From Candidatus Nitrosotenuis uzonensis (GTDB lineage: Archaea > Thermoproteota > Nitrososphaeria > Nitrososphaerales > Nitrosopumilaceae): a DNA stretch of 64,000 nt. Under the pieces are notes generated by a model. It searched no databases, was not told where the DNA came from, and saw only the letters and a list, made by a program, of their open reading frames with translations. Of this stretch, positions 1-64,000 are shown one piece after another. The stretch's first letter is position 1; every line of letters starts with the position of its first letter. Both the position numbers and the translations under genes were made by a program. Location: positions 372,001 to 436,000 of the forward strand of contig NZ_CBTY010000009.1 in assembly GCF_000723185.1 (NCBI RefSeq), read 5' to 3'.

Positions 1-1522
1 TTCCGGGCACGGTCTTGAGCGATGGGAATGTGGAGATGCCCCAGCTGTTAGAGATTATATCGGCACGTGGCTCTCCTGTAAAATGCCACGTGCTGTTTAT
101 GTTATCAAATCCGGCTGCCCACATCCAGGCATAAAGCGTATCGCCGAACCAGAGCGCCTTTATCGGGATTATTTTTGCGCCTTGAGCTACTCCGGGAAGC
201 GTGTACTTTTTGGTGTTGTTGTAGATATCGTACTGGTTTTTGGCACTTGATGATATGGTACCGGCACTTGAGGTTCCGTGTCCGACAAAATCAGACATTA
301 CGCCAAAAAAATTTCCTTTGGGGTCAAGTCCTGGAAGCAGCGTTCCGTTTGTGGCCTTGAGTATCTTGTCGACTGCGGATTTGTTCTGCGATATCACTCC
401 GTGGACATCAAGTATCTGGGCGCCCACCGTTCCTGCGGAATAGTCTGGCTTGCCGTCCTTGTTGGAATCATAAATTAGAAACTCGTTGCCATCGCCAAGT
501 CTGATTGGTCTTTCGTCAGTAAAGTCAAAGTCATAAGATGGCTTCTGGCCAGGCCTTAGATCAAATCTGGTATAGTCCTTGTATGATGTTGACATGTCAG
601 GTATTATGGTATCGTACAATCCTGGCGTTACCGAGTCTACTACCAGTACAGGTACGACCTGCACGCTTGCAAACGGCCCTGAAACGGCGCCCTGGTATAC
701 CATGCCAAAATGGTACACGCCGCTTGCCGATTTTATAAAATCCCGGTTGCTCTTGCCGATCTTGTAATCATCGATTATGGTGGCGTTGAAAACGGGACTG
801 GGCCCCGTATTGGGAAAAAACGAATTGTACACCTGTATGTTTGTGCCCTTGTCTTTTTTCAATGACAGGTAGACGCCGTTCTTTGTCACGTATACGGTAG
901 AGGTTGCATTGTTTTGCAGCGTCTTGTTTTTCTCATCGATTATCTGCTTTGTTGTGTTCTCTATGATTCCGAACTTGTTGATGTTTGCAATAAAAGTGGC
1001 ATTTGTGAGTACCAGTCCCTGTCCGTCTGCATCAAGCATTATGGGGCGATTGTATTTATCACGTGCAACTGCTCCCTGCAGGTCAGGGTTGGAAAAGTCA
1101 ACGCCTGTGTCAACTATGGCAATTTTGATTCCGCTTCCAGTATAGTTGTATTTTACATATGCTGCCTCTGAATCGATTGATTTTCTTATCTGGTTCATCG
1201 AAGAGTATTCGTTTGCGTCGAACTCTAGGGGAAGGTCTCTGATTATTTGGTAGCCTTTGGTTCCAAGGGCTGTTGCAGACTGCTCCTGCATTGTGATTAT
1301 GGAGAACAGTCCGTTTGACATTGGAATATCATCCTGCGGTCCGAACACAAGGTATCTGGAGATGCGGTGGTCCTGGAAAAATTCTTGCGGTACCTGCAGT
1401 AACTCAGAGGACTGGGTTATCTGTGGTCTTGGAAATATCTTTTCGTTTTCTATGAATCCCTCAGAGTTTGAGAAAAATGACACCAGTGCAATGGCAAATA
1501 CAAAGAGTGCTAGCTTGTGCAT
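1..1522 (-). CDS. Subtilisin-like serine protease (S8), C-terminus outside window
   Basis: Secreted endopeptidase of the subtilase family; partial, because the frame stays open to the window edge. The ATG at 1520-1522 starts a hydrophobic signal peptide (MHKLALFVFAIALVSFF). The catalytic Asp lies in IVDTGVD near residue 138 and the catalytic His in GHGTSSAG near residue 414; the catalytic Ser must lie off the window. The roughly 275 residues between Asp and His are an insertion, as is known for pyrolysin- and TPPII-like archaeal subtilases. NSWG follows the His block. It starts one base after the stop of the upstream gene, so the two are co-transcribed, and the partner may anchor or regulate the protease (inference). 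Confidence 0.88.
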   Translation of the reverse strand, partial: MHKLALFVFAIALVSFFSNSEGFIENEKIFPRPQITQSSELLQVPQEFFQDHRISRYLVFGPQDDIPMSNGLFSIITMQEQSATALGTKGYQIIRDLPLEFDANEYSSMNQIRKSIDSEAAYVKYNYTGSGIKIAIVDTGVDFSNPDLQGAVARDKYNRPIMLDADGQGLVLTNATFIANINKFGIIENTTKQIIDEKNKTLQNNATSTVYVTKNGVYLSLKKDKGTNIQVYNSFFPNTGPSPVFNATIIDDYKIGKSNRDFIKSASGVYHFGMVYQGAVSGPFASVQVVPVLVVDSVTPGLYDTIIPDMSTSYKDYTRFDLRPGQKPSYDFDFTDERPIRLGDGNEFLIYDSNKDGKPDYSAGTVGAQILDVHGVISQNKSAVDKILKATNGTLLPGLDPKGNFFGVMSDFVGHGTSSAGTISSSAKNQYDIYNNTKKYTLPGVAQGAKIIPIKALWFGDTLYAWMWAAGFDNINSTWHFTGEPRADIISNSWGISTFPSLKTVPG

Positions 1523-1523
1523 G

Positions 1524-2486
1524 TTATCTGCGTCTTGCCAAAATGACTATCTGAAGGGCGACCGTAACAGCAATGGATGCCACTATTGGAAACAATAATG
1601 CGTTTAGCTGCCCTGATGCCATCTCTATATTATCAACAGAGTTTGATATTGCATCAACGCTGCTGTCAATGTCCTCGCTTGCAGTACTTAGCGAGGAGCC
1701 AAATCCGGATATCTCTGATTTTAGATTTGCAAGCTCGCCAGATGTATCACTTAGCACTTTGTTAAGCTCAATTATCTGTCTTGAGAGCCCACCTATGTCC
1801 TGGCTCAAAACCGATGTTGCCGCCGAGCCGTGCGAGATTGTTCCCTGCGAGAATGTCACAACATGGAATATGTGGATTCCCTCCTGTGTTGGCGTGTATT
1901 CTGCAAAGTACAGTCCCTGGTGTAGCGTCTTGAAGGAATCTGATAGGTTGACTACCTGCCCATCAGGCAGGTGAACGTGCGATGTGCCGAGCAGCTTGTC
2001 CGGGCTGCCGCCTACCAGCTGACCGTCGCTTGTTGTCTGCACGAAAAGCCTCATTGGCTGGTTTATTGCAGCAGTCTCTGGCGCAAACACAAGGGTGTTT
2101 ATGGCTCTCTCTATTGGCACCTTTTCTGATTCTGTTGAGGATAGAAACTTGATGTCAACTTTCTGGGAAAGTCCGGTCCTTTGGGTACTAATTGCCTCAA
2201 CTGTATAAGTGCCAAACGGGAATGTTGTTGATGCCTCAGGCCAGATGAAAAGCTGCATGTAAAAGTTTCCTTTGTCATCTGATGTAATCTGGGTAAATGT
2301 CACTATGGTTTGGTCTGGCGCAAATATTCTCAGTATTACATCATCGCGAGGAAGTGATTTGCCGTATACGAAAAGGTGCTTGCCAGGTGAGTACAGCTGG
2401 CTGTCTGTCTGAAATTCAAGTGTGTTTTGTGCAAATACAGGCTGCAATACAAAAGATAACGCGATTAATGTCACGAGTATTTTCAT
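1524..2486 (-). CDS. Secreted, membrane-anchored Ig-like protein with coiled coil
   Basis: A 320-residue protein not recognised as a named family. It has an N-terminal signal peptide ending near FAQ-NTLEF, an Ig/macroglobulin-like beta region (about residues 20-120, with LYSPGKHLFVYG), a second beta region, then a polar heptad-like stretch (about residues 235-295) rich in S, I and L that probably forms a coiled coil. It ends in a transmembrane helix followed by ARRR. The topology suggests an exported stalk held in the cytoplasmic membrane. It directly precedes the subtilase gene with a one-base gap, so a joint role at the cell surface is likely. The function is unknown. Confidence 0.75.
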   Translation of the reverse strand: MKILVTLIALSFVLQPVFAQNTLEFQTDSQLYSPGKHLFVYGKSLPRDDVILRIFAPDQTIVTFTQITSDDKGNFYMQLFIWPEASTTFPFGTYTVEAISTQRTGLSQKVDIKFLSSTESEKVPIERAINTLVFAPETAAINQPMRLFVQTTSDGQLVGGSPDKLLGTSHVHLPDGQVVNLSDSFKTLHQGLYFAEYTPTQEGIHIFHVVTFSQGTISHGSAATSVLSQDIGGLSRQIIELNKVLSDTSGELANLKSEISGFGSSLSTASEDIDSSVDAISNSVDNIEMASGQLNALLFPIVASIAVTVALQIVILARRR

Positions 2487-2547
2487 ACATGTTATTGAAT
2501 CATTCTGCTAATAACGCTTTTTTTAGCGTCCGCTAGAAGTTGTTTTT

Positions 2548-2564
2548 AAAAAAAGAAAAAAGGG
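2548..2564 (-). terminator. Poly-T terminator of the S-layer gene
   Basis: Read on the minus strand, 20 bases after the S-layer stop codon comes CCCTTTTTTCTTTTTTT. This is a long U-tract of the kind archaeal RNA polymerase terminates on. It separates the very highly expressed S-layer gene from the downstream secreted-protein operon. No strong hairpin precedes it, which is usual in archaea. Confidence 0.6.
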
Positions 2565-2583
2565 ATAGTTTGATTTTGTAGTC

Positions 2584-5500
2584 TTAGCTGACAGTTATGT
2601 CTACTGATACAGGTGGGCTCAACGCTGTCGGGTTCTCCACTGACTCCCAGACAAACACTGTTGCAGTGTATGTTCCGGCTTCAGCTGGAGTCCATGACAA
2701 TGCTGGGCTAAATGACTGACCTGGAGCAAGTGAACCTGTGATCCATGCTAGTGATACTGTTACTCCGTCCTCGTTTGTGATCTGGACCAAGTATGCAAAT
2801 GGTTGCTCTCTGTCCTGGCCGTTGGTTAGATCGGCAGTGATTTGTACCTGTTGGTCAACGGACACATCATCTAGTGTGTTGCCGAAAGAGTCAACAACTC
2901 TTGGGTTAGAAGCTGGTGCTCTCTCAAGAGGTGGTACTACTGTGCCGATAAACGCAGTGCCGGTAATATCGAGCTCATCTGCTCTGGTGTACGGAGCTGG
3001 CAGTGTATTGTCCTCATATTCTGCTGTGACTGTGTCACCTTCTGCGACTCTGAGTCTGTGGCCGGATGATGAATCGGTGGTCGTGAAGAACACGGTTCCC
3101 TCGAATATTCCGGTAGCCTCGTTAGTCTCAGTTACAGTAAGGTCAATACCGCCTGCGTCTGAATCAGACCAAACGTCGACTTTAAAGTTATCAACTGCTT
3201 CTGGGTTTAGGTTCATGTCTGGGTCAATTACTCTAACAACACCTGTTCCGCTAGCTGGGTAGCTTGCCTCAAGCCACATTACTTCTCCAATGTTCCACCT
3301 GATCAATGCCGAGCCTACGACAGTTTCATCCTCCGAGAATTCGTAGGATACTGTCAGTCCGTCATCGTCACGTGCTTGTAAGAAGCCGTTGGTTGGGCCT
3401 GCACCGCCTCTAGTGGCTGGAGCATCTGTGTCATCACCGTCACCGTCTGCATCGTGTGGCTGGAATCCTGTGAGGATTACTTCGCCAGTGAAGATGCCGG
3501 TGTCTGTACCTGTCTCAGTTAGCCTGTATCTATCAAGCCTATCGCCTCTGGTAGCCACTCTCAATGGATCGGTTTGTGTACCGCCGATTTCATCGATTAG
3601 GTTGCTATCAAAGTTGTGATCAGGTGCGATTACGGTAATGTAGACTTTGTCTGTCCATGTGTAGACCTTTTGGTCGAGCTCAACTGTTGCACCAAAGTTC
3701 GATGTGAATATGGTCAAGTTGATGTCCTCGTCCTCTGCGCCTACATACTTGGCACCAGATGGACCCCAGTCGGTGTATTCTAGTACAATCTCTTCGCCTC
3801 TTTCCAGAGCATCATTGTTGAGCGATCTTGGAATCTCGATGACTGCCTGGAAGATACCAGTGCTGTCTCCAGTTTCCCTCAAGTCTGATGGTTCTGGGTC
3901 AAAGTTGGCAGCTTGTCCACCAAGGTCACCCATAGTGAGTGTGGCGGCATCTGAATCCCATTCTATTAGATCGAGATCATATGTTTCTGCCAAGTCATTA
4001 TCAAGGTCAAAGTCTGGCTCTATCAGGGTAAGGATCATGTCCGAACCGATGATATAGACTGATTTGTCAGATTGTAATGCACCGTTTCTTAGGTCAAATG
4101 TTGCAGAGTCAGTTACTGTGTTCTTGCGACCGGATGCATCAGCCGGATCAGTGTATTCTACGGTGATGATATCACCTTGTAGGATACAGTGCGGGTTGTT
4201 TGCATCTGGTTGGTCAAATCTTGTATTAGCAGCATTCAGTGTGCCTGGCACTCGCAGTGAAGCAAAGCCATTTGCAGCTGTTGTTGGACAGTTAGATGAT
4301 GCCGGACCATCGGTGTATCTTACTTCCAAGTCAAACTCAAAGATTCCGCTTGATGGCGAAGTCTCTGTAATTGGACCTAGTTGTCTGATATCGAATAGTT
4401 GGTTGGTGGCAGCGTTGTCGCCGACATCAATTAGGCCGTTGTTCACAATTGGTCCACCTGCATATGCAAGAGTCACCTTTTGGTTAGCTCTTGATACTGT
4501 TACCTTTACTGGGCCGCGTTTTGCGTCAGCACCAGTTGTGGTGGTTGCGTTCTCGGCTATTACATCCTCACCAGATGCAGATACATCAAAGTCTGGATCG
4601 TTCACTTGTACGTGAATTGTCAGACTTCCGTCACCCAGTGTCATCGGTGCAGTGATGGCGTTGTCGCCAACTGCAGTCAAGTGAACTGGGAAGATGGATC
4701 TTCCGTCTGGTACTGTCTCATCACTAGCTACACCAACAAAGTTGGAAACTGTGCCCCATGGCACTGGGTAAACGGTTCTGTCAAGGCTGACTGAACCGGT
4801 GTTTGCCCTAATGCCTGCACCGTCGCCTACTTCGATGATTTGTCCTGATGCGTCTCTAAAGTCGACATAGTTTACCTCCATGTCAAGGCCTTGTGTGTTT
4901 CTTGGTGTTGAGTCACCAATAAGACATACCTTGCCTGGGACTTGGAAGTCACCCGTGAAGATGCCTGTTGCTGGGCCTGTCTCAATCAGTGTGAATCCTG
5001 CTGAAACAATACCAGTGTCGATTCCTTCATTTACTAAAGCATTCACGCATGTTGCCTTGTTGGCAATGTTGGTTGCAGTAGCGGAGTTGGAATCGGTTCT
5101 CCAGGTTTGATCATCAAAGGTGATATCTAATAATCGGCCTAGTGGATCGCCAGTTGCTAATGTGAATAGACCTGCTCTACCTATTGTACCCTGTGCCGGA
5201 TCACCTGCAACATCTACGAATGTGTAGATATCGATTAGATCTACATCAGTGTTTAGGTCTTGGTCTTGTAGAGTAACTATTACTGTATCTGCTTTCTTGT
5301 ATGTCGGCTTGTCAAATGATACTACACCAGAGTGTGCCGGAGCTGCTTGCTGGTCTGATACCTGAGTCACAACGCCGTCCGCTCCACGATCATTGTAGCT
5401 GATTCTTGGAGATTCCTCATCATCTAGGTCTTGGTGCACGATGAACGTTGGATCATCAGCAATAGTGGTGAGTCCAAGGTATGTTCTGTGATCAAGGATG

Positions 5501-7803
5501 TTGAGTTGGTTTAGCATTATGTATTCAAGTGTGCCTTCAAACACTCCTGTGTTATCGCCTGTCTCTTCTGCCTCGACTCTGATTATCTGGTTGTTGACAC
5601 GATCTGATTTCTTTGTGCCATCGCCCTTGAATCCGAATGAGAAGAAGTCGGCTATAATTGGCTTTACTGATGCGTCATTGCTTACACGTGTAAAGTTGAA
5701 CATAAGTCCAATCTTGTCAGTTGACTTCATGTCAAAGAGGTTGTTAACAACACGGCTCAATGCAAGCGCTTGGTTTGCAGTTGATTCCGATGTCTGGTTA
5801 AGCATTACTAGCGACTGTGGCGCTGTACCGTTTACCAGTGACAGTGCTGTCGTAGCTCCGCCCAAGTTAACATCTATCTGGCCTGTGCTGTATTTGGTCA
5901 GCGGACCATTGGTTGCAGTGCTGTTCAAGAGGTATACATCCACAGATGTGATAGTAGAGTTGATTCCTCTCAAATCTAGGTTCAAGAGGTTGAATCCGTG
6001 GAAACGCGGTGTCACTGAGGATCTTGGGTCATTGATTGACTTGCGAAGCTCATCGGCAGTAGTTTCCAGATCTACGATCAATGTGGTTGTAGACAGTGTC
6101 TTGTTTGGTGTCAGCAAAGCTCGTTCGCTGAACTTTTGTACAACGACGTCTGCTTTTGCATGTGCACCTGCTACACTGAGACCGAATAATGGTGCTGCGA
6201 CTTTACCTAAAGTCGAAGTTCCGGTAAAGTTCTTGACAAAGATTGCCTCTACTTTTCCTGGTTCAACACTTCCTGCCTCTCCCAGTGTGAATGGATCACC
6301 TGTGGACAGTGCTGGAATGAGTTCAACGTCTGGGTTGTTGACATCCAAGTCCTCATCTGCTCTGCTGTTTTTGTTTGCATCAGAGTCAGTAAGTACGACC
6401 GGGATCTCTTCACCAGAGTTCCACTCTACATCGGTTGGCTGGATATCAATAGATGCAAATCCGAATCCTACAAGGATTGTCTGTGCCTTATTGTTATAAT
6501 CAATAGTGGCAGATTGACCTCTAGGTGCACCGCTTGCAATTACAAGAACAGATTTGTCTGATTCATCATAAGTACCGAAGACACCAGTGTTTGGTCCTGA
6601 TTCGGTAATTGTGATTGGCTGGTTGAATTGTGTAAATACACCAGATGTTGCTGAACCAGATGTGATCACGTTCTTTGGATTGGCTGTAGCGTTGGCAAAT
6701 GTGCCTGCGCCTGCAGTCAAGTCACGAACACGTGAGTCGTCGTTGTCTTGAATGCGTACGATGTGATTTTGGGCTGCATTGGTATTCAGCTTCAGAATGC
6801 CGTTGTCCTCGAACATCAGGTTTGCGAGGCTGCCGGTAATGTCTACATTACCGTTTGCTACTCCATCACCTGCTGCCTGACCATTCTCATTGAAGGTCTG
6901 GTAGACAGTCTTTGTTCCTTGGGTGGCATTTGTAGCGAATGTCCAAGAGTCCTCATCGGTTGGATCTACGTTTAGTTGAATATCGGTGATTGTGACGTGG
7001 ACTTGAGCACTTCGTGGGTAAGAAGCTCGGTCAAGTTGCAGTTTTGCAAATTGATCGACAGTATCAAACTTTAGTGTGGTTGATTGTACTCCACCACCTT
7101 TGTTGTACTGTACCACTACGTTACCTGTTGGGTTCAAGTTGAATAGTTGAATGAAAGGCCATGGATCCTTCAAGTGGCTTCCTGCTCCCGCACCTGCAAG
7201 GCCGATTTGTCCTCGGATTGCAGTGCCAGTGCCGTTGTTTGGTTCCTTTGGCTCTCTAATCACATTCATGATGGTAGTTGTGTTCGTGTTTGCCACGGTA
7301 CAAACTCCTGTTATTGGCGCTGTACCCTGAGTACCTTGGTTGCTATCCGTTGGGATTGCAATACCAACTGTCTCGGATACGGAGAATCCAGTAACAGTAC
7401 TTGTGCTAGAACAGAAGCTACCAAAGTCAAGACCTACTCCTTGGACACCTGCGGCGGCCACGGTTTGGTCTGCGATTTGGGCTTGGTTTCTGTCTGCAAA
7501 GTAACCATACCAATTACCGTCAACTGCTTGAATCATTCTTAGTTTCTTGCCGTTGACAGTCACGTCTGGCTCACCTTTACCTTTGTCTGTATCTTTGATA
7601 TCACTATCAATTACGACTACTTCGATGACTTGAGGTCCTGCAAAGTAGTTTTGGAATTGAGAGTTTTCAGCCGATACGAACAAGTTTGCATTTGCTGCTG
7701 CGGCTTGTGGCATCACACTTGGTGCGAATGCCGTAAAGCCTGCAGCTAGCATAATTGTCATTAATGTAAGACTAGTTATTTTACGTCCTATCTCGTTGTT
7801 CAT
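2584..7803 (-). CDS. Thaumarchaeal S-layer protein
   Basis: Main cell-envelope protein, 1,739 residues, matching the known length of the Nitrosopumilus S-layer protein (about 1,730). The signal peptide ends near AAAANA. The mature part is very acidic (many D, E, N, T) with few Cys, and is built of repeated beta-sandwich domains, each carrying a (T/S)G(I/V)F motif after an acidic turn. At least seven are visible, for example TGVFEGTLE, TGIFTGDFQ, SGIFEFDLE, TGIFQAVIE, TGIFTGEVI and TGIFEGTVF. Near the C-terminus an NEW1-like beta domain ends in SVDITVS. It has its own strong near-leaderless promoter and a poly-T terminator. In ammonia oxidisers this lattice forms the pseudo-periplasm and is reported to favour cation (ammonium) entry. 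Confidence 0.93.
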   Translation of the reverse strand: MNNEIGRKITSLTLMTIMLAAGFTAFAPSVMPQAAAANANLFVSAENSQFQNYFAGPQVIEVVVIDSDIKDTDKGKGEPDVTVNGKKLRMIQAVDGNWYGYFADRNQAQIADQTVAAAGVQGVGLDFGSFCSSTSTVTGFSVSETVGIAIPTDSNQGTQGTAPITGVCTVANTNTTTIMNVIREPKEPNNGTGTAIRGQIGLAGAGAGSHLKDPWPFIQLFNLNPTGNVVVQYNKGGGVQSTTLKFDTVDQFAKLQLDRASYPRSAQVHVTITDIQLNVDPTDEDSWTFATNATQGTKTVYQTFNENGQAAGDGVANGNVDITGSLANLMFEDNGILKLNTNAAQNHIVRIQDNDDSRVRDLTAGAGTFANATANPKNVITSGSATSGVFTQFNQPITITESGPNTGVFGTYDESDKSVLVIASGAPRGQSATIDYNNKAQTILVGFGFASIDIQPTDVEWNSGEEIPVVLTDSDANKNSRADEDLDVNNPDVELIPALSTGDPFTLGEAGSVEPGKVEAIFVKNFTGTSTLGKVAAPLFGLSVAGAHAKADVVVQKFSERALLTPNKTLSTTTLIVDLETTADELRKSINDPRSSVTPRFHGFNLLNLDLRGINSTITSVDVYLLNSTATNGPLTKYSTGQIDVNLGGATTALSLVNGTAPQSLVMLNQTSESTANQALALSRVVNNLFDMKSTDKIGLMFNFTRVSNDASVKPIIADFFSFGFKGDGTKKSDRVNNQIIRVEAEETGDNTGVFEGTLEYIMLNQLNILDHRTYLGLTTIADDPTFIVHQDLDDEESPRISYNDRGADGVVTQVSDQQAAPAHSGVVSFDKPTYKKADTVIVTLQDQDLNTDVDLIDIYTFVDVAGDPAQGTIGRAGLFTLATGDPLGRLLDITFDDQTWRTDSNSATATNIANKATCVNALVNEGIDTGIVSAGFTLIETGPATGIFTGDFQVPGKVCLIGDSTPRNTQGLDMEVNYVDFRDASGQIIEVGDGAGIRANTGSVSLDRTVYPVPWGTVSNFVGVASDETVPDGRSIFPVHLTAVGDNAITAPMTLGDGSLTIHVQVNDPDFDVSASGEDVIAENATTTTGADAKRGPVKVTVSRANQKVTLAYAGGPIVNNGLIDVGDNAATNQLFDIRQLGPITETSPSSGIFEFDLEVRYTDGPASSNCPTTAANGFASLRVPGTLNAANTRFDQPDANNPHCILQGDIITVEYTDPADASGRKNTVTDSATFDLRNGALQSDKSVYIIGSDMILTLIEPDFDLDNDLAETYDLDLIEWDSDAATLTMGDLGGQAANFDPEPSDLRETGDSTGIFQAVIEIPRSLNNDALERGEEIVLEYTDWGPSGAKYVGAEDEDINLTIFTSNFGATVELDQKVYTWTDKVYITVIAPDHNFDSNLIDEIGGTQTDPLRVATRGDRLDRYRLTETGTDTGIFTGEVILTGFQPHDADGDGDDTDAPATRGGAGPTNGFLQARDDDGLTVSYEFSEDETVVGSALIRWNIGEVMWLEASYPASGTGVVRVIDPDMNLNPEAVDNFKVDVWSDSDAGGIDLTVTETNEATGIFEGTVFFTTTDSSSGHRLRVAEGDTVTAEYEDNTLPAPYTRADELDITGTAFIGTVVPPLERAPASNPRVVDSFGNTLDDVSVDQQVQITADLTNGQDREQPFAYLVQITNEDGVTVSLAWITGSLAPGQSFSPALSWTPAEAGTYTATVFVWESVENPTALSPPVSVDITVS

Positions 7804-7829
7804 GTTATTGATTTTTTGTTCGAAAATCA

Positions 7830-7857
7830 GTATATAAGACTAATGGACAATTTGTCC
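7830..7857 (-). promoter_or_regulatory. S-layer promoter with adjacent inverted repeat
   Basis: The TATA box CTTATATAC (minus strand, 7830-7838) is centred about 30 nt before the ATG at 7803, giving a leader of only a few bases. Directly upstream of the TATA/BRE region is the inverted repeat GGACAA-T-TTGTCC (7845-7857), with 6-bp arms. The core promoter assignment is solid by position. A role for the repeat as an operator is inference. Confidence 0.65.
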
Positions 7858-7961
7858 ACAATCAGCCACTTTTTTCTATTAATTTCAAGCCCAGAGCAAT
7901 CCTGATCGAGTTTTTTGATCGCATCTTGTAATTTTTACATTTCATACGGTGAAAAGTATGC

Positions 7962-8972
7962 TTAAAGTCTTTTTCTAATGAAACCTATGGAATCTACAGG
8001 GGATGGATCAGTGTCGTTTAACACTGCATAATAAATTGAAGCAAAGTCCAACTCGTAGATTAGACATATGAGCTTGGTCAATATGCTTCCGTGCGTTGAA
8101 ATTACTTCTTTATAGTCAATATCGTTTTTCGTAAAATATTCCTTGACTATCTTCCATCTTTCCTTGGTTTTGATATAGTCGTCCTGTCCCTGCAGAAGGA
8201 TCGGTTTTACAACAGAGGGTTTTTCCCAGGATACTATGCCATTATGCGATGCTTCTATTACATCCTCAATTATTGCGTGTGATTTTGCATTTTCTTGCAG
8301 CGAGCTTTTGAATCGCACTGCGGCTGCCTGTAGGCCCCACGGATAATAGATTAATGGTATGCCAGATAGCCAGTTTGCAACATCCAATGATGGATTGGTC
8401 TGTGAGAGATTTGACGAGTTTATCTTATTAGCAAGCTTTTCTAATGATGCGATTGATTCTAAAATATCAGATTTTTTTATCGGGATTACAGAATTTAGTG
8501 TTCCAAGAATAGAATACACATAGTTAACAAGTGATGAGCGCGGAGAATGAATATTTTCAACCAACCGATGCTCTATTTTTTTTCTTGCGCAGAATTTTTC
8601 CATTTGTCCGCCGGAACAGAACGCAACAAGTTTGCATTTTTGCTTGCTTGCGGATTTGAGGATGTTGAGAGTTTCTACTGTATTTCCAGAAACGCTCACT
8701 GTGATGACTAGTGTGTTTGCATCCACGGTTTTTGGCAAAAGATATCCCTTGACAAGACTTACATGGATATTTGTCTTTGAGAGAATGGCAGAAAACAGAT
8801 CCCCTATAGCTCCTGAGCCCCCCATTCCTGCAAACACTATATGGTCTATGTCCTTGTAGTCAATAGGCTGATGTTTTGTATAGTAGAAACTGTGTGCAAT
8901 CTGCGGCCACCTGTCATACACAGTATGCATTCCATGCTTGTCGACTTTTTTTAGAGTAGATATGCTAAGCAA
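7962..8972 (-). CDS. Bifunctional phosphoglucose/phosphomannose isomerase
   Basis: Interconverts glucose-6-P or mannose-6-P with fructose-6-P, feeding sugar nucleotides for surface glycans. It is a SIS-domain protein with GMGGSGAIGD near residue 49, VSVSGNTVETLN (phosphosugar loop) near residue 90, SSLQENAKSHA and EASHNGIV motifs, matching archaeal PGI/PMI of about 330 residues. A longer frame from 9095 would overlap the upstream gene by 77 bases. The TTG at 8970-8972 is preferred because a TATA element (8993-9003) is centred 26 nt before it and the resulting N-terminus (LSISTLKKVDKHGM) fits the family. A later ATG at 8930 is the alternative. Confidence 0.85.
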   Translation of the reverse strand: MLSISTLKKVDKHGMHTVYDRWPQIAHSFYYTKHQPIDYKDIDHIVFAGMGGSGAIGDLFSAILSKTNIHVSLVKGYLLPKTVDANTLVITVSVSGNTVETLNILKSASKQKCKLVAFCSGGQMEKFCARKKIEHRLVENIHSPRSSLVNYVYSILGTLNSVIPIKKSDILESIASLEKLANKINSSNLSQTNPSLDVANWLSGIPLIYYPWGLQAAAVRFKSSLQENAKSHAIIEDVIEASHNGIVSWEKPSVVKPILLQGQDDYIKTKERWKIVKEYFTKNDIDYKEVISTHGSILTKLICLIYELDFASIYYAVLNDTDPSPVDSIGFIRKRL

Positions 8973-8992
8973 TTGAGTGTTGTTTTGATTGG

Positions 8993-9003
8993 TTATAATA
9001 TAT
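8993..9003 (-). promoter_or_regulatory. TATA box for the PGI/PMI gene
   Basis: Minus-strand ATATATTATAA lies inside the 3' end (HesA/MoeB-like gene side) and is centred at 8998, exactly 26 nt before the TTG at 8972. It implies a leaderless transcript and supports the short N-terminus. Confidence 0.55.
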
Positions 9004-9018
9004 GGATTTAGAATGCAA

Positions 9019-10353
9019 TCAGCTTGGAACGACTTGTTTTTTGCCAAGCAGTTTTTTGTATAGCGATACTGCGTCAGTTTCGTCTTTTGGTCCAACTATG
9101 ACAGCAGAGCCACGTTTCATAAAGCTCACGGACAGCTCGTTTGTCCTCATTGAGAGTCCTAGTTCGCCCTGATTTTCCACGCGGAATTGCAGATCTTTTG
9201 CAATGTTTGTTATTTGTTCAGTGTCAATTTCGAATTTTTGAGTTGGCGTAATAGAGAAAGTCCTTTTGCCCCTGTTTCTTCCGCACAATTCTTCTATTAT
9301 GAGTTCCTGCTTTGGTGCAGATTCCAGTTTGCCAGTACCACACACGTAGCATTCTTCTGCTCTGAACGTCCTTGTAAAGTCAAATGCCATGGTCTCAATG
9401 TCTATGTGAAGTATTTTATCAGAGAGGCTTGGCTTTTTGCCAAGGATTATCTTGACTGCCTCTGCCACTTCTATTCCGCCCACTATGGAAAGAATTGATG
9501 GGTGCACTCCCTCTATGCTGCAAGTAGGCATCGAGTCCTCATCAAGTGCAGGAAACATGCACGAATAGCACGCACTTTGTTTTGGAAGAATCGTAAATGC
9601 CTGGCCCGACACCCCTACGGCAGCACCAGTGACAAACGGAATTTTTTTCTCAACGCATGCCTTGTTCAGAGCATATCTTGCGTTCACGCTATCTAGTGCA
9701 TCTATTACAACATCGCATCCTTCAACTGCATCAAGTGCTGTGTAATCGTTTATCGATATTGGAAGCGATTCGATTTCCACATCAGGGTTTAGCTTTTTGA
9801 GCTTTCTTGCTGCAACCTCTACTTTGACCTGCCCAACATCGTCCTCGTCATACATTGTCTGCCTGTGAAGGTTTGATAATTCTATTACGTCCCTATCAAT
9901 TATTCTTAATTTTCCAATTCCCATGGCAGCAAGTCTTGTAGTTATTGGATTGCCAAGGCCGCCGACTCCGACAACGCACACCTTTGCCGCTCGTAGCTTT
10001 TGCTGTCCCTGGTATCCAATCTCCTCTAGCATTATCTGGCGCGAATACCGGTCTATTTCCTTGCTGGAAAGATCAGAACCTCCTGCAACAGCAGGCAGTA
10101 TGTACACCTCATCGCCGTCCTTTAGTTCGGTGTTGATTCCTCCAGAAAAGCGCGAGTTCTTTCCGTTGATGTAAATATTGACAAGTGAACGTGGAGTTCC
10201 GTCATCGTTTAGAACGCGCCTCTTAAAGTCATCACCCATTGTTTCAGAAACTTTGTTGAAAGATTCCAATAGAGAGTTTGCGCTGATTTGGAGTTTTTTT
10301 TCTCCGCCTCCCTTGTTTAGTACTGATGGAATTGTAAATGTAATATCTGCCAT
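9019..10353 (-). CDS. MoaD/ThiS-like ubiquitin-fold domain fused to ThiF/MoeB E1-like enzyme
   Basis: Activates a small sulfur-carrier or ubiquitin-like protein by C-terminal adenylation. Residues 1 to about 93 form a beta-grasp domain ending AVAGG, the expected di-glycine. Residues from about 97 hold the E1-like fold: SRQIMLEEIG, the nucleotide loop GVGGLGNP, DRDVIELSNLHRQ, CxxC zinc ligands (CYSC and CYVC) and the PTCSIEGVHPS cysteine. About 95 extra residues follow. The carrier's GG is joined directly to the enzyme, so either it acts in cis or the domain is regulatory. It begins right at the threonine synthase stop, so the two are co-transcribed; a link to thiamine, molybdopterin or SAMP chemistry cannot be decided from sequence. 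Confidence 0.85.
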   Translation of the reverse strand: MADITFTIPSVLNKGGGEKKLQISANSLLESFNKVSETMGDDFKRRVLNDDGTPRSLVNIYINGKNSRFSGGINTELKDGDEVYILPAVAGGSDLSSKEIDRYSRQIMLEEIGYQGQQKLRAAKVCVVGVGGLGNPITTRLAAMGIGKLRIIDRDVIELSNLHRQTMYDEDDVGQVKVEVAARKLKKLNPDVEIESLPISINDYTALDAVEGCDVVIDALDSVNARYALNKACVEKKIPFVTGAAVGVSGQAFTILPKQSACYSCMFPALDEDSMPTCSIEGVHPSILSIVGGIEVAEAVKIILGKKPSLSDKILHIDIETMAFDFTRTFRAEECYVCGTGKLESAPKQELIIEELCGRNRGKRTFSITPTQKFEIDTEQITNIAKDLQFRVENQGELGLSMRTNELSVSFMKRGSAVIVGPKDETDAVSLYKKLLGKKQVVPS

Positions 10354-11568
10354 TTATTGCACCACTGCTGAAATCTTTGCCACATCTGCTTTCATTGTTT
10401 GTGGCTTTTGCAAAACTTCCATTATTGATTCTGTAGCCTTCAGACCGTTCCCTGTCACATAGCAGACTGTAGTATCATTCTTGTCTATTTTACCATCCTC
10501 GACCATCTTTTTGAGTACTGCTACTGAGACGCCGCCTGCCGGTTCGGTGAACACACCTTCGGTCTTGGCAAGGAGCAAAATGGCATCAAGTATTTCCTTG
10601 TTGTTTGACTCTTCTGCGTACCCGTTGTATTGTTTTAGTCTTTTTAGCACATATCTTCCGTCTCCCGGATCGCCTATTGCAAGACTTTTTGCTATAGTAT
10701 CGGGATTCTCAACAGGTATGACCTCGGTATCGCCTCTTTTGAATGCATCAACTACAGGCGCGCATCCATGAGGTTGAGCTGCTATCATGCGCATTCTTGA
10801 AACGTCATTTAGTAATGAAACGGTTTGGAGCTCCTCAAATCCCTTGCAGATTGCATTTAGCATTGCACCGCTTCCCACAGGAACTATTAGCTGGTCAGGT
10901 ACTTGCCAGCCAAGCTGCTCTGCTACTTCGTATGCAAGTGTCTTTGAGCCTTCTACATAGTACGACCTCATGTTGATGTTTACAATTCCTATTCCTTTGC
11001 TGTCTCCAATCTGGGCAGCAATTCTGTTTGCATCATCATATGTTCCATCAACTGCTATGAATTTGGAACCGTATGCAAGAGCTTGTGCAATCTTTGCATG
11101 CTCTATATCGCTTGGGGCAAACACGTAACATGGGAATCCCCCCTTTGCTGCATGCGCCGCCGTAGCAGACGCAAGGTTTCCAGTCGATGCGCATCCCACT
11201 GCAGAAAGGCCAAACTCTTTTGCCTTTGACACAGCAACGCCAGCTGGTCTGTCCTTAAATGAGAATGTGGGGTTTACTGAATCGTTTTTTATATACAAGT
11301 TGTTCAGGCCAAGCTCCTTGCCAAGCTTTTCTGCCCGGATTAATGGCGTCATGCCAGCGTGAATGCTAACAATGTTTGATTTTTGCTGTATTGGTAATAA
11401 TTCAAAATATCTCCAGTATGTGTGCTCACGTCCATCAAAGGCATTCTTTGATACTGGAGAGAAATCATATTTTACATCCAGCGGCCCAAAGCACTCATCA
11501 CAGATGTATTTGAATGTGGACTCGTACTCTTTTTTGCATTCCCTGCACTGGAGTGATATTTTTGACAT
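10354..11568 (-). CDS. thrC: Threonine synthase
   Basis: PLP enzyme converting O-phosphohomoserine to threonine in the cytoplasm. The N-terminal zinc-ribbon-like CREC..CDEC (residues 8-27) is typical of the long form. The PLP lysine sits in PTFSFKDRPAG near residue 105, with GCASTGNLASA and a glycine-rich phosphate loop PVGSGAMLN. Its 404 residues are normal for the family. The stop directly abuts the start of the ubiquitin-like/E1 fusion, making a two-gene operon. Confidence 0.93.
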   Translation of the reverse strand: MSKISLQCRECKKEYESTFKYICDECFGPLDVKYDFSPVSKNAFDGREHTYWRYFELLPIQQKSNIVSIHAGMTPLIRAEKLGKELGLNNLYIKNDSVNPTFSFKDRPAGVAVSKAKEFGLSAVGCASTGNLASATAAHAAKGGFPCYVFAPSDIEHAKIAQALAYGSKFIAVDGTYDDANRIAAQIGDSKGIGIVNINMRSYYVEGSKTLAYEVAEQLGWQVPDQLIVPVGSGAMLNAICKGFEELQTVSLLNDVSRMRMIAAQPHGCAPVVDAFKRGDTEVIPVENPDTIAKSLAIGDPGDGRYVLKRLKQYNGYAEESNNKEILDAILLLAKTEGVFTEPAGGVSVAVLKKMVEDGKIDKNDTTVCYVTGNGLKATESIMEVLQKPQTMKADVAKISAVVQ

Positions 11569-11727
11569 AAAATGATCCGTGCCTGTTATCTAGTTAAAAT
11601 GTCCTAATATCAAGTTTAGTGACACTTAACTTTAAGTCCAATAAATTTAATAATAGTTAACTGCGCTTATTGCACCAGCAATAGTTGATTACAAGACTTT
11701 TTATGTATTTTAGGAAGAGAAACTAAG

Positions 11728-12195
11728 ATGAAGGCAAAAATAATTGGAATCGCAATCGTAGTCGCAGTAGTTGTATCCGTAATATCTGCCATATTATTTG
11801 CCGGACCTGTCGAAGTCAGCACCGAACCCGAGGATGAATTTGCGCACTGGAATAGGTCTGAACATTTCGGAGTGAACAAATATGAATACAAGATAGGCGA
11901 GAACATATTTTTCATAGCAAGGGATCTGAGCCCATATGATGTGGGAAGTATCGCGTTTGTCATGCCAAACGGCACTACCAAGTACATAGTGATTCCATTT
12001 GATGGCAGTATCAAGTCTGGCTTTAATCAATACTTCAAGCCATCGCTGTCAAAGGCAAGAGGTATCTGCAGCACTGCAGATCTGATAGGAGAATGGTCTG
12101 TGGTATTCCAAGGAACCAGATATGAGCCATTAAAGTTCAAAATCATAAACGAGACCATACCGTCAGAAATTGCAATATTTGAGCGCGTATGCTAG
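11728..12195 (+). CDS. Small exported membrane-anchored protein
   Basis: A 155-residue protein with an uncleaved or cleaved N-terminal hydrophobic helix ([22 protein letters not shown]) followed by a soluble beta-rich domain containing [30 protein letters not shown]. It is not recognised beyond being the kind of single-pass protein common in thaumarchaea. A TATA-like TTTTATGTA (11699-11707) is about 26 nt before the ATG, so the mRNA is probably leaderless. Its TAG stop overlaps the TAG stop of the convergent hisI by two bases. Confidence 0.7.
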
Positions 12196-12518
12196 TCTAG
12201 TTTGTTATGAAAGCAGACCTTTTCTCCCGTATGACATGCAGGTCCTGTCGGCTCTACCAGATAAATTATAGCATCAGAGTCGCAATCAACTAGGATTTGC
12301 CTTACCTTTTGCACGTTGCCTGATTCCTCGCCTTTCATCCAGAGTTTGTTTCTTGACCTGCTCCAGAACCACGAGTTTCCAGTCTTTTTTGTAAGCTCTA
12401 GTGACTCTTTGTTTGCATATGCAAGCGTGAGCACATCCTTTGTGTTGACATCCTGCACTATTACGGGAACCAGTCCGTCGCCTTTTGCAAAATCAATGTC
12501 AGATAGTGATTTTTTCAT
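12192..12518 (-). CDS. hisI: Phosphoribosyl-AMP cyclohydrolase
   Basis: Opens the adenine ring of PR-AMP, third step of histidine synthesis. It is a 108-residue single-domain HisI with [18 protein letters not shown], the metal-binding DCDSD and the zinc cysteines in PACHTG and KVCF. There is no fused HisE (PR-ATP pyrophosphatase) domain. It has its own TATA (CTATATTTG, 12540-12548) 26 nt before the ATG, so it is transcribed apart from the main his operon, from which it is separated by toxin-antitoxin genes. Confidence 0.93.
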
Positions 12519-12571
12519 ATTCGATATTTTCTACATTCTCAAATATAGATGTTGAAATAAAATATTGTGTA

Positions 12572-12967
12572 TTATACAACATCCATTTCTTCGATCTTTG
12601 TAAAATCACGATCAAAGGTAGCGATTTGACGTATTTTTTGATTTTTCATTGTTGCAATTGTTATACAGTCGACAAAGCTTAGTTGCAGACGCTGTTCTGA
12701 AAATATTTGCCAAGCACTCTCAAAAACATTTTTTTCAGTATATATCATATTGCAGGATTGACGAACCAGTTTACCTATGCGTGTTGCTTCTTTTAATGAT
12801 TTTAATTTAAGAAAGCTTACCGTGACAACCTCGCTGAATATGTAATCAGTCACATAAAGTGCAGAATCCTGTACCGCGAGTATTTTTGCAGTATTTAACG
12901 CACTAGAATGATTTTGGTCGCTAGTATTAAAGTATGCCAATATGAAACTTGTATCAAGAAACACCAT
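12572..12967 (-). CDS. vapC: PIN-domain toxin, VapC type
   Basis: Predicted Mg-dependent RNase toxin. The PIN fold carries acidic residues in MVFLDTSFIL (first Asp), FSEVV (Glu), LSFVDCITIATM (Asp) and TFDRDF (Asp). Start at ATG 12965-12967 is chosen because it gives the canonical VapC N-terminus; a longer frame only adds MMIFC. It overlaps the antitoxin gene by 14 nt, typical of vapBC. The 131-residue length is normal and all catalytic acids are present, so it looks intact. Confidence 0.87.
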   Translation of the reverse strand: MVFLDTSFILAYFNTSDQNHSSALNTAKILAVQDSALYVTDYIFSEVVTVSFLKLKSLKEATRIGKLVRQSCNMIYTEKNVFESAWQIFSEQRLQLSFVDCITIATMKNQKIRQIATFDRDFTKIEEMDVV

Positions 12968-13202
12968 ACAAAATATCATCAATCTGTACGCTTAGCTTTT
13001 CTGTTCCTTTACCCCAATCAAACGGTTTGATTTTTGAGAATGTTTTTCCGCCCTTTTTTGGATGTGCTTTGGTTCTTATCCAGACTTGCATTGCTTCAGT
13101 TAGAGCCTCGCCCATCTTCATTTTGTGTTCCGCTGCTTTGGCCTTGAACAGACCAAGTATTTCATCATCCACATCTCGGACAGTCACTAAATTTTTCTTC
13201 AC
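12954..13202 (-). CDS. vapB: VapB-type antitoxin
   Basis: An 82-residue antitoxin with an N-terminal ribbon-helix-helix-like DNA-binding segment (KNLVTVRDVDDEILGLFKAKAAEHKMKMGEALTEAM) and a C-terminal toxin-wrapping tail. The start is GTG at 13200-13202; the TATA (TTATATAAT, 13222-13230) lies about 24 nt upstream, so it is leaderless. Two tandem TGTATTACA palindromes between the TATA box and the start codon would let VapB/VapBC repress its own promoter. Confidence 0.82.
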   Translation of the reverse strand: MKKNLVTVRDVDDEILGLFKAKAAEHKMKMGEALTEAMQVWIRTKAHPKKGGKTFSKIKPFDWGKGTEKLSVQIDDILYGVS

Positions 13203-13204
13203 AA

Positions 13205-13222
13205 TGTATTACATGTATTACA
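13205..13222. promoter_or_regulatory. Tandem TGTATTACA operator of vapBC
   Basis: Two perfect head-to-tail copies of TGTATTACA (13205-13213, 13214-13222). Each is itself a palindrome (TGTA-T-TACA). They lie between the TATA box and the GTG start of vapB, an ideal place for autorepression. A third copy is at 13619-13627 before the decayed second antitoxin. Confidence 0.6.
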
Positions 13223-13241
13223 TTATATAAAAAGATGATAG

Positions 13242-13272
13242 TTCCGGTTCAAAATTCTCAGTCACACCGGAA
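13242..13272. repeat. Inverted repeat upstream of vapBC
   Basis: TTCCGGT (13242-13248) and ACCGGAA (13266-13272) are perfect 7-bp inverted arms 17 nt apart, between vapB and the toxin-antitoxin relic. It could be a weak terminator for the upstream unit or a remnant end; nothing else supports either reading. Confidence 0.3.
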
Positions 13273-13314
13273 ACGCATTTTTCAAGGATATGTATAATTA
13301 ATGTTCAATTGTTC

Positions 13315-13614
13315 TTTCATCGTTACTTTACAAATATTACATTGTAGGAATTATTCAGCTTAGTCATTTTACTGCAACGCTTGCATTAAGTACAATCTCT
13401 TCAGACGTAGCGATCCTGTTTTACAGAGTGAGCTGGGCATCAAACCCCACGTTTGGTCTTTTTTAATTGCATCCATGGTTTGTGCTGCATATCTTCTTTT
13501 TTCCTCCACGATTTTTTGCTCAATCATTTTCTGGATATATTCTTCCCAGTTTATTTCCAATTTGTCCATTTGCTTCTTTATCTTTGGAGTTATCCTAATA
13601 TTCAGATTGCTCAT
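13315..13614 (-). pseudogene. Decayed second VapBC-like toxin-antitoxin pair
   Basis: The ATG at 13614 opens a VapB-like antitoxin (MSNLNIRITPKIKKQMDKLEINWEEYIQKMIEQKI) whose last 30 residues are out of register. A one-base shift in the A-tract near 13462 restores KKRPNVGFDAQL, and a second shift restores VKQDRYV-stop, the usual VapB tail. The toxin start then reads EEIVLNASVAVK, the hallmark VapC N-terminus. However, its first catalytic Asp is Asn, the next Trp codon is a stop (TGA), and the rest of the PIN domain is missing. The current 81-residue frame ends at 13369. This is a dead module. Confidence 0.7.
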
Positions 13615-13618
13615 AGCA

Positions 13619-13627
13619 TGTATTACA
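13619..13627. promoter_or_regulatory. TGTATTACA operator copy before dead antitoxin
   Basis: Same 9-bp palindrome as the tandem pair at vapB, five bases upstream of the relic antitoxin ATG. It suggests that both modules were once controlled by related antitoxins. Confidence 0.45.
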
Positions 13628-13692
13628 CTCTGTCGCTCACAAAGTATTGCAAATATGTAATAGAGCACAATAAATATGCAACAAAATTAGGA

Positions 13693-14496
13693 TTACAATC
13701 GAACTTGGACATCATTTTTCTTTAGGAATTCTTTGACCCTGTCCACAGAATGTCTCTCATAGTGGAAAATAGAGGCAGCTAGAGCAGCATCAACGTCGGT
13801 TTTCTTGAACACATCAAGCATGTGCGAGGGCTCACCACATCCGCCAGATGCTACCACGGGAATTTTTACCGCACCCACTATTGCCTTTGTGAGAACTAGA
13901 TCATACCCGTCCTTGGTGCCGTCCCTGTCTATGCTGGTTAGAAGTATCTCACCTGCCCCAAGGTCCTGCACCTTTTTTGCCCATTCTATGGCATCGATTC
14001 CGGTTTCTTTTTTGCCACCGTAAATGAAAAGCTCAAACCAGAATTTTTTATCCCCTTCAGAGAAGATGTTTTTGCCCTTTGATACATCATAGTTTCTTTT
14101 TGCATCAATTGCGACCACGACGCACTGGCGCCCAAACAAGTTCATCAGATCTGTTATAATCTGCGGATTTTTTACAGCGCCCGTGTTTATTGCAACCTTG
14201 TCTGCGCCGCAAAGCAGTATGTCACGGGCATGCTGCAGTGTCTTGACTCCGCCACCCACTGTAAACGGGATATCAATTACCTGTGCTACTTTTGATACCA
14301 GAGATCGGATGGTCTCGCGCTGCTCCTGCGAGGCAGTGATATCAAGAAAGACAAGCTCGTCGGCTCCCTCGTTGCTGTATTTTTGTGCCAAAAGCACAGG
14401 ATCTCCTGCATCCTTGATTGATTCAAAGTGAAGCCCCTTTACCACCCGGCCGTTTGCCACATCAAGGCATGGAATGACTCTTTTTGTAAGGCTCAT
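13693..14496 (-). CDS. hisF: Imidazole glycerol phosphate synthase, cyclase subunit
   Basis: Uses ammonia from HisH to turn PRFAR into IGP and AICAR. It is a (beta/alpha)8 barrel of 267 residues: [17 protein letters not shown] at the N-terminus, [11 protein letters not shown] and ASGGCGEP phosphate loops, and catalytic Asp in LDV and [12 protein letters not shown]. The ATG at 14494-14496 is the start because it overlaps the hisA stop (ATGA); a longer in-frame extension is spurious. Confidence 0.96.
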
Positions 14497-15206
14497 GCTG
14501 TCTTTGCCTCTTTGATTGATATTTTTCCATCGTATAATGCCTTGCCCAAAATTACCCCGTACGCACCGCATTCCCTAACATGTGGAATGTCTGCTGGTCC
14601 TGATATTCCGCCGCTTGCAATTACGTTAATTCCAGATATTTTGCATGCTTTTTGCAGGTTTTCAGTATCAGGACCTTCCAGTGTTCCGTCTCTTGATATG
14701 TTGGTTATAAGAAATTCTGTGAATCCTTTTTTTGCAAAATCATCTAGGGCGTCAAACAGGTCAATGTCAGTTCTCTGCTGCCAGCCATGGGTAACTACCA
14801 TGCCGTTGTTGTGATCCACCGATATCACTATTCTGTCCTTGCCGAATTTGTTTGATATTTCCATTAATAATTCGGGATTTTTGAGCGCAATTGTGCCTAC
14901 TACGATTCTTTGTGATATTTGCAAGGATTCTTCGATGATTTTTCTGTCCCGTAGTCCTCCTGCCACTTGTACCGGAATTAAAACTGATTGTGTGATTTTT
15001 TTTATCATACCATGGTTGGAGCCTCTCTGCAAGGTGGCATCAAGATCCACCAAGTGCAGCATATCAGCTCCCTGCTTTTCCCACTTTAGTGCCATCTGTA
15101 CCGGATCGTTCCCGTATACAGTCTTTTCATTTGGATTTCCTTTGAGCAGCCTTACAACCTGGCCTTCCATGATATCTATTGCCGGAATTATCTTCACTTT
15201 TTGCAC
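14493..15206 (-). CDS. hisA: ProFAR isomerase
   Basis: Amadori isomerase of histidine synthesis, 237 residues. The barrel begins VKIIPAIDIMEGQVVRL with the catalytic Asp, and has VAGGLRDRK, TNISRDGTLEGPD and ASGGISGPADI phosphate loops. It starts with GTG (15204-15206), overlapping the hisH end by 13 bases and hisF by 4. Confidence 0.95.
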   Translation of the reverse strand: MQKVKIIPAIDIMEGQVVRLLKGNPNEKTVYGNDPVQMALKWEKQGADMLHLVDLDATLQRGSNHGMIKKITQSVLIPVQVAGGLRDRKIIEESLQISQRIVVGTIALKNPELLMEISNKFGKDRIVISVDHNNGMVVTHGWQQRTDIDLFDALDDFAKKGFTEFLITNISRDGTLEGPDTENLQKACKISGINVIASGGISGPADIPHVRECGAYGVILGKALYDGKISIKEAKTA

Positions 15207-15796
15207 ACTCTGAGAAAATTTTCTATCATGGTAGAGCCTACCTTGCCAGATTTTTCTGGGTGGAACTGCGTTCCGAATAGATTTTTCTTGCTGACGACTG
15301 CAGGAACTTCGATCCCATAGTCTGCATCTGCCACTATGATATCATCATCTTTTGGCTTTACCCTGTACGAGTGCACAAAATACACCCACGACATGTCCGG
15401 CACTCCGTCCAAGAGCGGGTTTTGCTTTTTTATCTTCAGGCTGTTCCATCCCATGTGAGGTATTTTGAACTTGTCTGGAAGCATGACCACCTCGCCTTCC
15501 ATGACTGCAAGGCCGCTTTCCTTTCCCTCCTCGCTTTTCTCAAAGAACATCTCCATGCCAAGGCAGATTCCAAGTACCGGCGTGTCCTTCGCATAGTCCT
15601 CAAACTTTGTCCTGGAATATTCCCTGATGCTCCTTATGGCAGGATCAAAGTTTCCCACCCCTGGAAGCAAAATCCCCGAATAGTTGTTTTTGCCATCAAA
15701 GCTTGTTATGACGTCAACCTGTGCGCCTAGCTTTTCAAGCGCAACTTTTAGGCTGAATATGTTTCCTGCACCGTAATCAAATATCGCTACTTGCAT
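15194..15796 (-). CDS. hisH: Imidazole glycerol phosphate synthase, glutaminase subunit
   Basis: Class I glutamine amidotransferase supplying ammonia to HisF. The 200-residue protein has LGICLGMEMF with the nucleophile Cys, oxyanion region PGVGNFD, and the His-Glu pair in GTQFHPEKSG. It overlaps hisA, so the two subunits HisH and HisF flank HisA in one transcript. A 137-bp spacer to hisB is unusual in this otherwise overlapping operon (see the relic there). Confidence 0.95.
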   Translation of the reverse strand: MQVAIFDYGAGNIFSLKVALEKLGAQVDVITSFDGKNNYSGILLPGVGNFDPAIRSIREYSRTKFEDYAKDTPVLGICLGMEMFFEKSEEGKESGLAVMEGEVVMLPDKFKIPHMGWNSLKIKKQNPLLDGVPDMSWVYFVHSYRVKPKDDDIIVADADYGIEVPAVVSKKNLFGTQFHPEKSGKVGSTMIENFLRVCKK

Positions 15797-15844
15797 TGAC
15801 CCAGATCATATCCGTCCAATACTTCATAAAAATATGCCGAGCTC

Positions 15845-15933
15845 AGTGAAAAGACGGCTTGAGGTTTTGCCTTATCTGACATACTCCCGACCGTAAACGG
15901 TTCGGGCTTTCCCGCTCGCATCCGTAACAGATC
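15845..15933 (-). mobile_element. Relic resembling an IS200/IS605 (TnpB) right end
   Basis: The only long gap in the his operon holds, on the minus strand, GCGAGCGGGAAAGCCCG followed by a strong hairpin (arms 15886-15894 and 15897-15906, loop AA, one bulge) and GGGAGTATGTCAG. A hairpin of this kind behind a GGGAAAGCCCG-like segment is what I remember of IS200/IS605 right ends and the 3' part of their omega RNAs. No tnpA or tnpB frame is nearby, so this would be a solo end. The match is from memory and not searched; it could instead be an intercistronic structure. Confidence 0.4.
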
Positions 15934-16521
15934 CTACATTGAGCCTTTTGTGCTCGGTATGCCTCTTTGTTTTTTGTCCGGGCTTGCCGCCATCCTGAAC
16001 GCAACTGCAAGCGACTTTATCGCAGCCTCTATTTTGTGGTGGTCGTTGTCCCCGTATCTTACATTGATGTGAATGCAGCTGTTGATGTTCTGTACAAGCG
16101 AGAAGACAAAGTGCTCAACATCCTCCTTTGACATTCCTTCAATCTGCGCCCTTTTCACCAGGAGTGTTATCTTGTTGTACTGGCGCCTGACCAGATCGAC
16201 TGATGCCTCTGCAAGCGACTCATCCATCGGAACTGACGCATAGCTGAATCTTGTTATCCCCTTTCTGCTTCCAAGTGCCTTGTCAAGGGCTGCACCTATT
16301 GTGATACCTGTGTCCTCTATTAGGTGGTGCAGTATCCTATCGTTTGACTTTGCCTTTACTGTAAGGTCCAGCATTGCGTGCTTGCCGAACGAGCCGATAA
16401 GGTGGTCAAAAAAGTCAATTCCCGTGTTTATTGATGTTCTGCCACTGCCATCCAGATTAACCTGAACGAAAATCGAGGTCTCTTTTGTTTCCCTTTTTAT
16501 TTTTGCAGTGCGTGCGGCCAT
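15934..16521 (-). CDS. hisB: Imidazoleglycerol-phosphate dehydratase
   Basis: Mn-dependent dehydration of IGP to imidazole-acetol phosphate. The 195-residue protein contains the metal-ligand motifs FFDHLIGSFGKHA, HHLIEDTGI, DNDHHKIEA and the C-terminal GIPSTKGSM typical of HisB. It is monofunctional, with no phosphatase domain. It lies 14 bases after the HAD gene, consistent with the HAD protein supplying the missing phosphatase step. Confidence 0.95.
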   Translation of the reverse strand: MAARTAKIKRETKETSIFVQVNLDGSGRTSINTGIDFFDHLIGSFGKHAMLDLTVKAKSNDRILHHLIEDTGITIGAALDKALGSRKGITRFSYASVPMDESLAEASVDLVRRQYNKITLLVKRAQIEGMSKEDVEHFVFSLVQNINSCIHINVRYGDNDHHKIEAAIKSLAVAFRMAASPDKKQRGIPSTKGSM

Positions 16522-16535
16522 CTAGTGTTGTCCGG

Positions 16536-17510
16536 CTATGCCAGATTTAATGCCTTTGGCAGTAAATTGATTGACTCTAAAATGAGTGGGGCGCCCTTGC
16601 CAACAAAGAACTCTTTTTTTGCCCTTGGGTTTTTGTTTGTCCCGTAGATTCCGCAAAATGTCGTCTTTATTCCAAGACGGTTTGCCTGATTTGCCATAAG
16701 AAGGTCCTCCATGGAATCGCCAACATACAGGCAGTGCTTTGAGTCAAGCTTTTTGATTGTAGATAGTAGCGATTCGGGGTTTGGCTTTGCCATGCTGCGC
16801 GGCTCATCCTCAAGAAACATAGAGCTTGCAACATCAAATCTGTCAAGCAGTTCTCCAAGCGAATACCTTACCGATACAAGTCCTCTGCCCGTTACTATGG
16901 CAATTTTCCTGCCAAATTTTTCTCCAAGTGCATCAAGCAGAGTGTCAGTAATAATGACCAGATCATTTTCTATCAGCCCTGGCTGCTCAAACGAGGATTT
17001 TTTCCCAAATATCTTATAGTATAGTTCCGGCCCGTAGAACATCTGGTCAAATATTACATAAAGCGGGTTTGTCGCATGCGGTCCGGGATAGTCAAGTGCT
17101 TCTTTGATATCAGAAACGTCTGCGTTTTGCAAGAGAAGAAATCTTTCGATTGATTCGATTCCGCTCTTGTCCGCATTTTTTATTGCGGCAAGTATGAATT
17201 TTTTTGCATCAATGCCCATCCTTTCCGCAGCCGCAAGGCACAAAATGCACGCGTATGTGACATCTACCTCGTCGTTAAATCCTCCAGAGTCCTTAAAGCC
17301 TCCTATTATTTCCGGAGTTATCTGTATTGACTGGATGCCGGCAAACTTTTCAAGAACATACTGCGTTACCTGGATAATTGCAAGATCATACGATTTTGAG
17401 ACATCGACTAGTACCCCGTCGCAATCAAAGATAATGGCATCTATGGAACCGACCTTGTCCAGCATGTCCTCTTTTACCAGTATTCCGTCGGATTTGTGAA
17501 CATAAGTCAT
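16536..17510 (-). CDS. HAD-family phosphatase, candidate histidinol-phosphatase
   Basis: A 324-residue HAD hydrolase with all four motifs: FDCDGVLVD (nucleophile Asp, about residue 29), VTGRG (Thr), AKPNPES (Lys) and YVGDSMEDLLMA (Asp pair), plus a large cap between motifs I and II. It sits inside the his operon, overlapping hisC by four bases and just before hisB. No other histidinol-phosphate phosphatase is present in the operon, so it is the natural candidate for that step (inference from context). It could alternatively act on another phosphate. Confidence 0.8.
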   Translation of the reverse strand: MTYVHKSDGILVKEDMLDKVGSIDAIIFDCDGVLVDVSKSYDLAIIQVTQYVLEKFAGIQSIQITPEIIGGFKDSGGFNDEVDVTYACILCLAAAERMGIDAKKFILAAIKNADKSGIESIERFLLLQNADVSDIKEALDYPGPHATNPLYVIFDQMFYGPELYYKIFGKKSSFEQPGLIENDLVIITDTLLDALGEKFGRKIAIVTGRGLVSVRYSLGELLDRFDVASSMFLEDEPRSMAKPNPESLLSTIKKLDSKHCLYVGDSMEDLLMANQANRLGIKTTFCGIYGTNKNPRAKKEFFVGKGAPLILESINLLPKALNLA

Positions 17511-18568
17511 TGCAAAAAGTCACGCATTGCAAGAAGGAATTTAGAGTTCATGTCCTTGGTGCCGACCGTGACGCGCAGACACCCCTCGTGCTTGCCTATT
17601 CTGCCTAGCTTGCGAATCGATATTCCCTGCTCTAGTAAAGCAGTATAGATTCTCTTGTCGGCACCACGCGCATCAAAGAGCACAAAGTTTGCCTTGGAGT
17701 CAAACACATCAAAGGCGCCCGTTTCCCTCAGCTTTTTGATTATTCGCGCCCTCTCTGATTTTACAAGTGAGATTACTTCAGATATCTGATGCGATTTTTG
17801 CAGTGCGGCAATGCCGCCTTCTATTGCCATCGTGTTGATAGGATACGGATACTGCAGGACGCGCGAGAACACGTCGATGAATTTTTTGCTGGCAACCACA
17901 TATCCAAGGCGCAGTCCTGCCATGCCAAAGGATTTGGAGAACGTCCTTACGACTACCAGATTCTCAAACTTTTTTGTCATTGTTGCAACAGTATAGTCGG
18001 AAAATTCGCCGTACGCCTCATCTACTATCACAAGTCCGGAAAATCTCTTTATCAGATCAGAGATTTCCTCCTTTTTGAACTGGAACCCGGTGGGGTTGTT
18101 AGGAGAGTCAAGGTATAGAATGTCCGCATTTTTATAGCGCGATACGAAATCCTGTACGTTAAGCGTCATCTCTTTTGAGAACGGCACCTTGATTGTTGGA
18201 ATTTGATACAGCTTGCACCTTTCCTCAAAGAATCCAAATGTCGGATCCGATGTGAGAATCCTTGTCTTTTTTGAGGCAATGTTACAGAGTATTATGTCAA
18301 GAATTTGATCAGAGCCATTTCCTATACCTATCATGTTTGCAGGAACTTGGATGTATTTTGATAGTGCCGCAATGAGGCGCTCTGACTTGCCAAGCGGATA
18401 CTCTCTGATATCGGCGTTTTTCTTTGCAATATCGATTATCTCCTGTTGGAACTGTCTTGATACTGCAAAATTCTCATTAGAGTCTAGCTTGAGCACTCCC
18501 TGGTGGTATGCCGGCTTTTGGTATCCTTGCAGCTTTGATAGCTCATCAAGCCTCTTCTCAAAGCTCAT
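17507..18568 (-). CDS. hisC: Histidinol-phosphate aminotransferase
   Basis: PLP fold-type I aminotransferase, 353 residues: KLDSNENF N-terminus, GNGSDQILD, SPNNPTGFQF, VDEAYGEF and the PLP lysine in RTFSKSFGMAGLRLGY. It converts imidazole-acetol phosphate to histidinol phosphate. ATGA overlaps join it to hisD upstream and the HAD gene downstream. Confidence 0.95.
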   Translation of the reverse strand: MSFEKRLDELSKLQGYQKPAYHQGVLKLDSNENFAVSRQFQQEIIDIAKKNADIREYPLGKSERLIAALSKYIQVPANMIGIGNGSDQILDIILCNIASKKTRILTSDPTFGFFEERCKLYQIPTIKVPFSKEMTLNVQDFVSRYKNADILYLDSPNNPTGFQFKKEEISDLIKRFSGLVIVDEAYGEFSDYTVATMTKKFENLVVVRTFSKSFGMAGLRLGYVVASKKFIDVFSRVLQYPYPINTMAIEGGIAALQKSHQISEVISLVKSERARIIKKLRETGAFDVFDSKANFVLFDARGADKRIYTALLEQGISIRKLGRIGKHEGCLRVTVGTKDMNSKFLLAMRDFLQ

Positions 18569-19824
18569 AGCCTTTTCCTCACTGCCTCATAGTGGTTTGG
18601 CAGGTCTTCTGATTCTGCAAGTGTGCGCAAATTTTTCTCTATTTTCCTCAATGCCTGCCTTGATGACTCGACCGTAGTTTGTACTTTTACAAAGTCAAGA
18701 ACGGAAAGCGAGCCTCTGCTCCTGCCAAGTCTGTTGGTCGGAAGTATGTGGTTTGTTCCAAAAAGATAGTCGCTTGCAGACGAGGGAGTGTGGTTTCCCA
18801 CAAGCACAAGTCCTGCCGTGCTTATTTTGTCAGATATCTTTTTTGGATTTTTCGTCATTATTTGGAGGTGCTCGGGGGCAAGACGGTTTGCAAGATTTAT
18901 CATATCAGATTGGCTTTTGCATAATGCGATAAACCCGTTTTGTTCCAGGCTTTGCATTACTATCTTGCCCCGCCTTGCAGTAGGCACTTGTTTTTTTATT
19001 GACTGTTTTACCCTGTCTGCGAGTTTTTTTGATGTTGTAAGAAGAAAGCATACGGTGTCTGAGCTGTGCTCTGATTGAGATATCAGGTCTGCTGCCACGA
19101 TTTCAGGGTCTGCCATGTCATCAGCTATTATGCCAAGCTCTGTGGGTCCGGCAAGCATGTCAATTGATACCCTCTCAGAGACAAGGTGTTTTGCCGCGGT
19201 TACAAACGCACCGCCAGGTCCCACTATTTTGTCAACCTGTGGGATTGATTCTGTCCCGTATGCAAGTGCTGCAATTGCGTGCGCCCCACTCACCTTGAAT
19301 ATCATATCAGCCCCGCAAAGATCAGAGGCCACAAGCACCAGCGGATCTATCTTGCCTTGCCGGTTTGGAGGAGTGGCAACTATTACCTGCCCGACGCCTG
19401 CAATCTTTGCAGGTACAATCGACATTACAGCAGAGCTTGGGTACCTTGCAAGTCCGCCTGGAACGTAGCAGCCAACGCGGCCAAGCGGCACAAACGACTT
19501 TGCTATCTTGGTTCCACCAGATGCTATCTGGATTTTTTTTAGATGTTGTTTTAGTGTGGACTCTACCCTTGCAAGGTTTTTTCTTGCCATCTTTATCGCA
19601 TCAAGCTGATCCTCTGTGACATTTTTGTAGGCATCAGCGATTTCGCTTTTTGATACCCTAAGCGAGCTCAGGCTGACTTTGTTGAACTTTGACTCAAATT
19701 CCCTAAGTGCGGTATCTCCTTGCTGCCTTACCTTTTCGAGTATGGCTCTGACCTGTTTTAAGTCAGATATGGGCTCTTTTTGTCTTGCAAATGAATCGGG
19801 ATTTGTCACTTTGATGATTCTCAA
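18565..19824 (-). CDS. hisD: Histidinol dehydrogenase
   Basis: Zn-dependent four-electron NAD oxidation of histidinol to histidine, 419 residues. Recognised by GRVGCYVPGG, IVGPGGAFVTAAKHLV, DMLAGPTELGIIAD, DLISQSEHS and the late APEHLQI and HTPSSASDYLFGTNHILPT zinc and active-site blocks. The start is TTG (19822-19824), sharing TTGA with the hisG stop. Confidence 0.95.
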   Translation of the reverse strand: MRIIKVTNPDSFARQKEPISDLKQVRAILEKVRQQGDTALREFESKFNKVSLSSLRVSKSEIADAYKNVTEDQLDAIKMARKNLARVESTLKQHLKKIQIASGGTKIAKSFVPLGRVGCYVPGGLARYPSSAVMSIVPAKIAGVGQVIVATPPNRQGKIDPLVLVASDLCGADMIFKVSGAHAIAALAYGTESIPQVDKIVGPGGAFVTAAKHLVSERVSIDMLAGPTELGIIADDMADPEIVAADLISQSEHSSDTVCFLLTTSKKLADRVKQSIKKQVPTARRGKIVMQSLEQNGFIALCKSQSDMINLANRLAPEHLQIMTKNPKKISDKISTAGLVLVGNHTPSSASDYLFGTNHILPTNRLGRSRGSLSVLDFVKVQTTVESSRQALRKIEKNLRTLAESEDLPNHYEAVRKRL

Positions 19825-20798
19825 TTTTCTTCATCACGTTTTATCTCCTCAAGCTCCAGAATTTGCCTTGGCTCGTGAACTACAAGGCCCTGTGCTATCT
19901 TGCGCAGCTTTGGAATCATCTTGTGAAATTCTGATTTTGGCACTACCGTGTTTATCCCGTACCATCCCTTGGCGCTCAGCGGGCTGACGGTGGGATTTTT
20001 CAGCGACGGTAAACTAGATAATAGTTTTGAGAGGTTTTTTTCCTCCACGTTAAGGTAGATGTGCAGGAACTTTCTTCCCTGGACTGCCCCCCTCATTACG
20101 GTAACAATATCGTAGATTTTCTCTCGCTTTTCCTTGTCCTTGAGTGCTTTCTTGTTTGCAATAAGGTGCGCCGTCGACTCTAGCACTGTCTCTACTATTT
20201 TTAGCTGGTTTTGCTCCAGCGTGGTTCCAGTCTCTGTCACATCCATTATTGCGTCTACTGCATCCGGCGGCTTTGCCTCCGTGGCGCCAAACGAGAGGTG
20301 TATCTGGACACTCTTGTTTGCTCCTATTCTCAACCAGGGCGTCACAATCTGAGGATCCTTGCTTCCAAAATATTTCTTGTAAGAGTTTTGTTGTTTAATG
20401 TATTTTGATGCGGTGGTAAGATACTCTGATGAAATCCTAAGAATCTTTTTTTGCTTTGCATACGAGGCGATCATCTCATCAAGGGATTTGAACTTGTAAG
20501 AGTCTGGAATTGCAATTACTAGCCTTATTCTGCCATATTCCAAATCCAAGAGGGGTTGAACGTCCGACTTTGTCTCCCCTATCCAGTCCTTGCCGGTAAT
20601 GCCGACATCATACAGTCCGTCAGATACAAAGGTCGGAATCTCCTGTGGCCGGAGCATCTTTACTGCTATGTCAGGATCATCAAGTGTCACAATGTAGGTC
20701 CGGCTCTTTCTTTTTACCTTGGTCCAAGATTTTTCCATTAGTGAGAAAGTTGCCTCCTCAAGGCTTCCCTTTGGTATTGCAAACTTGACCTTGGCCAT
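19821..20798 (-). CDS. hisG: ATP phosphoribosyltransferase, long form
   Basis: First and feedback-regulated step of histidine synthesis. From ATG 20796-20798 the product is 325 residues: KVKFAIPKGSLEEAT, VSDGLYDVGITGKDW, DAIMDVTETGTTLEQN (PRPP loop), then a C-terminal ACT-like domain (about residues 225-300) typical of the long, HisZ-independent form that binds histidine. A longer frame to 20924 is rejected because the TATA (20821-20828) is centred 26 nt before this ATG. It is the first gene of the his operon. Confidence 0.95.
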   Translation of the reverse strand: MAKVKFAIPKGSLEEATFSLMEKSWTKVKRKSRTYIVTLDDPDIAVKMLRPQEIPTFVSDGLYDVGITGKDWIGETKSDVQPLLDLEYGRIRLVIAIPDSYKFKSLDEMIASYAKQKKILRISSEYLTTASKYIKQQNSYKKYFGSKDPQIVTPWLRIGANKSVQIHLSFGATEAKPPDAVDAIMDVTETGTTLEQNQLKIVETVLESTAHLIANKKALKDKEKREKIYDIVTVMRGAVQGRKFLHIYLNVEEKNLSKLLSSLPSLKNPTVSPLSAKGWYGINTVVPKSEFHKMIPKLRKIAQGLVVHEPRQILELEEIKRDEEN

Positions 20799-20820
20799 GC
20801 TTTGTGTGTCATTTGGCATT

Positions 20821-20828
20821 CTATAAAC
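20821..20828 (-). promoter_or_regulatory. TATA box of the his operon
   Basis: Minus-strand GTTTATAG, centred 26 nt upstream of the hisG ATG, gives a leaderless operon mRNA. No leader peptide or attenuator can be seen. Confidence 0.6.
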
Positions 20829-20947
20829 AAAGCGACTTTGAGATTTTGCAGATAGTCTCATCTTCCCCACAGGCAGTGCAAAATATAGCATTGCTCTGGA
20901 TTTACTGAAATTAGATGATTCCACGGACTTGTCCAGTAATGGTTAGC

Positions 20948-22174
20948 CTACCAGCTCTTGGCATATTGAATTTGTCTCTTTGAGAGCGTATCGATTTTCA
21001 CGCCCATTGACTTTAGCGCATCAAGTGCTACCGCATTGTCGATTTCTTGTCGGACCCCATGCACAAGGCTGCGCATTTTTTTGCCGTTTTTTACAAGATG
21101 CAATATACATCTGATCTGGTTTGAAAAAGACAGTGCCATCACCTCCGGCGGATGCCCTTCGGCTGCAACCAGATTTGCTACTCGTCCCTTTGCCACAAGG
21201 TAGAGCTTCCTGCCGCCAAGCGTGCACTCGTCCAGATTGGGTCTTGCCTGCCTTGTCTTTTTGCCAAGTAAAAACCGCGTATCAATTTCCACGTCAAAAT
21301 GTCCAACATTTGCAAGTATTGCTCCGTTTTTCATCTGTAACATGTGCTCTTTTCTTATGACATCACTCATGCCAGTACACGTAATGAAAATGTCTCCAAG
21401 TTTGGAGGCTTTCTTCATAGTGAGCACCTCAAATCCATCCATATGAGCTTCGAGTGCCTTTATTGGATCTACTTCGGTGACAAGTATTTTGGCGCCCATG
21501 CCTGCGCATCTTTGTGCTACTCCCTTGCCGAGCCATCCATACCCGCATACGACCACTTTTTTTGATGCCAAAAGCACGCCTGCGCTCCTTAGCAACGCGT
21601 CTACTGTGGACTGACCCGTGCCATACCTGTTATCGAACATCATCTTTGTCCTTGCATTGTTCACTGCAATTATCGGATACCTGAGCTTTCCTTTCTTTTG
21701 CATTGCCAGATATCTTGTGATTCCAGTAGTGGTCTCTTCTGTTGCTCCAAGTATGTGCAGTTTGCTGAATCTTCCAAAGTGAGCCTTTGCATTAAGGTCG
21801 CCCCCATCATCGATTATTATATCAGGCTTGTGAGAAAGTGCCATATTCTGGCACCAGTCATACTCTGTTTTTGACTGGTCGGACCAGGCGTAAACTGTTA
21901 TTCCCTCGGAGTGTAAAAATGCCGCTACGTCATCTTGTGTGGTAAGCGGATTTCCTCCGCTTGCGATAACGTTTGCGCCAAGACTCTTGATTCCCATAAG
22001 GAGTACTGAGGTCTCTTTTGTAAGCTGTAGCGAAGAGGCAATCGTGTATCCTTGGAGCGGCTTTTTTCTGGCTAGTTCTGAGATCGAGTGTTCCAGTATT
22101 TTCATGTGCGATTTTGCCCAAAAATATGAGGATCTGCCATGATCTGCAAGAGAGTAATCCTTGATTTTGCTCAA
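20948..22174 (-). CDS. ahcY: Adenosylhomocysteinase
   Basis: NAD-dependent hydrolysis of S-adenosylhomocysteine to adenosine and homocysteine, keeping methylation going. The 408-residue protein has LLMGIKSLGANV, DDGGD, EETTTGITR, NNARTKMMFDNRYGTGQS, the NAD loop VCGYGWLGKGVA and NVGHFDVEID. The start is TTG (22172-22174), as an in-frame stop lies just upstream and the resulting MSKIKDYSLADHG fits the family. It works in the same cycle as the methionine adenosyltransferase at 44.7 kb. Confidence 0.94.
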   Translation of the reverse strand: MSKIKDYSLADHGRSSYFWAKSHMKILEHSISELARKKPLQGYTIASSLQLTKETSVLLMGIKSLGANVIASGGNPLTTQDDVAAFLHSEGITVYAWSDQSKTEYDWCQNMALSHKPDIIIDDGGDLNAKAHFGRFSKLHILGATEETTTGITRYLAMQKKGKLRYPIIAVNNARTKMMFDNRYGTGQSTVDALLRSAGVLLASKKVVVCGYGWLGKGVAQRCAGMGAKILVTEVDPIKALEAHMDGFEVLTMKKASKLGDIFITCTGMSDVIRKEHMLQMKNGAILANVGHFDVEIDTRFLLGKKTRQARPNLDECTLGGRKLYLVAKGRVANLVAAEGHPPEVMALSFSNQIRCILHLVKNGKKMRSLVHGVRQEIDNAVALDALKSMGVKIDTLSKRQIQYAKSW

Positions 22175-22254
22175 TGATACTAGCTATGCAGTCTTGAAAA
22201 TAACGATTCTGCAAGTATAGAGTAAAAATAGCGCCTCCACAGCCCCTACAGTAA

Positions 22255-22326
22255 GGGCTGGTGGCTTAGTGGTATAGCGCTGCATTCGCAATGCAGAAGT
22301 CGAGGGTTCAATTCCCTCCCAGTCCA
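22255..22326 (+). tRNA. tRNA-Ala, anticodon CGC
   Basis: A 72-nt cloverleaf. The acceptor stem GGGCTGG pairs with CCAGTCC and includes the G3-U70 wobble that marks tRNA-Ala. The anticodon stem CTGCA/TGCAG encloses the loop TTCGCAA (anticodon CGC, reading GCG). The T arm is GAGGG-TTCAATT-CCCTC and the discriminator is A. No intron and no encoded CCA. It borders the A+T-rich island downstream; no second copy of its 3' end was seen. Confidence 0.95.
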
Positions 22327-22407
22327 CTAGGTAACTTTTTTGTGTTACAAATGAACTACTGATTTCTAATACTATAAACTTAAAAAATTCAAATACGATG
22401 TACTTAC

Positions 22408-23586
22408 GTGGTTTGGTTTAGATATAAAACGAATGAATTAAGATTCTTCCAGAAAAAATCAACTGTAAAATTCATAAAAAGATTTCAGAAAAACGGCACA
22501 CCAAACATAGAATATTTTGGTGCAGGAATGTATGCAAATTATCTTTATGAGCCTATAAGAAAAACCATACAACTTTGTGAGATATATCCAAACCTAGTTG
22601 AAAATAAAATGACATTAAATCACATAATAACTGATGAAAGTAGATCATTTGAAATTTACAAACAAGCTGGAACCGATAATATTCGGTTAGCAGTTAGATC
22701 AAGTATAGACGATATTGAAGGATTTGTCAAAGCATTAAATGTTGATTATGAAAAGAAAAATGAAAAAATACTTCCAATATCAGATGAAGTAAGCGACATA
22801 ACTAATGAAGAATATTGCTTTTTTGATTTTGAGCTTGTACGACAGTTTAATTTTACAATTTTAGCTAAAAACCAGCAGCCAATAATAGATAAACTGATTC
22901 AGGCTATGACAGCAAACAGAAACTCCGGAATTATGATTCAGTTTGTTTTTACGAAATCTTTGAACTGGAATAAAATTGCAGAAACCACTGCAGAAAACCT
23001 AAGTAGATATTTGAAAGATGCTGAAAAAAAGAAAATAAAGACGTCAATTAATGGGTTCGGTCCTTATCTTATTCCAAGATTAGTTTTGAAAGAATATCCA
23101 AACCATAATGAACTTGCTTCATCGGCATACCAGATAGGTAAAAAAATTGAAAAGATGTATCATTTGAAAGCAAGCTCAACCCCATACACATTAGCGATAA
23201 GAGGAATGATCAGAGGAAAAAGAACAGAAATACAGAATACATTACAAAACATATCATCTGTTTTTGCTTCTTTAGAATTTGTTGGTGATTCTCTTAATTG
23301 CTTCGTTTATGACATTGATTACGATAGGGGAATATCATGGATTGAAAATAATTCTATAATCAGCGATTATTCTATGAGAATTTTAAAGGAAAATTCAGAT
23401 ATGTGGTCAGATATGCGATGGGGCAAGGGACGAGATTTTGTACCATTTTTATGTTTAACAGCAGAGGAATTTCCTGTTTTTGTATCCATGCCAACAGATC
23501 CTACACTTCCATTATCATATAGGCGCAAGACATTAAGAGGATTAAGTCACGATAAGTTTGTTTTTAGATTAGGAATTCCAATTTAA
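22408..23586 (+). CDS. Probable N-terminal half of a conjugation-type ATPase
   Basis: A 392-residue protein from GTG 22408, A+T-rich and Lys/Ile/Asn-rich, with no transmembrane helix or Walker motif. The overall layout (alpha/beta core, FTILAKNQQPIIDKLIQAM, IMIQFVFTKSLNW, and the ending LTAEEFPVFVSMPTDPTLPLSYRR) resembles the region that precedes the ATPase core in VirB4/HerA-like conjugation proteins, where a similar 'TEEL..L.HFP' block comes before the P-loop. Its neighbour, convergent and 25 bases away, is exactly such an ATPase core lacking this part. The assignment is by pattern only; it may be an unrelated island protein. Confidence 0.5.
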   Translation: MVWFRYKTNELRFFQKKSTVKFIKRFQKNGTPNIEYFGAGMYANYLYEPIRKTIQLCEIYPNLVENKMTLNHIITDESRSFEIYKQAGTDNIRLAVRSSIDDIEGFVKALNVDYEKKNEKILPISDEVSDITNEEYCFFDFELVRQFNFTILAKNQQPIIDKLIQAMTANRNSGIMIQFVFTKSLNWNKIAETTAENLSRYLKDAEKKKIKTSINGFGPYLIPRLVLKEYPNHNELASSAYQIGKKIEKMYHLKASSTPYTLAIRGMIRGKRTEIQNTLQNISSVFASLEFVGDSLNCFVYDIDYDRGISWIENNSIISDYSMRILKENSDMWSDMRWGKGRDFVPFLCLTAEEFPVFVSMPTDPTLPLSYRRKTLRGLSHDKFVFRLGIPI

Positions 23587-23611
23587 AAAATCAGATTAAG
23601 AATGAAATGAA

Positions 23612-25555
23612 TTAATCTACATGAAATATTTTGACTTTGTCATATTCTGATCCTAATTTTGACTTTATTTTTTGTAATCTGTCAGTAGTTTTTGCCCACA
23701 CATGACATTCAGAAAATCCTAACTCTTTCCATTTTATCATATTAAATCGTACTTGTTCCGGATGACTGCTTATTTCAGATCTGGATTCAATTTCTACGGA
23801 TATAGCAATGTTGTTATCATAATCATATGCAACCATATCACTCATTGTTTTATTTTGCCTATTTTGATTTGCTATAACAATAAAAAATCGTTTATTCAAA
23901 TAATACTGATGTGCCGCTTTTGCTACTTGTGCTACATCAGTAGCATAACCAATAACATCAAATGATACTGTAAAGTATGTATTAATTGCTTTTAATGAAA
24001 GTGAGTATTTTCTAACTATTGTACTGCCTTGCTTTCTCAGCATTACTGTATCTATCAATCCTTCTGCTATGAGCGACTGAATTATTGCTTTAGTTTTGTT
24101 TCTATTAGTGCTTTTTGTAGCTTCAACAATTTCAGTAATAATACCATTTTGTTTTTTAAGGAATAGCAGGATTTCCCATTCATCTTTATTTCTATATGGT
24201 GCAGAAAGTTGTTTCATCCATTCTGTTTTTATAGTATGTTTAAAGGAAAAATCAGATCTTATTATGTTATTGTTATGTTGTACTGTCATTTTTTCAATAA
24301 AACAATTTGTTTCTGCATTATCAAGTAATAATTCTGGAGGAGGATCTAGTTTTAGCTGTATAGGCGTACTTTGTTGTTGACCAAAAGGAGGTCTAGTTTT
24401 TGCGGTAAATACGTAATCAGGTTGAGTTGCAATTTGATCTGTTAATTCTATTATAAAATGAGGATCTATAATTTTTGCAATCTTACCTGCATCTAATCCT
24501 GAAACTCGACCAAAAAATTGAGTAGCTGTATTTCCAACTATGATTTCCAAAAGGCTTTCATTAATTTGTGATAAATTTTGATGCGATAAAATTAATCCCA
24601 AATTATAAGATCTGGCCTGAGAGAGCATTGTGGTAATGATTGATAGATCTTTAATTTTTTGGAATTCGTCCAAGGCCAGTAAAACGAGCGAACGTTCTTG
24701 TTGTTTAATTTGGGTTGCTCTATATTGTACCATAAACCAAATTTTTAACACCACAGCCATAATTGCCATACTGTGCACATGTTTTGGAGTTTCGGTGTCA
24801 GAAATGCGAAAAATGGTGATTTGTCCTGGAGAAAGTATTTTTTCAAAATCTATATTTGTGGATGTAACATCAAACCTTTTTTTGAGATAATTATCTGTTG
24901 CAAACATTTCAAATCTGTTTAATAGTGGAGCCCACACATCTTTTGATAGAACGGAAATTGATGATAATGCTTGTCGTATCTCTAAATTAGATAATTTTGT
25001 ATACGGAGTGAGAATTTTATCTAAAGCGTATTTACCATCATTTTGCAGACGTACTATTAAACTATAAAGATCAGTAATTGATGGAGCATTAGTATTTGAA
25101 TAGAGATAAAATAATAAAAGTCGCAAGATTCGTTCCATTTGCACATATGTCTGCGGTTGTGAATAAAATTCCTTGAACATTTCGACAGCATGTCCTACCA
25201 TTCTACTTACTACAGAATCTCTATCTTCTAAATTATGCTTAGGTAATTCTAACAAATTAATTGTAAAATCAGTATGATTCAGATCGAAAAATTGAACTTG
25301 ATCATTATCAAATGATTTTTTACTACATTGACGTAAAAATAAATTAGCATCTTCATCTTTTACATCAATGTAGATTAAAGAACTTGATAGTAACTTACTA
25401 TGATTTGCTTCTTCTAAATGTTTGTACAAATTTCTAATTAGTGAAGTTTTTCCACTTCCTGTACCACCTAATACATATACATGTCTCGATAGATCTTCTG
25501 GTGCAATCCCAATTACATTATCTCTCAACATATTAGAAAGATTGCCAAATTCCAT
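23612..25555 (-). CDS. HerA/VirB4/TraG-type P-loop ATPase with C-terminal HTH and nuclease-like domain
   Basis: A 647-residue DNA-translocase-like ATPase. It begins almost at the core: NVIGIAPEDLSRHVYVLGGTGSGKTS (Walker A near residue 35), Walker B LVLLALDEFQKI (near 290), and sensor-like LILSHQNLSQI. After about residue 450 comes a winged-helix segment (GIITEIVEATKSTNRNKTKAIIQSLIAEGLID). The end carries SDMVAYDYDNNIAISVEIES, which fits a restriction-endonuclease-like fold with a D...ExE pattern, the usual Lys replaced. The ATG at 25555 is preferred over TTG 25558. Typical of integrative or conjugative elements; it may pump or process DNA. Confidence 0.78.
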   Translation of the reverse strand: MEFGNLSNMLRDNVIGIAPEDLSRHVYVLGGTGSGKTSLIRNLYKHLEEANHSKLLSSSLIYIDVKDEDANLFLRQCSKKSFDNDQVQFFDLNHTDFTINLLELPKHNLEDRDSVVSRMVGHAVEMFKEFYSQPQTYVQMERILRLLLFYLYSNTNAPSITDLYSLIVRLQNDGKYALDKILTPYTKLSNLEIRQALSSISVLSKDVWAPLLNRFEMFATDNYLKKRFDVTSTNIDFEKILSPGQITIFRISDTETPKHVHSMAIMAVVLKIWFMVQYRATQIKQQERSLVLLALDEFQKIKDLSIITTMLSQARSYNLGLILSHQNLSQINESLLEIIVGNTATQFFGRVSGLDAGKIAKIIDPHFIIELTDQIATQPDYVFTAKTRPPFGQQQSTPIQLKLDPPPELLLDNAETNCFIEKMTVQHNNNIIRSDFSFKHTIKTEWMKQLSAPYRNKDEWEILLFLKKQNGIITEIVEATKSTNRNKTKAIIQSLIAEGLIDTVMLRKQGSTIVRKYSLSLKAINTYFTVSFDVIGYATDVAQVAKAAHQYYLNKRFFIVIANQNRQNKTMSDMVAYDYDNNIAISVEIESRSEISSHPEQVRFNMIKWKELGFSECHVWAKTTDRLQKIKSKLGSEYDKVKIFHVD

Positions 25556-25702
25556 CAATTACATATAACGTGGCATACAAAAAAATAATTCGGTAATTAA
25601 TAAAGACTATCAGAGATTCTGATAACATTACTATCCTTTTATAATAGAGTATGAAGATCGTCTAGAGAGAAGATCATCTTTTTATGCAATATTACAGATT
25701 TT

Positions 25703-26683
25703 ATGCAAGTGGTATGGAAATTATTTTGGAAACCATTAACAATCATAAAATCAATTAAATCTACAATTACAGGTCATAAAAAACTTAAAAGATATTCTAT
25801 TGGTTTTTTGTTTGCGATATTAGCAGCAATATTAGGCGCCATGGCTGATGTCTTACCAAAGCCAATATTAGAAGGAAATGCTTCTTTCTCAGGATTAAAT
25901 CCAATCGCTATGGTAGCAATTATCTATTTGTTAAATAGTATCATGTTCACTGGATTGCTACCTAAAAAGAATCCAGTAAATGAAGTCGGAATAAGAAACT
26001 TTTTACTATTGATCATTATTGGCGTTACAGAAATCATTGCTACAACCATATTCTATTTAGGTCTGAAGAACACTAGCGCTGTAAATTCGGCAATACTTGG
26101 TAATAGCGATATAATTTTTACATCAATTATAGCTACAATTATTTTTAGAGAAGCATTACAGAGAAAAGAATATTTTTCATATTCAACAATATTATGTGGC
26201 TCAATTATAATTCCAGTATACATTGATTTAGCCGCAAACAACTATCAGATATCACAGTTTGTTTATGGCGATTTTTTGATTATATTTGCAGGTTTGTTTT
26301 ATGGAATTGAAATGAATGTATACAGATATTTGAGCGACAAAATAGATGCTAAACGAATTTTACAGATAATATCATTTGTAGGTGGCATTGTGACTATTTC
26401 ACTAGTCTTTTTATTACAAATTCCATTAGAATTCGAATTTGAATATATGCCAACTATACTAATTTCAGGTATGCTAGGCATAGGCATATCTGTGCTATTC
26501 ATAGTAGTTGCAATCAAAAATATTGGAGCAGTAAGGACGATTCTGATTTTTTCAACTACAACATTGTTTGGAATTATTTTTTCACATATTATTTTAAATG
26601 AAAAAATAATATCTCTTCATCTAATTGCATTTGTAATGGTTTTCATCGGAATAATACTATTAAGAACAAAAATGACGGATTAA
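25703..26683 (+). CDS. DMT-superfamily (EamA) transporter
   Basis: A 326-residue integral membrane protein with about ten hydrophobic helices in two repeats of five (the second starts near GDFLIIFAGLFYGIE), typical of EamA/DMT exporters or metabolite carriers. The N-terminus adds a basic stretch of about 30 residues. Substrate unknown. It is A+T-rich like its island neighbours and divergent from the ATPase gene; a TATA-like element lies in the 144-bp spacer. Confidence 0.82.
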   Translation: MQVVWKLFWKPLTIIKSIKSTITGHKKLKRYSIGFLFAILAAILGAMADVLPKPILEGNASFSGLNPIAMVAIIYLLNSIMFTGLLPKKNPVNEVGIRNFLLLIIIGVTEIIATTIFYLGLKNTSAVNSAILGNSDIIFTSIIATIIFREALQRKEYFSYSTILCGSIIIPVYIDLAANNYQISQFVYGDFLIIFAGLFYGIEMNVYRYLSDKIDAKRILQIISFVGGIVTISLVFLLQIPLEFEFEYMPTILISGMLGIGISVLFIVVAIKNIGAVRTILIFSTTTLFGIIFSHIILNEKIISLHLIAFVMVFIGIILLRTKMTD

Positions 26684-26723
26684 TTATACATCCCAGTTAT
26701 GTAAAAATCATATTCAAAAAATT

Positions 26724-26915
26724 TTAAAAAATGACAATAGTGACTATTAAAAATATTACATTACTGATTAAGATAATAAATTCATCTTTTGTAAATCTTC
26801 TTCCATCATTTAGATGCTTTTCTTTGAAATGTTGTGCAAGATTTTTTGGTGCAACGAGTTCATTACAACATTTCCACTTTTTTGGCGTACTTTCATTTGC
26901 TCTGTTTTGTTTCAA
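26724..26915 (-). CDS. Small zinc-finger protein with C-terminal membrane helix
   Basis: A 63-residue protein: basic N-terminus, a variant finger KCCNELVAPKNLAQHFKEKH (Cys-Cys, His-x4-His) and a C-terminal hydrophobic helix IILISNVIFLIVTIVIF. The only possible start is TTG 26913-26915, immediately after a TATA-rich palindrome that could be its promoter. It may be a membrane-tethered DNA- or protein-binding factor of the island. Unrecognised family. Confidence 0.5.
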   Translation of the reverse strand: MKQNRANESTPKKWKCCNELVAPKNLAQHFKEKHLNDGRRFTKDEFIILISNVIFLIVTIVIF

Positions 26916-26920
26916 TTTTA

Positions 26921-26946
26921 ATATAGTATAATATATTATACTATAT
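26921..26946. repeat. 26-bp perfect palindrome of A/T with two G/C pairs
   Basis: Positions 26921-26946 equal their own reverse complement over all 26 bases (half-site ATATAGTATAATA). It contains TATA elements on both strands and lies between the zinc-finger gene and the AbrB-like microprotein gene, which diverge. It could be a shared promoter/operator or a replication/integration site of the island. Confidence 0.7.
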
Positions 26947-26990
26947 CAATATAGTGTCATATATTATACATATAATTTTTAAAACAAATA

Positions 26991-27128
26991 GTGACTGAAA
27001 CACTGAAATTTGTGGCAATAATTGCTCATCAAGGACAGATGCGTGTTATAGTTATTCCAAAACGATTACATAAAAAATTAACATCGTTTGAAGGTGAACA
27101 AGTCAAGATAACGTTAGAAAAGATATGA
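26991..27128 (+). CDS. AbrB-like microprotein
   Basis: A 45-residue frame from GTG 26991 to TGA 27128. The end RVIVIPKRLHKKLTSFEGEQVKITLEKI has the alternating beta pattern and the (V/I)IPK..H block of swapped-hairpin AbrB/SpoVT DNA-binding proteins, as in many archaeal antitoxin-like regulators. A TATA element (about 26960-26970) lies near 26 nt upstream, so it is leaderless. Its place opposite the 26-bp palindrome suggests it may bind it (inference). Confidence 0.6.
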   Translation: MTETLKFVAIIAHQGQMRVIVIPKRLHKKLTSFEGEQVKITLEKI

Positions 27129-27298
27129 TAAATTTTGAAATAAGATATTGAAGAAACATAATTTATTCCAACAAACTGTTAATTTTGTGGTTAGATGAAG
27201 TAACGCGTGAAATGATGATCACGTCAAACGAGCATTTATTGTTTCCCAACTCTGATAATCAGCACCTAATTAAAACCGTCCCACATTACAAGAACACT

Positions 27299-28114
27299 AT
27301 GAAGATATCAGAGATTGCAATAAGGGATCTTTTGCCGTTATCTCTGATGAGTACACCGTGTGTGAGTATACAAAAACAAGCCAAGGTCGAAGAAGCAGTG
27401 GGCCTCCTCGTACCGTATTTAGAGTCGATGACAGACTCGCTTGTAGTTACAGGCGATAAAAACGAACCAGTCGGGATAATAGGAGGAAGAGAAGTAATCG
27501 AAAAAGTCCTTGCAAACCCAACGTCCAGAATATTTGATCATACTACTGCAGAAAACATAATGTCGCTACAAATAACAAAGATATCAGGAACAACAAAACT
27601 AAAGGAAATAATCGAAGAATGGCAAAAAACTGGAAGAGCGTTTTCCATAATACCAAATTCCATAGGCGGGTACTCTGCAATATCTGCAAGAAAGATTTTG
27701 GAGATTGGCAAATCATCCATGACTGATATGTCAATATCAGAGCTTCCGAAAAAAAAGACCGTGACTTTTTCCATGGATGCAACCGTGAACGAAGTAATCA
27801 AACTCATGCTAAAGCACGGAACGCGCAAGTTGTTGCTTGAGAACACAAACCAGTTTGTCAGCGACAGAATAATAATAGAAAAAATAGCTACAGACCTGAA
27901 CTACCTGAGAAATACGGACAACTTTTTGGATCTGCCCATTGTCGGCTTTGGTCTTGAATACGCAAAAGTAATCACAAAAGACCTGAAGGTGAACGAGCTT
28001 GCAAGCATAATGTTTGGTATGATGCACCCTTATGCTATATTCAAAGACAGGACGATAAGCCCGTGGGATATCTGTCTTGCCCTGCTGTCCGAGAGGATGC
28101 AAGAATACGGCTAG
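27299..28114 (+). CDS. CBS-domain protein
   Basis: A 271-residue cytoplasmic protein with tandem CBS modules (LMSTPCVSIQKQAKVEEAVGLL...EPVGIIGGREV; ENIMSLQITKISGTTKLKEIIEEW; KTVTFSMDATVNEVIKLMLKHGTRKLLL), expected to bind adenine nucleotides. ATG 27299 is chosen since a TATA-like TAATTAAAAC (27268-27277) is about 26 nt before it; a TTG at 27185 would add 38 residues. It converges with and overlaps the secreted protein gene by four bases. Base composition returns to that of the core genome here. Confidence 0.78.
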   Translation: MKISEIAIRDLLPLSLMSTPCVSIQKQAKVEEAVGLLVPYLESMTDSLVVTGDKNEPVGIIGGREVIEKVLANPTSRIFDHTTAENIMSLQITKISGTTKLKEIIEEWQKTGRAFSIIPNSIGGYSAISARKILEIGKSSMTDMSISELPKKKTVTFSMDATVNEVIKLMLKHGTRKLLLENTNQFVSDRIIIEKIATDLNYLRNTDNFLDLPIVGFGLEYAKVITKDLKVNELASIMFGMMHPYAIFKDRTISPWDICLALLSERMQEYG

Positions 28115-29640
28115 TTTACCATTAACGAGTCTGAGCCTATTTCATGATCGTTGTATGTTACATGAATAATGTACTTTCCTGGCTGGTAATTGCCATCTAT
28201 TATCAGAGGTACGGTGAACACGCCCTTGTTAGTAACCATTCCTTTCAGTTGGAATGACTTGCCGTCAGGCTTTACAATCTCTATTAACACCGACGTTCCT
28301 GCCTTGTAGTTTTCAACTTTGCCTGTTATTTGGATCTGGGAACTTTTGTAAGAATTTCTCTCCACCACGTCCGCGCTTACCTGCACGAAGGTCTGCTTTT
28401 GTATTGGATACTCGGTCGCCGTTTGCGGCACGGGCTCCTCTGATTCTGATTTTACCTTGATTATTCCGTGCTGTATTAGATACTGTATTCCAAAAACAAA
28501 TTCAGAATCGGATATCATGCCGCTTGCCCACCAGCCTGCGTTTGTCTTTATCCACGATGGCATGCTGCCAGAGCTTGCACTCTTTGCAGTGTAGGGTACT
28601 GAGATTATCTTGTTCTGCACCAGATACTCTATGCCGAGCACAAAGTCTTTTTCGCCTATCGTGTTATCAGCCCACCAGCCTGCGGTCCTTTTCACCCATG
28701 ACGGTATTTCTTGTCCCGAAGGGCTTGGCGTTTCAGGCTGTTCTGCAGGCAGCACCGGCTCGGCAGAGGTTTGCTTACCAAATACGTACAGCCATATCGT
28801 GCCAGACTGCGTCTTATTGCCAAGCGTTCCGGATACTATGATGTCTGTCTTGTCCGATGTTATCTGCAACGTGCTGATATTGTATGATCTTGCCGATATG
28901 TTGATCCCGCCACTGGTATATTCTGGATAGTCGTACAGACTTCCCACTTTTTTTGTAAAACTCCCAGACAGGGTCTCATCTGGAGTTATCTTTTCCACCC
29001 TCATAATACCGCCATGTTTTTCCACCAGCTTTTGCGCAAACTCTGTTTGAAGAGGCGATATTACTTGGTGGTTTGCGTCCGTATAGGAATAGTCAAGCCT
29101 GTCCTGAGGCTTTTTGTTGCATGTGCTGTTTTTCCATAAATCCGATGACTTTATTGCGTCCATCATAAGCTGGCCGTGCAACAGTTCATGGTAAAATACC
29201 ACCATCTCCTCCACGTGCTGTATTCGCGGATCCTTTTCTGCAGAAGATTTTATTGCCTCCGGGTTTAACATCAGCTCGTTTTGGCACTCTATTGTGATAT
29301 TTCCTGCATATGATGTAATGGCGCATTTCCAGATGTATATTCCGCCTGTTACGGCCCCTTCCGTGTGTGCAAGTCCCGTATCAAATTTTGCAAGCCTCGT
29401 ACTGATTGTGGCATTTATAAAGTTGTTAATGTCTGCAGCATCACAAGGAATTGATATTCTGACGAGTTCATCAAACGATCTTAGGACATCGCTTACGTCC
29501 CTTTTTGGCACGTCCAGCTTTTCAAACTCTTGCCGTATACTGTTGTATAACAGGTGTTCTTGTTGCGACGGTTCCACATATTCTCCAAATGCAGGGATTA
29601 TAGCTATTGAGAGAAAAAATAACAACAGTATGATCTTCAA
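28111..29640 (-). CDS. Secreted protein with HELLH motif and two WWA repeats
   Basis: About 509 residues from TTG 29640, which gives a clean signal peptide (KIILLLFFLSIAIIPAFG); an upstream TTG at 29685 is possible. An N-terminal alpha region carries VVFYHELLHGQLMMD, an HExxH zinc-peptidase-like motif, with conserved Cys residues around it. Then come a beta domain, two copies of a repeat of the form IPSWVK..AGWWA..I....FV.GI.YL....II.V, and a C-terminal Ig-like domain (VQVSADVVERNSYKSSQIQITGKV). The same repeat occurs in two other secreted proteins of the window. Proteolytic activity is inference. Confidence 0.72.
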   Translation of the reverse strand: MKIILLLFFLSIAIIPAFGEYVEPSQQEHLLYNSIRQEFEKLDVPKRDVSDVLRSFDELVRISIPCDAADINNFINATISTRLAKFDTGLAHTEGAVTGGIYIWKCAITSYAGNITIECQNELMLNPEAIKSSAEKDPRIQHVEEMVVFYHELLHGQLMMDAIKSSDLWKNSTCNKKPQDRLDYSYTDANHQVISPLQTEFAQKLVEKHGGIMRVEKITPDETLSGSFTKKVGSLYDYPEYTSGGINISARSYNISTLQITSDKTDIIVSGTLGNKTQSGTIWLYVFGKQTSAEPVLPAEQPETPSPSGQEIPSWVKRTAGWWADNTIGEKDFVLGIEYLVQNKIISVPYTAKSASSGSMPSWIKTNAGWWASGMISDSEFVFGIQYLIQHGIIKVKSESEEPVPQTATEYPIQKQTFVQVSADVVERNSYKSSQIQITGKVENYKAGTSVLIEIVKPDGKSFQLKGMVTNKGVFTVPLIIDGNYQPGKYIIHVTYNDHEIGSDSLMVN

Positions 29641-29709
29641 TCGACTCTTTTGGTATGCAGGATGCTTAATGCTTTTACTTATCAATTACATGCGCGCAGA
29701 AAATGTGCG

Positions 29710-29937
29710 TCATTCTAGTTTTAGCATGCTGAGAAGCTTTTTTTTGCTAGGTGTGCCTGCAAATTCTAGCTTATCATCAATTATTATCCCAGGCGCCGTA
29801 AATATCTGGTACTTTTGCAGAAACTCGGGGTTCTCCGTGACGTCTATTACATCATAGTGCAGACCAAGCTCGTCAAGGTACTTTTCCACGGTTTTGCAGC
29901 CAGAGCACCCCGGTGTTGTCAGAATTTGGATTTTCAT
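29710..29937 (-). CDS. Small thioredoxin/glutaredoxin-like protein
   Basis: A 75-residue minimal thioredoxin fold: KIQILTTPGCSGCKTVEKYLDELG with the redox CSGC, cis-Pro in FTAPGIIID, and EFAG near the end. Last gene of the ccdA-YHS-thioredoxin operon, its ATG sharing ATGA with the YHS stop. It probably receives electrons from the CcdA-like membrane protein and reduces partners involved in metal handling. Confidence 0.85.
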   Translation of the reverse strand: MKIQILTTPGCSGCKTVEKYLDELGLHYDVIDVTENPEFLQKYQIFTAPGIIIDDKLEFAGTPSKKKLLSMLKLE

Positions 29938-30071
29938 TTTGCAAACTGTTTTGGGTCACGCTCAAAGGCCCACTTGCAGCTTGCGCAGCAGAAATAGTAC
30001 TTTTTTCCTTCATGTTCTGCATGATCGTGCTTTTCGTCAACTTCCATGCCACATACGGGATCCTTCATCAT
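29934..30071 (-). CDS. YHS-domain metal-binding microprotein
   Basis: A 45-residue protein starting MMKDPVCGMEVDEK, the classic YHS/'KDPVCGM' motif, followed by a HDHAEHEG stretch and KKYYFCCASCKWAFERDPKQF. The Cys and His residues fit a copper- or other soft-metal-binding site as seen next to metal ATPases. It overlaps by four bases both the preceding ccdA gene and the following thioredoxin gene, proving a tight operon. Confidence 0.88.
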   Translation of the reverse strand: MMKDPVCGMEVDEKHDHAEHEGKKYYFCCASCKWAFERDPKQFAK

Positions 30072-31060
30072 TTCTCCACATCAGATCTCCTTTTTATTAC
30101 ATACCAGAATATCGGAAACGCAAGCAATGCTGCAAACAAGAACGGCACGGCATCCTGCGGAACCTTAAAACCAAACACATTCTGGTGCACATGATGGCTC
30201 ACATGGTATTCAGCGGGCAGTCCAGTCATGGATATGATGTTATTCCATCCGATGTGCACTATTGTACTCTCATACCATTCGTGCCCTCCTGGAATGCCGT
30301 TGATTATCAGAAATGCGCCTATTACAATTAACATCCATCCTGTTGCCTTTTCTATTTTGATCCTGTTTGCTGCAAGCCCCTTTGTTGCGTTTATTCCCAG
30401 TATTGCAAGCAATGAAAATAGCACAAGAGGGACGGCCCGTCCTATTCCATGAACAAATCCAAGCGAAGCTCCTATCTCAAGGCTACCGGTTCCTGCCACA
30501 TATATGAGAAGCCAGTAGAACATCGGGTTGGGGCAGCCGACTCCGGCGTTGCCAAGCAACACTCCCATAAAGTAGGATTTTGTGTAATCGCCCCTATTCT
30601 GTATGAACTTTGGCGTTCTTGAATACGATGGCATCCTAAAACGTATGAGACCAAGCTGGGACAATCCGAATACAAATCCTGCAATACCAGCGACTGCAAA
30701 CATTGCGGTGGATATCTGGTCAAGCGAGGCGCTCTTGCCTGCATATGCTACTCCCAGCCCGTAAAGACTAATGGTGCTAACAAGGCCGGCCCCGAAGAGA
30801 AGCGACATTGCAAGGCCTTTTGCATATCCTTGCCCCATCGACAGCGGAACTATGATGAATACAAGCGGCAGTGTGCATGGCAGCACTATCATGGATAGAC
30901 CTGCAACATATGATATGACAAGCCAAGAAGGATATGACAGGTCAGTTCCTGCCCTAATGGCAACATCATTTGTAAGTGAGAATACCAGCCCGAGAAATAT
31001 CAGCGAGAACAGTACGAACGCTGCTGCCACTCCAGATTTTTTTGCAATTACAACAGACAT
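30068..31060 (-). CDS. CcdA/DsbD-type thiol-disulfide membrane transporter
   Basis: A 330-residue membrane protein with about eight helices. It carries VLPCTLPLVFIIVP (the Cys-Pro of the first CcdA helix) and VGCPNPMFYWLLIY (the partner Cys-Pro), which relay electrons from cytoplasmic thioredoxin across the membrane. ATG 31060 is taken as the start. An extended loop with HVHQ and HEW (late third) is His-rich. It lies head-to-head with a TRASH-domain regulator and is followed by YHS and thioredoxin genes, so metal-linked redox control is likely. Confidence 0.87.
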   Translation of the reverse strand: MSVVIAKKSGVAAAFVLFSLIFLGLVFSLTNDVAIRAGTDLSYPSWLVISYVAGLSMIVLPCTLPLVFIIVPLSMGQGYAKGLAMSLLFGAGLVSTISLYGLGVAYAGKSASLDQISTAMFAVAGIAGFVFGLSQLGLIRFRMPSYSRTPKFIQNRGDYTKSYFMGVLLGNAGVGCPNPMFYWLLIYVAGTGSLEIGASLGFVHGIGRAVPLVLFSLLAILGINATKGLAANRIKIEKATGWMLIVIGAFLIINGIPGGHEWYESTIVHIGWNNIISMTGLPAEYHVSHHVHQNVFGFKVPQDAVPFLFAALLAFPIFWYVIKRRSDVEK

Positions 31061-31075
31061 CAAATAATATTATAC

Positions 31076-31125
31076 ACCGTGATACTTGAATGGCGGGCTT
31101 TACAACTGTAAAGTTAATACACGGT
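31076..31125. promoter_or_regulatory. Divergent control region of the ccdA operon and TRASH regulator
   Basis: Between the two divergent genes lie an inverted repeat TTTACA-AC-TGTAAA (31099-31112) and a flanking inverted pair ACCGTG (31076-31081) / CACGGT (31120-31125). The central repeat is just upstream of the TATA-like TTAATAC (31114-31120) serving the regulator. This layout fits a metal-responsive operator for the AsnC/TRASH protein (inference). Confidence 0.55.
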
Positions 31126-31142
31126 AGTATGCATTTTAATCA

Positions 31143-31571
31143 ATGCCGTTTCGACTTGACAGCATTGATGAGGCGATCTTGGAATCTCTAAGCAAGGATG
31201 GGCGCAAATCGTTCCGCCAGATCTCACGTGAGATAAAGGTAAGCACACCCACAGTAAAGGCAAGGTATGAGAGGCTAGTTAACATTGGTCTGATAAAGGC
31301 AGTTCTTCCAATAATAGACACGGGTAAGCTTGAAAAGTCAGCTGGAAAAAAGATTGAAAACATAAGGACAGATGTGATAAAAAATCGCAAGATAAAGCTC
31401 AGCCAGGACATGCTTGTAAAGATGACATGCGATTACTGTAATGGACTCGTTGCTGCAAAGCCCACCGTTCTCAAATTCGGAAACTATGAGAGGTTTTTTT
31501 GCTGCACATCGTGCAGGAGTCTTTACAAGGAAAAATACAGGGGCAGAATAGAATCACTCTCAAACCAGTAA
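31143..31571 (+). CDS. AsnC-type HTH regulator with C-terminal TRASH metal-binding domain
   Basis: A 142-residue transcription factor. Residues 1-60 are a winged helix-turn-helix (LDSIDEAILESLSKDGRKSFRQISREIKVSTPTVKARYERL). The end has MTCDYCNGLVAAKP...ERFFCCTSCRSLYKEKY, a Cys cluster of the TRASH family, as in the archaeal copper regulator CopR/CopT of Sulfolobales. It is divergent from the CcdA-YHS-thioredoxin operon, which it probably controls in response to copper or another soft metal. Confidence 0.87.
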   Translation: MPFRLDSIDEAILESLSKDGRKSFRQISREIKVSTPTVKARYERLVNIGLIKAVLPIIDTGKLEKSAGKKIENIRTDVIKNRKIKLSQDMLVKMTCDYCNGLVAAKPTVLKFGNYERFFCCTSCRSLYKEKYRGRIESLSNQ

Positions 31572-31602
31572 ACATTATACATCTTCAAAGCAAAGCCATC
31601 TC

Positions 31603-31962
31603 ATGAAGGTCTTTGAGGGCAAAAAGGCTGCGCAGGACTATATGTCTGCCCACACTCTTGCATTTTCAACGCCAGAGCTTACGCTGATGAGGTTCTCATT
31701 CTGGCTTGCCGACATGATTCCAGATCCGAAGGACAAATCAAACACCATCCCCAGAATAATGGCATACGTTGAGGAAAAGGACTTTGCGCCAGTCGAGATA
31801 ATAGATGAGGACCATTACGAGCCCACAGGTGCTGTAAGAAACACCGGCATGTACGGCAGCGTAAACAAGGTAGACGGCGACGTCAAGTTTTGCTCAGAGT
31901 GCGGCTCCAAGATTTCGTCCTCTGCCAGATTCTGCACTGAATGCGGTGCGACGCAGGATTAG
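31603..31962 (+). CDS. Zinc-ribbon protein of unknown function
   Basis: A 119-residue protein: an alpha/beta N-terminal part (EGKKAAQDYMSAHTLAFSTPELTLMRFSFWLADMIPDP), an acidic linker and a C-terminal zinc ribbon FCSECGSKISSSARFCTECG. A TATA element (CATTATACATC, about 31572-31582) is 26 nt before the ATG. Similar C-terminal ribbons occur in the proteins at 32.6 and 33.6 kb, suggesting a local family of adaptor-like proteins. Confidence 0.72.
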   Translation: MKVFEGKKAAQDYMSAHTLAFSTPELTLMRFSFWLADMIPDPKDKSNTIPRIMAYVEEKDFAPVEIIDEDHYEPTGAVRNTGMYGSVNKVDGDVKFCSECGSKISSSARFCTECGATQD

Positions 31963-32021
31963 AATGATCTGTTACGGTTCTGTTACTAATCTTTTTTAAT
32001 CAATTGCGCATACAATAATCA

Positions 32022-32270
32022 ATAGCGACTAGATCGATTTCACATCAAGATCTTCATAAGATTATAAAGGAATTTTCCACATACAGGAAAAATACAGATA
32101 AACAGATACGACTATTAAAATCAAAAATTGCAGAACTGCAGAAGACAATAAAGAGCAATACGATACTAGAAGATAAACCAGATTCTTATGAGGACAAAGC
32201 AGTAAAAAGTTTTGAATTCAAGAAAAAGAAGGCAAATATGAAGTTTGTACCTTTGAATGCGTTGAATTAG
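32022..32270 (+). pseudogene. Decayed antitoxin of a RelBE-like pair
   Basis: An open frame (ATRSISHQDLHKIIKEFSTYRKN ... KKKKANMKFVPLNALN, then TAG 32268-32270) has no ATG, GTG or TTG at its front: the likely start codon is ATA at 32022-32024, with a TATA-like run about 26 nt upstream. The length (about 82 residues), helical and lysine-rich content and its place four bases before a RelE-like relic fit a dead antitoxin. Translation from ATA cannot be excluded. Confidence 0.5.
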
Positions 32271-32273
32271 GAC

Positions 32274-32530
32274 GTGCCGGTTAAAGGCATAATCAAAAAA
32301 GAAATAGCTAGTAAAATCAAGCGTTTTCTGCAGATCTAAGAAAAAGAATCAAAGACACAATAAGAGAACTCGAATCCAATTGGCCTGCGACCAGGCTAGA
32401 TTTGAAAAAGTTAAAAGGTTACAAAAATCACTATCGAATACGCATCGGAGAGTATAGAATTTTGTTTTTCTACTAGTCAAACGCTGTAAAAGTTTACGAT
32501 ATATCCCACAGAAGCGATGTGTACAAATAA
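32274..32530 (+). pseudogene. Broken RelE/ParE-family toxin
   Basis: Two frames of one toxin. From GTG 32274 the frame reads VPVKGIIKKEIASKIKRF, then hits a stop. Shifting frame near 32320 gives SADLRKRIKDTIRELESNWPATRLDLKKLKGYKNHYRIRIGEYRILFFY, followed by an in-frame TAG and then SNAVKVYDISHRSDVYK. LKGYKNHYRIRIGEYRILF and the VYDISHR block are the core of RelE/ParE toxins. A frameshift plus a nonsense codon make it inactive. Confidence 0.72.
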
Positions 32531-32598
32531 AATCACCATGTATGTAACATGATTTTGATCAAGAGAATACCAGCAAAATTAGATGTCTTGGGAAACGT

Positions 32599-33126
32599 CT
32601 AGACCTTTGTTCCGCATTTTGTGCAGAATTTTGCGCCAGCCCTAAGATCAGAGCCACAGCTTTTGCACTTGGTTGAAGACGACCTTGGCATCAGTGCAGG
32701 GTCAGGTGCCGGAAGTGTTCCAGGTGCCGAGAATGCATCGCGTGCAGAAACAATAGATGGTGGAGCCCCCGGCGTCTGCATCGGCATTACCTGCGTGCGC
32801 CCTGCCATTCCGGGCATGCCGCCCATCATGCCAGAACCCATCCCCGGCATGAGCCCCGGTGACTGGGTGGTACCAAGGTTTCCTGCGCCAATCTTGTCAA
32901 GCGCCTTTTTCATTTCAAATATCACTTTGACTGCAAGAAACTCTAGTGCCGAATATGCTACGATATAGTCGCCCATCTTCTCAAAAAACTCTTTGTCGGA
33001 GAGCTTGCCCTGTTTGTACAGAGTGTTTGCGTCAAGGAAAGACTCGTAATAGTTTTGCGAATCCTTGAATAAATTATCAAGCTTTTCTGCCAGTAAGTTA
33101 AGAGTGTCGACCTCGCCTAAGGACAT
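32599..33126 (-). CDS. Helical zinc-ribbon protein with Met/Gly/Pro linker
   Basis: A 175-residue protein: N-terminal helices (about residues 1-80), an unusual low-complexity linker rich in Met, Gly and Pro (PGLMPGMGSGMMGGMPGMAG), then a C-terminal zinc ribbon CKSCGSDLRAGAKFCTKCG. A TATA (AATTATATC, 33148-33156) about 26 nt before the ATG gives a leaderless mRNA. Function unknown; the Met-rich linker could bind Cu(I) or simply be flexible. Confidence 0.72.
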   Translation of the reverse strand: MSLGEVDTLNLLAEKLDNLFKDSQNYYESFLDANTLYKQGKLSDKEFFEKMGDYIVAYSALEFLAVKVIFEMKKALDKIGAGNLGTTQSPGLMPGMGSGMMGGMPGMAGRTQVMPMQTPGAPPSIVSARDAFSAPGTLPAPDPALMPRSSSTKCKSCGSDLRAGAKFCTKCGTKV

Positions 33127-33176
33127 GCCGAGGATAGAGTTTTCAGATATAATTATTTTGGGATCAAAAAGAGAGT

Positions 33177-33509
33177 TTAGGCTTTTGCCAGCGCTCTGTC
33201 AATCATGTTTTTGTAGGATTCCTTTGATGCCGCGCCTACTTGCTGCGCTACTACCTGGCCTTTGCTTACCAGCATCAGTGTCGGGATTGAAAAGATGTTG
33301 TATTTTGCTGCCAGCTCGTTTGCCTCATCCACATTCACCTTGACAAAGTTGACCTTGCCTTCATAGTCTTTTGCAAGCTCCTCAACTACTGGGCCGACCA
33401 TTCTGCACGGTCCGCACCATTCTGCCCAAAAGTCCACGAACACGGGCTTTGGAGAGTCGATTACCTGAGTTTGCCAGTCTTTTGCATTAGATACGTGAGC
33501 TAGTGCCAT
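33177..33509 (-). CDS. trxA: Thioredoxin
   Basis: Classical 110-residue thioredoxin with VDFWAEWCGPCRMVGPVVEELA (redox CGPC), cis-Pro in IFSIPTLMLV and a C-terminal helix. Cytoplasmic disulfide reductase. It has its own TATA-like element about 26 nt before the ATG. Confidence 0.95.
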   Translation of the reverse strand: MALAHVSNAKDWQTQVIDSPKPVFVDFWAEWCGPCRMVGPVVEELAKDYEGKVNFVKVNVDEANELAAKYNIFSIPTLMLVSKGQVVAQQVGAASKESYKNMIDRALAKA

Positions 33510-33604
33510 AGAATTCGTCCTACAAAAGCTCCCTAAATAGATTAAGGATGTTTTTTACAAGTAAAACAGAGCTACTTAAATTACCTTTTAACGGGATGCA
33601 CGAT

Positions 33605-34327
33605 ATGAGCTCAGAGCTCCGTCTGAAAAAGCTGCGAGGATCTGGCGGATATGTCATGGCCCAAGTAACTGACGAACAGCAAAGAAAGGGAAATCTTGGA
33701 GGACCTGATTTGTTCCTTGCTCCGATCGGCAGGCTGGACCAGGAAAAGATTTCAAAGTATTATTGTAACACTTGTGAGAAAGATTACGAGGGAGGACCAA
33801 AGATAGAATACGAGACCCCAAATGAGGAGGTAGCCCAGAACCTGATTCTTCTTGAGAGAGGCCAGTATGTGTGCACCACATGCGGTTCGACCATAGCAGA
33901 ATACAGGGAATTTCAAAAGCAGGACGAGCAGGCCTCAGTAGGTCTTGCAAAACCGGCTATAGCCCAACCCACGCAAATGCCGCAAGCCCCAAGTATTGCT
34001 CAAACGGAAACTCCGAGACCGGCGCAGAGCTCTGCTCAGACAGATTCTGTCAGCTCTATTGTAGGTATGCTAGTTTACGATTCTAACGCAAAGCGCGTGG
34101 GCGTTGCAAAACAGGTAGGAGTTGATCCCTTGCACCAGGTCGTTCTCATAGTAACAAAAAATGACGGCACTGACTCTACCATACCATGGAGCAGCATAAA
34201 GAAAATCGGTGAGATAATACTATTAGGAGAGAATACCCAGTCCTCAAGCCAGTCACTTAGATGTTCATGCGGGTTTGAGAACAAGGCCGGATCAAAGTTT
34301 TGCGAAAGCTGCGGAACCAAATTGTAA
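33605..34327 (+). CDS. Zinc-ribbon / PRC-barrel protein
   Basis: A 240-residue protein with an N-terminal region holding two CxxC pairs (YYCNTCEKDY, YVCTTCGS), a Pro/Gln-rich linker, a PRC-barrel domain (IVGMLVYDSNAKRVGVAKQVGVDPLHQVVLIV...IPWSSIKKIGEIILL) and a C-terminal zinc ribbon CSCGFENKAGSKFCESCG. ATG 33605 is preferred over 33548 because TTAAATTA (33574-33581) lies about 26 nt upstream. It is followed two bases later by signal peptidase, so the two are co-transcribed. PRC-barrels bind RNA or protein partners; the role is unknown. Confidence 0.78.
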   Translation: MSSELRLKKLRGSGGYVMAQVTDEQQRKGNLGGPDLFLAPIGRLDQEKISKYYCNTCEKDYEGGPKIEYETPNEEVAQNLILLERGQYVCTTCGSTIAEYREFQKQDEQASVGLAKPAIAQPTQMPQAPSIAQTETPRPAQSSAQTDSVSSIVGMLVYDSNAKRVGVAKQVGVDPLHQVVLIVTKNDGTDSTIPWSSIKKIGEIILLGENTQSSSQSLRCSCGFENKAGSKFCESCGTKL

Positions 34328-34328
34328 G

Positions 34329-35021
34329 ATGAAGTCCAAGACAGCAAAGAGTATCGTTAAAGATATAGTCATAGTTGCAGTTGGCGTTGCAGCCATATGG
34401 ATTGGACTGCAGGTGGTTTTTGGCACCCAGAACCCATTCTATGTTGTCTCATCTGGAAGCATGATTCCAGTACTGGAAGTATATGATGTTCTTGTTGTTG
34501 ACGGCAAAGTGCCTTTTGACCAGATAGGTACAGGCGACATTATAGTCTTCAACAGGCCAAACGGGCACGACCGAGTGATAGTGCACAGGGTGGTGGCAAT
34601 ACTTGATGAAGATCCAAAGACAATCAGGACGAAAGGAGATGCAAATCCCGTCTCAATTCCAGGCACTGACTATCCCATAACAGACGAGGAATACATAGGA
34701 AAGGTAGCATATGTCATACCCCAGGTAGGATACGTGACGAGAATTCTGGCACCACCAATTAACTACATAATAATAGCTGTGATTATCGGCATAATGATAG
34801 TAAAACAGTACGCCGGCAAACCAAAGCAACCCAAGTTTGGTGATCTGGAAAAAGATGTAGAAAAGACGGATTTTGAAAAAACTACAGATAATGAATATTC
34901 AGAGGAGCGCAGCTTTGATACAAGGCAGGACGAGCTATCAAAAGAGCAAAACGTACGTGATAGAACGGATCTTGAATCTAAAGACTCTGTAATCAAAAAA
35001 CCAGACGAAGATAAAAAATAG
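34329..35021 (+). CDS. Signal peptidase I (Sec11 type)
   Basis: Membrane serine protease removing Sec signal peptides. The 230-residue protein has an N-terminal helix, the nucleophile in SSGSMIPVL (near residue 41), the archaeal/eukaryotic His in RVIVHRVV in place of the bacterial Lys, and an Asp in KGDANP. A second helix (NYIIIAVIIGIMIV) is followed by an acidic, charged tail of about 60 residues. It would serve the S-layer protein and the many secreted proteins here. Confidence 0.92.
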   Translation: MKSKTAKSIVKDIVIVAVGVAAIWIGLQVVFGTQNPFYVVSSGSMIPVLEVYDVLVVDGKVPFDQIGTGDIIVFNRPNGHDRVIVHRVVAILDEDPKTIRTKGDANPVSIPGTDYPITDEEYIGKVAYVIPQVGYVTRILAPPINYIIIAVIIGIMIVKQYAGKPKQPKFGDLEKDVEKTDFEKTTDNEYSEERSFDTRQDELSKEQNVRDRTDLESKDSVIKKPDEDKK

Positions 35022-35023
35022 AC

Positions 35024-35569
35024 TCATCTTGTTTTTATCACAAGCCCCTTGCCAAAGGTGGGCGCAAATATCACATGGTCATGCATGTTGATCACCTGCT
35101 GCATAAAGCTGGCATCAGATAGAGGCTCTGCATCATAGCTTACAAGTACGGATATGTTGTTTTTTGCATATAGTTCGGATAGGGCGCTTTCTATTCTGAT
35201 TAGATCAGTTTGTTGTTCTGTTGAGAATTCATTATTTTGTAGTATGATCCTTGTTGGAGTGTTTTTTTGTGTGGCAATGAATGCTTCTACCGCTTGTATG
35301 ATGTGCTCTCTTTTTTGGGCTGTTGTGTTAAACACTTGAATTTTGGATCGTACAAGGCTTGGATCGATGCCCAAAAGAATTGCATGGTCTTCTACGTTTT
35401 TTGCCGTATCGCGCAAAAGATACATGGTCTTCTGGCCTCTTTCAAGCCCTAGCCTCAGAAAAAGATACTCTAGGGATCTAGAATATGCCATGTCTTCGTA
35501 AAACATGACAAGACTGACTTTTTCTTTTAGAGCTTGTATGAATTTTACTGGTTCACCCTGTTCTGACAA
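35024..35569 (-). CDS. MEDS/DcmR-like sensory domain protein
   Basis: A 181-residue alpha/beta protein with LVMFYEDMAYSRSLEYLFLRLGLERGQKTMYLLRD, matching the pattern of MEDS (DcmR sensory) domains, degenerate relatives of RecA/KaiC folds found in methanogen and thaumarchaeal sensor proteins. No Walker A is visible. Start TTG 35569; the nearest good TATA (35656-35665) would give a leader of about 67 nt holding a 17-codon frame that ends in a stop in the same reading frame. Confidence 0.55.
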   Translation of the reverse strand: MSEQGEPVKFIQALKEKVSLVMFYEDMAYSRSLEYLFLRLGLERGQKTMYLLRDTAKNVEDHAILLGIDPSLVRSKIQVFNTTAQKREHIIQAVEAFIATQKNTPTRIILQNNEFSTEQQTDLIRIESALSELYAKNNISVLVSYDAEPLSDASFMQQVINMHDHVIFAPTFGKGLVIKTR

Positions 35570-35742
35570 TTTTCTACTAGATTACTGCAGTGTCCTGCAT
35601 CTGGAAATGCACATATGAATTTGTGATTTGTGACTCAATGTACAGTAAATGCGGATTTTATATAGTTAAAGATTGCTAATCACGGAATATCTGTCTCTGA
35701 TAAGGTAAGAAGATCATACTAAACATATAACGATGTTCAAAT

Positions 35743-36279
35743 CTAGAATCTAACCGTTCTGGCGCTTAATCCTATGATTGTTATGGTTACGGCCAGCCCC
35801 AGAATTAACAGACCTGAGCTGAATTCAGGCACAACACTTGTTCCAATTATCTCCACTTTGGCGGTATTTTCAGGCAAAATGAAGATGATGTTTGTTGATT
35901 CTTTGTGCACAGACAATTCGTAGCCGCGAGGCTGGCCGTCTGCAAGAACTATGAATTTTTCTTCTTCTGCAGACAGGACATTGAATGGAAACCTAACTGA
36001 CATCAAGTCCGTCTGCTTTACATTGTCAATATGGAAGACAAGTGAAGTTCTGCTAGGATCCACTTCCAGCAGGATAAGCCTTGCATCAAGATCCTCAGTT
36101 CCGCCCTCTATGGCTCCCTCAAGTGTTGAGAATCGGTAGAATATGGTAAACTGCCCCCCTTCTGTCTGCAGAATCTGTTTTTGCATCATAAGCTCAGCAA
36201 TATCGTGCGGTGAGGTACTTTGCGCATACGCTAGCGGAGCCGCAACTGAGAATAGCATGAGAATCAAATGCAGTTTCAT
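35743..36279 (-). CDS. Secreted protein with PEF-type C-terminal sorting signal
   Basis: A 178-residue exported protein: signal peptide ending AYAQS, a beta-rich central domain, and a C-terminal VPEFSSGLLILGLAVTITII helix followed by SARTVRF. This is the layout of the thaumarchaeal PEFG-CTERM signal thought to be handled by an archaeosortase. Central domain not recognised. The C2H2 gene lies nine bases upstream on the same strand. Confidence 0.75.
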   Translation of the reverse strand: MKLHLILMLFSVAAPLAYAQSTSPHDIAELMMQKQILQTEGGQFTIFYRFSTLEGAIEGGTEDLDARLILLEVDPSRTSLVFHIDNVKQTDLMSVRFPFNVLSAEEEKFIVLADGQPRGYELSVHKESTNIIFILPENTAKVEIIGTSVVPEFSSGLLILGLAVTITIIGLSARTVRF

Positions 36280-36287
36280 CGTGTATG

Positions 36288-36437
36288 TCAGAACCTTCTT
36301 GTGTCTCCTTCTAGCAGTCCGGAACCATCATGTATTCTATCTATATGCTTTGACAGCTCTTCTTTGTTTTGAAACTGCGAGTCACAGTATGGACACCTTA
36401 TGTTTTTTTCCACATATTCTGTTGTAGCAAAAATCAT
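36288..36437 (-). CDS. C2H2 zinc-finger microprotein
   Basis: A 49-residue protein from ATG 36437 with one clear finger, CPYCDSQFQNKEELSKHIDRIH (Cys-x2-Cys, His-x4-His) followed by a short acidic tail. Such single-finger proteins are frequent in thaumarchaea; a nucleic-acid-binding role is likely. It precedes the PEF-signal protein by nine bases on the same strand. Confidence 0.72.
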   Translation of the reverse strand: MIFATTEYVEKNIRCPYCDSQFQNKEELSKHIDRIHDGSGLLEGDTRRF

Positions 36438-36518
36438 TTAAACTGACTTGAAGATTTTCAGAAAAGAAAATCAACATACTACCATTTCCCAAATAGTTTA
36501 CTGTTGAATAAAACAGAA

Positions 36519-36980
36519 TTATTTTTTGTTTGCGTGGTTGTTTTTTGAGTCTCTCTTCTCTGGCTCCCTTAGTAGGCTTTTTCTTACAAGTATAGGCACG
36601 CTGTAAAATATTGCTAGCGCGATTGCATCAGATGCGCGATAGTTTCTCAATACAACATCCTTTCTTCCAGAAAAATACAGGTTTGCTCGGAATATTCCTC
36701 CGCTTTCATATATTTTCACGCTTACAAGTACAAGCTCGCTTTCCTCGCATATTTGCTCTAACATGTTGTATATGGTCGGCAGCTCTTGACGCTTTCCTTC
36801 CATGAATGCGGCAATATATCCAGCCACTTCTGATGAGAACGCAGTTATGTGGAATTCTTTTCCTTCAAGTGATCTGAGTATCATAATTCCTGTCATCTGG
36901 TCCACAAGTCCTATTTCTTCAATTTTGACTACCTCATAGTCCGCATCGGGCTTTTCGTCGATTTTCAACACATACTGCAC
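36519..36980 (-). CDS. Bifunctional nuclease domain (DUF151) protein
   Basis: A 153-residue protein of the DUF151/BFN family: YEVVKIEEIGLVDQMTGIMILRSLEGKEFHITAFSSEVAGYIA and the later NYRASDAIALAIFYSVPILV block. Plant and bacterial relatives have been described as nucleases. Start GTG 36980. A basic, Lys/Asn-rich tail may bind nucleic acid. Confidence 0.82.
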   Translation of the reverse strand: MQYVLKIDEKPDADYEVVKIEEIGLVDQMTGIMILRSLEGKEFHITAFSSEVAGYIAAFMEGKRQELPTIYNMLEQICEESELVLVSVKIYESGGIFRANLYFSGRKDVVLRNYRASDAIALAIFYSVPILVRKSLLREPEKRDSKNNHANKK

Positions 36981-37069
36981 GCACCATACGCAGATAAAAT
37001 CAGTTTTTGATTTTCAGTCTTGGGAATTGGTATGATGTTATTTTATGAAGGCATCTCTCTAGTCTTGTA

Positions 37070-37552
37070 TTGGAGACAGAGTACGTATCCTTGGTGGCCC
37101 TTCTCGTTTCGCTGTCTGCAGTCGGGATTGCAGTAATCAAATTCAAAAAAGAAAGCAAGGTGAGAATACAGAAGGATTTGGTAAGTGCTCTGACAGGAAT
37201 TATCGACATAGTACGCAACGACACGATAAGGGAATACCGTGAGATGCTAAGGACAGATGCCACCATGAAGAGGATACGCAGTGGTGTTCAGGTTGCATTT
37301 CCACTTGATGACAGGCTAGAGAAGGCTGCAAGATATGTGGCAGTAGCTTATGACAAACTTGGATTTATTCTAAAGTACGATCAGGATTTGGAAAGACGAG
37401 TATTAGAGTGGCACGGAGACGATATAGCTGAGATGTGGACTATGTTGCAACCCCTTGTGAAGGGTGAATGGAGAAAAAGGAGCCCACGATACGCCATGGA
37501 GTTTGAGAGGATAGGACAGAAGGCAGTAGAATTTGAGGCAGTTCACAGGTGA
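37070..37552 (+). CDS. Membrane-anchored helical protein
   Basis: A 160-residue protein with one N-terminal transmembrane helix (YVSLVALLVSLSAVGIAVIKF) and a cytoplasmic helical domain. The start is TTG 37070, supported by TTTTATGAAG centred 26 nt upstream (leaderless). It faces a second protein of the same plan (N-terminal helix plus helical domain) that converges from 37982; both may belong to one membrane system. Unrecognised. Confidence 0.6.
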   Translation: METEYVSLVALLVSLSAVGIAVIKFKKESKVRIQKDLVSALTGIIDIVRNDTIREYREMLRTDATMKRIRSGVQVAFPLDDRLEKAARYVAVAYDKLGFILKYDQDLERRVLEWHGDDIAEMWTMLQPLVKGEWRKRSPRYAMEFERIGQKAVEFEAVHR

Positions 37553-37559
37553 TTTACAA

Positions 37560-37982
37560 CTAGAGTATTTTTAGTGAGGAATCCACAGTTTTCCTTATTT
37601 CTACTAACAGCTCCTTGATTGTTTGCTCGTTTCCAGCGGTTCCTTTTTGCTGTAGTTCTGTGTTATAGTATTTCATCGATGAATAGGTATGCTCAAGGTT
37701 TTGTATCAGATCAAATTCAAGCAGTGTCTGTTTTCCAGACAGTATTACAGAATCCCACACACTAGTAAAAAACGGTTTGTAGTCATGGTGTTGAATGGAA
37801 TCGTCAATGAATCGTATCTTCCTTATCAGGTCTTCTTTTATCAACAACAGCATCTTTTTTCTTGTTGCCTTGTCCGTCTTTTTTTGCATTCTCAGATAGT
37901 TCCAGTGCTCCACGTAGACCGCTCCAAATATTATTCCGGCAAGGGCCACCAACTCAATTACGACGTTTTCCCATTCCGTCAA
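37560..37982 (-). CDS. Membrane-anchored helical protein
   Basis: A 140-residue protein: N-terminal helix (VVIELVALAGIIFGAVYV) then a charged helical domain with HWNYLRMQKKTDKATRKKMLLLIKEDLIRKIRFIDDSIQHHDY. No family recognised. It ends seven bases from the convergent gene 37070-37552. Confidence 0.6.
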   Translation of the reverse strand: MTEWENVVIELVALAGIIFGAVYVEHWNYLRMQKKTDKATRKKMLLLIKEDLIRKIRFIDDSIQHHDYKPFFTSVWDSVILSGKQTLLEFDLIQNLEHTYSSMKYYNTELQQKGTAGNEQTIKELLVEIRKTVDSSLKIL

Positions 37983-38031
37983 TCTACTCAGTCCGGACAG
38001 TTATACCAAGTCATTAAAACAGATCGTATGT

Positions 38032-38445
38032 TCATTTTACCAACAGTACTGGTATCTTGGATTTGTTGAGTACATAGTTTGCAACACTCCCAAGGAACAT
38101 CTCTGCAATCGGATTTGGGCCACGAGAGCCGATAACAATGAGATCAAATTTGTGAAGATGCGCATATTTTACTATCTGATCTCCCACATACCCATCAAAA
38201 CGAATTATCGGAGTTAGACTGACTTTTGATTTTTTTGCGGTTCTTGAGGCCAAAGTCATTATTTTTTCAGCTAGCTTTTTGTGCTGTTTTTTTATCTTGT
38301 TGCTGAACTGGATTGGGAATCTGATTATGTGTAGTGCCGTGATATCTGCATCAGAGTCCTTTGCAAGGAAAATTGCTGTATCAAGTGCCTTCAGTGAGTT
38401 TTTCGAGCCGTCAAGAGGCACCAATATTTTCTTTATTTTTCCCAT
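38032..38445 (-). CDS. Universal stress protein (UspA family)
   Basis: A 137-residue single Usp domain: KKILVPLDGSKNSLKALDTAI at the N-terminus and the ATP-binding GSRGPNPIAEMFLGSVANYVL near the end. One of six Usp proteins in the window; it lies apart from the 51-64 kb group. The TATA (CTATATTTAATC, minus strand, about 38469-38480) precedes the ATG. Confidence 0.92.
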   Translation of the reverse strand: MGKIKKILVPLDGSKNSLKALDTAIFLAKDSDADITALHIIRFPIQFSNKIKKQHKKLAEKIMTLASRTAKKSKVSLTPIIRFDGYVGDQIVKYAHLHKFDLIVIGSRGPNPIAEMFLGSVANYVLNKSKIPVLLVK

Positions 38446-38544
38446 AAGATAATCTGTTGCGTTGCGTCGATTAAATATAGAATGTCAAAAATCAGGTTTG
38501 ATAATTGGTAAAAGTGTAAAATCCAGACATTCCATCATTACGGT

Positions 38545-40080
38545 ATGCGCCTAAAGACGGAAATACTTGGAGTCGAATCAGGTGGCAGGCCGATTGTTTT
38601 TCTAAACAAGTATGACGCAGACGAGTTAGGAATATCTGCATCTGGTAGGGTTTTGCTCAGATCAAGAAAAGATATTACCGCAATAGTCAATGTTGCAACA
38701 AGGTCGGTCAGGAAAGGCCATGTCGGCATAAGCGAGGAAATACGAATGATGCTTGGCAAGGTTCCTCACTACATAGATGTAGAGATATCGTCATTTCCAA
38801 AGTCGCTCCAGTTCATACGAAACAAGCTGGAAGGAAAAAAGCTTGTCTACAAGGAAATTTACGAGATAGTAAAGGGTGTGGTGGACGGCAACCTCAGCGA
38901 AAACGAGATTGCCTCGTTTGTTACTGCATTGCATATACGAGGGTTGGACCTTGATGAGGCAACCAGTCTGTCCATGTCGATGGTCGAGACAGGGGCCAGG
39001 CTTAACCTTGGAAAGCGAGTTGTAGACAAGCATAGTGTAGGAGGAGTTCCAGGTGATAAGACCACTCTTTTGGTGGTTCCAATAGTTGCTGCCGCCGGTC
39101 TGATAATCCCAAAGACATCATCAAGGGCAATAACATCTGCTGCAGGAACTGCCGACAGGGCGGAGACTATCATGCCTGTTAATATTTCAAACAATGAAAT
39201 GAAGAAGATAGTGAAAAAGTGTGGCGGCTGTCTTGTGTGGGGCGGTGCACTTGACTTGGCGCCTGCGGATGATATTTTTGTTAGGACGGAATATTCTTTG
39301 TACATTGACCCTCTTCTTTTGCCATCAATCATGAGCAAAAAGAAGGCCGTAGGAGCAACTCACCTAGTAGTAGACATACCTACTGGAAGGGGTGCAAAGG
39401 TAAAGACCATAAGCGAGGCAGACCAGCTTGCAAAGGACATAATCGAGCTTGGAAAAAGGCTAAAAATACACACTCATTGCGTTTTGACTTATGGGGAGCA
39501 GCCAATAGGATATACAGTAGGTCCTGCACTTGAGGCAAGGGAGGCACTTGAGGTTTTGATGAACGAGTCTAATGTGCCTGACTTAATTGACAAGGCCTGC
39601 AACATAGCAGGGACAATCTTTGAGATAACTGGAAGGAAGAACGGCTATGAGCTTGCAAAAAACATGTTAAAAACAGGCAGGGCCGAGGCAAAGCTGCGCC
39701 AAATGATCGGACTGCAAGGAGGCAACCAGAATATAATGCCAGACGACCTTCCGATTGGCAGTCATACGCTAAAAGTTAAGGCAAGAAAGGAAGGACAGGT
39801 CATTTGGATTAACAACAACGCCATAGTCGAGATTGCACGCAGTGCAGGAGCGCCAAAGGACAAGGGTGCAGGAATAGTATTTAATAAAAAGATTGGCGAC
39901 CAAGTATCAAAGGACGACATACTCTTCACAGTTTATGCTGAAAAATCAAGAAAGTTAAACAGGGCTCACGATTTGCTAGAAGAGATAAACCCGATAGGAG
40001 TAGGAAAGAGGGCAGACATGGTGATTCATACAATAAAGGAGAGTCCCATGATCAAGAAGAGCTTCGTTCTGGAAAGATAA
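38545..40080 (+). CDS. deoA: AMP phosphorylase (archaeal thymidine-phosphorylase-like)
   Basis: Phosphorolysis of AMP (or other NMPs) to base and ribose 1,5-bisphosphate. The 511-residue protein has the archaeal extra N-terminal domain (about 80 residues) before the phosphorylase core, with KHSVGGVPGDKTTLLVVPI (phosphate loop), SSRAITSAAGTADRAE, and a C-terminal GQVIWINN...KDKGAGIVFNKKIGDQV barrel-sandwich domain. In other archaea it feeds a RuBisCO salvage route; none is seen here. A promoter element GTGTAAAATCC is about 26 nt before the ATG. Confidence 0.9.
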   Translation: MRLKTEILGVESGGRPIVFLNKYDADELGISASGRVLLRSRKDITAIVNVATRSVRKGHVGISEEIRMMLGKVPHYIDVEISSFPKSLQFIRNKLEGKKLVYKEIYEIVKGVVDGNLSENEIASFVTALHIRGLDLDEATSLSMSMVETGARLNLGKRVVDKHSVGGVPGDKTTLLVVPIVAAAGLIIPKTSSRAITSAAGTADRAETIMPVNISNNEMKKIVKKCGGCLVWGGALDLAPADDIFVRTEYSLYIDPLLLPSIMSKKKAVGATHLVVDIPTGRGAKVKTISEADQLAKDIIELGKRLKIHTHCVLTYGEQPIGYTVGPALEAREALEVLMNESNVPDLIDKACNIAGTIFEITGRKNGYELAKNMLKTGRAEAKLRQMIGLQGGNQNIMPDDLPIGSHTLKVKARKEGQVIWINNNAIVEIARSAGAPKDKGAGIVFNKKIGDQVSKDDILFTVYAEKSRKLNRAHDLLEEINPIGVGKRADMVIHTIKESPMIKKSFVLER

Positions 40081-40191
40081 TAGATATCACCGCTGGAATA
40101 TTTTGTGTGGTTTTTGTTTTTTTGAACGTAATTTGCCCACAAAGCTCTCCTTATATTTTGAAAAAACAATATTCTAGTGCTTTTAGATAGT

Positions 40192-41097
40192 ATGAAGTGT
40201 GTCCAGAAAACTTGTGGCAATTCTGTGGTGGTAACAGATGTTGATACCGGCGAGGTATTGTGTACAAAATGCGGTTCCGTGTTGGAAGAGAAAATAGAAT
40301 CTTTTGGTCCTGAATACCAGACACGCGGCTTTGAGCAATATATGGAAAAGAGCAGGTCGGGTAGTAAGAGTACTCTAGCGCTTGACGATATGGGCCTTTC
40401 TACCATCATAGGTACAAAAAACAAGGACGCGACAGGAAATTCTCTTACATACGATATGAAAAACACCTTTGAGAGGCTGAGGATGTGGGATTCACGTAGC
40501 AAGTCATCGTCTGTTGAAAGGAGCTTAAAAACTGCGTTTGTCTTGCTAAATACGGTAAAAGAAAAGCTGGCAATTCCTGATACCGTGATAGAAAAGACGG
40601 CATATCTTTACAGAAAGGCGTTGGCAAAAAAGATGACTCGTGGAAGAAACATTTCTGCGTTGGTATCTGCCGCACTTTATGTCTCGTGTAAGGAATCGGG
40701 CGTGCCAAGAACGCTCAACGACATAGCAAATGCGGCAAATGTAAAAGTAAACGATGTTTCAAAGCATCTTAGGATTTTGGTAGAAAAGCTGGATCTTAGG
40801 CTTGCCTCGTACGATTCGGCGGATTTTGTCTCCAGAATAGCAAGCTCAGTTGGCATAGGAGAGAAGACACAACGCGATGCGCTATCCATACTTGCAAGCG
40901 CAAAGAAAAAGGGACTTGTGGAGGGCAAAAACCCGATAGCTATGGCAGCTACCTCGCTTTACCTGTCATCTATTATGAACAAGGAAAGCAAGACGCAAAG
41001 GGAAATTGCAAGAGCGTCTGGAATAAGCGAGGTAACCATAAGAAGCAGGACAAAATTCTTAAGCGATGTGCTGAATTTGCACTGCATAACTGCCTAG
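40192..41097 (+). CDS. tfb: Transcription initiation factor IIB (TFB)
   Basis: Bridges TBP-TATA and RNA polymerase. The 301-residue protein has an N-terminal zinc ribbon (CVQKTCGN...CTKCGSV), the B-reader/linker region, and two cyclin-like repeats (ALVSAALYVSCKESGVPRTLNDIANAANV; MAATSLYLSSIMNKESKTQREIARASGISEVTIRSR). ATG 40192 is chosen over GTG 40177. Thaumarchaea carry several TFB paralogues; this may be one of them. Confidence 0.95.
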   Translation: MKCVQKTCGNSVVVTDVDTGEVLCTKCGSVLEEKIESFGPEYQTRGFEQYMEKSRSGSKSTLALDDMGLSTIIGTKNKDATGNSLTYDMKNTFERLRMWDSRSKSSSVERSLKTAFVLLNTVKEKLAIPDTVIEKTAYLYRKALAKKMTRGRNISALVSAALYVSCKESGVPRTLNDIANAANVKVNDVSKHLRILVEKLDLRLASYDSADFVSRIASSVGIGEKTQRDALSILASAKKKGLVEGKNPIAMAATSLYLSSIMNKESKTQREIARASGISEVTIRSRTKFLSDVLNLHCITA

Positions 41098-41106
41098 TGT
41101 CAATTC

Positions 41107-41115
41107 TGATAATCA
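41107..41115. promoter_or_regulatory. TGATWATCA site A (PII gene, centre -45)
   Basis: TGATAATCA centred 45 bp upstream of the leaderless PII ATG (41156), about 10 bp upstream of its TATA element TTTTAAATC (41126-41134). One of seven intergenic copies of this 9-bp palindrome in the window. Confidence 0.6.
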
Positions 41116-41155
41116 TCTGAATGTGTTTTAAATCAGAACTTTGTTTTTTGACATA

Positions 41156-41500
41156 ATGAAAAGAATTGAGGCGATAATACAGGAAGACAAGCTTGGTAGT
41201 GTAGTAAACGCGTTAAAGATAAGCGAGGTAGGCGGAGTAACGATAACAATGTCCAAAGGAATCGGGGCAGGAGAGAGACCGATTCTCAGGGGCTCAAGGG
41301 GCACTGCTAAATTTGAGGCAGCATACAACAGAATTGCTACGGTGGTAACCGTGGTGGAAGACTCTAAGATAGACATGGTAGTAACTGCAATAATGAACGC
41401 GGCCAGCACCGGAAAGGCAGGGGATGGCAAGATATTTGTTACAAATGTGGAAGAAGCGTTCGATATTGCCACAAAGGAAAGTGGCAAAAATATTCTCTAG
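41156..41500 (+). CDS. PII signal-transduction protein (GlnB/GlnK family)
   Basis: A 114-residue PII trimer subunit sensing ATP/ADP and 2-oxoglutarate: MKRIEAIIQEDKLGSVVNALKISEVGGVTI, a T-loop GIGAGERPILRGSRGTAKFE without the uridylylated Tyr motif, and the signature STGKAGDGKIFV. ATG 41156 is chosen (TTG 41141 is the longer option) because the TATA is centred 26 nt before it. It is unlinked to amtB, unlike the second PII at 48.9 kb, so its target may differ. Confidence 0.93.
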   Translation: MKRIEAIIQEDKLGSVVNALKISEVGGVTITMSKGIGAGERPILRGSRGTAKFEAAYNRIATVVTVVEDSKIDMVVTAIMNAASTGKAGDGKIFVTNVEEAFDIATKESGKNIL

Positions 41501-41542
41501 CTTGTCAGAATCAGCATTTTACAGGTAGAAAAAAGACAGCAA

Positions 41543-41680
41543 TTATCTGTTTTTGCCAAACGCCCCTTGGTGATCAGGCAGGCAACATTTGCATTCTTTT
41601 TGATAGCACTCGACCACAGTCTCATGTCCACATGAGCCGCAATGACAGAATTTATCGTCTCTCATAGCTCTCAACTTCAT
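41543..41680 (-). CDS. Cysteine-rich microprotein
   Basis: A 45-residue frame from ATG 41680 with seven Cys and three His (FCHCGSCGHETVVECYQKECKCCLPDHQG), suited to bind one or two zinc or copper ions. A TATA-like GTAAATG is about 26 nt before the start. Unrecognised. Confidence 0.55.
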   Translation of the reverse strand: MKLRAMRDDKFCHCGSCGHETVVECYQKECKCCLPDHQGAFGKNR

Positions 41681-41837
41681 CCTGAACTAATAAAAAACTC
41701 CACATTTACCAAACGTGATTTTCTCTAAATAATTAAAAAGGGTTAGAAATTATCATCAGACCGGTTTATAGATCAATACACCAGAATTCACAATCAAATG
41801 TATCATCTTGAAATAATCGTGTATCCATACAGAACTA

Positions 41838-41945
41838 ATGCAAGTAAAAAAATGCGTATGTGAGTGTGGTTGTAGAAGAGAGGTCTCAAACAGATACTAC
41901 AAGATATGCATACATTGCACCCTTGGAAATCACCGCGGCTCGTAA
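41838..41945 (+). CDS. CxCxCGC zinc-binding microprotein
   Basis: A 35-residue protein, KKCVCECGCRREVSNRYYKICIHCTLGNHRG, with a CxCxCxC cluster and a later CxxC plus His: a compact metal-binding finger, of a kind I recall as recurrent in thaumarchaeal genomes. A TGAAATAATC element lies near 26 nt upstream. Confidence 0.6.
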   Translation: MQVKKCVCECGCRREVSNRYYKICIHCTLGNHRGS

Positions 41946-41968
41946 TTAGCATTCACTACACATCTACA

Positions 41969-42838
41969 CTATTCAATGGATTGCGCTATGATGTCAGACA
42001 CATCTACTTGATTTGTTTTGTTCTCTATTGTATTGGAGCTGATAATTTTGTCAATGTCAGCATCCATCAATCGCTTTTCTGCGTTGTCGACTAGTAATGG
42101 ATGGGTGCACACTGCAAAAATGCGTCTGCAGTAGCAGGATTTAGCGTACCGGGCTGCCAGAATCATGCTATTTCCTGTACTTATCATATCATCAATTAGA
42201 ACCACATCTCTTCCTGAAAGATCAAGATTTTTCTGATGCAATATTTTCAGCTTGCCCGTTTTTCTGTCCCTTTGTTTGTTTAATGCTATTTGCTCAGCGC
42301 CAAGTATTTCAGCAAATTGTTTTGCTTTTTTAGACCAGAATAGATCCGGTGATATTATCATTGGGCTTTTCAGATCTAATTTTCTAAAATAACCTGCCAT
42401 CTTTGGGACGGCGCTTGTATTCACCAGCGGTACATCAAAATAGTTTACTGCAAGGTTGCTGTGTATATCGACTGTGATAATTTTTGCCGCACCTGTAGCC
42501 CCAAGCAGTTTTGCCACCATTTTGCTTGTGACTATCTCGCCTGAAAGGAACTCCATGTCCTGCCGCATATAGCAAAGATATGGTATTACCGCTATGACAC
42601 GTGAAGCTGTCTTTTTTGCCTTTGCGATAAGAGCCAAAGTCCGTATCATGTTGGTGTCAGCATGAGGATATGTGGTTTGTACCACGACTACGGTTCCCGT
42701 GGGTGTTTCTGGGAGTGTGATCTTGCTTTCGCCGTCAGGAAATATGGTTATCTGGGAATCAACGTATTTGCAGTCCAGTTTCGATGCAATTTTTCGTGCC
42801 AATTCTTTTGATTGCGAGCCGCCAATTACCGTAAACAA
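41969..42838 (-). CDS. prs: Ribose-phosphate pyrophosphokinase
   Basis: Makes PRPP, used by the his operon and phosphoribosyltransferases here. About 289 residues from TTG 42838 (MFTVIGGSQSKELA, as expected for the family); GTG or ATG starts 14-17 codons upstream are less likely. Motifs: DGESKITLPE, YLCYMRQD, TVDIHS, SPDLFW, and the PRPP loop DVVLIDDMISTGNSM. Divergent from the nitroreductase fragment; the TGATWATCA site B is centred 56 bp upstream. Confidence 0.93.
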   Translation of the reverse strand: MFTVIGGSQSKELARKIASKLDCKYVDSQITIFPDGESKITLPETPTGTVVVVQTTYPHADTNMIRTLALIAKAKKTASRVIAVIPYLCYMRQDMEFLSGEIVTSKMVAKLLGATGAAKIITVDIHSNLAVNYFDVPLVNTSAVPKMAGYFRKLDLKSPMIISPDLFWSKKAKQFAEILGAEQIALNKQRDRKTGKLKILHQKNLDLSGRDVVLIDDMISTGNSMILAARYAKSCYCRRIFAVCTHPLLVDNAEKRLMDADIDKIISSNTIENKTNQVDVSDIIAQSIE

Positions 42839-42889
42839 CAGATACAAAATCGGTCTAAAATTCAAAGTCTTTACGTTCATTTCCACACA

Positions 42890-42898
42890 TGATAATCA
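42890..42898. promoter_or_regulatory. TGATWATCA site B (nitroreductase -42, prs -56)
   Basis: TGATAATCA in the divergent spacer, centred 42 bp before the ATG at 42936 and 56 bp before the prs TTG. The TATA-like GTTAAAG (42906-42912) is about 26 nt before 42936. The site is followed by an overlapping ATCATGAT palindrome. Confidence 0.6.
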
Positions 42899-42935
42899 TG
42901 ATTCAGTTAAAGTGCACTTTGTCTCAATTGTCATC

Positions 42936-43205
42936 ATGTCGTTTTTTGAGATAATTTCCACAAGGCATTCTGTCAGGCAATTTGAAGCCAGGTCGATTTC
43001 AGCCAATATTGTACAAAGAATATCCAGCACCGCAGTACGAGCTCCATATGAAGAAAATCTACAATCATGCAAGATTTTAGCAATAACAAAAAAAGACGCC
43101 AAACGCAGGCTTGCCAAAGCAGCTCATGGACAGGACTCTGTCGGTGATGCTGCTGTCCTGGTTGTCTTTTGCGCGGATCGAGGTCATGTCAAGACCCATG
43201 AGTGA
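42936..43205 (+). pseudogene. Truncated nitroreductase-family gene
   Basis: The first 89 residues of a nitroreductase (MSFFEIISTRHSVRQFEARSISANIVQRI...AVLVVFCADRGHVKTHE) and then TGA; normal members have 170-200 residues, so the FMN-binding second half is missing. rtcB begins 18 bases later, so it was probably lost by deletion. The promoter is intact, with a TGATWATCA site. It may still be expressed as a fragment. Confidence 0.68.
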
Positions 43206-43223
43206 GACAAGTCAGATCATCTA

Positions 43224-44684
43224 GTGCGGTTTCCCATGCTTGAACATATCAAAAAAATCAGCAGTCTGGAGTACAGAATTGAGACTGATGCAGCAATCGG
43301 CATGAACGTGCCTGTGAGGGTTTTTGCAAATGACGACCTGCTAAAAAAAATGATCAATGATAGGACCATAGAGCAGGCTGTCAACGTCGCAATGCTGCCA
43401 GGAGTCCAGAAAAACGTCGTGGTTTTGCCAGACGGCCATCAGGGATACGGATTCCCCGTTGGAGGAGTTGCCGCCATGGATTACTATGAGGGGATAATCA
43501 GCCCAGGAAGCGTAGGCTACGATATTAACTGTGGTGTGAGGCTTGTTCGAACAAATCTCACAGAAGCGCAAGTAAGACCGAGGCTTGAGGCACTGGTGGC
43601 CGAGCTTTTTGCCACAATCCCTGCCGGAATGAGCAAGAAGGAGGGATGCATTGACCTTTCAAGCTCCGAGCTTGACGAAGTACTTGTACGTGGGGTTCCC
43701 TGGCTTGCTGATCACAATTACGCTACAAAAGACGATATCCGGATGTGCGAGGAAGGTGGACATATGGAAGGCGCGGATCCTCATGCCGTCTCAGATGTTG
43801 CGCGCAGAAGAGCCATGCCACAGCTTGGAAGCATCGGATCCGGAAACCATTTTTTGGAAATACAAAAGGTGGACAAGATATATGACTTGGAAGCAGCCAA
43901 GTTAATGGGCCTTGAGGAAGGGCTAGTGACCATTTTGATACACTGCGGTTCAAGAGGTTTCGGGCACCAGATTTGCAAGGACTATCTGGTAGTCTGTGAG
44001 CATAGCCACCAAAAATATGGAATCGAGCTGCCGGATAGGCAGCTTGCATGCGTGCCCAACCTCTCCGAGGAAGGCGAGTCGTATAAGAAGGCCATGAGGG
44101 CAGCCATGAATTACTCGTGGTGCAACAGACAAGCTATCACCCACTGGACAAGAAGGTCGTTTGAGCTGGTTTTCGGTAAGTCAGAATCTGATCTTGACAT
44201 GAAACTAGTATACGATATTGCACACAACTCTGCCAAGGTGGAGACCCACAGGATTGAAGGCCGTGAGAGAAAAGTCACGGTGCACCGAAAAGGCGCAACA
44301 CGTGCGTTTCCTGCAGGCAGTGCGGAAATTCCAGAAAAATATCGCAGAATAGGACAGCCCACATTCATCCCAGGATCAATGGGCTCTGCAAGCTGGGTGC
44401 TGCTCGGAATGTCAAGCTCACTTGAGCTGACTTTTGGCTCTACCGTCCACGGAGCCGGAAGGTTGATGTCAAGGACTGCGGCCCATAAGGCATACAACTA
44501 CAAGCAGGTAGTAGAGGATCTGCAGCAGAAGGGCATTCATCTCAGATCAACTACCAGATACGATGTAGTAGAAGAGGCCCCCCAAGTATACAAAGACGTG
44601 GATATTGTAGCAGAGATATCGCACAGATTGGGAATAGCTACAAAAGTGGCAAGACTGGTTCCGATCGGCGTGATGAAAGGATAA
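43224..44684 (+). CDS. rtcB: tRNA-splicing/RNA-repair ligase RtcB
   Basis: Mn/GTP-dependent ligase joining 2',3'-cyclic phosphate or 3'-phosphate to 5'-OH ends, for tRNA exon ligation. The 486-residue protein has DGHQGYGFPVGGVAA, the metal motif GYDINCGVRL, SGNHFLEIQKVD, HCGSRGFGHQICKDY and the guanylylated His region in FGSTVHGAGRLMSR. Start GTG 43224; ATG 43236 is also possible. Confidence 0.94.
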   Translation: MRFPMLEHIKKISSLEYRIETDAAIGMNVPVRVFANDDLLKKMINDRTIEQAVNVAMLPGVQKNVVVLPDGHQGYGFPVGGVAAMDYYEGIISPGSVGYDINCGVRLVRTNLTEAQVRPRLEALVAELFATIPAGMSKKEGCIDLSSSELDEVLVRGVPWLADHNYATKDDIRMCEEGGHMEGADPHAVSDVARRRAMPQLGSIGSGNHFLEIQKVDKIYDLEAAKLMGLEEGLVTILIHCGSRGFGHQICKDYLVVCEHSHQKYGIELPDRQLACVPNLSEEGESYKKAMRAAMNYSWCNRQAITHWTRRSFELVFGKSESDLDMKLVYDIAHNSAKVETHRIEGRERKVTVHRKGATRAFPAGSAEIPEKYRRIGQPTFIPGSMGSASWVLLGMSSSLELTFGSTVHGAGRLMSRTAAHKAYNYKQVVEDLQQKGIHLRSTTRYDVVEEAPQVYKDVDIVAEISHRLGIATKVARLVPIGVMKG

Positions 44685-45887
44685 CTAGGCTATCGGGGTT
44701 TCATCATACAATAGTTTTCTGCAGAACTGGTCCATTTTTTCAAGGCCTGAGGATATTATCTCTCTTATCTGGGCCTGTTCTGATGTGTCCAGCTCGGAGT
44801 TGTTTTTTGTAAGCGGTTGTACCACAACTGCCTTGGGATCGTTTACCGGTCTTCCTATTATATTATACATCCAGACAAAGACCTCTTCGATATCTGGCAC
44901 TTGCTGTTGTATGTCATTTGCTAGCTTGAACGATAACGTGTTGTAGATTTTGCCTATGTGCGATACCGGGTTTTTGCCCGCAATCGCCTCGGCTCCTGCA
45001 GGCCGACTAATTGATATCACCTGGTTTGCCTTGTTTCCGCGCCCCACCTCACCGGAATCGGCATTGTCAGCAGAGGTTCCAAGCACCGTCAGATATGTTC
45101 CGTCGATTCCCCTGCCCTTATCATCAAGACAGTTTATTGCTCCATGGATGTTAAGATCCGTCTTTTCACTGGCATGTTCAATTATTGCCTCAAGTATTCG
45201 GTGTTTTTTTGCAAAATAATCATCAACCGAGTCCACGTACCTGTCGACAAAGGCAACAGCCACTGTAAGGTCAAGCCACTGTCCGTTCCTGAATCCCATT
45301 ATTTTTACATCCTCGCCTGCAAAGGGAAATTCATCCTTGAACTTTTTAGAGTTGATGTACCGCTCTGTTTCAAGCACCACCGATTCTGTTTTTGTGAAAG
45401 GAGCATATCCCACAAGTGCAGACGTATCGTTTGAGGCAACTGTTTTGGAGCCCTCAAATATTGAGCGAAGTTCTTTTGAGCTCTGGCCAATCTCTAGGGC
45501 AAACTCCACATGTTCGTTGACATTTCTAAGATTGTTCTCAAACCAGGACTTGGCAGTAGTAATCATAAAGTCGCCTATTGGAACTCTGTGATCGTCTGAT
45601 AGTATGGTTACCCTGTCCCCCATTATCAATTTCATCGGCTTTAGTACACTGCCTCCTCCAAACCTGTTCTCTGTTTGTCCTGCAACAAGCATCGTCTTGT
45701 CCAGATTGTGGTGCTGTATTATTCCCGTTTCTTTTAGGTATAGTTTTGAGAGCTCAATTGAGACTTTGTCCATGACAAGATCACAGATCGTATCTGGATG
45801 TCCTATTCCTTTGCGTTCCACAATCTCAAATTGTTTTTTAAAGGTGGGAGTTGCCTTTGTAGTCTCCACAAATATCTGCTCTGACAA
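44685..45887 (-). CDS. mat: Methionine adenosyltransferase, archaeal type
   Basis: Makes S-adenosylmethionine. The 400-residue archaeal family: VERKGIGHPDTICDLVMDKVS, HHNLDKTMLVAGQTENRFGGG, GAINCLDDKGRGIDGTYLTVLGTSADNADSGEVGRGN. Start TTG 45887 by similarity (MSEQIFVETTKATP). It converges with rtcB with no gap between stops. Confidence 0.94.
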   Translation of the reverse strand: MSEQIFVETTKATPTFKKQFEIVERKGIGHPDTICDLVMDKVSIELSKLYLKETGIIQHHNLDKTMLVAGQTENRFGGGSVLKPMKLIMGDRVTILSDDHRVPIGDFMITTAKSWFENNLRNVNEHVEFALEIGQSSKELRSIFEGSKTVASNDTSALVGYAPFTKTESVVLETERYINSKKFKDEFPFAGEDVKIMGFRNGQWLDLTVAVAFVDRYVDSVDDYFAKKHRILEAIIEHASEKTDLNIHGAINCLDDKGRGIDGTYLTVLGTSADNADSGEVGRGNKANQVISISRPAGAEAIAGKNPVSHIGKIYNTLSFKLANDIQQQVPDIEEVFVWMYNIIGRPVNDPKAVVVQPLTKNNSELDTSEQAQIREIISSGLEKMDQFCRKLLYDETPIA

Positions 45888-45971
45888 TTACTGTGAAGTA
45901 GATATTGTGCTAGATTAGGCCAAGTCATAATTTTCAGGGATGATAATTGATTTCCCCATTAATATGACATC

Positions 45972-47045
45972 ATGCAGAGATCAGGCCAGATGGAAAAGGA
46001 AGCCGTACTGTATGAGAGGCTGCCAAACGACAAGGTAAGATGCCTTGCCTGTGCACGCTACTGTGAGATTGGCAAGGACCAGATAGGCCTTTGCGGTATT
46101 CGTGGAAACAAGGATGGTAAGCTGATGCTTTTTGTGTACGGCAAGGTCGCGGCGGCTCACATAGATCCGATAGAGAAAAAGCCAGTAATTCACTACAGGC
46201 CTGGGACGAAGATCTTCTCAGTTGGAACTACCGGATGCAATTGGCTGTGCAAATACTGCCAGAATTACGATCTGAGTCAGAGGAGGAAGGTGGAAGGCGA
46301 TGATTATTCTCCTGAGGAGCTTGTCAGATCCGCACTGGATAACAAGTGTCATGGAATAGCGTACACATACAACGAGCCCACCATATTCATCGAGTTTGCA
46401 AGAGATTGTGGAGTCTTGGCAAGAAATCACGGCATGTTCAACATTTTTGTTTCAAACGGTTACTGTACCCCAGAATCGGTAAACATGATGAAGGAGTTTC
46501 TTGACTGCATAACGGTTGATTTTAAGGGAAATGGCGAGCAAAAATTTGTTCGCAGATATGTTGGCATTCCCAGCTCAGAGCCGGTGTTTGAGACCCTGCT
46601 TGAGCTGAAAAAAACAGACATTCACGTTGAGATTACGGATCTGGTGGTGCCACAGGTTGGAGATGATCTAGACCATGCAAGAAAGATGTGCAAGTTCGTT
46701 TATGATAACTTTGGCCCCGAGATGCCGGTGCACTTTTTGAGATTCCATCCAGACTACAAGATGATGGAATTTGAGCCAACCCCAGTAAAGACACTGGAAA
46801 ACCATTACGATGTTGCAAAAAAAATGGGCCTCAAGTATGTATACATTGGAAACGTTCCGGGTCACAAGTATGAGAGTACCTACTGCCCTGAATGTGGCAA
46901 AATTGTTGTTCGAAGGTACAGTTTTGACATACTAGAATGGAATCTTGATGAGAGCAATTCGTGTAGGTTTTGCGGCAATCGGATTCCGATAACAGGAAGA
47001 CTCGATAAGGATTACAGGGAAAAGAGATTCCAGATGGTAATCTAG
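45972..47045 (+). CDS. AmmeMemoRadiSam-system radical SAM enzyme
   Basis: A 357-residue radical SAM protein of the AmrS family. The N-terminal Cys region RCLACARYCEIGKDQIGLCGIRGN precedes the [4Fe-4S] motif GCNWLCKYCQNYD (Cys-x3-Cys-x2-Cys, about residue 91). EPTIF, a TIM-barrel, and the C-terminal zinc-ribbon CPECGKIVVRR...CRFCGNRI follow. The reaction is unknown in the family; its usual AMMECR1 and Memo partners are not in this window. Confidence 0.9.
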   Translation: MQRSGQMEKEAVLYERLPNDKVRCLACARYCEIGKDQIGLCGIRGNKDGKLMLFVYGKVAAAHIDPIEKKPVIHYRPGTKIFSVGTTGCNWLCKYCQNYDLSQRRKVEGDDYSPEELVRSALDNKCHGIAYTYNEPTIFIEFARDCGVLARNHGMFNIFVSNGYCTPESVNMMKEFLDCITVDFKGNGEQKFVRRYVGIPSSEPVFETLLELKKTDIHVEITDLVVPQVGDDLDHARKMCKFVYDNFGPEMPVHFLRFHPDYKMMEFEPTPVKTLENHYDVAKKMGLKYVYIGNVPGHKYESTYCPECGKIVVRRYSFDILEWNLDESNSCRFCGNRIPITGRLDKDYREKRFQMVI

Positions 47046-47464
47046 CCATAGGCTGACATCAACGGGTTTTTTGATGATTCGCTTGGTTTTATTGAATAGA
47101 CTTCCTTTATGCCAAGGGCCCACACTATGGGATTGGTTGCAGGGAATCCTAGCTCTTTTAGCTTTTTTGCAGCCTGAGCTACTATATCAGGATCGCTTAC
47201 TTCCTCGACATCACCTTTTAGCTGAAAGCCGCCCCGGTTTGCCTTGTCCACTACTGCAACTGTAACCTTGGGCCAAGACCGTATGTTGGCAAATGTTTTA
47301 TTCATGAATGCATCCGCAAAGACAATTTTTTCATCATCCAGAATTGCCATTACATACCGCGGAGAAATGTTTGGGTTTCCTAGTCTGTCAACGCTCCCCA
47401 CAAGAACTACGTTGCCCTCTCGGATTATTAGTTGCACTATCTCGTCTGTTATTTTTACCATCAT
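47042..47464 (-). CDS. Pyridoxamine 5'-phosphate oxidase-like flavin protein
   Basis: A 140-residue split-barrel fold (EGNVVLVGSVDRLGNPNISPRYVMAILDDEKIVFADAF...NKTFANIRSWPKVTVAVVD, GFQLKGDVEEV) that likely binds FMN or F420. It converges with the radical SAM gene with a 4-base overlap. A paralogue lies at 61.5 kb. Substrate unknown. Confidence 0.8.
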   Translation of the reverse strand: MMVKITDEIVQLIIREGNVVLVGSVDRLGNPNISPRYVMAILDDEKIVFADAFMNKTFANIRSWPKVTVAVVDKANRGGFQLKGDVEEVSDPDIVAQAAKKLKELGFPATNPIVWALGIKEVYSIKPSESSKNPLMSAYG

Positions 47465-47522
47465 GATCTGTGTGCGCTCAAAAAGATAAAGTTTGGTCAG
47501 ATTTTATCCAGTGATTTTGAAG

Positions 47523-48797
47523 TTATTTGCTGTGTTTTTGAAGATCTTCGTCGATTTTGAATTCTTCCTCGTCTGCATAAGCCTGCTCTGCGTGCTCTCC
47601 TATGTCAAGACCGATGTCTTCAACTTCTTTTGATACTCTAACGCCAATAAGGAAGTTCAGTACTTTCATTATTGCATACGTGCCTCCAAATCCTAGGGCT
47701 GCAGCAACACCCACGCCTATTGCTTGGATGCCGATCTGTTCGTAGTTACCAAATAATAGTCCGTCCGGACCTGTCGGGTTTATTGCAGATGATGCAAAAA
47801 TTCCGATTGCAAGTGCGCCTATAATTCCAGCGATTCCGTGGACTGAGCTTACATCCAGTGCGTCATCGATTTTGAGTCTGTCCTTGATTAGTAGGACGCC
47901 GCAGTATGATGCAAGACCGATTGCAATTCCTATGATAAAAGAGTGCTCAACGCTGACATATCCTGATGCTGGGGTAATTCCTGCCAGTCCAGCTATTGCC
48001 CCGTTAATTGCTGCCACAACACTTGGTTTTCCTGTTCGCATCCATGAGAGTCCTACCCAGATAAGAGCTGAAACCGATGATGCCATGTGTGTTACAATCA
48101 CAGTGTTTCCTGCAACTCCTCCTGATGCAAGGGCGCTTCCTGCGTTAAAGCCGAACCAACCCAACCACAAAAGCGATGAACCCAGTACTGCTATTGGTAT
48201 GCTGTGAGGCACCATGATTGCAGGTCCGTAGTTTCTTCTTTTGCCAAGCACCATAGCGGCTGCAAGCGCTCCCATTCCCACACTTGTGTGAATGACTATG
48301 CCTCCTGCAAAATCAAAAACGCCTAGGGCCCCTAGCCATCCGCCACCCCACACCCAGTGGGTGAGCGGATAATAGATCAGTATAGACCAGGCAACAATAA
48401 ACAGTATGAATGCGGAAAACTTCATCCTCTCGGCAATCACTCCAGTAAGAAGTAGTGGTGTAATACACGCAAACATAAGTTGGAATTTAGCAAACAGAAC
48501 TCCAGGAATTGTCGGGGCGTATGGAAGTGAATCGTCCCAAGGCACGTTTTTTAGAAATACGTAATCAAGATTGCCTGCAAGGCCGCCCGTCTCATCAGGC
48601 CCGAACACAAGACTGAATCCAAAGACAAACCACATTACACTAAGAAGTGCCAGACCAAAGAATATCTGCATGAAAATTGAGACTGTGTTTTTTCTTCTGA
48701 GCAGACCTGCCTCAAAAAGACCCAAGGCTGGAATCATCAGCAATACAAGACTTCCAGCAACGAGAATCCATGCTGTATCACCTGTATCTATTGGCAC
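47523..48797 (-). CDS. amtB: Ammonium transporter AmtB
   Basis: Membrane ammonium channel, 424 residues with about 11 helices: GDTAWILVAGSLVLLMIPALGLFEAGLLRRKN, the Phe/Trp gate region, DFAGGIVIHTSVGMGALAAAMVLGKR (first pore His) and DVSSVHGIAGIIGALAIGIFA (second His). Start GTG 48797, with TATA TTATATAC centred 26 nt upstream. It is divergent from glnK. For an ammonia oxidiser this is a key substrate and nitrogen-assimilation gene. Confidence 0.96.
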   Translation of the reverse strand: MPIDTGDTAWILVAGSLVLLMIPALGLFEAGLLRRKNTVSIFMQIFFGLALLSVMWFVFGFSLVFGPDETGGLAGNLDYVFLKNVPWDDSLPYAPTIPGVLFAKFQLMFACITPLLLTGVIAERMKFSAFILFIVAWSILIYYPLTHWVWGGGWLGALGVFDFAGGIVIHTSVGMGALAAAMVLGKRRNYGPAIMVPHSIPIAVLGSSLLWLGWFGFNAGSALASGGVAGNTVIVTHMASSVSALIWVGLSWMRTGKPSVVAAINGAIAGLAGITPASGYVSVEHSFIIGIAIGLASYCGVLLIKDRLKIDDALDVSSVHGIAGIIGALAIGIFASSAINPTGPDGLLFGNYEQIGIQAIGVGVAAALGFGGTYAIMKVLNFLIGVRVSKEVEDIGLDIGEHAEQAYADEEEFKIDEDLQKHSK

Positions 48798-48848
48798 AAT
48801 CGCAAAAAAATTGATATCGTATATAATTCTGCCCTCAGATCGCAGTCT

Positions 48849-48868
48849 TGATTATCAATTGATAATCA
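48849..48868. promoter_or_regulatory. 20-bp palindrome with two TGATWATCA sites (amtB/glnK)
   Basis: The sequence TGATTATCAATTGATAATCA is a perfect 20-bp palindrome made of two TGATWATCA units (48849-48857, 48860-48868). The centres are 56 and 67 bp upstream of the amtB GTG, i.e. about one and two helical turns beyond the -45 position of the other sites. It lies between divergent amtB and glnK, so it may control both. Confidence 0.75.
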
Positions 48869-48929
48869 TCACATATCACAAGTGAGCGTTTTGACAAAAT
48901 TTTTTACCGTGTACGATTGAGGGAGGATA

Positions 48930-49259
48930 TTGATACGAATTGAGGTAATACTGCCAAAGAACGAAGTAATGGCAGTAAGTGAGGGATTAAAGAAGATTAA
49001 CGTAGGCGGCCTTACAGTCTCAAAAAAGCGCGGAAGGGGCAAGAACCCAGGTCCTGAAATCCACGCATCAAAGGGAACTGAAATTTTCATCCCACAGTTT
49101 TCTGACAAATATGTGCTTGAGGTAATAGTTGATGAAAGTATGGAACAAGATGCAATCAAGATAATCAAGGAAAATGCCACAATCGGCAAGATCTTCGTTT
49201 ACCCGGTTCTCAGAGCTGTAGATATAAAGTCAGGCGCCGAAGGCCAAAAAGCAATATAA
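48930..49259 (+). CDS. glnK: PII protein GlnK, amtB-linked
   Basis: PII subunit of 109 residues (IRIEVILPKNEVMAVSEGLKKINVGGLTVSKKRGRGKNPGPEIHASKGTEIFIPQFSDKYVLEVIVDE, ATIGKIFVYPVLRAVDI) that would block AmtB when nitrogen is plentiful. Start TTG 48930, decided by a Shine-Dalgarno GGGAGG (48921-48926) four bases upstream. The unit therefore has a leader, unlike most genes here. Confidence 0.94.
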   Translation: MIRIEVILPKNEVMAVSEGLKKINVGGLTVSKKRGRGKNPGPEIHASKGTEIFIPQFSDKYVLEVIVDESMEQDAIKIIKENATIGKIFVYPVLRAVDIKSGAEGQKAI

Positions 49260-49265
49260 TAAAAA

Positions 49266-49400
49266 TTAGAATTTTCCAACTGTTGATTTCCAGCATGATA
49301 TGTGATACCAATTTTCTCTATACAAGGTCACATCCATCGCTGAAAGTGCACTTTTTTGGTTACATTTTTTGCATGTAACCCAAGTATCTTGCGATGACAT
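49266..49400 (-). CDS. LIM-like zinc microprotein
   Basis: A 44-residue frame from ATG 49400 to TAA 49266: VTCKKCNQKSALSAMDVTLYRENWYHISCWKS, with CxxC and a later HxxC, a LIM/treble-clef-like metal site. TTTAAA (49423-49428) is centred 26 nt before the ATG, so it is a leaderless transcript. It fills most of the otherwise empty gap between glnK and the secreted protein. Confidence 0.65.
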   Translation of the reverse strand: MSSQDTWVTCKKCNQKSALSAMDVTLYRENWYHISCWKSTVGKF

Positions 49401-49463
49401 GCTATCAGAGCAGAATTTTCTGTTTAAAGCATAGTGTGTGTATTTTTCAAAAAACAGTACTTG

Positions 49464-51065
49464 TTAAACTCTGATTATTCCCTGGCTTACGAGGAATTGT
49501 ATTCCGGATACAAAGTCGGCATCACCGATTGTTCCGTCGGCCCACCACTTGGCGTTGTTTTTTATCCATACTGGGATCTGGTTTGTACCAGCTCCTGCAG
49601 GTGTTGTAGGAGGTATCTTGATAACTCCTTGTTTTATTAGGAATTGTATTCCGGATACAAAGTCGGCATCACCGATTGTTCCATCGGCCCACCACTTGGC
49701 GTTGTTTTTTATCCATACTGGGATTTGTATTTGTGTGGGGGGCTGCACCATGTTACCAATTTCAAATTTCATTGTAGCCGAAGAAAACGGGTTAAAGTCG
49801 ACAAGGCCTCTTCCTACAAGCACTAGTTGGAGTGTGTATTTACCTTGTTCTGGTATTGTTATAAGCCTAGAGTCAACACCGCTTGGAACTGTGATTCCTA
49901 ATAACTGCGGATTATTACCAATATTCTGTATGAATTCATCTCCTGATGAATCCATTACGCTGAATGCATACCGGATATCTTTTGCGATTTCACCGCCAGA
50001 GTCAAAAAATGCCAAAGTGAACGCCACATCCTTGTTTGCCCCATACCTGGAATCGTATGAGATTTTGGCTTTGTATCCGTTGGAAAATGCCACGTCTGAT
50101 GATATTATTGCGTTCTCATCTGGCATTATCACTACTGTCATAGTGTGCTTGTCAGATGAGCCAAGCTTTTTGCTCATCGTTTTAAGCTCTTCGCTGCCAA
50201 CTGCAAAATGCAACACGTTTACATCTTTTTTGGAATAGATATCATAATGAATGCCGCTTGGAAACATTGGTATTCCGTTTATTGTTCCTTTAAAGCTGTG
50301 AACTGAGCTGTACGGCGAAAATGATTTTGGGATCTCTATATCGTTTCTTACTAGCTGGACATGCTCTGCGTGTTCCCAATGAAATGGCATTGTGAAAGTA
50401 ATTGCTTTTGTAGTCTCATCAAATTTCAATCCAGTCAAACTATCACCAAATGCTTTCACTGTAACTGGCGTATTCCCGCCTCCTGCTGCAAATGAGAATT
50501 GCTGTTCTTGTGCGATGTTGATGCTAGTTTCAAAGTTAATGTCTTGTGCTGTTTGTGTTTTTGGATTTGTAGCTCCTATGATTGCAACTTTGAGAGTGTA
50601 TGTTCCGCTTTTATCAAATACAGGTCCCTTGATGATTGGGAGGCTGTTTCCTGACGAGGTGAGTGCGTTTGGTACCACAAGATCTTTTTCTCCCTCATAG
50701 GTTGTGCATCTCCAGAGATCTTTTTCTTGACAACCACCCACGGGTTGGACTCTTATGTTGAGCTCACCATCCTTATCAAAGAACATCTGATTTGCCAGAA
50801 GACTTTCTCCGCGGAATATTTGCACTCTATACGTTACGTGTTCTATGTTTGTGTTAGTATTGCTATCAAAGAATCTTATCTGCAGATTTGCCATTGTATT
50901 CTTTCCTGGTATAAAGTCAGGAGGATTCAGAATAGCACTCACAGTCACTTTTTTGTCTCCAAAGCTGATTGGTGGGGCTTGTTCTCCCCCATGGTGCTGC
51001 GCAAATGCAGTCGGAAACGAAAATGCGGAAATTAACAGTAACAAGTACAAGAGCACATATCGCAT
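49464..51065 (-). CDS. Secreted protein with two near-identical WWA repeats
   Basis: A 533-residue exported protein: signal peptide ending FAQHHGG, a large beta-rich region (Ig-like domains, with QHHGGEQAPP after cleavage and GGCQEKDLWRCTTYEGEKD), then two repeats of about 37 residues, IPVWIKNNAKWWADGTIGDADFV..GIQFL, near residues 457-493 and 497-533. The repeats are almost identical at the DNA level. The function is unknown; the same repeat occurs in the HELLH protein (28-29.6 kb) and the cupredoxin (58 kb). Confidence 0.75.
   Translation of the reverse strand: MRYVLLYLLLLISAFSFPTAFAQHHGGEQAPPISFGDKKVTVSAILNPPDFIPGKNTMANLQIRFFDSNTNTNIEHVTYRVQIFRGESLLANQMFFDKDGELNIRVQPVGGCQEKDLWRCTTYEGEKDLVVPNALTSSGNSLPIIKGPVFDKSGTYTLKVAIIGATNPKTQTAQDINFETSINIAQEQQFSFAAGGGNTPVTVKAFGDSLTGLKFDETTKAITFTMPFHWEHAEHVQLVRNDIEIPKSFSPYSSVHSFKGTINGIPMFPSGIHYDIYSKKDVNVLHFAVGSEELKTMSKKLGSSDKHTMTVVIMPDENAIISSDVAFSNGYKAKISYDSRYGANKDVAFTLAFFDSGGEIAKDIRYAFSVMDSSGDEFIQNIGNNPQLLGITVPSGVDSRLITIPEQGKYTLQLVLVGRGLVDFNPFSSATMKFEIGNMVQPPTQIQIPVWIKNNAKWWADGTIGDADFVSGIQFLIKQGVIKIPPTTPAGAGTNQIPVWIKNNAKWWADGTIGDADFVSGIQFLVSQGIIRV
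49480..49735 (-). repeat. Tandem DNA duplication encoding the two WWA repeats
   Basis: About 85 bp (49498-49581) recur at 49645-49730 with only a few differences, e.g. TCGGCCCACCACTTGGCG in both. Such identity within a diverged family implies recent duplication or gene conversion. Confidence 0.8.
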
Positions 51066-51205
51066 AATATAGTGACGACTCAGACTATATTAAAAATCTG
51101 TTCTGCAAAGGAGGAGTAAAATTAAATAATTTTGGCGCGTCATGCTTGGTTTCACAGTTGAGAATTTTCCGCGCTATTTAATTAGAGTGAAACTGTACGG
51201 TGCGT

Positions 51206-51643
51206 ATGATATCTACAAAATTTAAGAATATTTTGGTACCGCTTGATGGCTCCAAGAATTCCATGCGTGGCTTAGATACTGCAATAGGTCTTGCCAGACA
51301 GTCACATGCAAAACTAGTAGGTATTTGTGTTCTGCAGAGGCCACCACATCCTGCATTCAGATCTGCCAGATCAGTTCAATATCCAGAAAAACAGATACTT
51401 CAGAATGCGCAGGATATTATGGATTTTGCGGAAAAGCATTGCGCGCAAAATGGTATCCTGTTTGAGAAAAAAATCACGTTTGGCGATCCAGGACACATGA
51501 TAGTAAAGTTTGCCAAGGATAAAGGATTCGATCTCATAGTGATTGGAGCAAGAGGCATAGGAGCCGTCAAAGAGATCTTCTTTGGCAGCGTTTCAAACTA
51601 TGTCCTACACAAGGCAACAATACCAGTGCTTGTAGTAAAATAG
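51206..51643 (+). CDS. Universal stress protein (UspA family)
   Basis: A 145-residue Usp: FKNILVPLDGSKNSMRGLDTAIGLARQ and the nucleotide loop GARGIGAVKEIFFGSVSNYVLHKA. ATG 51206 is chosen since CTATTTAATT is centred about 26 nt upstream (GTG 51200 is the longer option). Confidence 0.92.
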   Translation: MISTKFKNILVPLDGSKNSMRGLDTAIGLARQSHAKLVGICVLQRPPHPAFRSARSVQYPEKQILQNAQDIMDFAEKHCAQNGILFEKKITFGDPGHMIVKFAKDKGFDLIVIGARGIGAVKEIFFGSVSNYVLHKATIPVLVVK

Positions 51644-51644
51644 A

Positions 51645-51785
51645 TTATTTGTTCCAAGAGACTGTATATGCCACGATTCTTTGGGATTTGGGGTTTTTTG
51701 CCATACCCCATTCATTTTCCGTGTGTCCTGAATTTTTCTCAGATATTGTGCCCCAGTTGAACTTGGGATTGTGTGTTTGAACCAT
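51645..51785 (-). CDS. 46-residue microprotein divergent from HTH regulator
   Basis: Frame MVQTHNPKFNWGTISEKNSG...WGMAKNPKSQRIVAYTVSWNK, ATG 51785 to TAA 51645. A minus-strand TATA GTTTATGTC (51808-51816) is 26 nt upstream, and it shares the 16-bp palindrome at 51823-51838 with the regulator. No family recognised; rich in Asn, Lys, Trp. A longer frame in another register on this strand is less plausible. Confidence 0.6.
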   Translation of the reverse strand: MVQTHNPKFNWGTISEKNSGHTENEWGMAKNPKSQRIVAYTVSWNK

Positions 51786-51822
51786 GACGAGTTAGGCAGA
51801 AAAATTGACATAAACAGTATGA

Positions 51823-51838
51823 TTGCATTGCAATGCAA
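51823..51838. promoter_or_regulatory. 16-bp perfect palindrome between divergent genes
   Basis: TTGCATTGCAATGCAA equals its own reverse complement. It is centred about 46 bp before the microprotein ATG (51785) and about 51 bp before the HTH ATG (51881), a typical operator position for a homodimeric regulator. The HTH protein is the natural binder (inference). Confidence 0.65.
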
Positions 51839-51880
51839 AGCGTGCCTACTTGATATATTAAACAATGAGAATATGATGTC

Positions 51881-52213
51881 ATGCAAATTCAACTTGTTGG
51901 AAGAAAAATCGACGATGATAGAAAAGACGCCATACTTGAGATAATCTCAGACAAATATTGTCGTGCAATAATAGAAACTACCATGAACGCGCCAAAATCT
52001 GCAATAGAGATCAGTGCGGAGTGCAAGATCCCGATCAGTACTGTATACAGGAGACTGCAGAGTTTGTACGATAACAGATTGCTTGCCATATCAGGCGCAA
52101 TAACAACTGAGGGGAAGAAACATTTTCTATACAAAAGCAAGATAAGAGCCATAATCTCAAAGTTCAATGGCACAGATATTGATGTCGAGATAGTCCCAAA
52201 CGTACCATGTTAG
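51881..52213 (+). CDS. Winged-helix transcription regulator
   Basis: A 110-residue ArsR/MarR/IclR-like HTH: DAILEIISDKYCRAIIETTMNAPKSAIEISAECKIPISTVYRRLQSLYDNRLLAISGAITTEGKKHFLYKSKI. Leaderless: TATA GATATATTA is centred 26 nt before the ATG. It is the first gene of the stress cluster after a Usp and is divergent from a microprotein, with a shared palindrome. Confidence 0.8.
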   Translation: MQIQLVGRKIDDDRKDAILEIISDKYCRAIIETTMNAPKSAIEISAECKIPISTVYRRLQSLYDNRLLAISGAITTEGKKHFLYKSKIRAIISKFNGTDIDVEIVPNVPC

Positions 52214-52292
52214 GGACTAATTTCCAGTTTTTGGTAATCATGATTGAGAATCAATATTGTATGATAAATCACTTGACAGGGATGCTTTTGTA

Positions 52293-53150
52293 ATGGATCC
52301 CAAACCGTTTTCGAGTCCGGTTTTTACACTGTCAATGCATAACACGGTCCATGATGCGCTAAACACGATGAAAACCAACTTTATCAAGAGAGTGGCGATT
52401 GTCAAGGACACCAAACCGATAGGCATTGTGACAGAACGGGACATCAGCAGGTTTCTTGAAAAAGATACTACAAAGCGCGCTCTCGATGAGATTACGCTTA
52501 AGGAAATAATGAAAAAAAACCTAATCACAATACAAGCAAATCAGACAGACCACTTTGAGCAATGTGCAACGCGTATGATAACATTCAAGGTGGGCTCGAT
52601 TATAGTGGTGGATGATGAGGGTAGGCTCGCTGGGATAACTACACAGACAGACATTACTGCAGCCTTTGCGTCCACATATTCTGGAAAATACAAAGTAAAG
52701 GACTACATGACAGACAAGGTTGTCACATGCAGAGAGACAGATTCGTTGCAGTATGCCCTTGAGCTCATTAACAAAAATGACGTATCAAGGTTAGTTGTCA
52801 CAGACAATAAGGGCATTGTCAAAGGAGTCATTACCACAAATACATTTTTGAGGCATAGCGAATACTTTAAGGAAAACACTAAATCTCGTAGATATCTTCT
52901 GCCTGCAGAACGGGCAGATGCCAGAACGGTAAGTGAGTGGATTGAGAGCGAAATTCTTACAGTAGAGCAGGACGAGGATCTTGCTAATGCAGCAGCGCTT
53001 ATGATAAAAAACAAAGTTAGCGGAATTCCAGTGGTTGTCATGAAGGATTCCAAACTTACAGGCGTTGTATCCAAGTTCGATGTTGTTAGAGCATACAGTA
53101 ACGTCATACCACACGGCAAGGTTCTTGAGATATATCGTACCTATCCATAA
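52293..53150 (+). CDS. CBS-domain protein (four CBS motifs)
   Basis: About 285 residues from ATG 52293 (preferred over TTG 52257 because GATAAATC is centred 26 nt upstream). Four CBS motifs in two Bateman pairs: SSPVFTLSMHNTVHDALNTM...GIVTERDISRFLE; MKKNLITIQANQTDHFEQCA...AGITTQTDITAAF; MTDKVVTCRETDSLQYALELI; ESEILTVEQDEDLANAAALMIKNKVSGIPVVV. Likely senses adenylate charge. A TGATT-GAG-AATCA inverted repeat lies 46 bp upstream. Confidence 0.85.
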   Translation: MDPKPFSSPVFTLSMHNTVHDALNTMKTNFIKRVAIVKDTKPIGIVTERDISRFLEKDTTKRALDEITLKEIMKKNLITIQANQTDHFEQCATRMITFKVGSIIVVDDEGRLAGITTQTDITAAFASTYSGKYKVKDYMTDKVVTCRETDSLQYALELINKNDVSRLVVTDNKGIVKGVITTNTFLRHSEYFKENTKSRRYLLPAERADARTVSEWIESEILTVEQDEDLANAAALMIKNKVSGIPVVVMKDSKLTGVVSKFDVVRAYSNVIPHGKVLEIYRTYP

Positions 53151-53184
53151 CTGTTAAAATACGATAAAAGATTCCTCCAGTTAA

Positions 53185-53772
53185 TTGGAAAGCAATATTC
53201 CCAAGCGAAAGCCTCATGCGCCAAAAAAAGAGACCACACGAAGTATAACTTACAGGCTTCCTGCTAAAGTTGTAGAGGAATTAGAAACGGAAGCAATGCA
53301 GAAGAGCATTTCACAGAACGTACTAGTCAGACAGATTTTGGAAAGATACCTGAGCTGGGACAGGTTTTCGGATAAAATAGGCATGATTCCCATCCCGAAG
53401 AAAATAATGGAATCATTAGGAATTGATCTTGAAGGCGAAGACATCAACGATATCGTCGATGTGATAAAACCAATAATCAAAGAATCTGTCCTTTTCATGA
53501 AGGGCAAGTATGATCTGAAAAGATGTATCGAGACATTGGAGGATTATATGCGTGCATCAGGAATGAAGTCAGACCACAGGATTGAAGGAGCAGTGCACCA
53601 TTTTATCATACAACACGAACTTGGCATAAAATGGTCATTTTTTACAGAACAATTACTAAAGGAAATATTTAGAGAATTTTTGCCCGAACAGAATCTCAAA
53701 TGTCAGACAACGGAAAAAACAGTGATTGCCTCCATACCGCTAGGTTCTGATTTTTCCGAGCATGATTACTAA
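53185..53772 (+). CDS. Ribbon-helix-helix-like regulator with C-terminal sensor-like domain
   Basis: A 195-residue protein, TTG start at 53185 with TTAAAATAC (53153-53161) about 26 nt upstream. Residues 10-55 (ETTRSITYRLPAKVVEELETEAMQKSISQNVLVRQILERY) look like an RHH DNA-binding domain. The remaining 140 residues form an alpha/beta domain (DIVDVIKPIIKESVLFMKGKYDLKRCIETLEDYMRASG...HHFIIQHELGIKWSFF) of unknown type. Ligand and targets unknown. Confidence 0.65.
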   Translation: MESNIPKRKPHAPKKETTRSITYRLPAKVVEELETEAMQKSISQNVLVRQILERYLSWDRFSDKIGMIPIPKKIMESLGIDLEGEDINDIVDVIKPIIKESVLFMKGKYDLKRCIETLEDYMRASGMKSDHRIEGAVHHFIIQHELGIKWSFFTEQLLKEIFREFLPEQNLKCQTTEKTVIASIPLGSDFSEHDY

Positions 53773-53785
53773 AAAAATAAAAATA

Positions 53786-54268
53786 TTACTGGACTTGTAC
53801 TGGAGAGCTTTTCGGCTTTGGTGTTGGAACTGCCTTTGGTACTGTTATGTTAAGAACTCCATCTACAAGTTTCGCTTGTGCTTTGGATGATAATATCTTT
53901 TCAGGTAGAGGTATTGTTCTATAGTATGAAATTTCACTTCTTTCTTTTCTGACATAGTTTTTCTTTTTTTCTTCCTCCTCTTCTTTGTGTTGTGCTGATA
54001 CTTCAAGTGAATTATCAGAGGCGTTGAGTTTAATCTCGTTCTTTTTTACGCCAGGAACGTCAAGCTTTATGACGTATCTGTCACCTTCATCTGCGATATC
54101 ACAGGTCATTGAAGCGGGTCTTGGAAGCATTGTTTGAATTGTAGGAAATGCGCTAAGTGATCTTTCAAATTCTCTTCTAAAGTTGTCGAATGCTCTATCA
54201 AGGCTTGTCCAGTTGATTGGCCATACAGGGACAAGTTCAGTCTGTTTTTGTGAGTTATTTTTTGTCAT
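53786..54268 (-). CDS. hsp20: Small heat-shock protein (Hsp20)
   Basis: A 160-residue alpha-crystallin chaperone: N-terminal region WTSLDRAFDNFRREFERSLSAF, then MTCDIADEGDRYVIKLDVPGVKKNEIKLNASDNSLEVSAQHKEEEEEKKKNYVRKERSEISYYRTIPLPEKI and the GVLNITVPK block, with a basic Pro/Lys tail. Holds unfolding proteins. ATG 54268 is preferred, with TTTAATAA about 26 nt upstream. Confidence 0.93.
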   Translation of the reverse strand: MTKNNSQKQTELVPVWPINWTSLDRAFDNFRREFERSLSAFPTIQTMLPRPASMTCDIADEGDRYVIKLDVPGVKKNEIKLNASDNSLEVSAQHKEEEEEKKKNYVRKERSEISYYRTIPLPEKILSSKAQAKLVDGVLNITVPKAVPTPKPKSSPVQVQ

Positions 54269-54392
54269 TGCGCTGTATTGTAAAATATTATTAAATAAGA
54301 TAATGAAGATTCTCAAATTTGGAATTTGTCTGAAAATCAGATCTGATAATTTACAATATTTTATTTATTTTTAGGCTGCAATCACGGTTAGA

Positions 54393-54656
54393 ATGCAAAA
54401 AGAGATTTACGATTTTATGAAAAATCATATGGACCTTCTTATCGGTCAGGCAAAGTCGTATTTGCCATTCGTCAAGAATGCATTTCCCAACACTAATTTG
54501 TCTGATTCCTGTTTTAATCTGATAGTAAGTAATGCATTTTACGTATTTTTGAGTCAGTATGCGATGCGGATACAATCTCCATCTGAGCAAGATCTTGCAG
54601 AGTTTGGAAATCTTGTTAGTCAATACAGGGCCAAAGTAGACGAGATGTTCAAATAA
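54393..54656 (+). CDS. Small helical protein, unknown
   Basis: An 87-residue protein (EIYDFMKNHMDLLIGQAKSYLPFVKNAFPNTNLSDSCFNLIVSNAFYVFLSQYAMRIQ) that looks all-helical. Not recognised. Leaderless, with an ATTTATTTTTAGG element about 26 nt before the ATG; its stop abuts that of the convergent Hsp20-like gene. Confidence 0.6.
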   Translation: MQKEIYDFMKNHMDLLIGQAKSYLPFVKNAFPNTNLSDSCFNLIVSNAFYVFLSQYAMRIQSPSEQDLAEFGNLVSQYRAKVDEMFK

Positions 54657-55052
54657 TCATTCTATATTAATTGGATTTCCTTGGAATGATTTTGGCATGG
54701 TTATTGTCAATCTTCCATCAGAGAACCGTGCAGAGATCTCTTCCACATCTACATTTTTTGGGATTGGTAGGCTTTTTTTGAAATATTCAAACTGATATTG
54801 TCGTCCTCCCTTGGAATCAGTATATACTTCCTTTAGTTTTGCTTCTACCACCAGCGTCTCGTTGGAATCAATGCTTACTGCTATGTCTTTTTTTTCAACT
54901 AATGGGAGATCAAATTCTAGGACCCATTTTGATTCATGTTCTCTAATGTATGATAGAGGACTCAATATTTTTTGTTCAAGGTCGTCACCGAATTGCAAAA
55001 TAGGCAAATGCAGAAAATCATCATCAATCCAATTAATTTTCAATATCATCAC
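54657..55052 (-). CDS. Second Hsp20-family protein
   Basis: A 131-residue alpha-crystallin-like protein: SYIREHESKWVLEFDLPLVEKKDIAVSIDSNETLVVEAKLKEVY...YFKKSLPIPKNVDVEEISARFSDGRLTITMPKSFQGNPINIE. It lacks the usual N-terminal extension and the I-x-I tail is degenerate (INIE), so it may act as a dimer or partner of the other Hsp20. It overlaps the PAC2 gene by four bases. Confidence 0.85.
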   Translation of the reverse strand: MMILKINWIDDDFLHLPILQFGDDLEQKILSPLSYIREHESKWVLEFDLPLVEKKDIAVSIDSNETLVVEAKLKEVYTDSKGGRQYQFEYFKKSLPIPKNVDVEEISARFSDGRLTITMPKSFQGNPINIE

Positions 55053-55786
55053 CGGTATATTGGAGGCACGTTTGAAGGAGCCGGCTTTTCTTGTTGGTAT
55101 AGCGCTTCGAGTGTTTCCTGCATGAGATTGCGGTGTTGAATTCGCAAATAATCTACTCGCTTTTGGATGTCGGTTGTATCTACCTGGATGTTTATCACAT
55201 TAGCAAGGGAGGTAATTGCATGCACTGATGCTTGCGGGTCTGGAAAATATGGATGGCACGAAGTATAAAGCATAAGCAAAGGAATTCTGGAATTTCTGAA
55301 TGTGCTTATTACTGCAGCATCGGTTCCAATAATAGACCCTGCAAGAAATTTCGGGATGGAGTTATCATACAATAGTTTTTCTAGCGATTCATCTGTTGCA
55401 AGGCCGTATGTTTTGATGTCTTTTTTGTCTACGCTTTCAGTGTCAACACCGCTTGGAACTATCACCTTGCTTATTTTCTCACGCTTACAGAATTCTGCAA
55501 GTGAATGTACAAACTCGTATGCAATGTCAGGATGGATAGGCACGTCTGCGATTATGGCGTAAAGGTCGCCTTTTTTATAGATCCTAATTGGCCCTATTAT
55601 CTCACCGTTTTCCACAAATACGGTAGGAGGCATTTCAGGATGGTTGATTTCCCCTACCAGTTGCATCTGAAGATGCGATATAATGTAGGAAATGGTGAAC
55701 GTGCCGATAAGACCGTTTCCTGGAAATCCAAGCAGCAGTATTCTTTCGGATTTGGCCTTTGCTTTGTTTGATTTTTTTTGTGTCAA
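55049..55786 (-). CDS. PAC2-family protein (proteasome-assembly-chaperone-like)
   Basis: A 245-residue PAC2 protein: RILLLGFPGNGLIGTFTISYIISHLQMQLVGEINHPEMPPTVFVENGEIIGPIRIYKKGDLYAIIADVPIHPDIAYEF. Archaeal members are related to proteasome assembly chaperones, though their clients are not settled. Start TTG 55786, 18 bases after the CBS-HPF stop; the CBS, PAC2 and Hsp20 genes are therefore probably one operon for protein quality control. Confidence 0.85.
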   Translation of the reverse strand: MTQKKSNKAKAKSERILLLGFPGNGLIGTFTISYIISHLQMQLVGEINHPEMPPTVFVENGEIIGPIRIYKKGDLYAIIADVPIHPDIAYEFVHSLAEFCKREKISKVIVPSGVDTESVDKKDIKTYGLATDESLEKLLYDNSIPKFLAGSIIGTDAAVISTFRNSRIPLLMLYTSCHPYFPDPQASVHAITSLANVINIQVDTTDIQKRVDYLRIQHRNLMQETLEALYQQEKPAPSNVPPIYR

Positions 55787-55804
55787 TGTGATACCGTTAT
55801 CTGT

Positions 55805-56950
55805 TCACACCATCTTTCTTATGCTGATTTTGTAGCGACGTTTTGCACGCTTGGAGAGCTTTCTTAGTATTATTGATGATAACTCATCAAATGCTTTTGA
55901 TAAATCATAATTGGTAGTAGAAAAGCTGTCTCTCTTGGTCGGGGTTGCTATGAGTGTTGAGACCTCATAGTTGTATCTGCTACCAGTGCCATGTAATTTT
56001 TTCACATATACTCTTGCCTCCAGAATGTCCGGATATACTTTGGCTAATCTGTCAAGTGTTTTTGTGAATTTGCGAGTGATTATATCAGAGTTGTCCTCTG
56101 CTGGCATTCCCACCACAAACAATGGAACGGCGCTCTTTTGTTTTGTGACAAGCAAATTTAGAATATCCCTGTAAGTGATTATACCCTGCAGGCCAGAACG
56201 CAGTGTCACAAGGCAGAACGTGGTATTTGCGTGGAGCATTGTACTAAGAACTGTACTTAGGTCATCAAGTGGTGAGCAACTTGCCATCCTGTTTGTCCCA
56301 AGATTCCCAACGGAGGATTCCAAGTTTCGTATCTTCTTTGCTCCAATGTCTTTTTTGCCAACGCGCTCCCGTGGAAGAATTGTCTTGAGTAGATGGTATG
56401 ACGTCAGTACTTGAGAGACTTCGTTATTGTTGACCACCGGCAAGTGATCAATTCTCTTGTCAGTCATTATTCTCCTTGCAGTGCTAAGCGGGGTCTGCTT
56501 GTCAATCACTATTGGATTTGGTGTGAAGAACTGGTTTGCCTTTATCCATTTATTGTCAAGCTCAGAGATCAGTTTTAAGATGCTCTTTGATTCCACTATT
56601 CCTACCACCTGATCGCCTTTTACCACAGGAGCAGATCTTATTCGGTTATGTGTAATAATGCGTACGGCCTCTTCAACGGTGCTATTTTCAGATAGGCTTG
56701 AAACTGTGTTGAAAAACGGCTCTACGCTCATGCGCGTTATGTCTTTACTTTGTAGAAGATCGCGAATGTTTACGTTAAATGTTGCGTTGTTTTTCCTACA
56801 AAAGGCATCAAACGTATTGGAACCGGCCATATTAGAAATTACTTGAGAGACCTTCATTGTGGGCTCTATTACAGTAGCCTTGCTCACGATGGAGTTGATT
56901 TTTTCTCTCATTATCTTGTGCATATGTTCGTGAATTACATCAAGACTCAT
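55805..56950 (-). CDS. CBS-domain protein fused to HPF/RaiA-like domain
   Basis: A 381-residue protein. Residues 1 to about 275 hold CBS motifs (STVEEAVRIITHNRIRSAPVVKGDQVVGIVESKSILKL; QTPLSTARRIMTDKRIDHLPVV; LGTNRMASCSPLDDLSTVLSTM). The last 95 (FTKTLDRLAKVYPDILEARVYVKKL...YEVSTLIATP...TNYDLSKAFDELSSIILRKLSKRAKRRYK) have the helix-strand pattern of ribosome-hibernation factors HPF/RaiA. It would link nucleotide sensing to ribosome silencing (inference). It heads the operon with PAC2 and Hsp20. Confidence 0.78.
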   Translation of the reverse strand: MSLDVIHEHMHKIMREKINSIVSKATVIEPTMKVSQVISNMAGSNTFDAFCRKNNATFNVNIRDLLQSKDITRMSVEPFFNTVSSLSENSTVEEAVRIITHNRIRSAPVVKGDQVVGIVESKSILKLISELDNKWIKANQFFTPNPIVIDKQTPLSTARRIMTDKRIDHLPVVNNNEVSQVLTSYHLLKTILPRERVGKKDIGAKKIRNLESSVGNLGTNRMASCSPLDDLSTVLSTMLHANTTFCLVTLRSGLQGIITYRDILNLLVTKQKSAVPLFVVGMPAEDNSDIITRKFTKTLDRLAKVYPDILEARVYVKKLHGTGSRYNYEVSTLIATPTKRDSFSTTNYDLSKAFDELSSIILRKLSKRAKRRYKISIRKMV

Positions 56951-57021
56951 TGTTGAACTACGATCATATTATTAATAAATTAAACAAGTAATACAATTTC
57001 CAATACTGATATTCAGACAAA

Positions 57022-57921
57022 ATGTTATTCTATCTAGGTTTTGCCGATATAATGAAGGCAATGAAGTTAAAAAATTCCAGTCTTGATCAAATACTGAGGA
57101 ATTCGATCACAGTGCAACAGAATTCTACATTGCTTGAGGCAAGAGATGTTTTGCTAAGGCACAAGCTGAGCAGACTGCCCGTCGTTGATTCTAATGGAAG
57201 ACCGGTAGGCATGATCACAGAAAAAGACTTTGTTAGAACAATATACGAGTATGGAGGCAGATCAATTGAGAAGATCCTAGTAAGAGATTTTATGTCAAAA
57301 AACCTGATAACTGTAAAAAGATCTGACACCGTTTATGATTGTGCAAAGCTTATGAGCGGCAATAAGATCAGTTCGATTTTGGTTTTAAATGATGATGGCA
57401 AGCTTGCAGGCATTGTGACAAAGACAGACCTAGTCTCCATATTCTTGACACGTGCTACAAGTTCTTTGTCCGTTTCCGAGATTATGACCCCCCATGTGAT
57501 CACCGTTATGCCTGCAGATTCGCTTTTACTAGTAGAAAGCCTTCTTGTAAAACACAAAATCTCACGAATAGTTGTGGAAAGGAACAAACGGCCTGTAGGC
57601 ATTATAACAAACAGAGATTTTCTGCCTGCAAAGATGCCCAGATGGATAAGGCAGTTTGCCGATCCTAAAGAGGTTGAAGAATACAGGCTCAATCCAAAGC
57701 CGGATGAATTTAGGATGAACCAGCTTTCCTATATTTTGTCATTCAGAGCAGAGGACATAATGACTGCAAATCCGATCACTGTTGGTGCCTCAGAAGACGT
57801 CTCCGTTGCCGCCTTGTTGATGATAAGAAATGGCATAAGCGGGCTTCCAGTAGTAAGCAAGTCCAAGCTTGTGGGAATCATAACAAAATCCGACATAGTA
57901 AATGCTATTGCAAAACGTTAA
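57022..57921 (+). CDS. CBS-domain protein (four CBS motifs)
   Basis: A 299-residue protein (ATG 57022; shorter starts at 57052 and 57061 are possible) made of two Bateman modules: SITVQQNSTLLEARDVLLRHKLSRLPVVDSNGRPVGMITEKDFV; MSKNLITVKRSDTVYDCAKLM; MTPHVITVMPADSLLLVESLL; MTANPITVGASEDVSVAALLMIRNGISGLPVV. Divergent from the CBS-HPF gene. Probable adenylate sensor; target unknown. Confidence 0.88.
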   Translation: MLFYLGFADIMKAMKLKNSSLDQILRNSITVQQNSTLLEARDVLLRHKLSRLPVVDSNGRPVGMITEKDFVRTIYEYGGRSIEKILVRDFMSKNLITVKRSDTVYDCAKLMSGNKISSILVLNDDGKLAGIVTKTDLVSIFLTRATSSLSVSEIMTPHVITVMPADSLLLVESLLVKHKISRIVVERNKRPVGIITNRDFLPAKMPRWIRQFADPKEVEEYRLNPKPDEFRMNQLSYILSFRAEDIMTANPITVGASEDVSVAALLMIRNGISGLPVVSKSKLVGIITKSDIVNAIAKR

Positions 57922-57924
57922 GCC

Positions 57925-58416
57925 TTATGATACTGTGACCATTCCAACTCGCCATGGGTGTATTGTACAAAAGTAATGGTATACTCCACCTTGATCAAAC
58001 TTGTGCGTGAATCTCTCGCCTGTCTTTAACGCTTTGCTATTAAACAGTGGTATTACATTACCTTTGTCATCCTGGCTTACTATCGTATGCTCTATGTTAT
58101 CGTCGTTTATCCAGACTACAGTTGTTCCTCTTTCTATCTCAAGGTTCAGTGGCATGTAAAACCCGACATTTCCTACCTTGGAATTTCCATTTGGTATGAC
58201 GATATTTGCAACTGATGTCTTTTTCTTGGTTGCTTGTTCCTCCAATACTATGATTTTGTTATCTAAAAGAAATTTTATTGCATTCAGAAACTCCGTTTCA
58301 GATATCTTGCCCTCAGCATACCACATTGCAGTATTTTTTACCCACTCTGGTACACGCTCAGCTACAGCGTTAGAATGAGCCGCAAGAATCAGCATTGCGG
58401 TTGCAAAAACAAGCAT
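57925..58416 (-). CDS. Secreted cupredoxin with one WWA-like repeat
   Basis: A 163-residue blue copper protein: signal peptide (MLVFATAMLILAAHSNAVA), one repeat VPEWVKNTAMWYAEGKISETEFLNAIKFLLDNKIIV, then a plastocyanin-like domain with ligands in NIEHTIV (His), YHYFCTIHPWRVGM (Cys, His, Met). Multicopper and blue copper proteins carry electrons in thaumarchaeal ammonia oxidation. ATG 58416 is preferred over TTG 58431. Confidence 0.86.
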   Translation of the reverse strand: MLVFATAMLILAAHSNAVAERVPEWVKNTAMWYAEGKISETEFLNAIKFLLDNKIIVLEEQATKKKTSVANIVIPNGNSKVGNVGFYMPLNLEIERGTTVVWINDDNIEHTIVSQDDKGNVIPLFNSKALKTGERFTHKFDQGGVYHYFCTIHPWRVGMVTVS

Positions 58417-58521
58417 TTTGACAAGATGCAACGGAAAATATTCGTCACATGAAGATATAATTTGGGTGCAAAAATCCAGAGTTGGAAATTACGAGTATGT
58501 TATTAAGATAAAGATGGGCGG

Positions 58522-59283
58522 CTACCCTTCTGAAGCCGATTTTCCGCCATCAATGTTCAGTATTGTGCCCGTAATCCATTTTGCTTCATCGGATGCAAGA
58601 AAAACTGCTGCGTTTGAGACATCCGCAGGCTCACCTATTTTGTGAAGAGGTTGTCTTTCTTCTAGTACTTTGCGTGCCTGCTGGTCTTCAAGGTAAGGTT
58701 TTATCATGCCTGCGTTGATTATTCCAAGGTTAAGACAGTTACAGCGTATGTTTTTTCTTGCGTATTCTACTGCTATTGATTTGGTGAACATAGAAAGTGC
58801 CGCCTTCGTAGCTGAATACACTGCAAGATGTACTTTTGGTATTGCTCGCTCGCTTGATATAGAGCCTATATTTATAATGCAACCGCTCTTGTTATCCAGC
58901 ATTTTTGGTATGACAGCTTTTGTGACGTTAAATGTACCGACAATATTTGTATTGACAAGATCTGCTATATCAGAGTCCTTCATTTCATGAAAGTGAATTG
59001 CATCGTTGATTTTTGCCGCATTATTTATCAGAATATCTATTCTTCCGTATTTGTCAACTACCTGCTCTATCACGCTCAGCGTCTGTGAGTTATCAGTAAT
59101 ATCGCATGTCATGGAAACTGCGGATTCCTTGTTTTTTAATGCAGAGCGGGCCTTTTCCAAGGATGCGATGTTGCGTCCCATCATAACAACTGTGGCACCT
59201 TCATCAACGAATTTTTTTGACATATCTGCACCTATGTCACTTGAAGCGCCAGTTATGACGGCTATCTTATTCTTCAATCTCAT
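58522..59283 (-). CDS. Short-chain dehydrogenase/reductase
   Basis: A 253-residue Rossmann enzyme: KIAVITGASSDIGADMSKK (TGxxxGxG variant with Asp in place of Gly), INNAAKIND, GSISSE (Ser), YSATKAALSM (Tyr-x3-Lys), NLGIINAGMI. The ending ITGTILNIDGGKSA is typical of the FabG-like class. Substrate unknown. Confidence 0.9.
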   Translation of the reverse strand: MRLKNKIAVITGASSDIGADMSKKFVDEGATVVMMGRNIASLEKARSALKNKESAVSMTCDITDNSQTLSVIEQVVDKYGRIDILINNAAKINDAIHFHEMKDSDIADLVNTNIVGTFNVTKAVIPKMLDNKSGCIINIGSISSERAIPKVHLAVYSATKAALSMFTKSIAVEYARKNIRCNCLNLGIINAGMIKPYLEDQQARKVLEERQPLHKIGEPADVSNAAVFLASDEAKWITGTILNIDGGKSASEG

Positions 59284-59347
59284 AATTACTCTAGTATTAA
59301 TTATCTTAAATCAATTGTGTTTTGGTTCTCAAGTCTGATTTTCGTAC

Positions 59348-59782
59348 TTACTTTACTATTAAAACTGGAACTGGAGACTTGTGGAGTATATAGTTGGAAA
59401 CACTTCCAAAGAAGAACTCCCTTGCAGCAGTTCTGCCGCGAGAACCCATCACGACAAGGTCAATTTTGTTATTTTTACTTTTGATAAAGCGTAAAATAAC
59501 ATCTGCTGGCGAGCCAAACTCTACAATTTCTGCAAAATCCACTCCTTCTTTTTGACAGTCGGATTTTGCTTTACCAAGCATGCTGAGCGCGTATTTTCTT
59601 TCTTCCATCTGAAATGTGAGTGGATCACATATTTGTGCCTCAGTTATTGGAAGCACGTTCACTGCGTAAAAGCCTATGATTTTTGCGTCAAGACCCTTTG
59701 CAAGTATTATTGCGGTATCTAGAGCACGAAACGAATTATCAGAACCATCGATCGGAACCAGTATTCTTTTGATCGTGCCCAT
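59348..59782 (-). CDS. Universal stress protein (UspA family)
   Basis: A 144-residue Usp: GTIKRILVPIDGSDNSFRALDTAIILAKGL and GSRGRTAAREFFFGSVSNYILHKS. ATG 59782 gives the canonical start; the longer frame from 59821 adds 13 atypical residues. Divergent from the phosphoribosyltransferase gene. Confidence 0.92.
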   Translation of the reverse strand: MGTIKRILVPIDGSDNSFRALDTAIILAKGLDAKIIGFYAVNVLPITEAQICDPLTFQMEERKYALSMLGKAKSDCQKEGVDFAEIVEFGSPADVILRFIKSKNNKIDLVVMGSRGRTAAREFFFGSVSNYILHKSPVPVLIVK

Positions 59783-59885
59783 ACTGAAAGGGGTGAAAAA
59801 TCCTACATAAATAACAGTCAAATTCTCAGTCTTGAGTTTCAGCTATCTAAAATAACAAGTAGCTTTAAGGTGTGTTATCGTGGAA

Positions 59886-60305
59886 ATGCAATACGATTAC
59901 AAAAATTGGGATGAGATAGAAAAATGTGTTGACTTGCTTGTGGATAAGCTATTCAAGTACAAAGGTAAATTTACTAGTATTTCAACGGTCAGCAGAGGCG
60001 GACTAGTTCCTGCAAGATTAGTAGCAGACAGGCTCGATATCAGGCGGATTGTTGTCGACCCAGAGGCAATCCAATCAGACTCGCTGTTTGTTGATGATAT
60101 TTACGACACGGGAGAGACATTCAGAAGAATGATAGACAGAGCAGATGATCCTGAACATTTAGTGTATGCGACACTTTATGCAAGGACTGGAAAAAATCAT
60201 CCAAAGCAACTCATATATGCAAAGTTAACAAAAGGCAACGAATACCTCGTTTATCCATGGGACAGATTCGAACACGGTAAAATAGACGGAACTGCAAGCA
60301 TTTAG
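59886..60305 (+). CDS. Phosphoribosyltransferase (Gpt/hypoxanthine-type)
   Basis: A 139-residue PRTase: STVSRGGLVPARLVADRLDI, PRPP loop LFVDDIYDTGETF, KLTKGNEYLVYPWDRFE. The ending YPWDRFE resembles xanthine/guanine PRTase-like proteins that salvage purine bases. GTG 59880 or ATG 59886 may be the start. It overlaps the convergent CBS gene by four bases. Confidence 0.85.
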   Translation: MQYDYKNWDEIEKCVDLLVDKLFKYKGKFTSISTVSRGGLVPARLVADRLDIRRIVVDPEAIQSDSLFVDDIYDTGETFRRMIDRADDPEHLVYATLYARTGKNHPKQLIYAKLTKGNEYLVYPWDRFEHGKIDGTASI

Positions 60306-60739
60306 TTTGGTTTCATTCGTAGTAGAATCTGCTCTGTTATTTTGGTCATCTCAGAATCAGAGCCCACACTGCACAGCCTTACAACATCTGAGGTAGTGAC
60401 AATTCCTACTAACCTGTTGTCCTTTACTGCAGGAACTCGGTGAATTTTTCTTGCCTTCATAAGTTGTGCAAGTTCCCATACAGAATCATCTGGGTTTATT
60501 ACTATGAGCGGTGATGACATTACTTCTTTTACGTTAGTCGAAAGTGGTTTTCCTTTAGAAACAATTCTCCTTACAATATCACGTTCAGTGATTATACCTA
60601 CGGCAATGCCTTTTTCAAGTACAACAATGGCACCAATCGAAGCATCATCCATCATTTTGGCGGCATCCTGGACAGTCATAGACGAGTCAATTGAGATTAC
60701 GTTCTTTTTCATGATTTCATTAACTAGTGGCGGGGCCAT
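60302..60739 (-). CDS. Single-pair CBS-domain protein
   Basis: A 145-residue Bateman module: MKKNVISIDSSMTVQDAAKMMDDASIGAIVVLEKGIAVGIITERDIVRRIVSKG and MSSPLIVINPDDSVWELAQLMKARKIHRVPAVKDNRLVGIVTTSDVVRL. Leaderless: TATA CTTTTAAAC is centred 26 nt upstream of the ATG. Site D (TGATWATCA) is centred at -45. Confidence 0.92.
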   Translation of the reverse strand: MAPPLVNEIMKKNVISIDSSMTVQDAAKMMDDASIGAIVVLEKGIAVGIITERDIVRRIVSKGKPLSTNVKEVMSSPLIVINPDDSVWELAQLMKARKIHRVPAVKDNRLVGIVTTSDVVRLCSVGSDSEMTKITEQILLRMKPN

Positions 60740-60777
60740 TGGTTGAATGTGAGCATCTCCAGTTTAAAAGATCAAGA

Positions 60778-60790
60778 CATGATTATCATG
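60778..60790. promoter_or_regulatory. TGATWATCA site D (CBS gene, centre -45)
   Basis: The 13-bp palindrome CATGATTATCATG contains TGATTATCA (60780-60788). It is centred 45 bp before the CBS ATG (60739), 11 bp upstream of its TATA. It is 75 bp before the divergent gene at 60859, so it mainly serves the CBS gene. Confidence 0.65.
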
Positions 60791-60858
60791 AATAGTAAAA
60801 TCAGACATGACATTCGGGGTAATCTGTTAAATATCGTAATTTCTGATTCAAATTTGGC

Positions 60859-61230
60859 ATGGGCATTCTTGAAAATCTTGACGGGTTTGAGCCAAAAAAG
60901 GCAACGGAATCCCTCAATCTTTTGTTGGAAACCAGAAGCAATGAATTCAAAGAGCTTGCTGCAGGCATGGGCATACCCACAACTGCAAAGAACTGGGAGC
61001 ACATAATTCTGAAATTCTGTCTTGATTTTACTGTCTGTTTTCACACAATGACATCGGTTGAGGGCCCCAATGATACGACAGAGGAAAGCCACAACAAGAT
61101 TCACCAGTGCATGACGCTGCTAAGGCAGATTGCACATGGCAGAACAAGCATGATCGAGTTTACTCACTTGCAGAATCTTGCCTACTCACTTGCAGAGGAA
61201 TACAAGACAATATACAAAAGACTCAGATGA
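60859..61230 (+). CDS. Helical protein of unknown function
   Basis: A 123-residue protein (ILENLDGFEPKKATESLNLLLETRSNEFKELAAGMGIPTTAKNWEHIILKFCLDFTVCFHTMTSVEGPND...) that looks all-helical and unrelated to known families by eye. Leaderless with GTTAAATATCG about 26 nt before the ATG. Its stop abuts the end of the zinc-finger gene. Confidence 0.6.
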   Translation: MGILENLDGFEPKKATESLNLLLETRSNEFKELAAGMGIPTTAKNWEHIILKFCLDFTVCFHTMTSVEGPNDTTEESHNKIHQCMTLLRQIAHGRTSMIEFTHLQNLAYSLAEEYKTIYKRLR

Positions 61231-61509
61231 TCAAGGATATGTTGCCATCTGGCTCTCGATTAGATTACGGTATGCCCACTCAATAAGCTCTTTTTTTGTG
61301 TGAGCCCATCTTATATGTCCGGCGTATTCTGTTTTGTCCCTGATGTGTCTTGGATAAGCACCAAGCGGGCATTTTTCAAAATTATCTACAACGTATGCTA
61401 TCATTGCTTCCCTGTGCGATGCAAGATGCTTTAACCACTGAACTTTTGCAGCATATATAGGTCTTGGATTTGCACAAAAGACACATACGGCTCTGTTGTG
61501 CATGCTCAT
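61231..61509 (-). CDS. Zinc-finger-like protein downstream of PNPOx
   Basis: A 92-residue protein from ATG 61509: CVFCANPRPIYAAKVQWLKHLASHREAMIAYVVDNFEKCPLGAYPRHIRDKTEYAGHIRWAHTKKEL, with CxxC and paired His suggesting one or two zinc sites. A longer frame to 61587 would overlap the PNPOx gene. It begins four bases after that gene's stop, so the two are co-transcribed from the site-E promoter. Confidence 0.65.
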   Translation of the reverse strand: MSMHNRAVCVFCANPRPIYAAKVQWLKHLASHREAMIAYVVDNFEKCPLGAYPRHIRDKTEYAGHIRWAHTKKELIEWAYRNLIESQMATYP

Positions 61510-61513
61510 ATCT

Positions 61514-61990
61514 TTACCACTGCATGTTTGCCGCATTAAGAGATTCTTCTGTGGCCTCAAGTCCCAGTGGAGAATCTGAAAGTTCATTTGGATTCAAGGA
61601 ATAGAATATTTTCGGTACAAACTTGACTAGGTGTGGATTTTTATTTTCTTTGAGTATGCGTTGTCTGTGCTCTCTTGTGAGCCTGTCGATTATTCTAGCA
61701 GTTATGTCAGCTCTTGTTTTTTTGTCGATTACAACTTGCACCTTTCCTTTTATTTGGTAACCTCCAAGTCTTTTTTTGTCAAACACTGTAATACTACACC
61801 ATGGATTTGTTTGAAAGTTCCGATATGTTTTATGTTTGAAAAGCTCAAGCCAGTATATAGTACCATCAGGTGCCAAAAAGAAGGTTGTTCTTGGAGATAC
61901 ATTCGGCATTCCCATCTTGTCAGCAGTCCCCACTACGAATGCCTTTTCTTTCCGGATCAGCTGCTTTATCTTCTCTGGGATTAGAACCAT
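61514..61990 (-). CDS. Second pyridoxamine 5'-phosphate oxidase-like protein
   Basis: A 158-residue split-barrel flavin-binding-type protein: EKAFVVGTADKMGMPNVSPRTTFFLAPDGTIYWLELFKHKTYRNFQTNPWCSITVFDKKRLGGYQIKGKVQVV, then an extra C-terminal helix and tail absent from the paralogue at 47.0 kb. TATA CTTAATAC (62014-62021) is 26 nt before the ATG; site E lies at -44. Substrate unknown. Confidence 0.82.
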   Translation of the reverse strand: MVLIPEKIKQLIRKEKAFVVGTADKMGMPNVSPRTTFFLAPDGTIYWLELFKHKTYRNFQTNPWCSITVFDKKRLGGYQIKGKVQVVIDKKTRADITARIIDRLTREHRQRILKENKNPHLVKFVPKIFYSLNPNELSDSPLGLEATEESLNAANMQW

Positions 61991-62029
61991 GCTTAGTTGC
62001 CCAAATCCAATTGTATTAAGAATAAAATA

Positions 62030-62038
62030 TGATTATCA
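62030..62038. promoter_or_regulatory. TGATWATCA site E (PNPOx-like gene, centre -44)
   Basis: TGATTATCA centred 44 bp before the ATG at 61990, eight bases upstream of the TATA (62014-62021): the same layout as sites A, B, D and F. Confidence 0.6.
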
Positions 62039-62047
62039 GTCTTGGTT

Positions 62048-62473
62048 TTATTTTATTATTAAAACGGAACATAGAGAATGGTTTGCTATTTTTGATGATA
62101 CCGAGCCTAGAAGGAATTGTAGTACAGCGCCAAGCCCCTTGCTTCCAACCACTATCAGATCCGTTCCATCCGATTTGGAGAATTTTATTACCTCGCTTGC
62201 TATATTGCCCTCTTTTGTGACTAATTTTGGCTCAATGCCACATTCTCTTGCTATCTTTTGCGCCCTTTCGAGTGAGGATTTTGCATATTTGCGCAAGATT
62301 TTCGTGTATTCTCCTCCCGCCAAAAGATCCGATTTTTTTGTTCTTTCCACCACGTGGATTAATGTTATTTGTGAAGAATATTTTTTTGCAAGATCGCAGG
62401 CACGTCTGAGCGCTGCTTCTGAATATTTGGAGCCGTCACAGCATACAAGGATCTTGGAGAAACCAGATACCAT
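62048..62473 (-). CDS. Universal stress protein (UspA family)
   Basis: A 141-residue Usp: FSKILVCCDGSKYSEAALRRACDLAKKY with a Cys-Cys in place of the usual Pro-Ile/Leu, and GSKGLGAVLQFLLGSVSSKIANHS as nucleotide loop. The short ORF at 62498-62620 precedes it by 24 bases and may be its leader. Confidence 0.9.
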   Translation of the reverse strand: MVSGFSKILVCCDGSKYSEAALRRACDLAKKYSSQITLIHVVERTKKSDLLAGGEYTKILRKYAKSSLERAQKIARECGIEPKLVTKEGNIASEVIKFSKSDGTDLIVVGSKGLGAVLQFLLGSVSSKIANHSLCSVLIIK

Positions 62474-62497
62474 ACTACAAAATGCGATGAAGCGGAT

Positions 62498-62620
62498 TTA
62501 ATCATTGTGTAGATTACTAACAAGAAAAGACGAGAATGCAAAAAAGGCATACCGAAGTACACTTTTGAGGTTATCACCCCGCATTCCCGTCCACACGCAC
62601 GAGAATTTCTTCTCGTACAT
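62498..62620 (-). CDS. Possible 40-residue leader ORF
   Basis: Frame MYEKKFSCVWTGMRGDNLKSV...SFLVSNLHND from ATG 62620 to TAA 62498, before the Usp gene. TATA GTTTAACT (62643-62649) is about 26 nt upstream and site F lies at -41, so transcription probably starts at the ATG. A 7-bp hairpin (ACGAGAA 62599-62605, TTCTCGT 62610-62616) covers its first codons. It may be a small protein, a leader peptide or just the mRNA leader of the Usp gene. Confidence 0.4.
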   Translation of the reverse strand: MYEKKFSCVWTGMRGDNLKSVLRYAFFAFSSFLVSNLHND

Positions 62621-62656
62621 TTCTAATGTGTTTTCATGACAGTTAAACACTGATCA

Positions 62657-62665
62657 TGATTATCA
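62657..62665. promoter_or_regulatory. TGATWATCA site F (short ORF/Usp unit, centre -41)
   Basis: TGATTATCA (part of TGATCATGATTATCA) centred 41 bp upstream of the ATG at 62620, eight bases before its TATA. It is about 78 bp before the divergent Usp gene at 62740. Confidence 0.55.
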
Positions 62666-62739
62666 ATAATGAAAATTGCAGATTACCATTGGTGATAGTA
62701 CATAGTATGTTTAAATAAAATCAACGAGGACGGAACTTG

Positions 62740-63168
62740 TTGATACAAACCAGAATTAAAAAAATTCTTGTGCCGATGGACGGCTCTGCAACCTCCTTCA
62801 AGGCACTTGCACAGGCAATAGAAATTGCACGTACGTGTCAGGCTACAATTCTAGGAATAAATGCGATATCGTTTCTGCCTGCAGAGTTTATGCCATCCGT
62901 CGTTCCATACAAGATTTACCAAAAAAAAGAGGCTGGCAAGTTTATGGAAAAGGCAAAACTGAAAGCAGCAAAAAAAGGCATACTATTCAAGTACATGATA
63001 GTTTATGGGAATCCAGTAGATCAAGTAATTAACACGGCCAAATCCAAAAAGTTTGATCTTATAGTTATTGGCGCAAGAGGTAAGGGAAGGATAGCAGAGG
63101 TATTCCTTGGAAGCGTTTCAAACGCAATACTACACAAATCCCAGATTCCAGTCATGATAGTAAAATAA
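62740..63168 (+). CDS. Universal stress protein (UspA family)
   Basis: About 142 residues starting at one of two adjacent TTG codons (62737/62740; TTTAAATAA is centred 26 nt upstream). KKILVPMDGSATSFKALAQAIEIART and GARGKGRIAEVFLGSVSNAILHKSQIPVMIVK are the Usp signatures. The next Usp starts four bases after its stop, so the two form an operon. Confidence 0.92.
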   Translation: MIQTRIKKILVPMDGSATSFKALAQAIEIARTCQATILGINAISFLPAEFMPSVVPYKIYQKKEAGKFMEKAKLKAAKKGILFKYMIVYGNPVDQVINTAKSKKFDLIVIGARGKGRIAEVFLGSVSNAILHKSQIPVMIVK

Positions 63169-63172
63169 GCAT

Positions 63173-63637
63173 ATGAACTACCAAAGAATTCTAGTTCCCT
63201 ATGATGGCTCCAAATTCTCAAAAAGCGCACTAAATGAAGCCGTCAAGATTGCCAGAAATGGAGGTGGAACGATCTATTTGTGTACTGTTATAACTGCTGG
63301 AAACGTGGTACCCCCTGGAGCCCTAATGGGGCTTTTACGTAGTGCATCAAAGGGCGAATTAAGACAGAGGCTGCTAAAATCCGCAAGGGCCGAGGCAAAA
63401 AAGATGCTCTCTGCACAGATAAAACATTGCGAAAAGGAAGGAGTTGCTGCGCAGTACGATATAGTGGCAAATGAGGATATCGCTCTTGACATACTAGGAA
63501 TTGCAAAAAAGAGAAAAGCTGACCTGATTGTGATTGGAAGTCAGGGACTTCATGGCATAAGTAAAATAAAGTCCTTAGGTAGTGTTAGCAGAAAAGTTTC
63601 AGAGTTTGCAAGCTGCCCAGTACTCATAGTTAGATAG
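63173..63637 (+). CDS. Universal stress protein (UspA family)
   Basis: A 154-residue Usp: YQRILVPYDGSKFSKSALNEAVKIARNGGGTIYLCTVI, a longer middle with GALMGLLRSASKGELRQRL, and GSQGLHGISKIKSLGSVSRKVSEFA as nucleotide loop. It follows another Usp directly and overlaps the convergent phosphoribosyltransferase gene by eight bases. Confidence 0.92.
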   Translation: MNYQRILVPYDGSKFSKSALNEAVKIARNGGGTIYLCTVITAGNVVPPGALMGLLRSASKGELRQRLLKSARAEAKKMLSAQIKHCEKEGVAAQYDIVANEDIALDILGIAKKRKADLIVIGSQGLHGISKIKSLGSVSRKVSEFASCPVLIVR

Positions 63638-64000
63638 ATTTGCGGTACTTTGAGAGTATGTTGACTACTATTTGATCGGGTATTTGATCAAATTTTCTGT
63701 AGAATTGCCCGACCGATGTGAATTCTTGTGGAATCTCAATGGCAATTATGGTGATTCCAAATTGTTTTATTATCTCATGCGTGATATACGGGATCACCGG
63801 AGTTGCCAGAATTATGTCGGTAACGTTCTTTTGTTCTAGCCATTTTAGAATGGCACATACTGTGGAACCAGTAGCAATACCATCGTCTGTTAGAATCACG
63901 GTTTTGTTGTCAAAATTGTATTCAGTATTTCCACGATACGTCATAATCTGTCGCATGACTTCGTTTTTCTTTTTAATAATTTCTTGCCTAAATTTAGGAT
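63630..64000 (-). CDS. Phosphoribosyltransferase domain protein, N-terminus outside window
   Basis: The frame stays open to the window edge (PKFRQEIIKKKNEVMRQIMTYRGN...), so the gene continues beyond 64000. VILTDDGIATGSTVCAILKWLEQ is the PRPP loop; IILATPVIPYITHEIIKQFGITIIAIEIPQEFTSVGQFYRKFDQIPDQIV is the typical end of the 'erythromycin-esterase-neighbour' PRTase group that sits beside Usp and stress genes in many organisms. The acceptor base is unknown. Confidence 0.8.
   Translation of the reverse strand, partial: PKFRQEIIKKKNEVMRQIMTYRGNTEYNFDNKTVILTDDGIATGSTVCAILKWLEQKNVTDIILATPVIPYITHEIIKQFGITIIAIEIPQEFTSVGQFYRKFDQIPDQIVVNILSKYRKSI

Follow-up and report, generated by a model that had tools for sequence, protein, structure and literature searches.

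Convergent genes of Candidatus Nitrosotenuis uzonensis encode segments of one protein, a probable two-subunit coupling-type ATPase

Analysis of a 64,000-nucleotide stretch of the genome of Candidatus Nitrosotenuis uzonensis (hereafter the window), an ammonia-oxidising archaeon with a genome of 1.64 Mb, identified two convergent genes, P1 and P2, whose products correspond to segments of one protein. The pairing is not a matter of chance, as the same segments in the same order form one ORF in several other genomes. It is fairly likely that P1 and P2 are two subunits of a single T4SS coupling-type ATPase, one that probably partners a VirB4-type module on another contig (C6), and the pair probably serves a conjugation-like machine as its second motor. 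Conjugation ATPases of the VirB4 and VirD4 types are already known, and no description of the recurrent two-subunit form was found in a limited search of the literature.

The gene pair and its relatives

Both ORFs were found to be intact and on opposite strands, separated by a gap of 25 bp (Table 1), at the positions given in the preliminary description, which had regarded them as split halves of one conjugation-type ATPase. That description had also taken the 392-residue P1 for the region ahead of a P-loop, ending in the block expected just before it, with the neighbouring ATPase opening at that point, and the sequences bear this out. No Walker A motif was found in a motif search of P1, which closes with FLCLTAEEFPVFVSMP..., a block found ahead of the P-loop domain in fused relatives; P2 starts approximately 30 residues ahead of GGTGSGKT. 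The second codon of P2 is ATG, and 647 residues is therefore its likely length. No 19-residue stretch with a mean hydropathy above 1.5 was identified in P1 or P2, indicating that both proteins are without a transmembrane anchor.

Table 1. Features of the gene pair and its surroundings, in positions of the window
Feature	Position	Strand	Remarks
tRNA-Ala (CGC)	22255-22327	+	Left edge of AT-rich island
AT-rich island	22330-27180	.	4.8 kb, sharply bounded; GC ~0.25-0.33 vs 0.43-0.47 around; holds P1, P2 and EamA
P1	22408-23586	+	392 aa; VirB4 N-terminal-domain-like front subunit; lacks a P-loop and predicted transmembrane segments
P1 block FLCLTAEEFPVFVSMP	23446-23493	+	Conserved in fused and patescibacterial relatives, immediately ahead of their ATPase domain
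P2	23612-25558	-	648 aa (647 from ATG); ATPase of DNA-translocase type; winged helix and nuclease-like domain at the C-terminal end
P2 PD-(D/E)xK-like domain (~residues 545-648)	23615-23926	-	Probable; conserved residues and alpha-beta-beta-beta-alpha-beta order
P2 winged-helix region (~residues 447-535)	23954-24220	-	MarR-type profile matches (weak); secondary structure predicted for fused relative
P2 Walker B LVLLALDEFQ (residues 291-300)	24659-24688	-	Motif intact
P2 Walker A GGTGSGKT (residues 31-38)	25445-25468	-	Motif intact
EamA-family transporter	25703-26683	+	Same AT-rich island as the pair

P1 was found to be homologous to the N-terminal ~390 aa of fused relatives, in which the P1 segment is followed by the P2 segment within one uninterrupted ORF (1051 aa in genome G016 and 1042 aa in G056). 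Further fusions of ~1030-1050 aa were identified in G213, G210, G201, G244, G306 (two) and G231, so that the fused form is present at no fewer than 9 loci from several genera. Adjacent, co-directional pairs of separate genes were identified in G050 (with a 4-bp overlap), the congeneric genome G076, G128, G082 and G231 (two loci). In G144 the two homologues are on opposite strands with 7.6 kb between them, in G006 they are separated by approximately 400 kb, and broken copies are present in G129, G041 and G029. Among the loci examined, the window alone has the two genes both adjacent and convergent.

Fused versions had been sought in archaea and in Patescibacteria, and they were found in both. 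Patescibacteria carry either two genes (Paceibacteria/Parcubacteria) or a fusion of ~825-830 aa (Peribacteria, Peregrinibacteria, Moranbacteria). In a further archaeal family (f4, at the level of Nitrososphaeraceae, a name that is inferred), an N-subunit of ~340 aa and an ATPase of ~800 aa are accompanied by a gene of ~150 aa whose product has membrane-type segments. Separately, archaeal-type N-subunit and ATPase genes that closely resemble their G050 counterparts were observed on scaffold_120 of a Brocadia sp. WS118 bin (L043), probably a mis-binned Nitrosotenuis-type contig.

It could be argued that the two genes are unrelated neighbours, with P1 an independent protein that resembles the missing front of P2 by chance, given that P1 alone yielded no significant match in Pfam, PHROG or NCBIfam. 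This is scarcely credible, being contradicted by the single-ORF fusions of both segments in several genera and by the fold and profile matches of P1.

Front, motor and tail of the ATPase

The predicted model of P1 (pLDDT 76, pTM 0.78, with the last 20 residues at pLDDT <50) was compared with known structures, and all of its top 8 PDB fold matches were to VirB4/TrwK of R388 or its inner-membrane complex. The best of these had an E-value of 4.8e-4 and a probability of 1.0, with low TM-scores of 0.30-0.39. With P1 itself lacking a P-loop, these matches point to a VirB4-type N-terminal domain placed ahead of an ATPase, and the fold did not prove unrelated to VirB4/TraG N-terminal domains. Comparison of the P1 family with the profile of the patescibacterial N-subunits gave an hhalign probability of 95.9% (E 5e-9). 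Among viruses, the fold of P1 was matched by large proteins of phage G and phage JL.

P2 scored above the Pfam cut-offs for TrwB_AAD_bind, TraG-D_C and T4SS-DNA_transf, and gave no match at E up to 1 to AAA_10 and P-loop_TraG, the profiles of VirB4-type ATPases. A fold search with the predicted model of a fused relative (pLDDT 78, pTM 0.48, the arrangement of its domains being unreliable) returned VirB4 first, over ~860-1057 columns, followed by HerA and TrwB. Among the fold matches listed for this relative, TrwB had the highest target-normalised TM-scores (0.50-0.60). Judged by the Pfam profiles, the motor of P2 is closer to VirD4/TrwB than to VirB4; the front is VirB4-like in fold. The fold matches of P1 and the fused relative, together with the Pfam matches of the motor, thus point to a coupling-type ATPase in which a VirB4-type front and a VirD4-type motor are combined in one molecule, with a winged helix next and then a domain that is probably PD-(D/E)xK-like.

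The assignment of the latter domain is based on its conserved residues and the order of its elements. D574, E589xE591-S592, H599-P600-E601 and K609-W610 are invariant in the tail, and the order alpha-beta-beta-beta-alpha-beta was observed in the predicted model of the fused relative. Profile searches with the tail gave weak winged-helix matches only and no nuclease family, and no relatives of it were present in the viral contigs searched. In an Archaeoglobus MAG (L048 7944-9703), an ATPase of 359 aa adjoins a separate gene of 208 aa that matches the P2-type tail weakly (E 0.004); with the two in separate adjacent genes, the tail may be detachable too.

The resulting architecture resembles several known systems in part. 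VirD4/TrwB/TraG coupling proteins share the P-loop core and the TrwB_AAD_bind and TraG-D_C profiles with P2, and TrwB is among the fold matches of the fused relative. VirD4 begins with transmembrane helices, whereas no N-terminal transmembrane domain precedes the motor here, the front being a separate soluble VirB4-NTD-like protein, and the tail of P2 with its winged helix and nuclease-like domain is a further difference from VirD4/TrwB. VirB4/TrwK of R388 shares the fold of P1 and the order of a front domain followed by an ATPase; it is, however, a single chain, in contrast to the two ORFs on opposite strands here (fused in other species), and the archaeal counterpart of VirB4 (~600-650 aa, P-loop_TraG/AAA_10) is encoded by another gene, elsewhere in the genome of the window. 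The patescibacterial ATPases have a homologous N-subunit and ATPase in split and fused forms, but most of the N-subunits inspected possess a hydrophobic membrane-type N-terminus, unlike P1, and no wHTH/nuclease tail was matched in these ATPases.

History of the split and the surrounding island

When fused and split states were placed on the ATPase tree, three changes were needed, of which the well-supported branches force at least two. The loci of the outgroup are split, and for this reason two genes are plausibly the older state. One clade would then have fused them, G016 would have done so independently, and G231 would have reverted to separate genes. For G050 against L043, dN/dS was ~0.14 for the N-subunit and 0.05 for the ATPase (partial), and for the two G231 loci ~0.2 and 0.14, respectively; both subunits of these split pairs are under purifying selection. 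Given a plausibly older split and this selection on split pairs, the convergent arrangement of P1 and P2 is most simply seen as a local rearrangement of a pair that was already split. The preliminary description had offered inversion or a long-standing two-subunit form as the origin of the split. The second is favoured by the co-directional pairs of sister genomes and distant outgroups. As the two-gene form is common and probably older, inversion of a fused gene appears not to have created the split here.

Exchange of N-subunits between lineages was also considered. A comparison of distances hinted at conflict for G128 and G144, but the N-subunit tree showed no clear conflict there. In topology tests from which G201 was left out, the N-subunit data rejected the grouping of G082 with the clade of the window, and the ATPase data did not reject the N-subunit topology (p 0.245). 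Exchange is thus not established.

The AT-rich island holding the pair is likely to be acquired DNA and ends on its right ahead of a gene for a CBS-domain protein. In G050, the genes for EamA, the N-subunit and the ATPase, with EamA adjoining the pair, occupy a comparable AT-rich block close to this same CBS gene, and in G082 EamA lies <2 kb from the ATPase. More generally, EamA paralogues were observed to recur in the genus beside the ATPase pair or VirB4 (the window, L025 11773-12720, G082:C47 and G076:C21). A mobile element bounded by tRNA genes was considered and rejected, there being no tRNA 3'-end repeat in the window and no pattern of tRNAs at related loci.

That the pair is a decaying remnant of an integrative-conjugative element, with the split and the convergent order recording breakage and neither gene working, appears quite unlikely. 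The island is only 4.8 kb, no integrase was recognised within it and a tRNA-end repeat is lacking, all of which would suit such a remnant, as would the broken copies found in three other genomes. Against it, both ORFs are intact with conserved ATPase motifs, and purifying selection acts on split pairs in other places. The split form is moreover widespread, and the split is therefore not in itself damage.

Two further observations concern the neighbourhood of these genes. At the right edge of the island, a 45-codon ORF (~26992-27126) without a Pfam match resembles AbrB/MazE-type regulators by eye; MazE-type matches were obtained near the fused gene of L131 and, weakly, in L032. In addition, an actin-like (ALP/MreB-type) gene was found upstream of or close to the N-subunit and ATPase genes in L131, L132, L134, L135, L137, L138 and L033 (by Pfam match for L135 and L033, and by sequence likeness for the others). 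Its product is a possible segregation partner, and no such gene was found in the genome of the window.

Proposed function and the VirB4-type module

In the window's own genome a VirB4-type module is present on another contig (G000:C6, ~83-93 kb; L143 ~7000-17000), unlinked to the pair on C9. It comprises a VirB4-type ATPase, a T2SSE-type ATPase, a T2SSF-type protein, and small and polytopic membrane proteins for which VirB3- and VirB6-like labels are suggested by position and topology. Among 151 genomes of the family, VirB4 was identified in 8 of the 13 carrying the ATPase and in 20 of the 138 lacking it (Fisher p 3.7e-4, phylogeny ignored), with p 0.007 when only complete genomes were counted, phylogeny again being ignored. 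The remaining five ATPase-positive genomes had no VirB4 at the threshold used. The ATPase and VirB4 genes are <15 kb apart in G056, G210, G213 and G076, and in G056 and G213 the fused gene has a prepilin peptidase gene nearby. As a sign of delivery to a T4SS, the co-occurrence is only suggestive. Against the coupling-type reading stand the lack of linkage in the window's own genome, the five genomes without VirB4, the low TM-scores and model confidence, the absence of a transmembrane anchor and a defence-type match of P2 to mad8.

A stand-alone DNA-degrading defence module of the HerA-nuclease type, in which a ring ATPase with a nuclease-like tail would act on incoming DNA and P1 would be a sensor or cap, is an unlikely alternative with several points in its favour: the AT-rich island and patchy distribution, the tail itself, and fold matches of the fused relative that include SIR2-HerA and DUF4297-HerA. 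P2 also matches the PADLOC mad8 profile (5e-13) and HerA profiles. The genes adjoining the pair are those for HisG, AdoHcyase, EamA and the CBS protein. Against the defence reading, the HerA profiles cover just ~30-65 residues around the P-loop (PADLOC). The closest motor folds include TrwB, P1 is VirB4-NTD-like and resembles no known sensor, and fused forms lie near VirB4 and prepilin peptidase in several genomes. HerA-nuclease defence systems moreover join a HerA ATPase carrying an N-terminal HAS-barrel to a nuclease or effector partner gene, an arrangement not seen here, where P2 begins at the P-loop.

For a two-subunit coupling ATPase, the following mechanism may be proposed. P2, with its VirD4/TrwB-like core of the FtsK/HerA superfamily, would act as a ring motor that translocates DNA, and P1 would assemble on this motor as a VirB4-NTD-like front module that docks it to a membrane channel. 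The tail, through its winged helix and PD-(D/E)xK-like domain, may bind or process DNA, and the motor would work together with the VirB4-type secretion or conjugation module on the other contig. Thaumarchaeal integrative-conjugative elements, as far as they are described in the available part of the report on them, encode homologues of both VirB4 and VirD4, and no relaxase was found (PMC6563490). They resemble the present case in host group and in their VirB4, VirB3, VirB6, TadC and prepilin peptidase companions, and that part of the report describes no split VirD4, VirB4-like front or nuclease-like tail (PMC6563490). The tail of P2 could possibly replace the missing archaeal relaxase; that it is a DNA-processing nuclease which makes a separate relaxase unnecessary for archaeal conjugation is a rather doubtful extension of the two-subunit reading.

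The front and motor of a secretion-type ATPase can accordingly be separate proteins, which in archaea and Patescibacteria have been joined and parted on more than one occasion. The pair also puts a nuclease-like domain, and with it a candidate, onto a coupling-type ATPase in a group for which, in the available part of the published account, no conjugative relaxase was found (PMC6563490).
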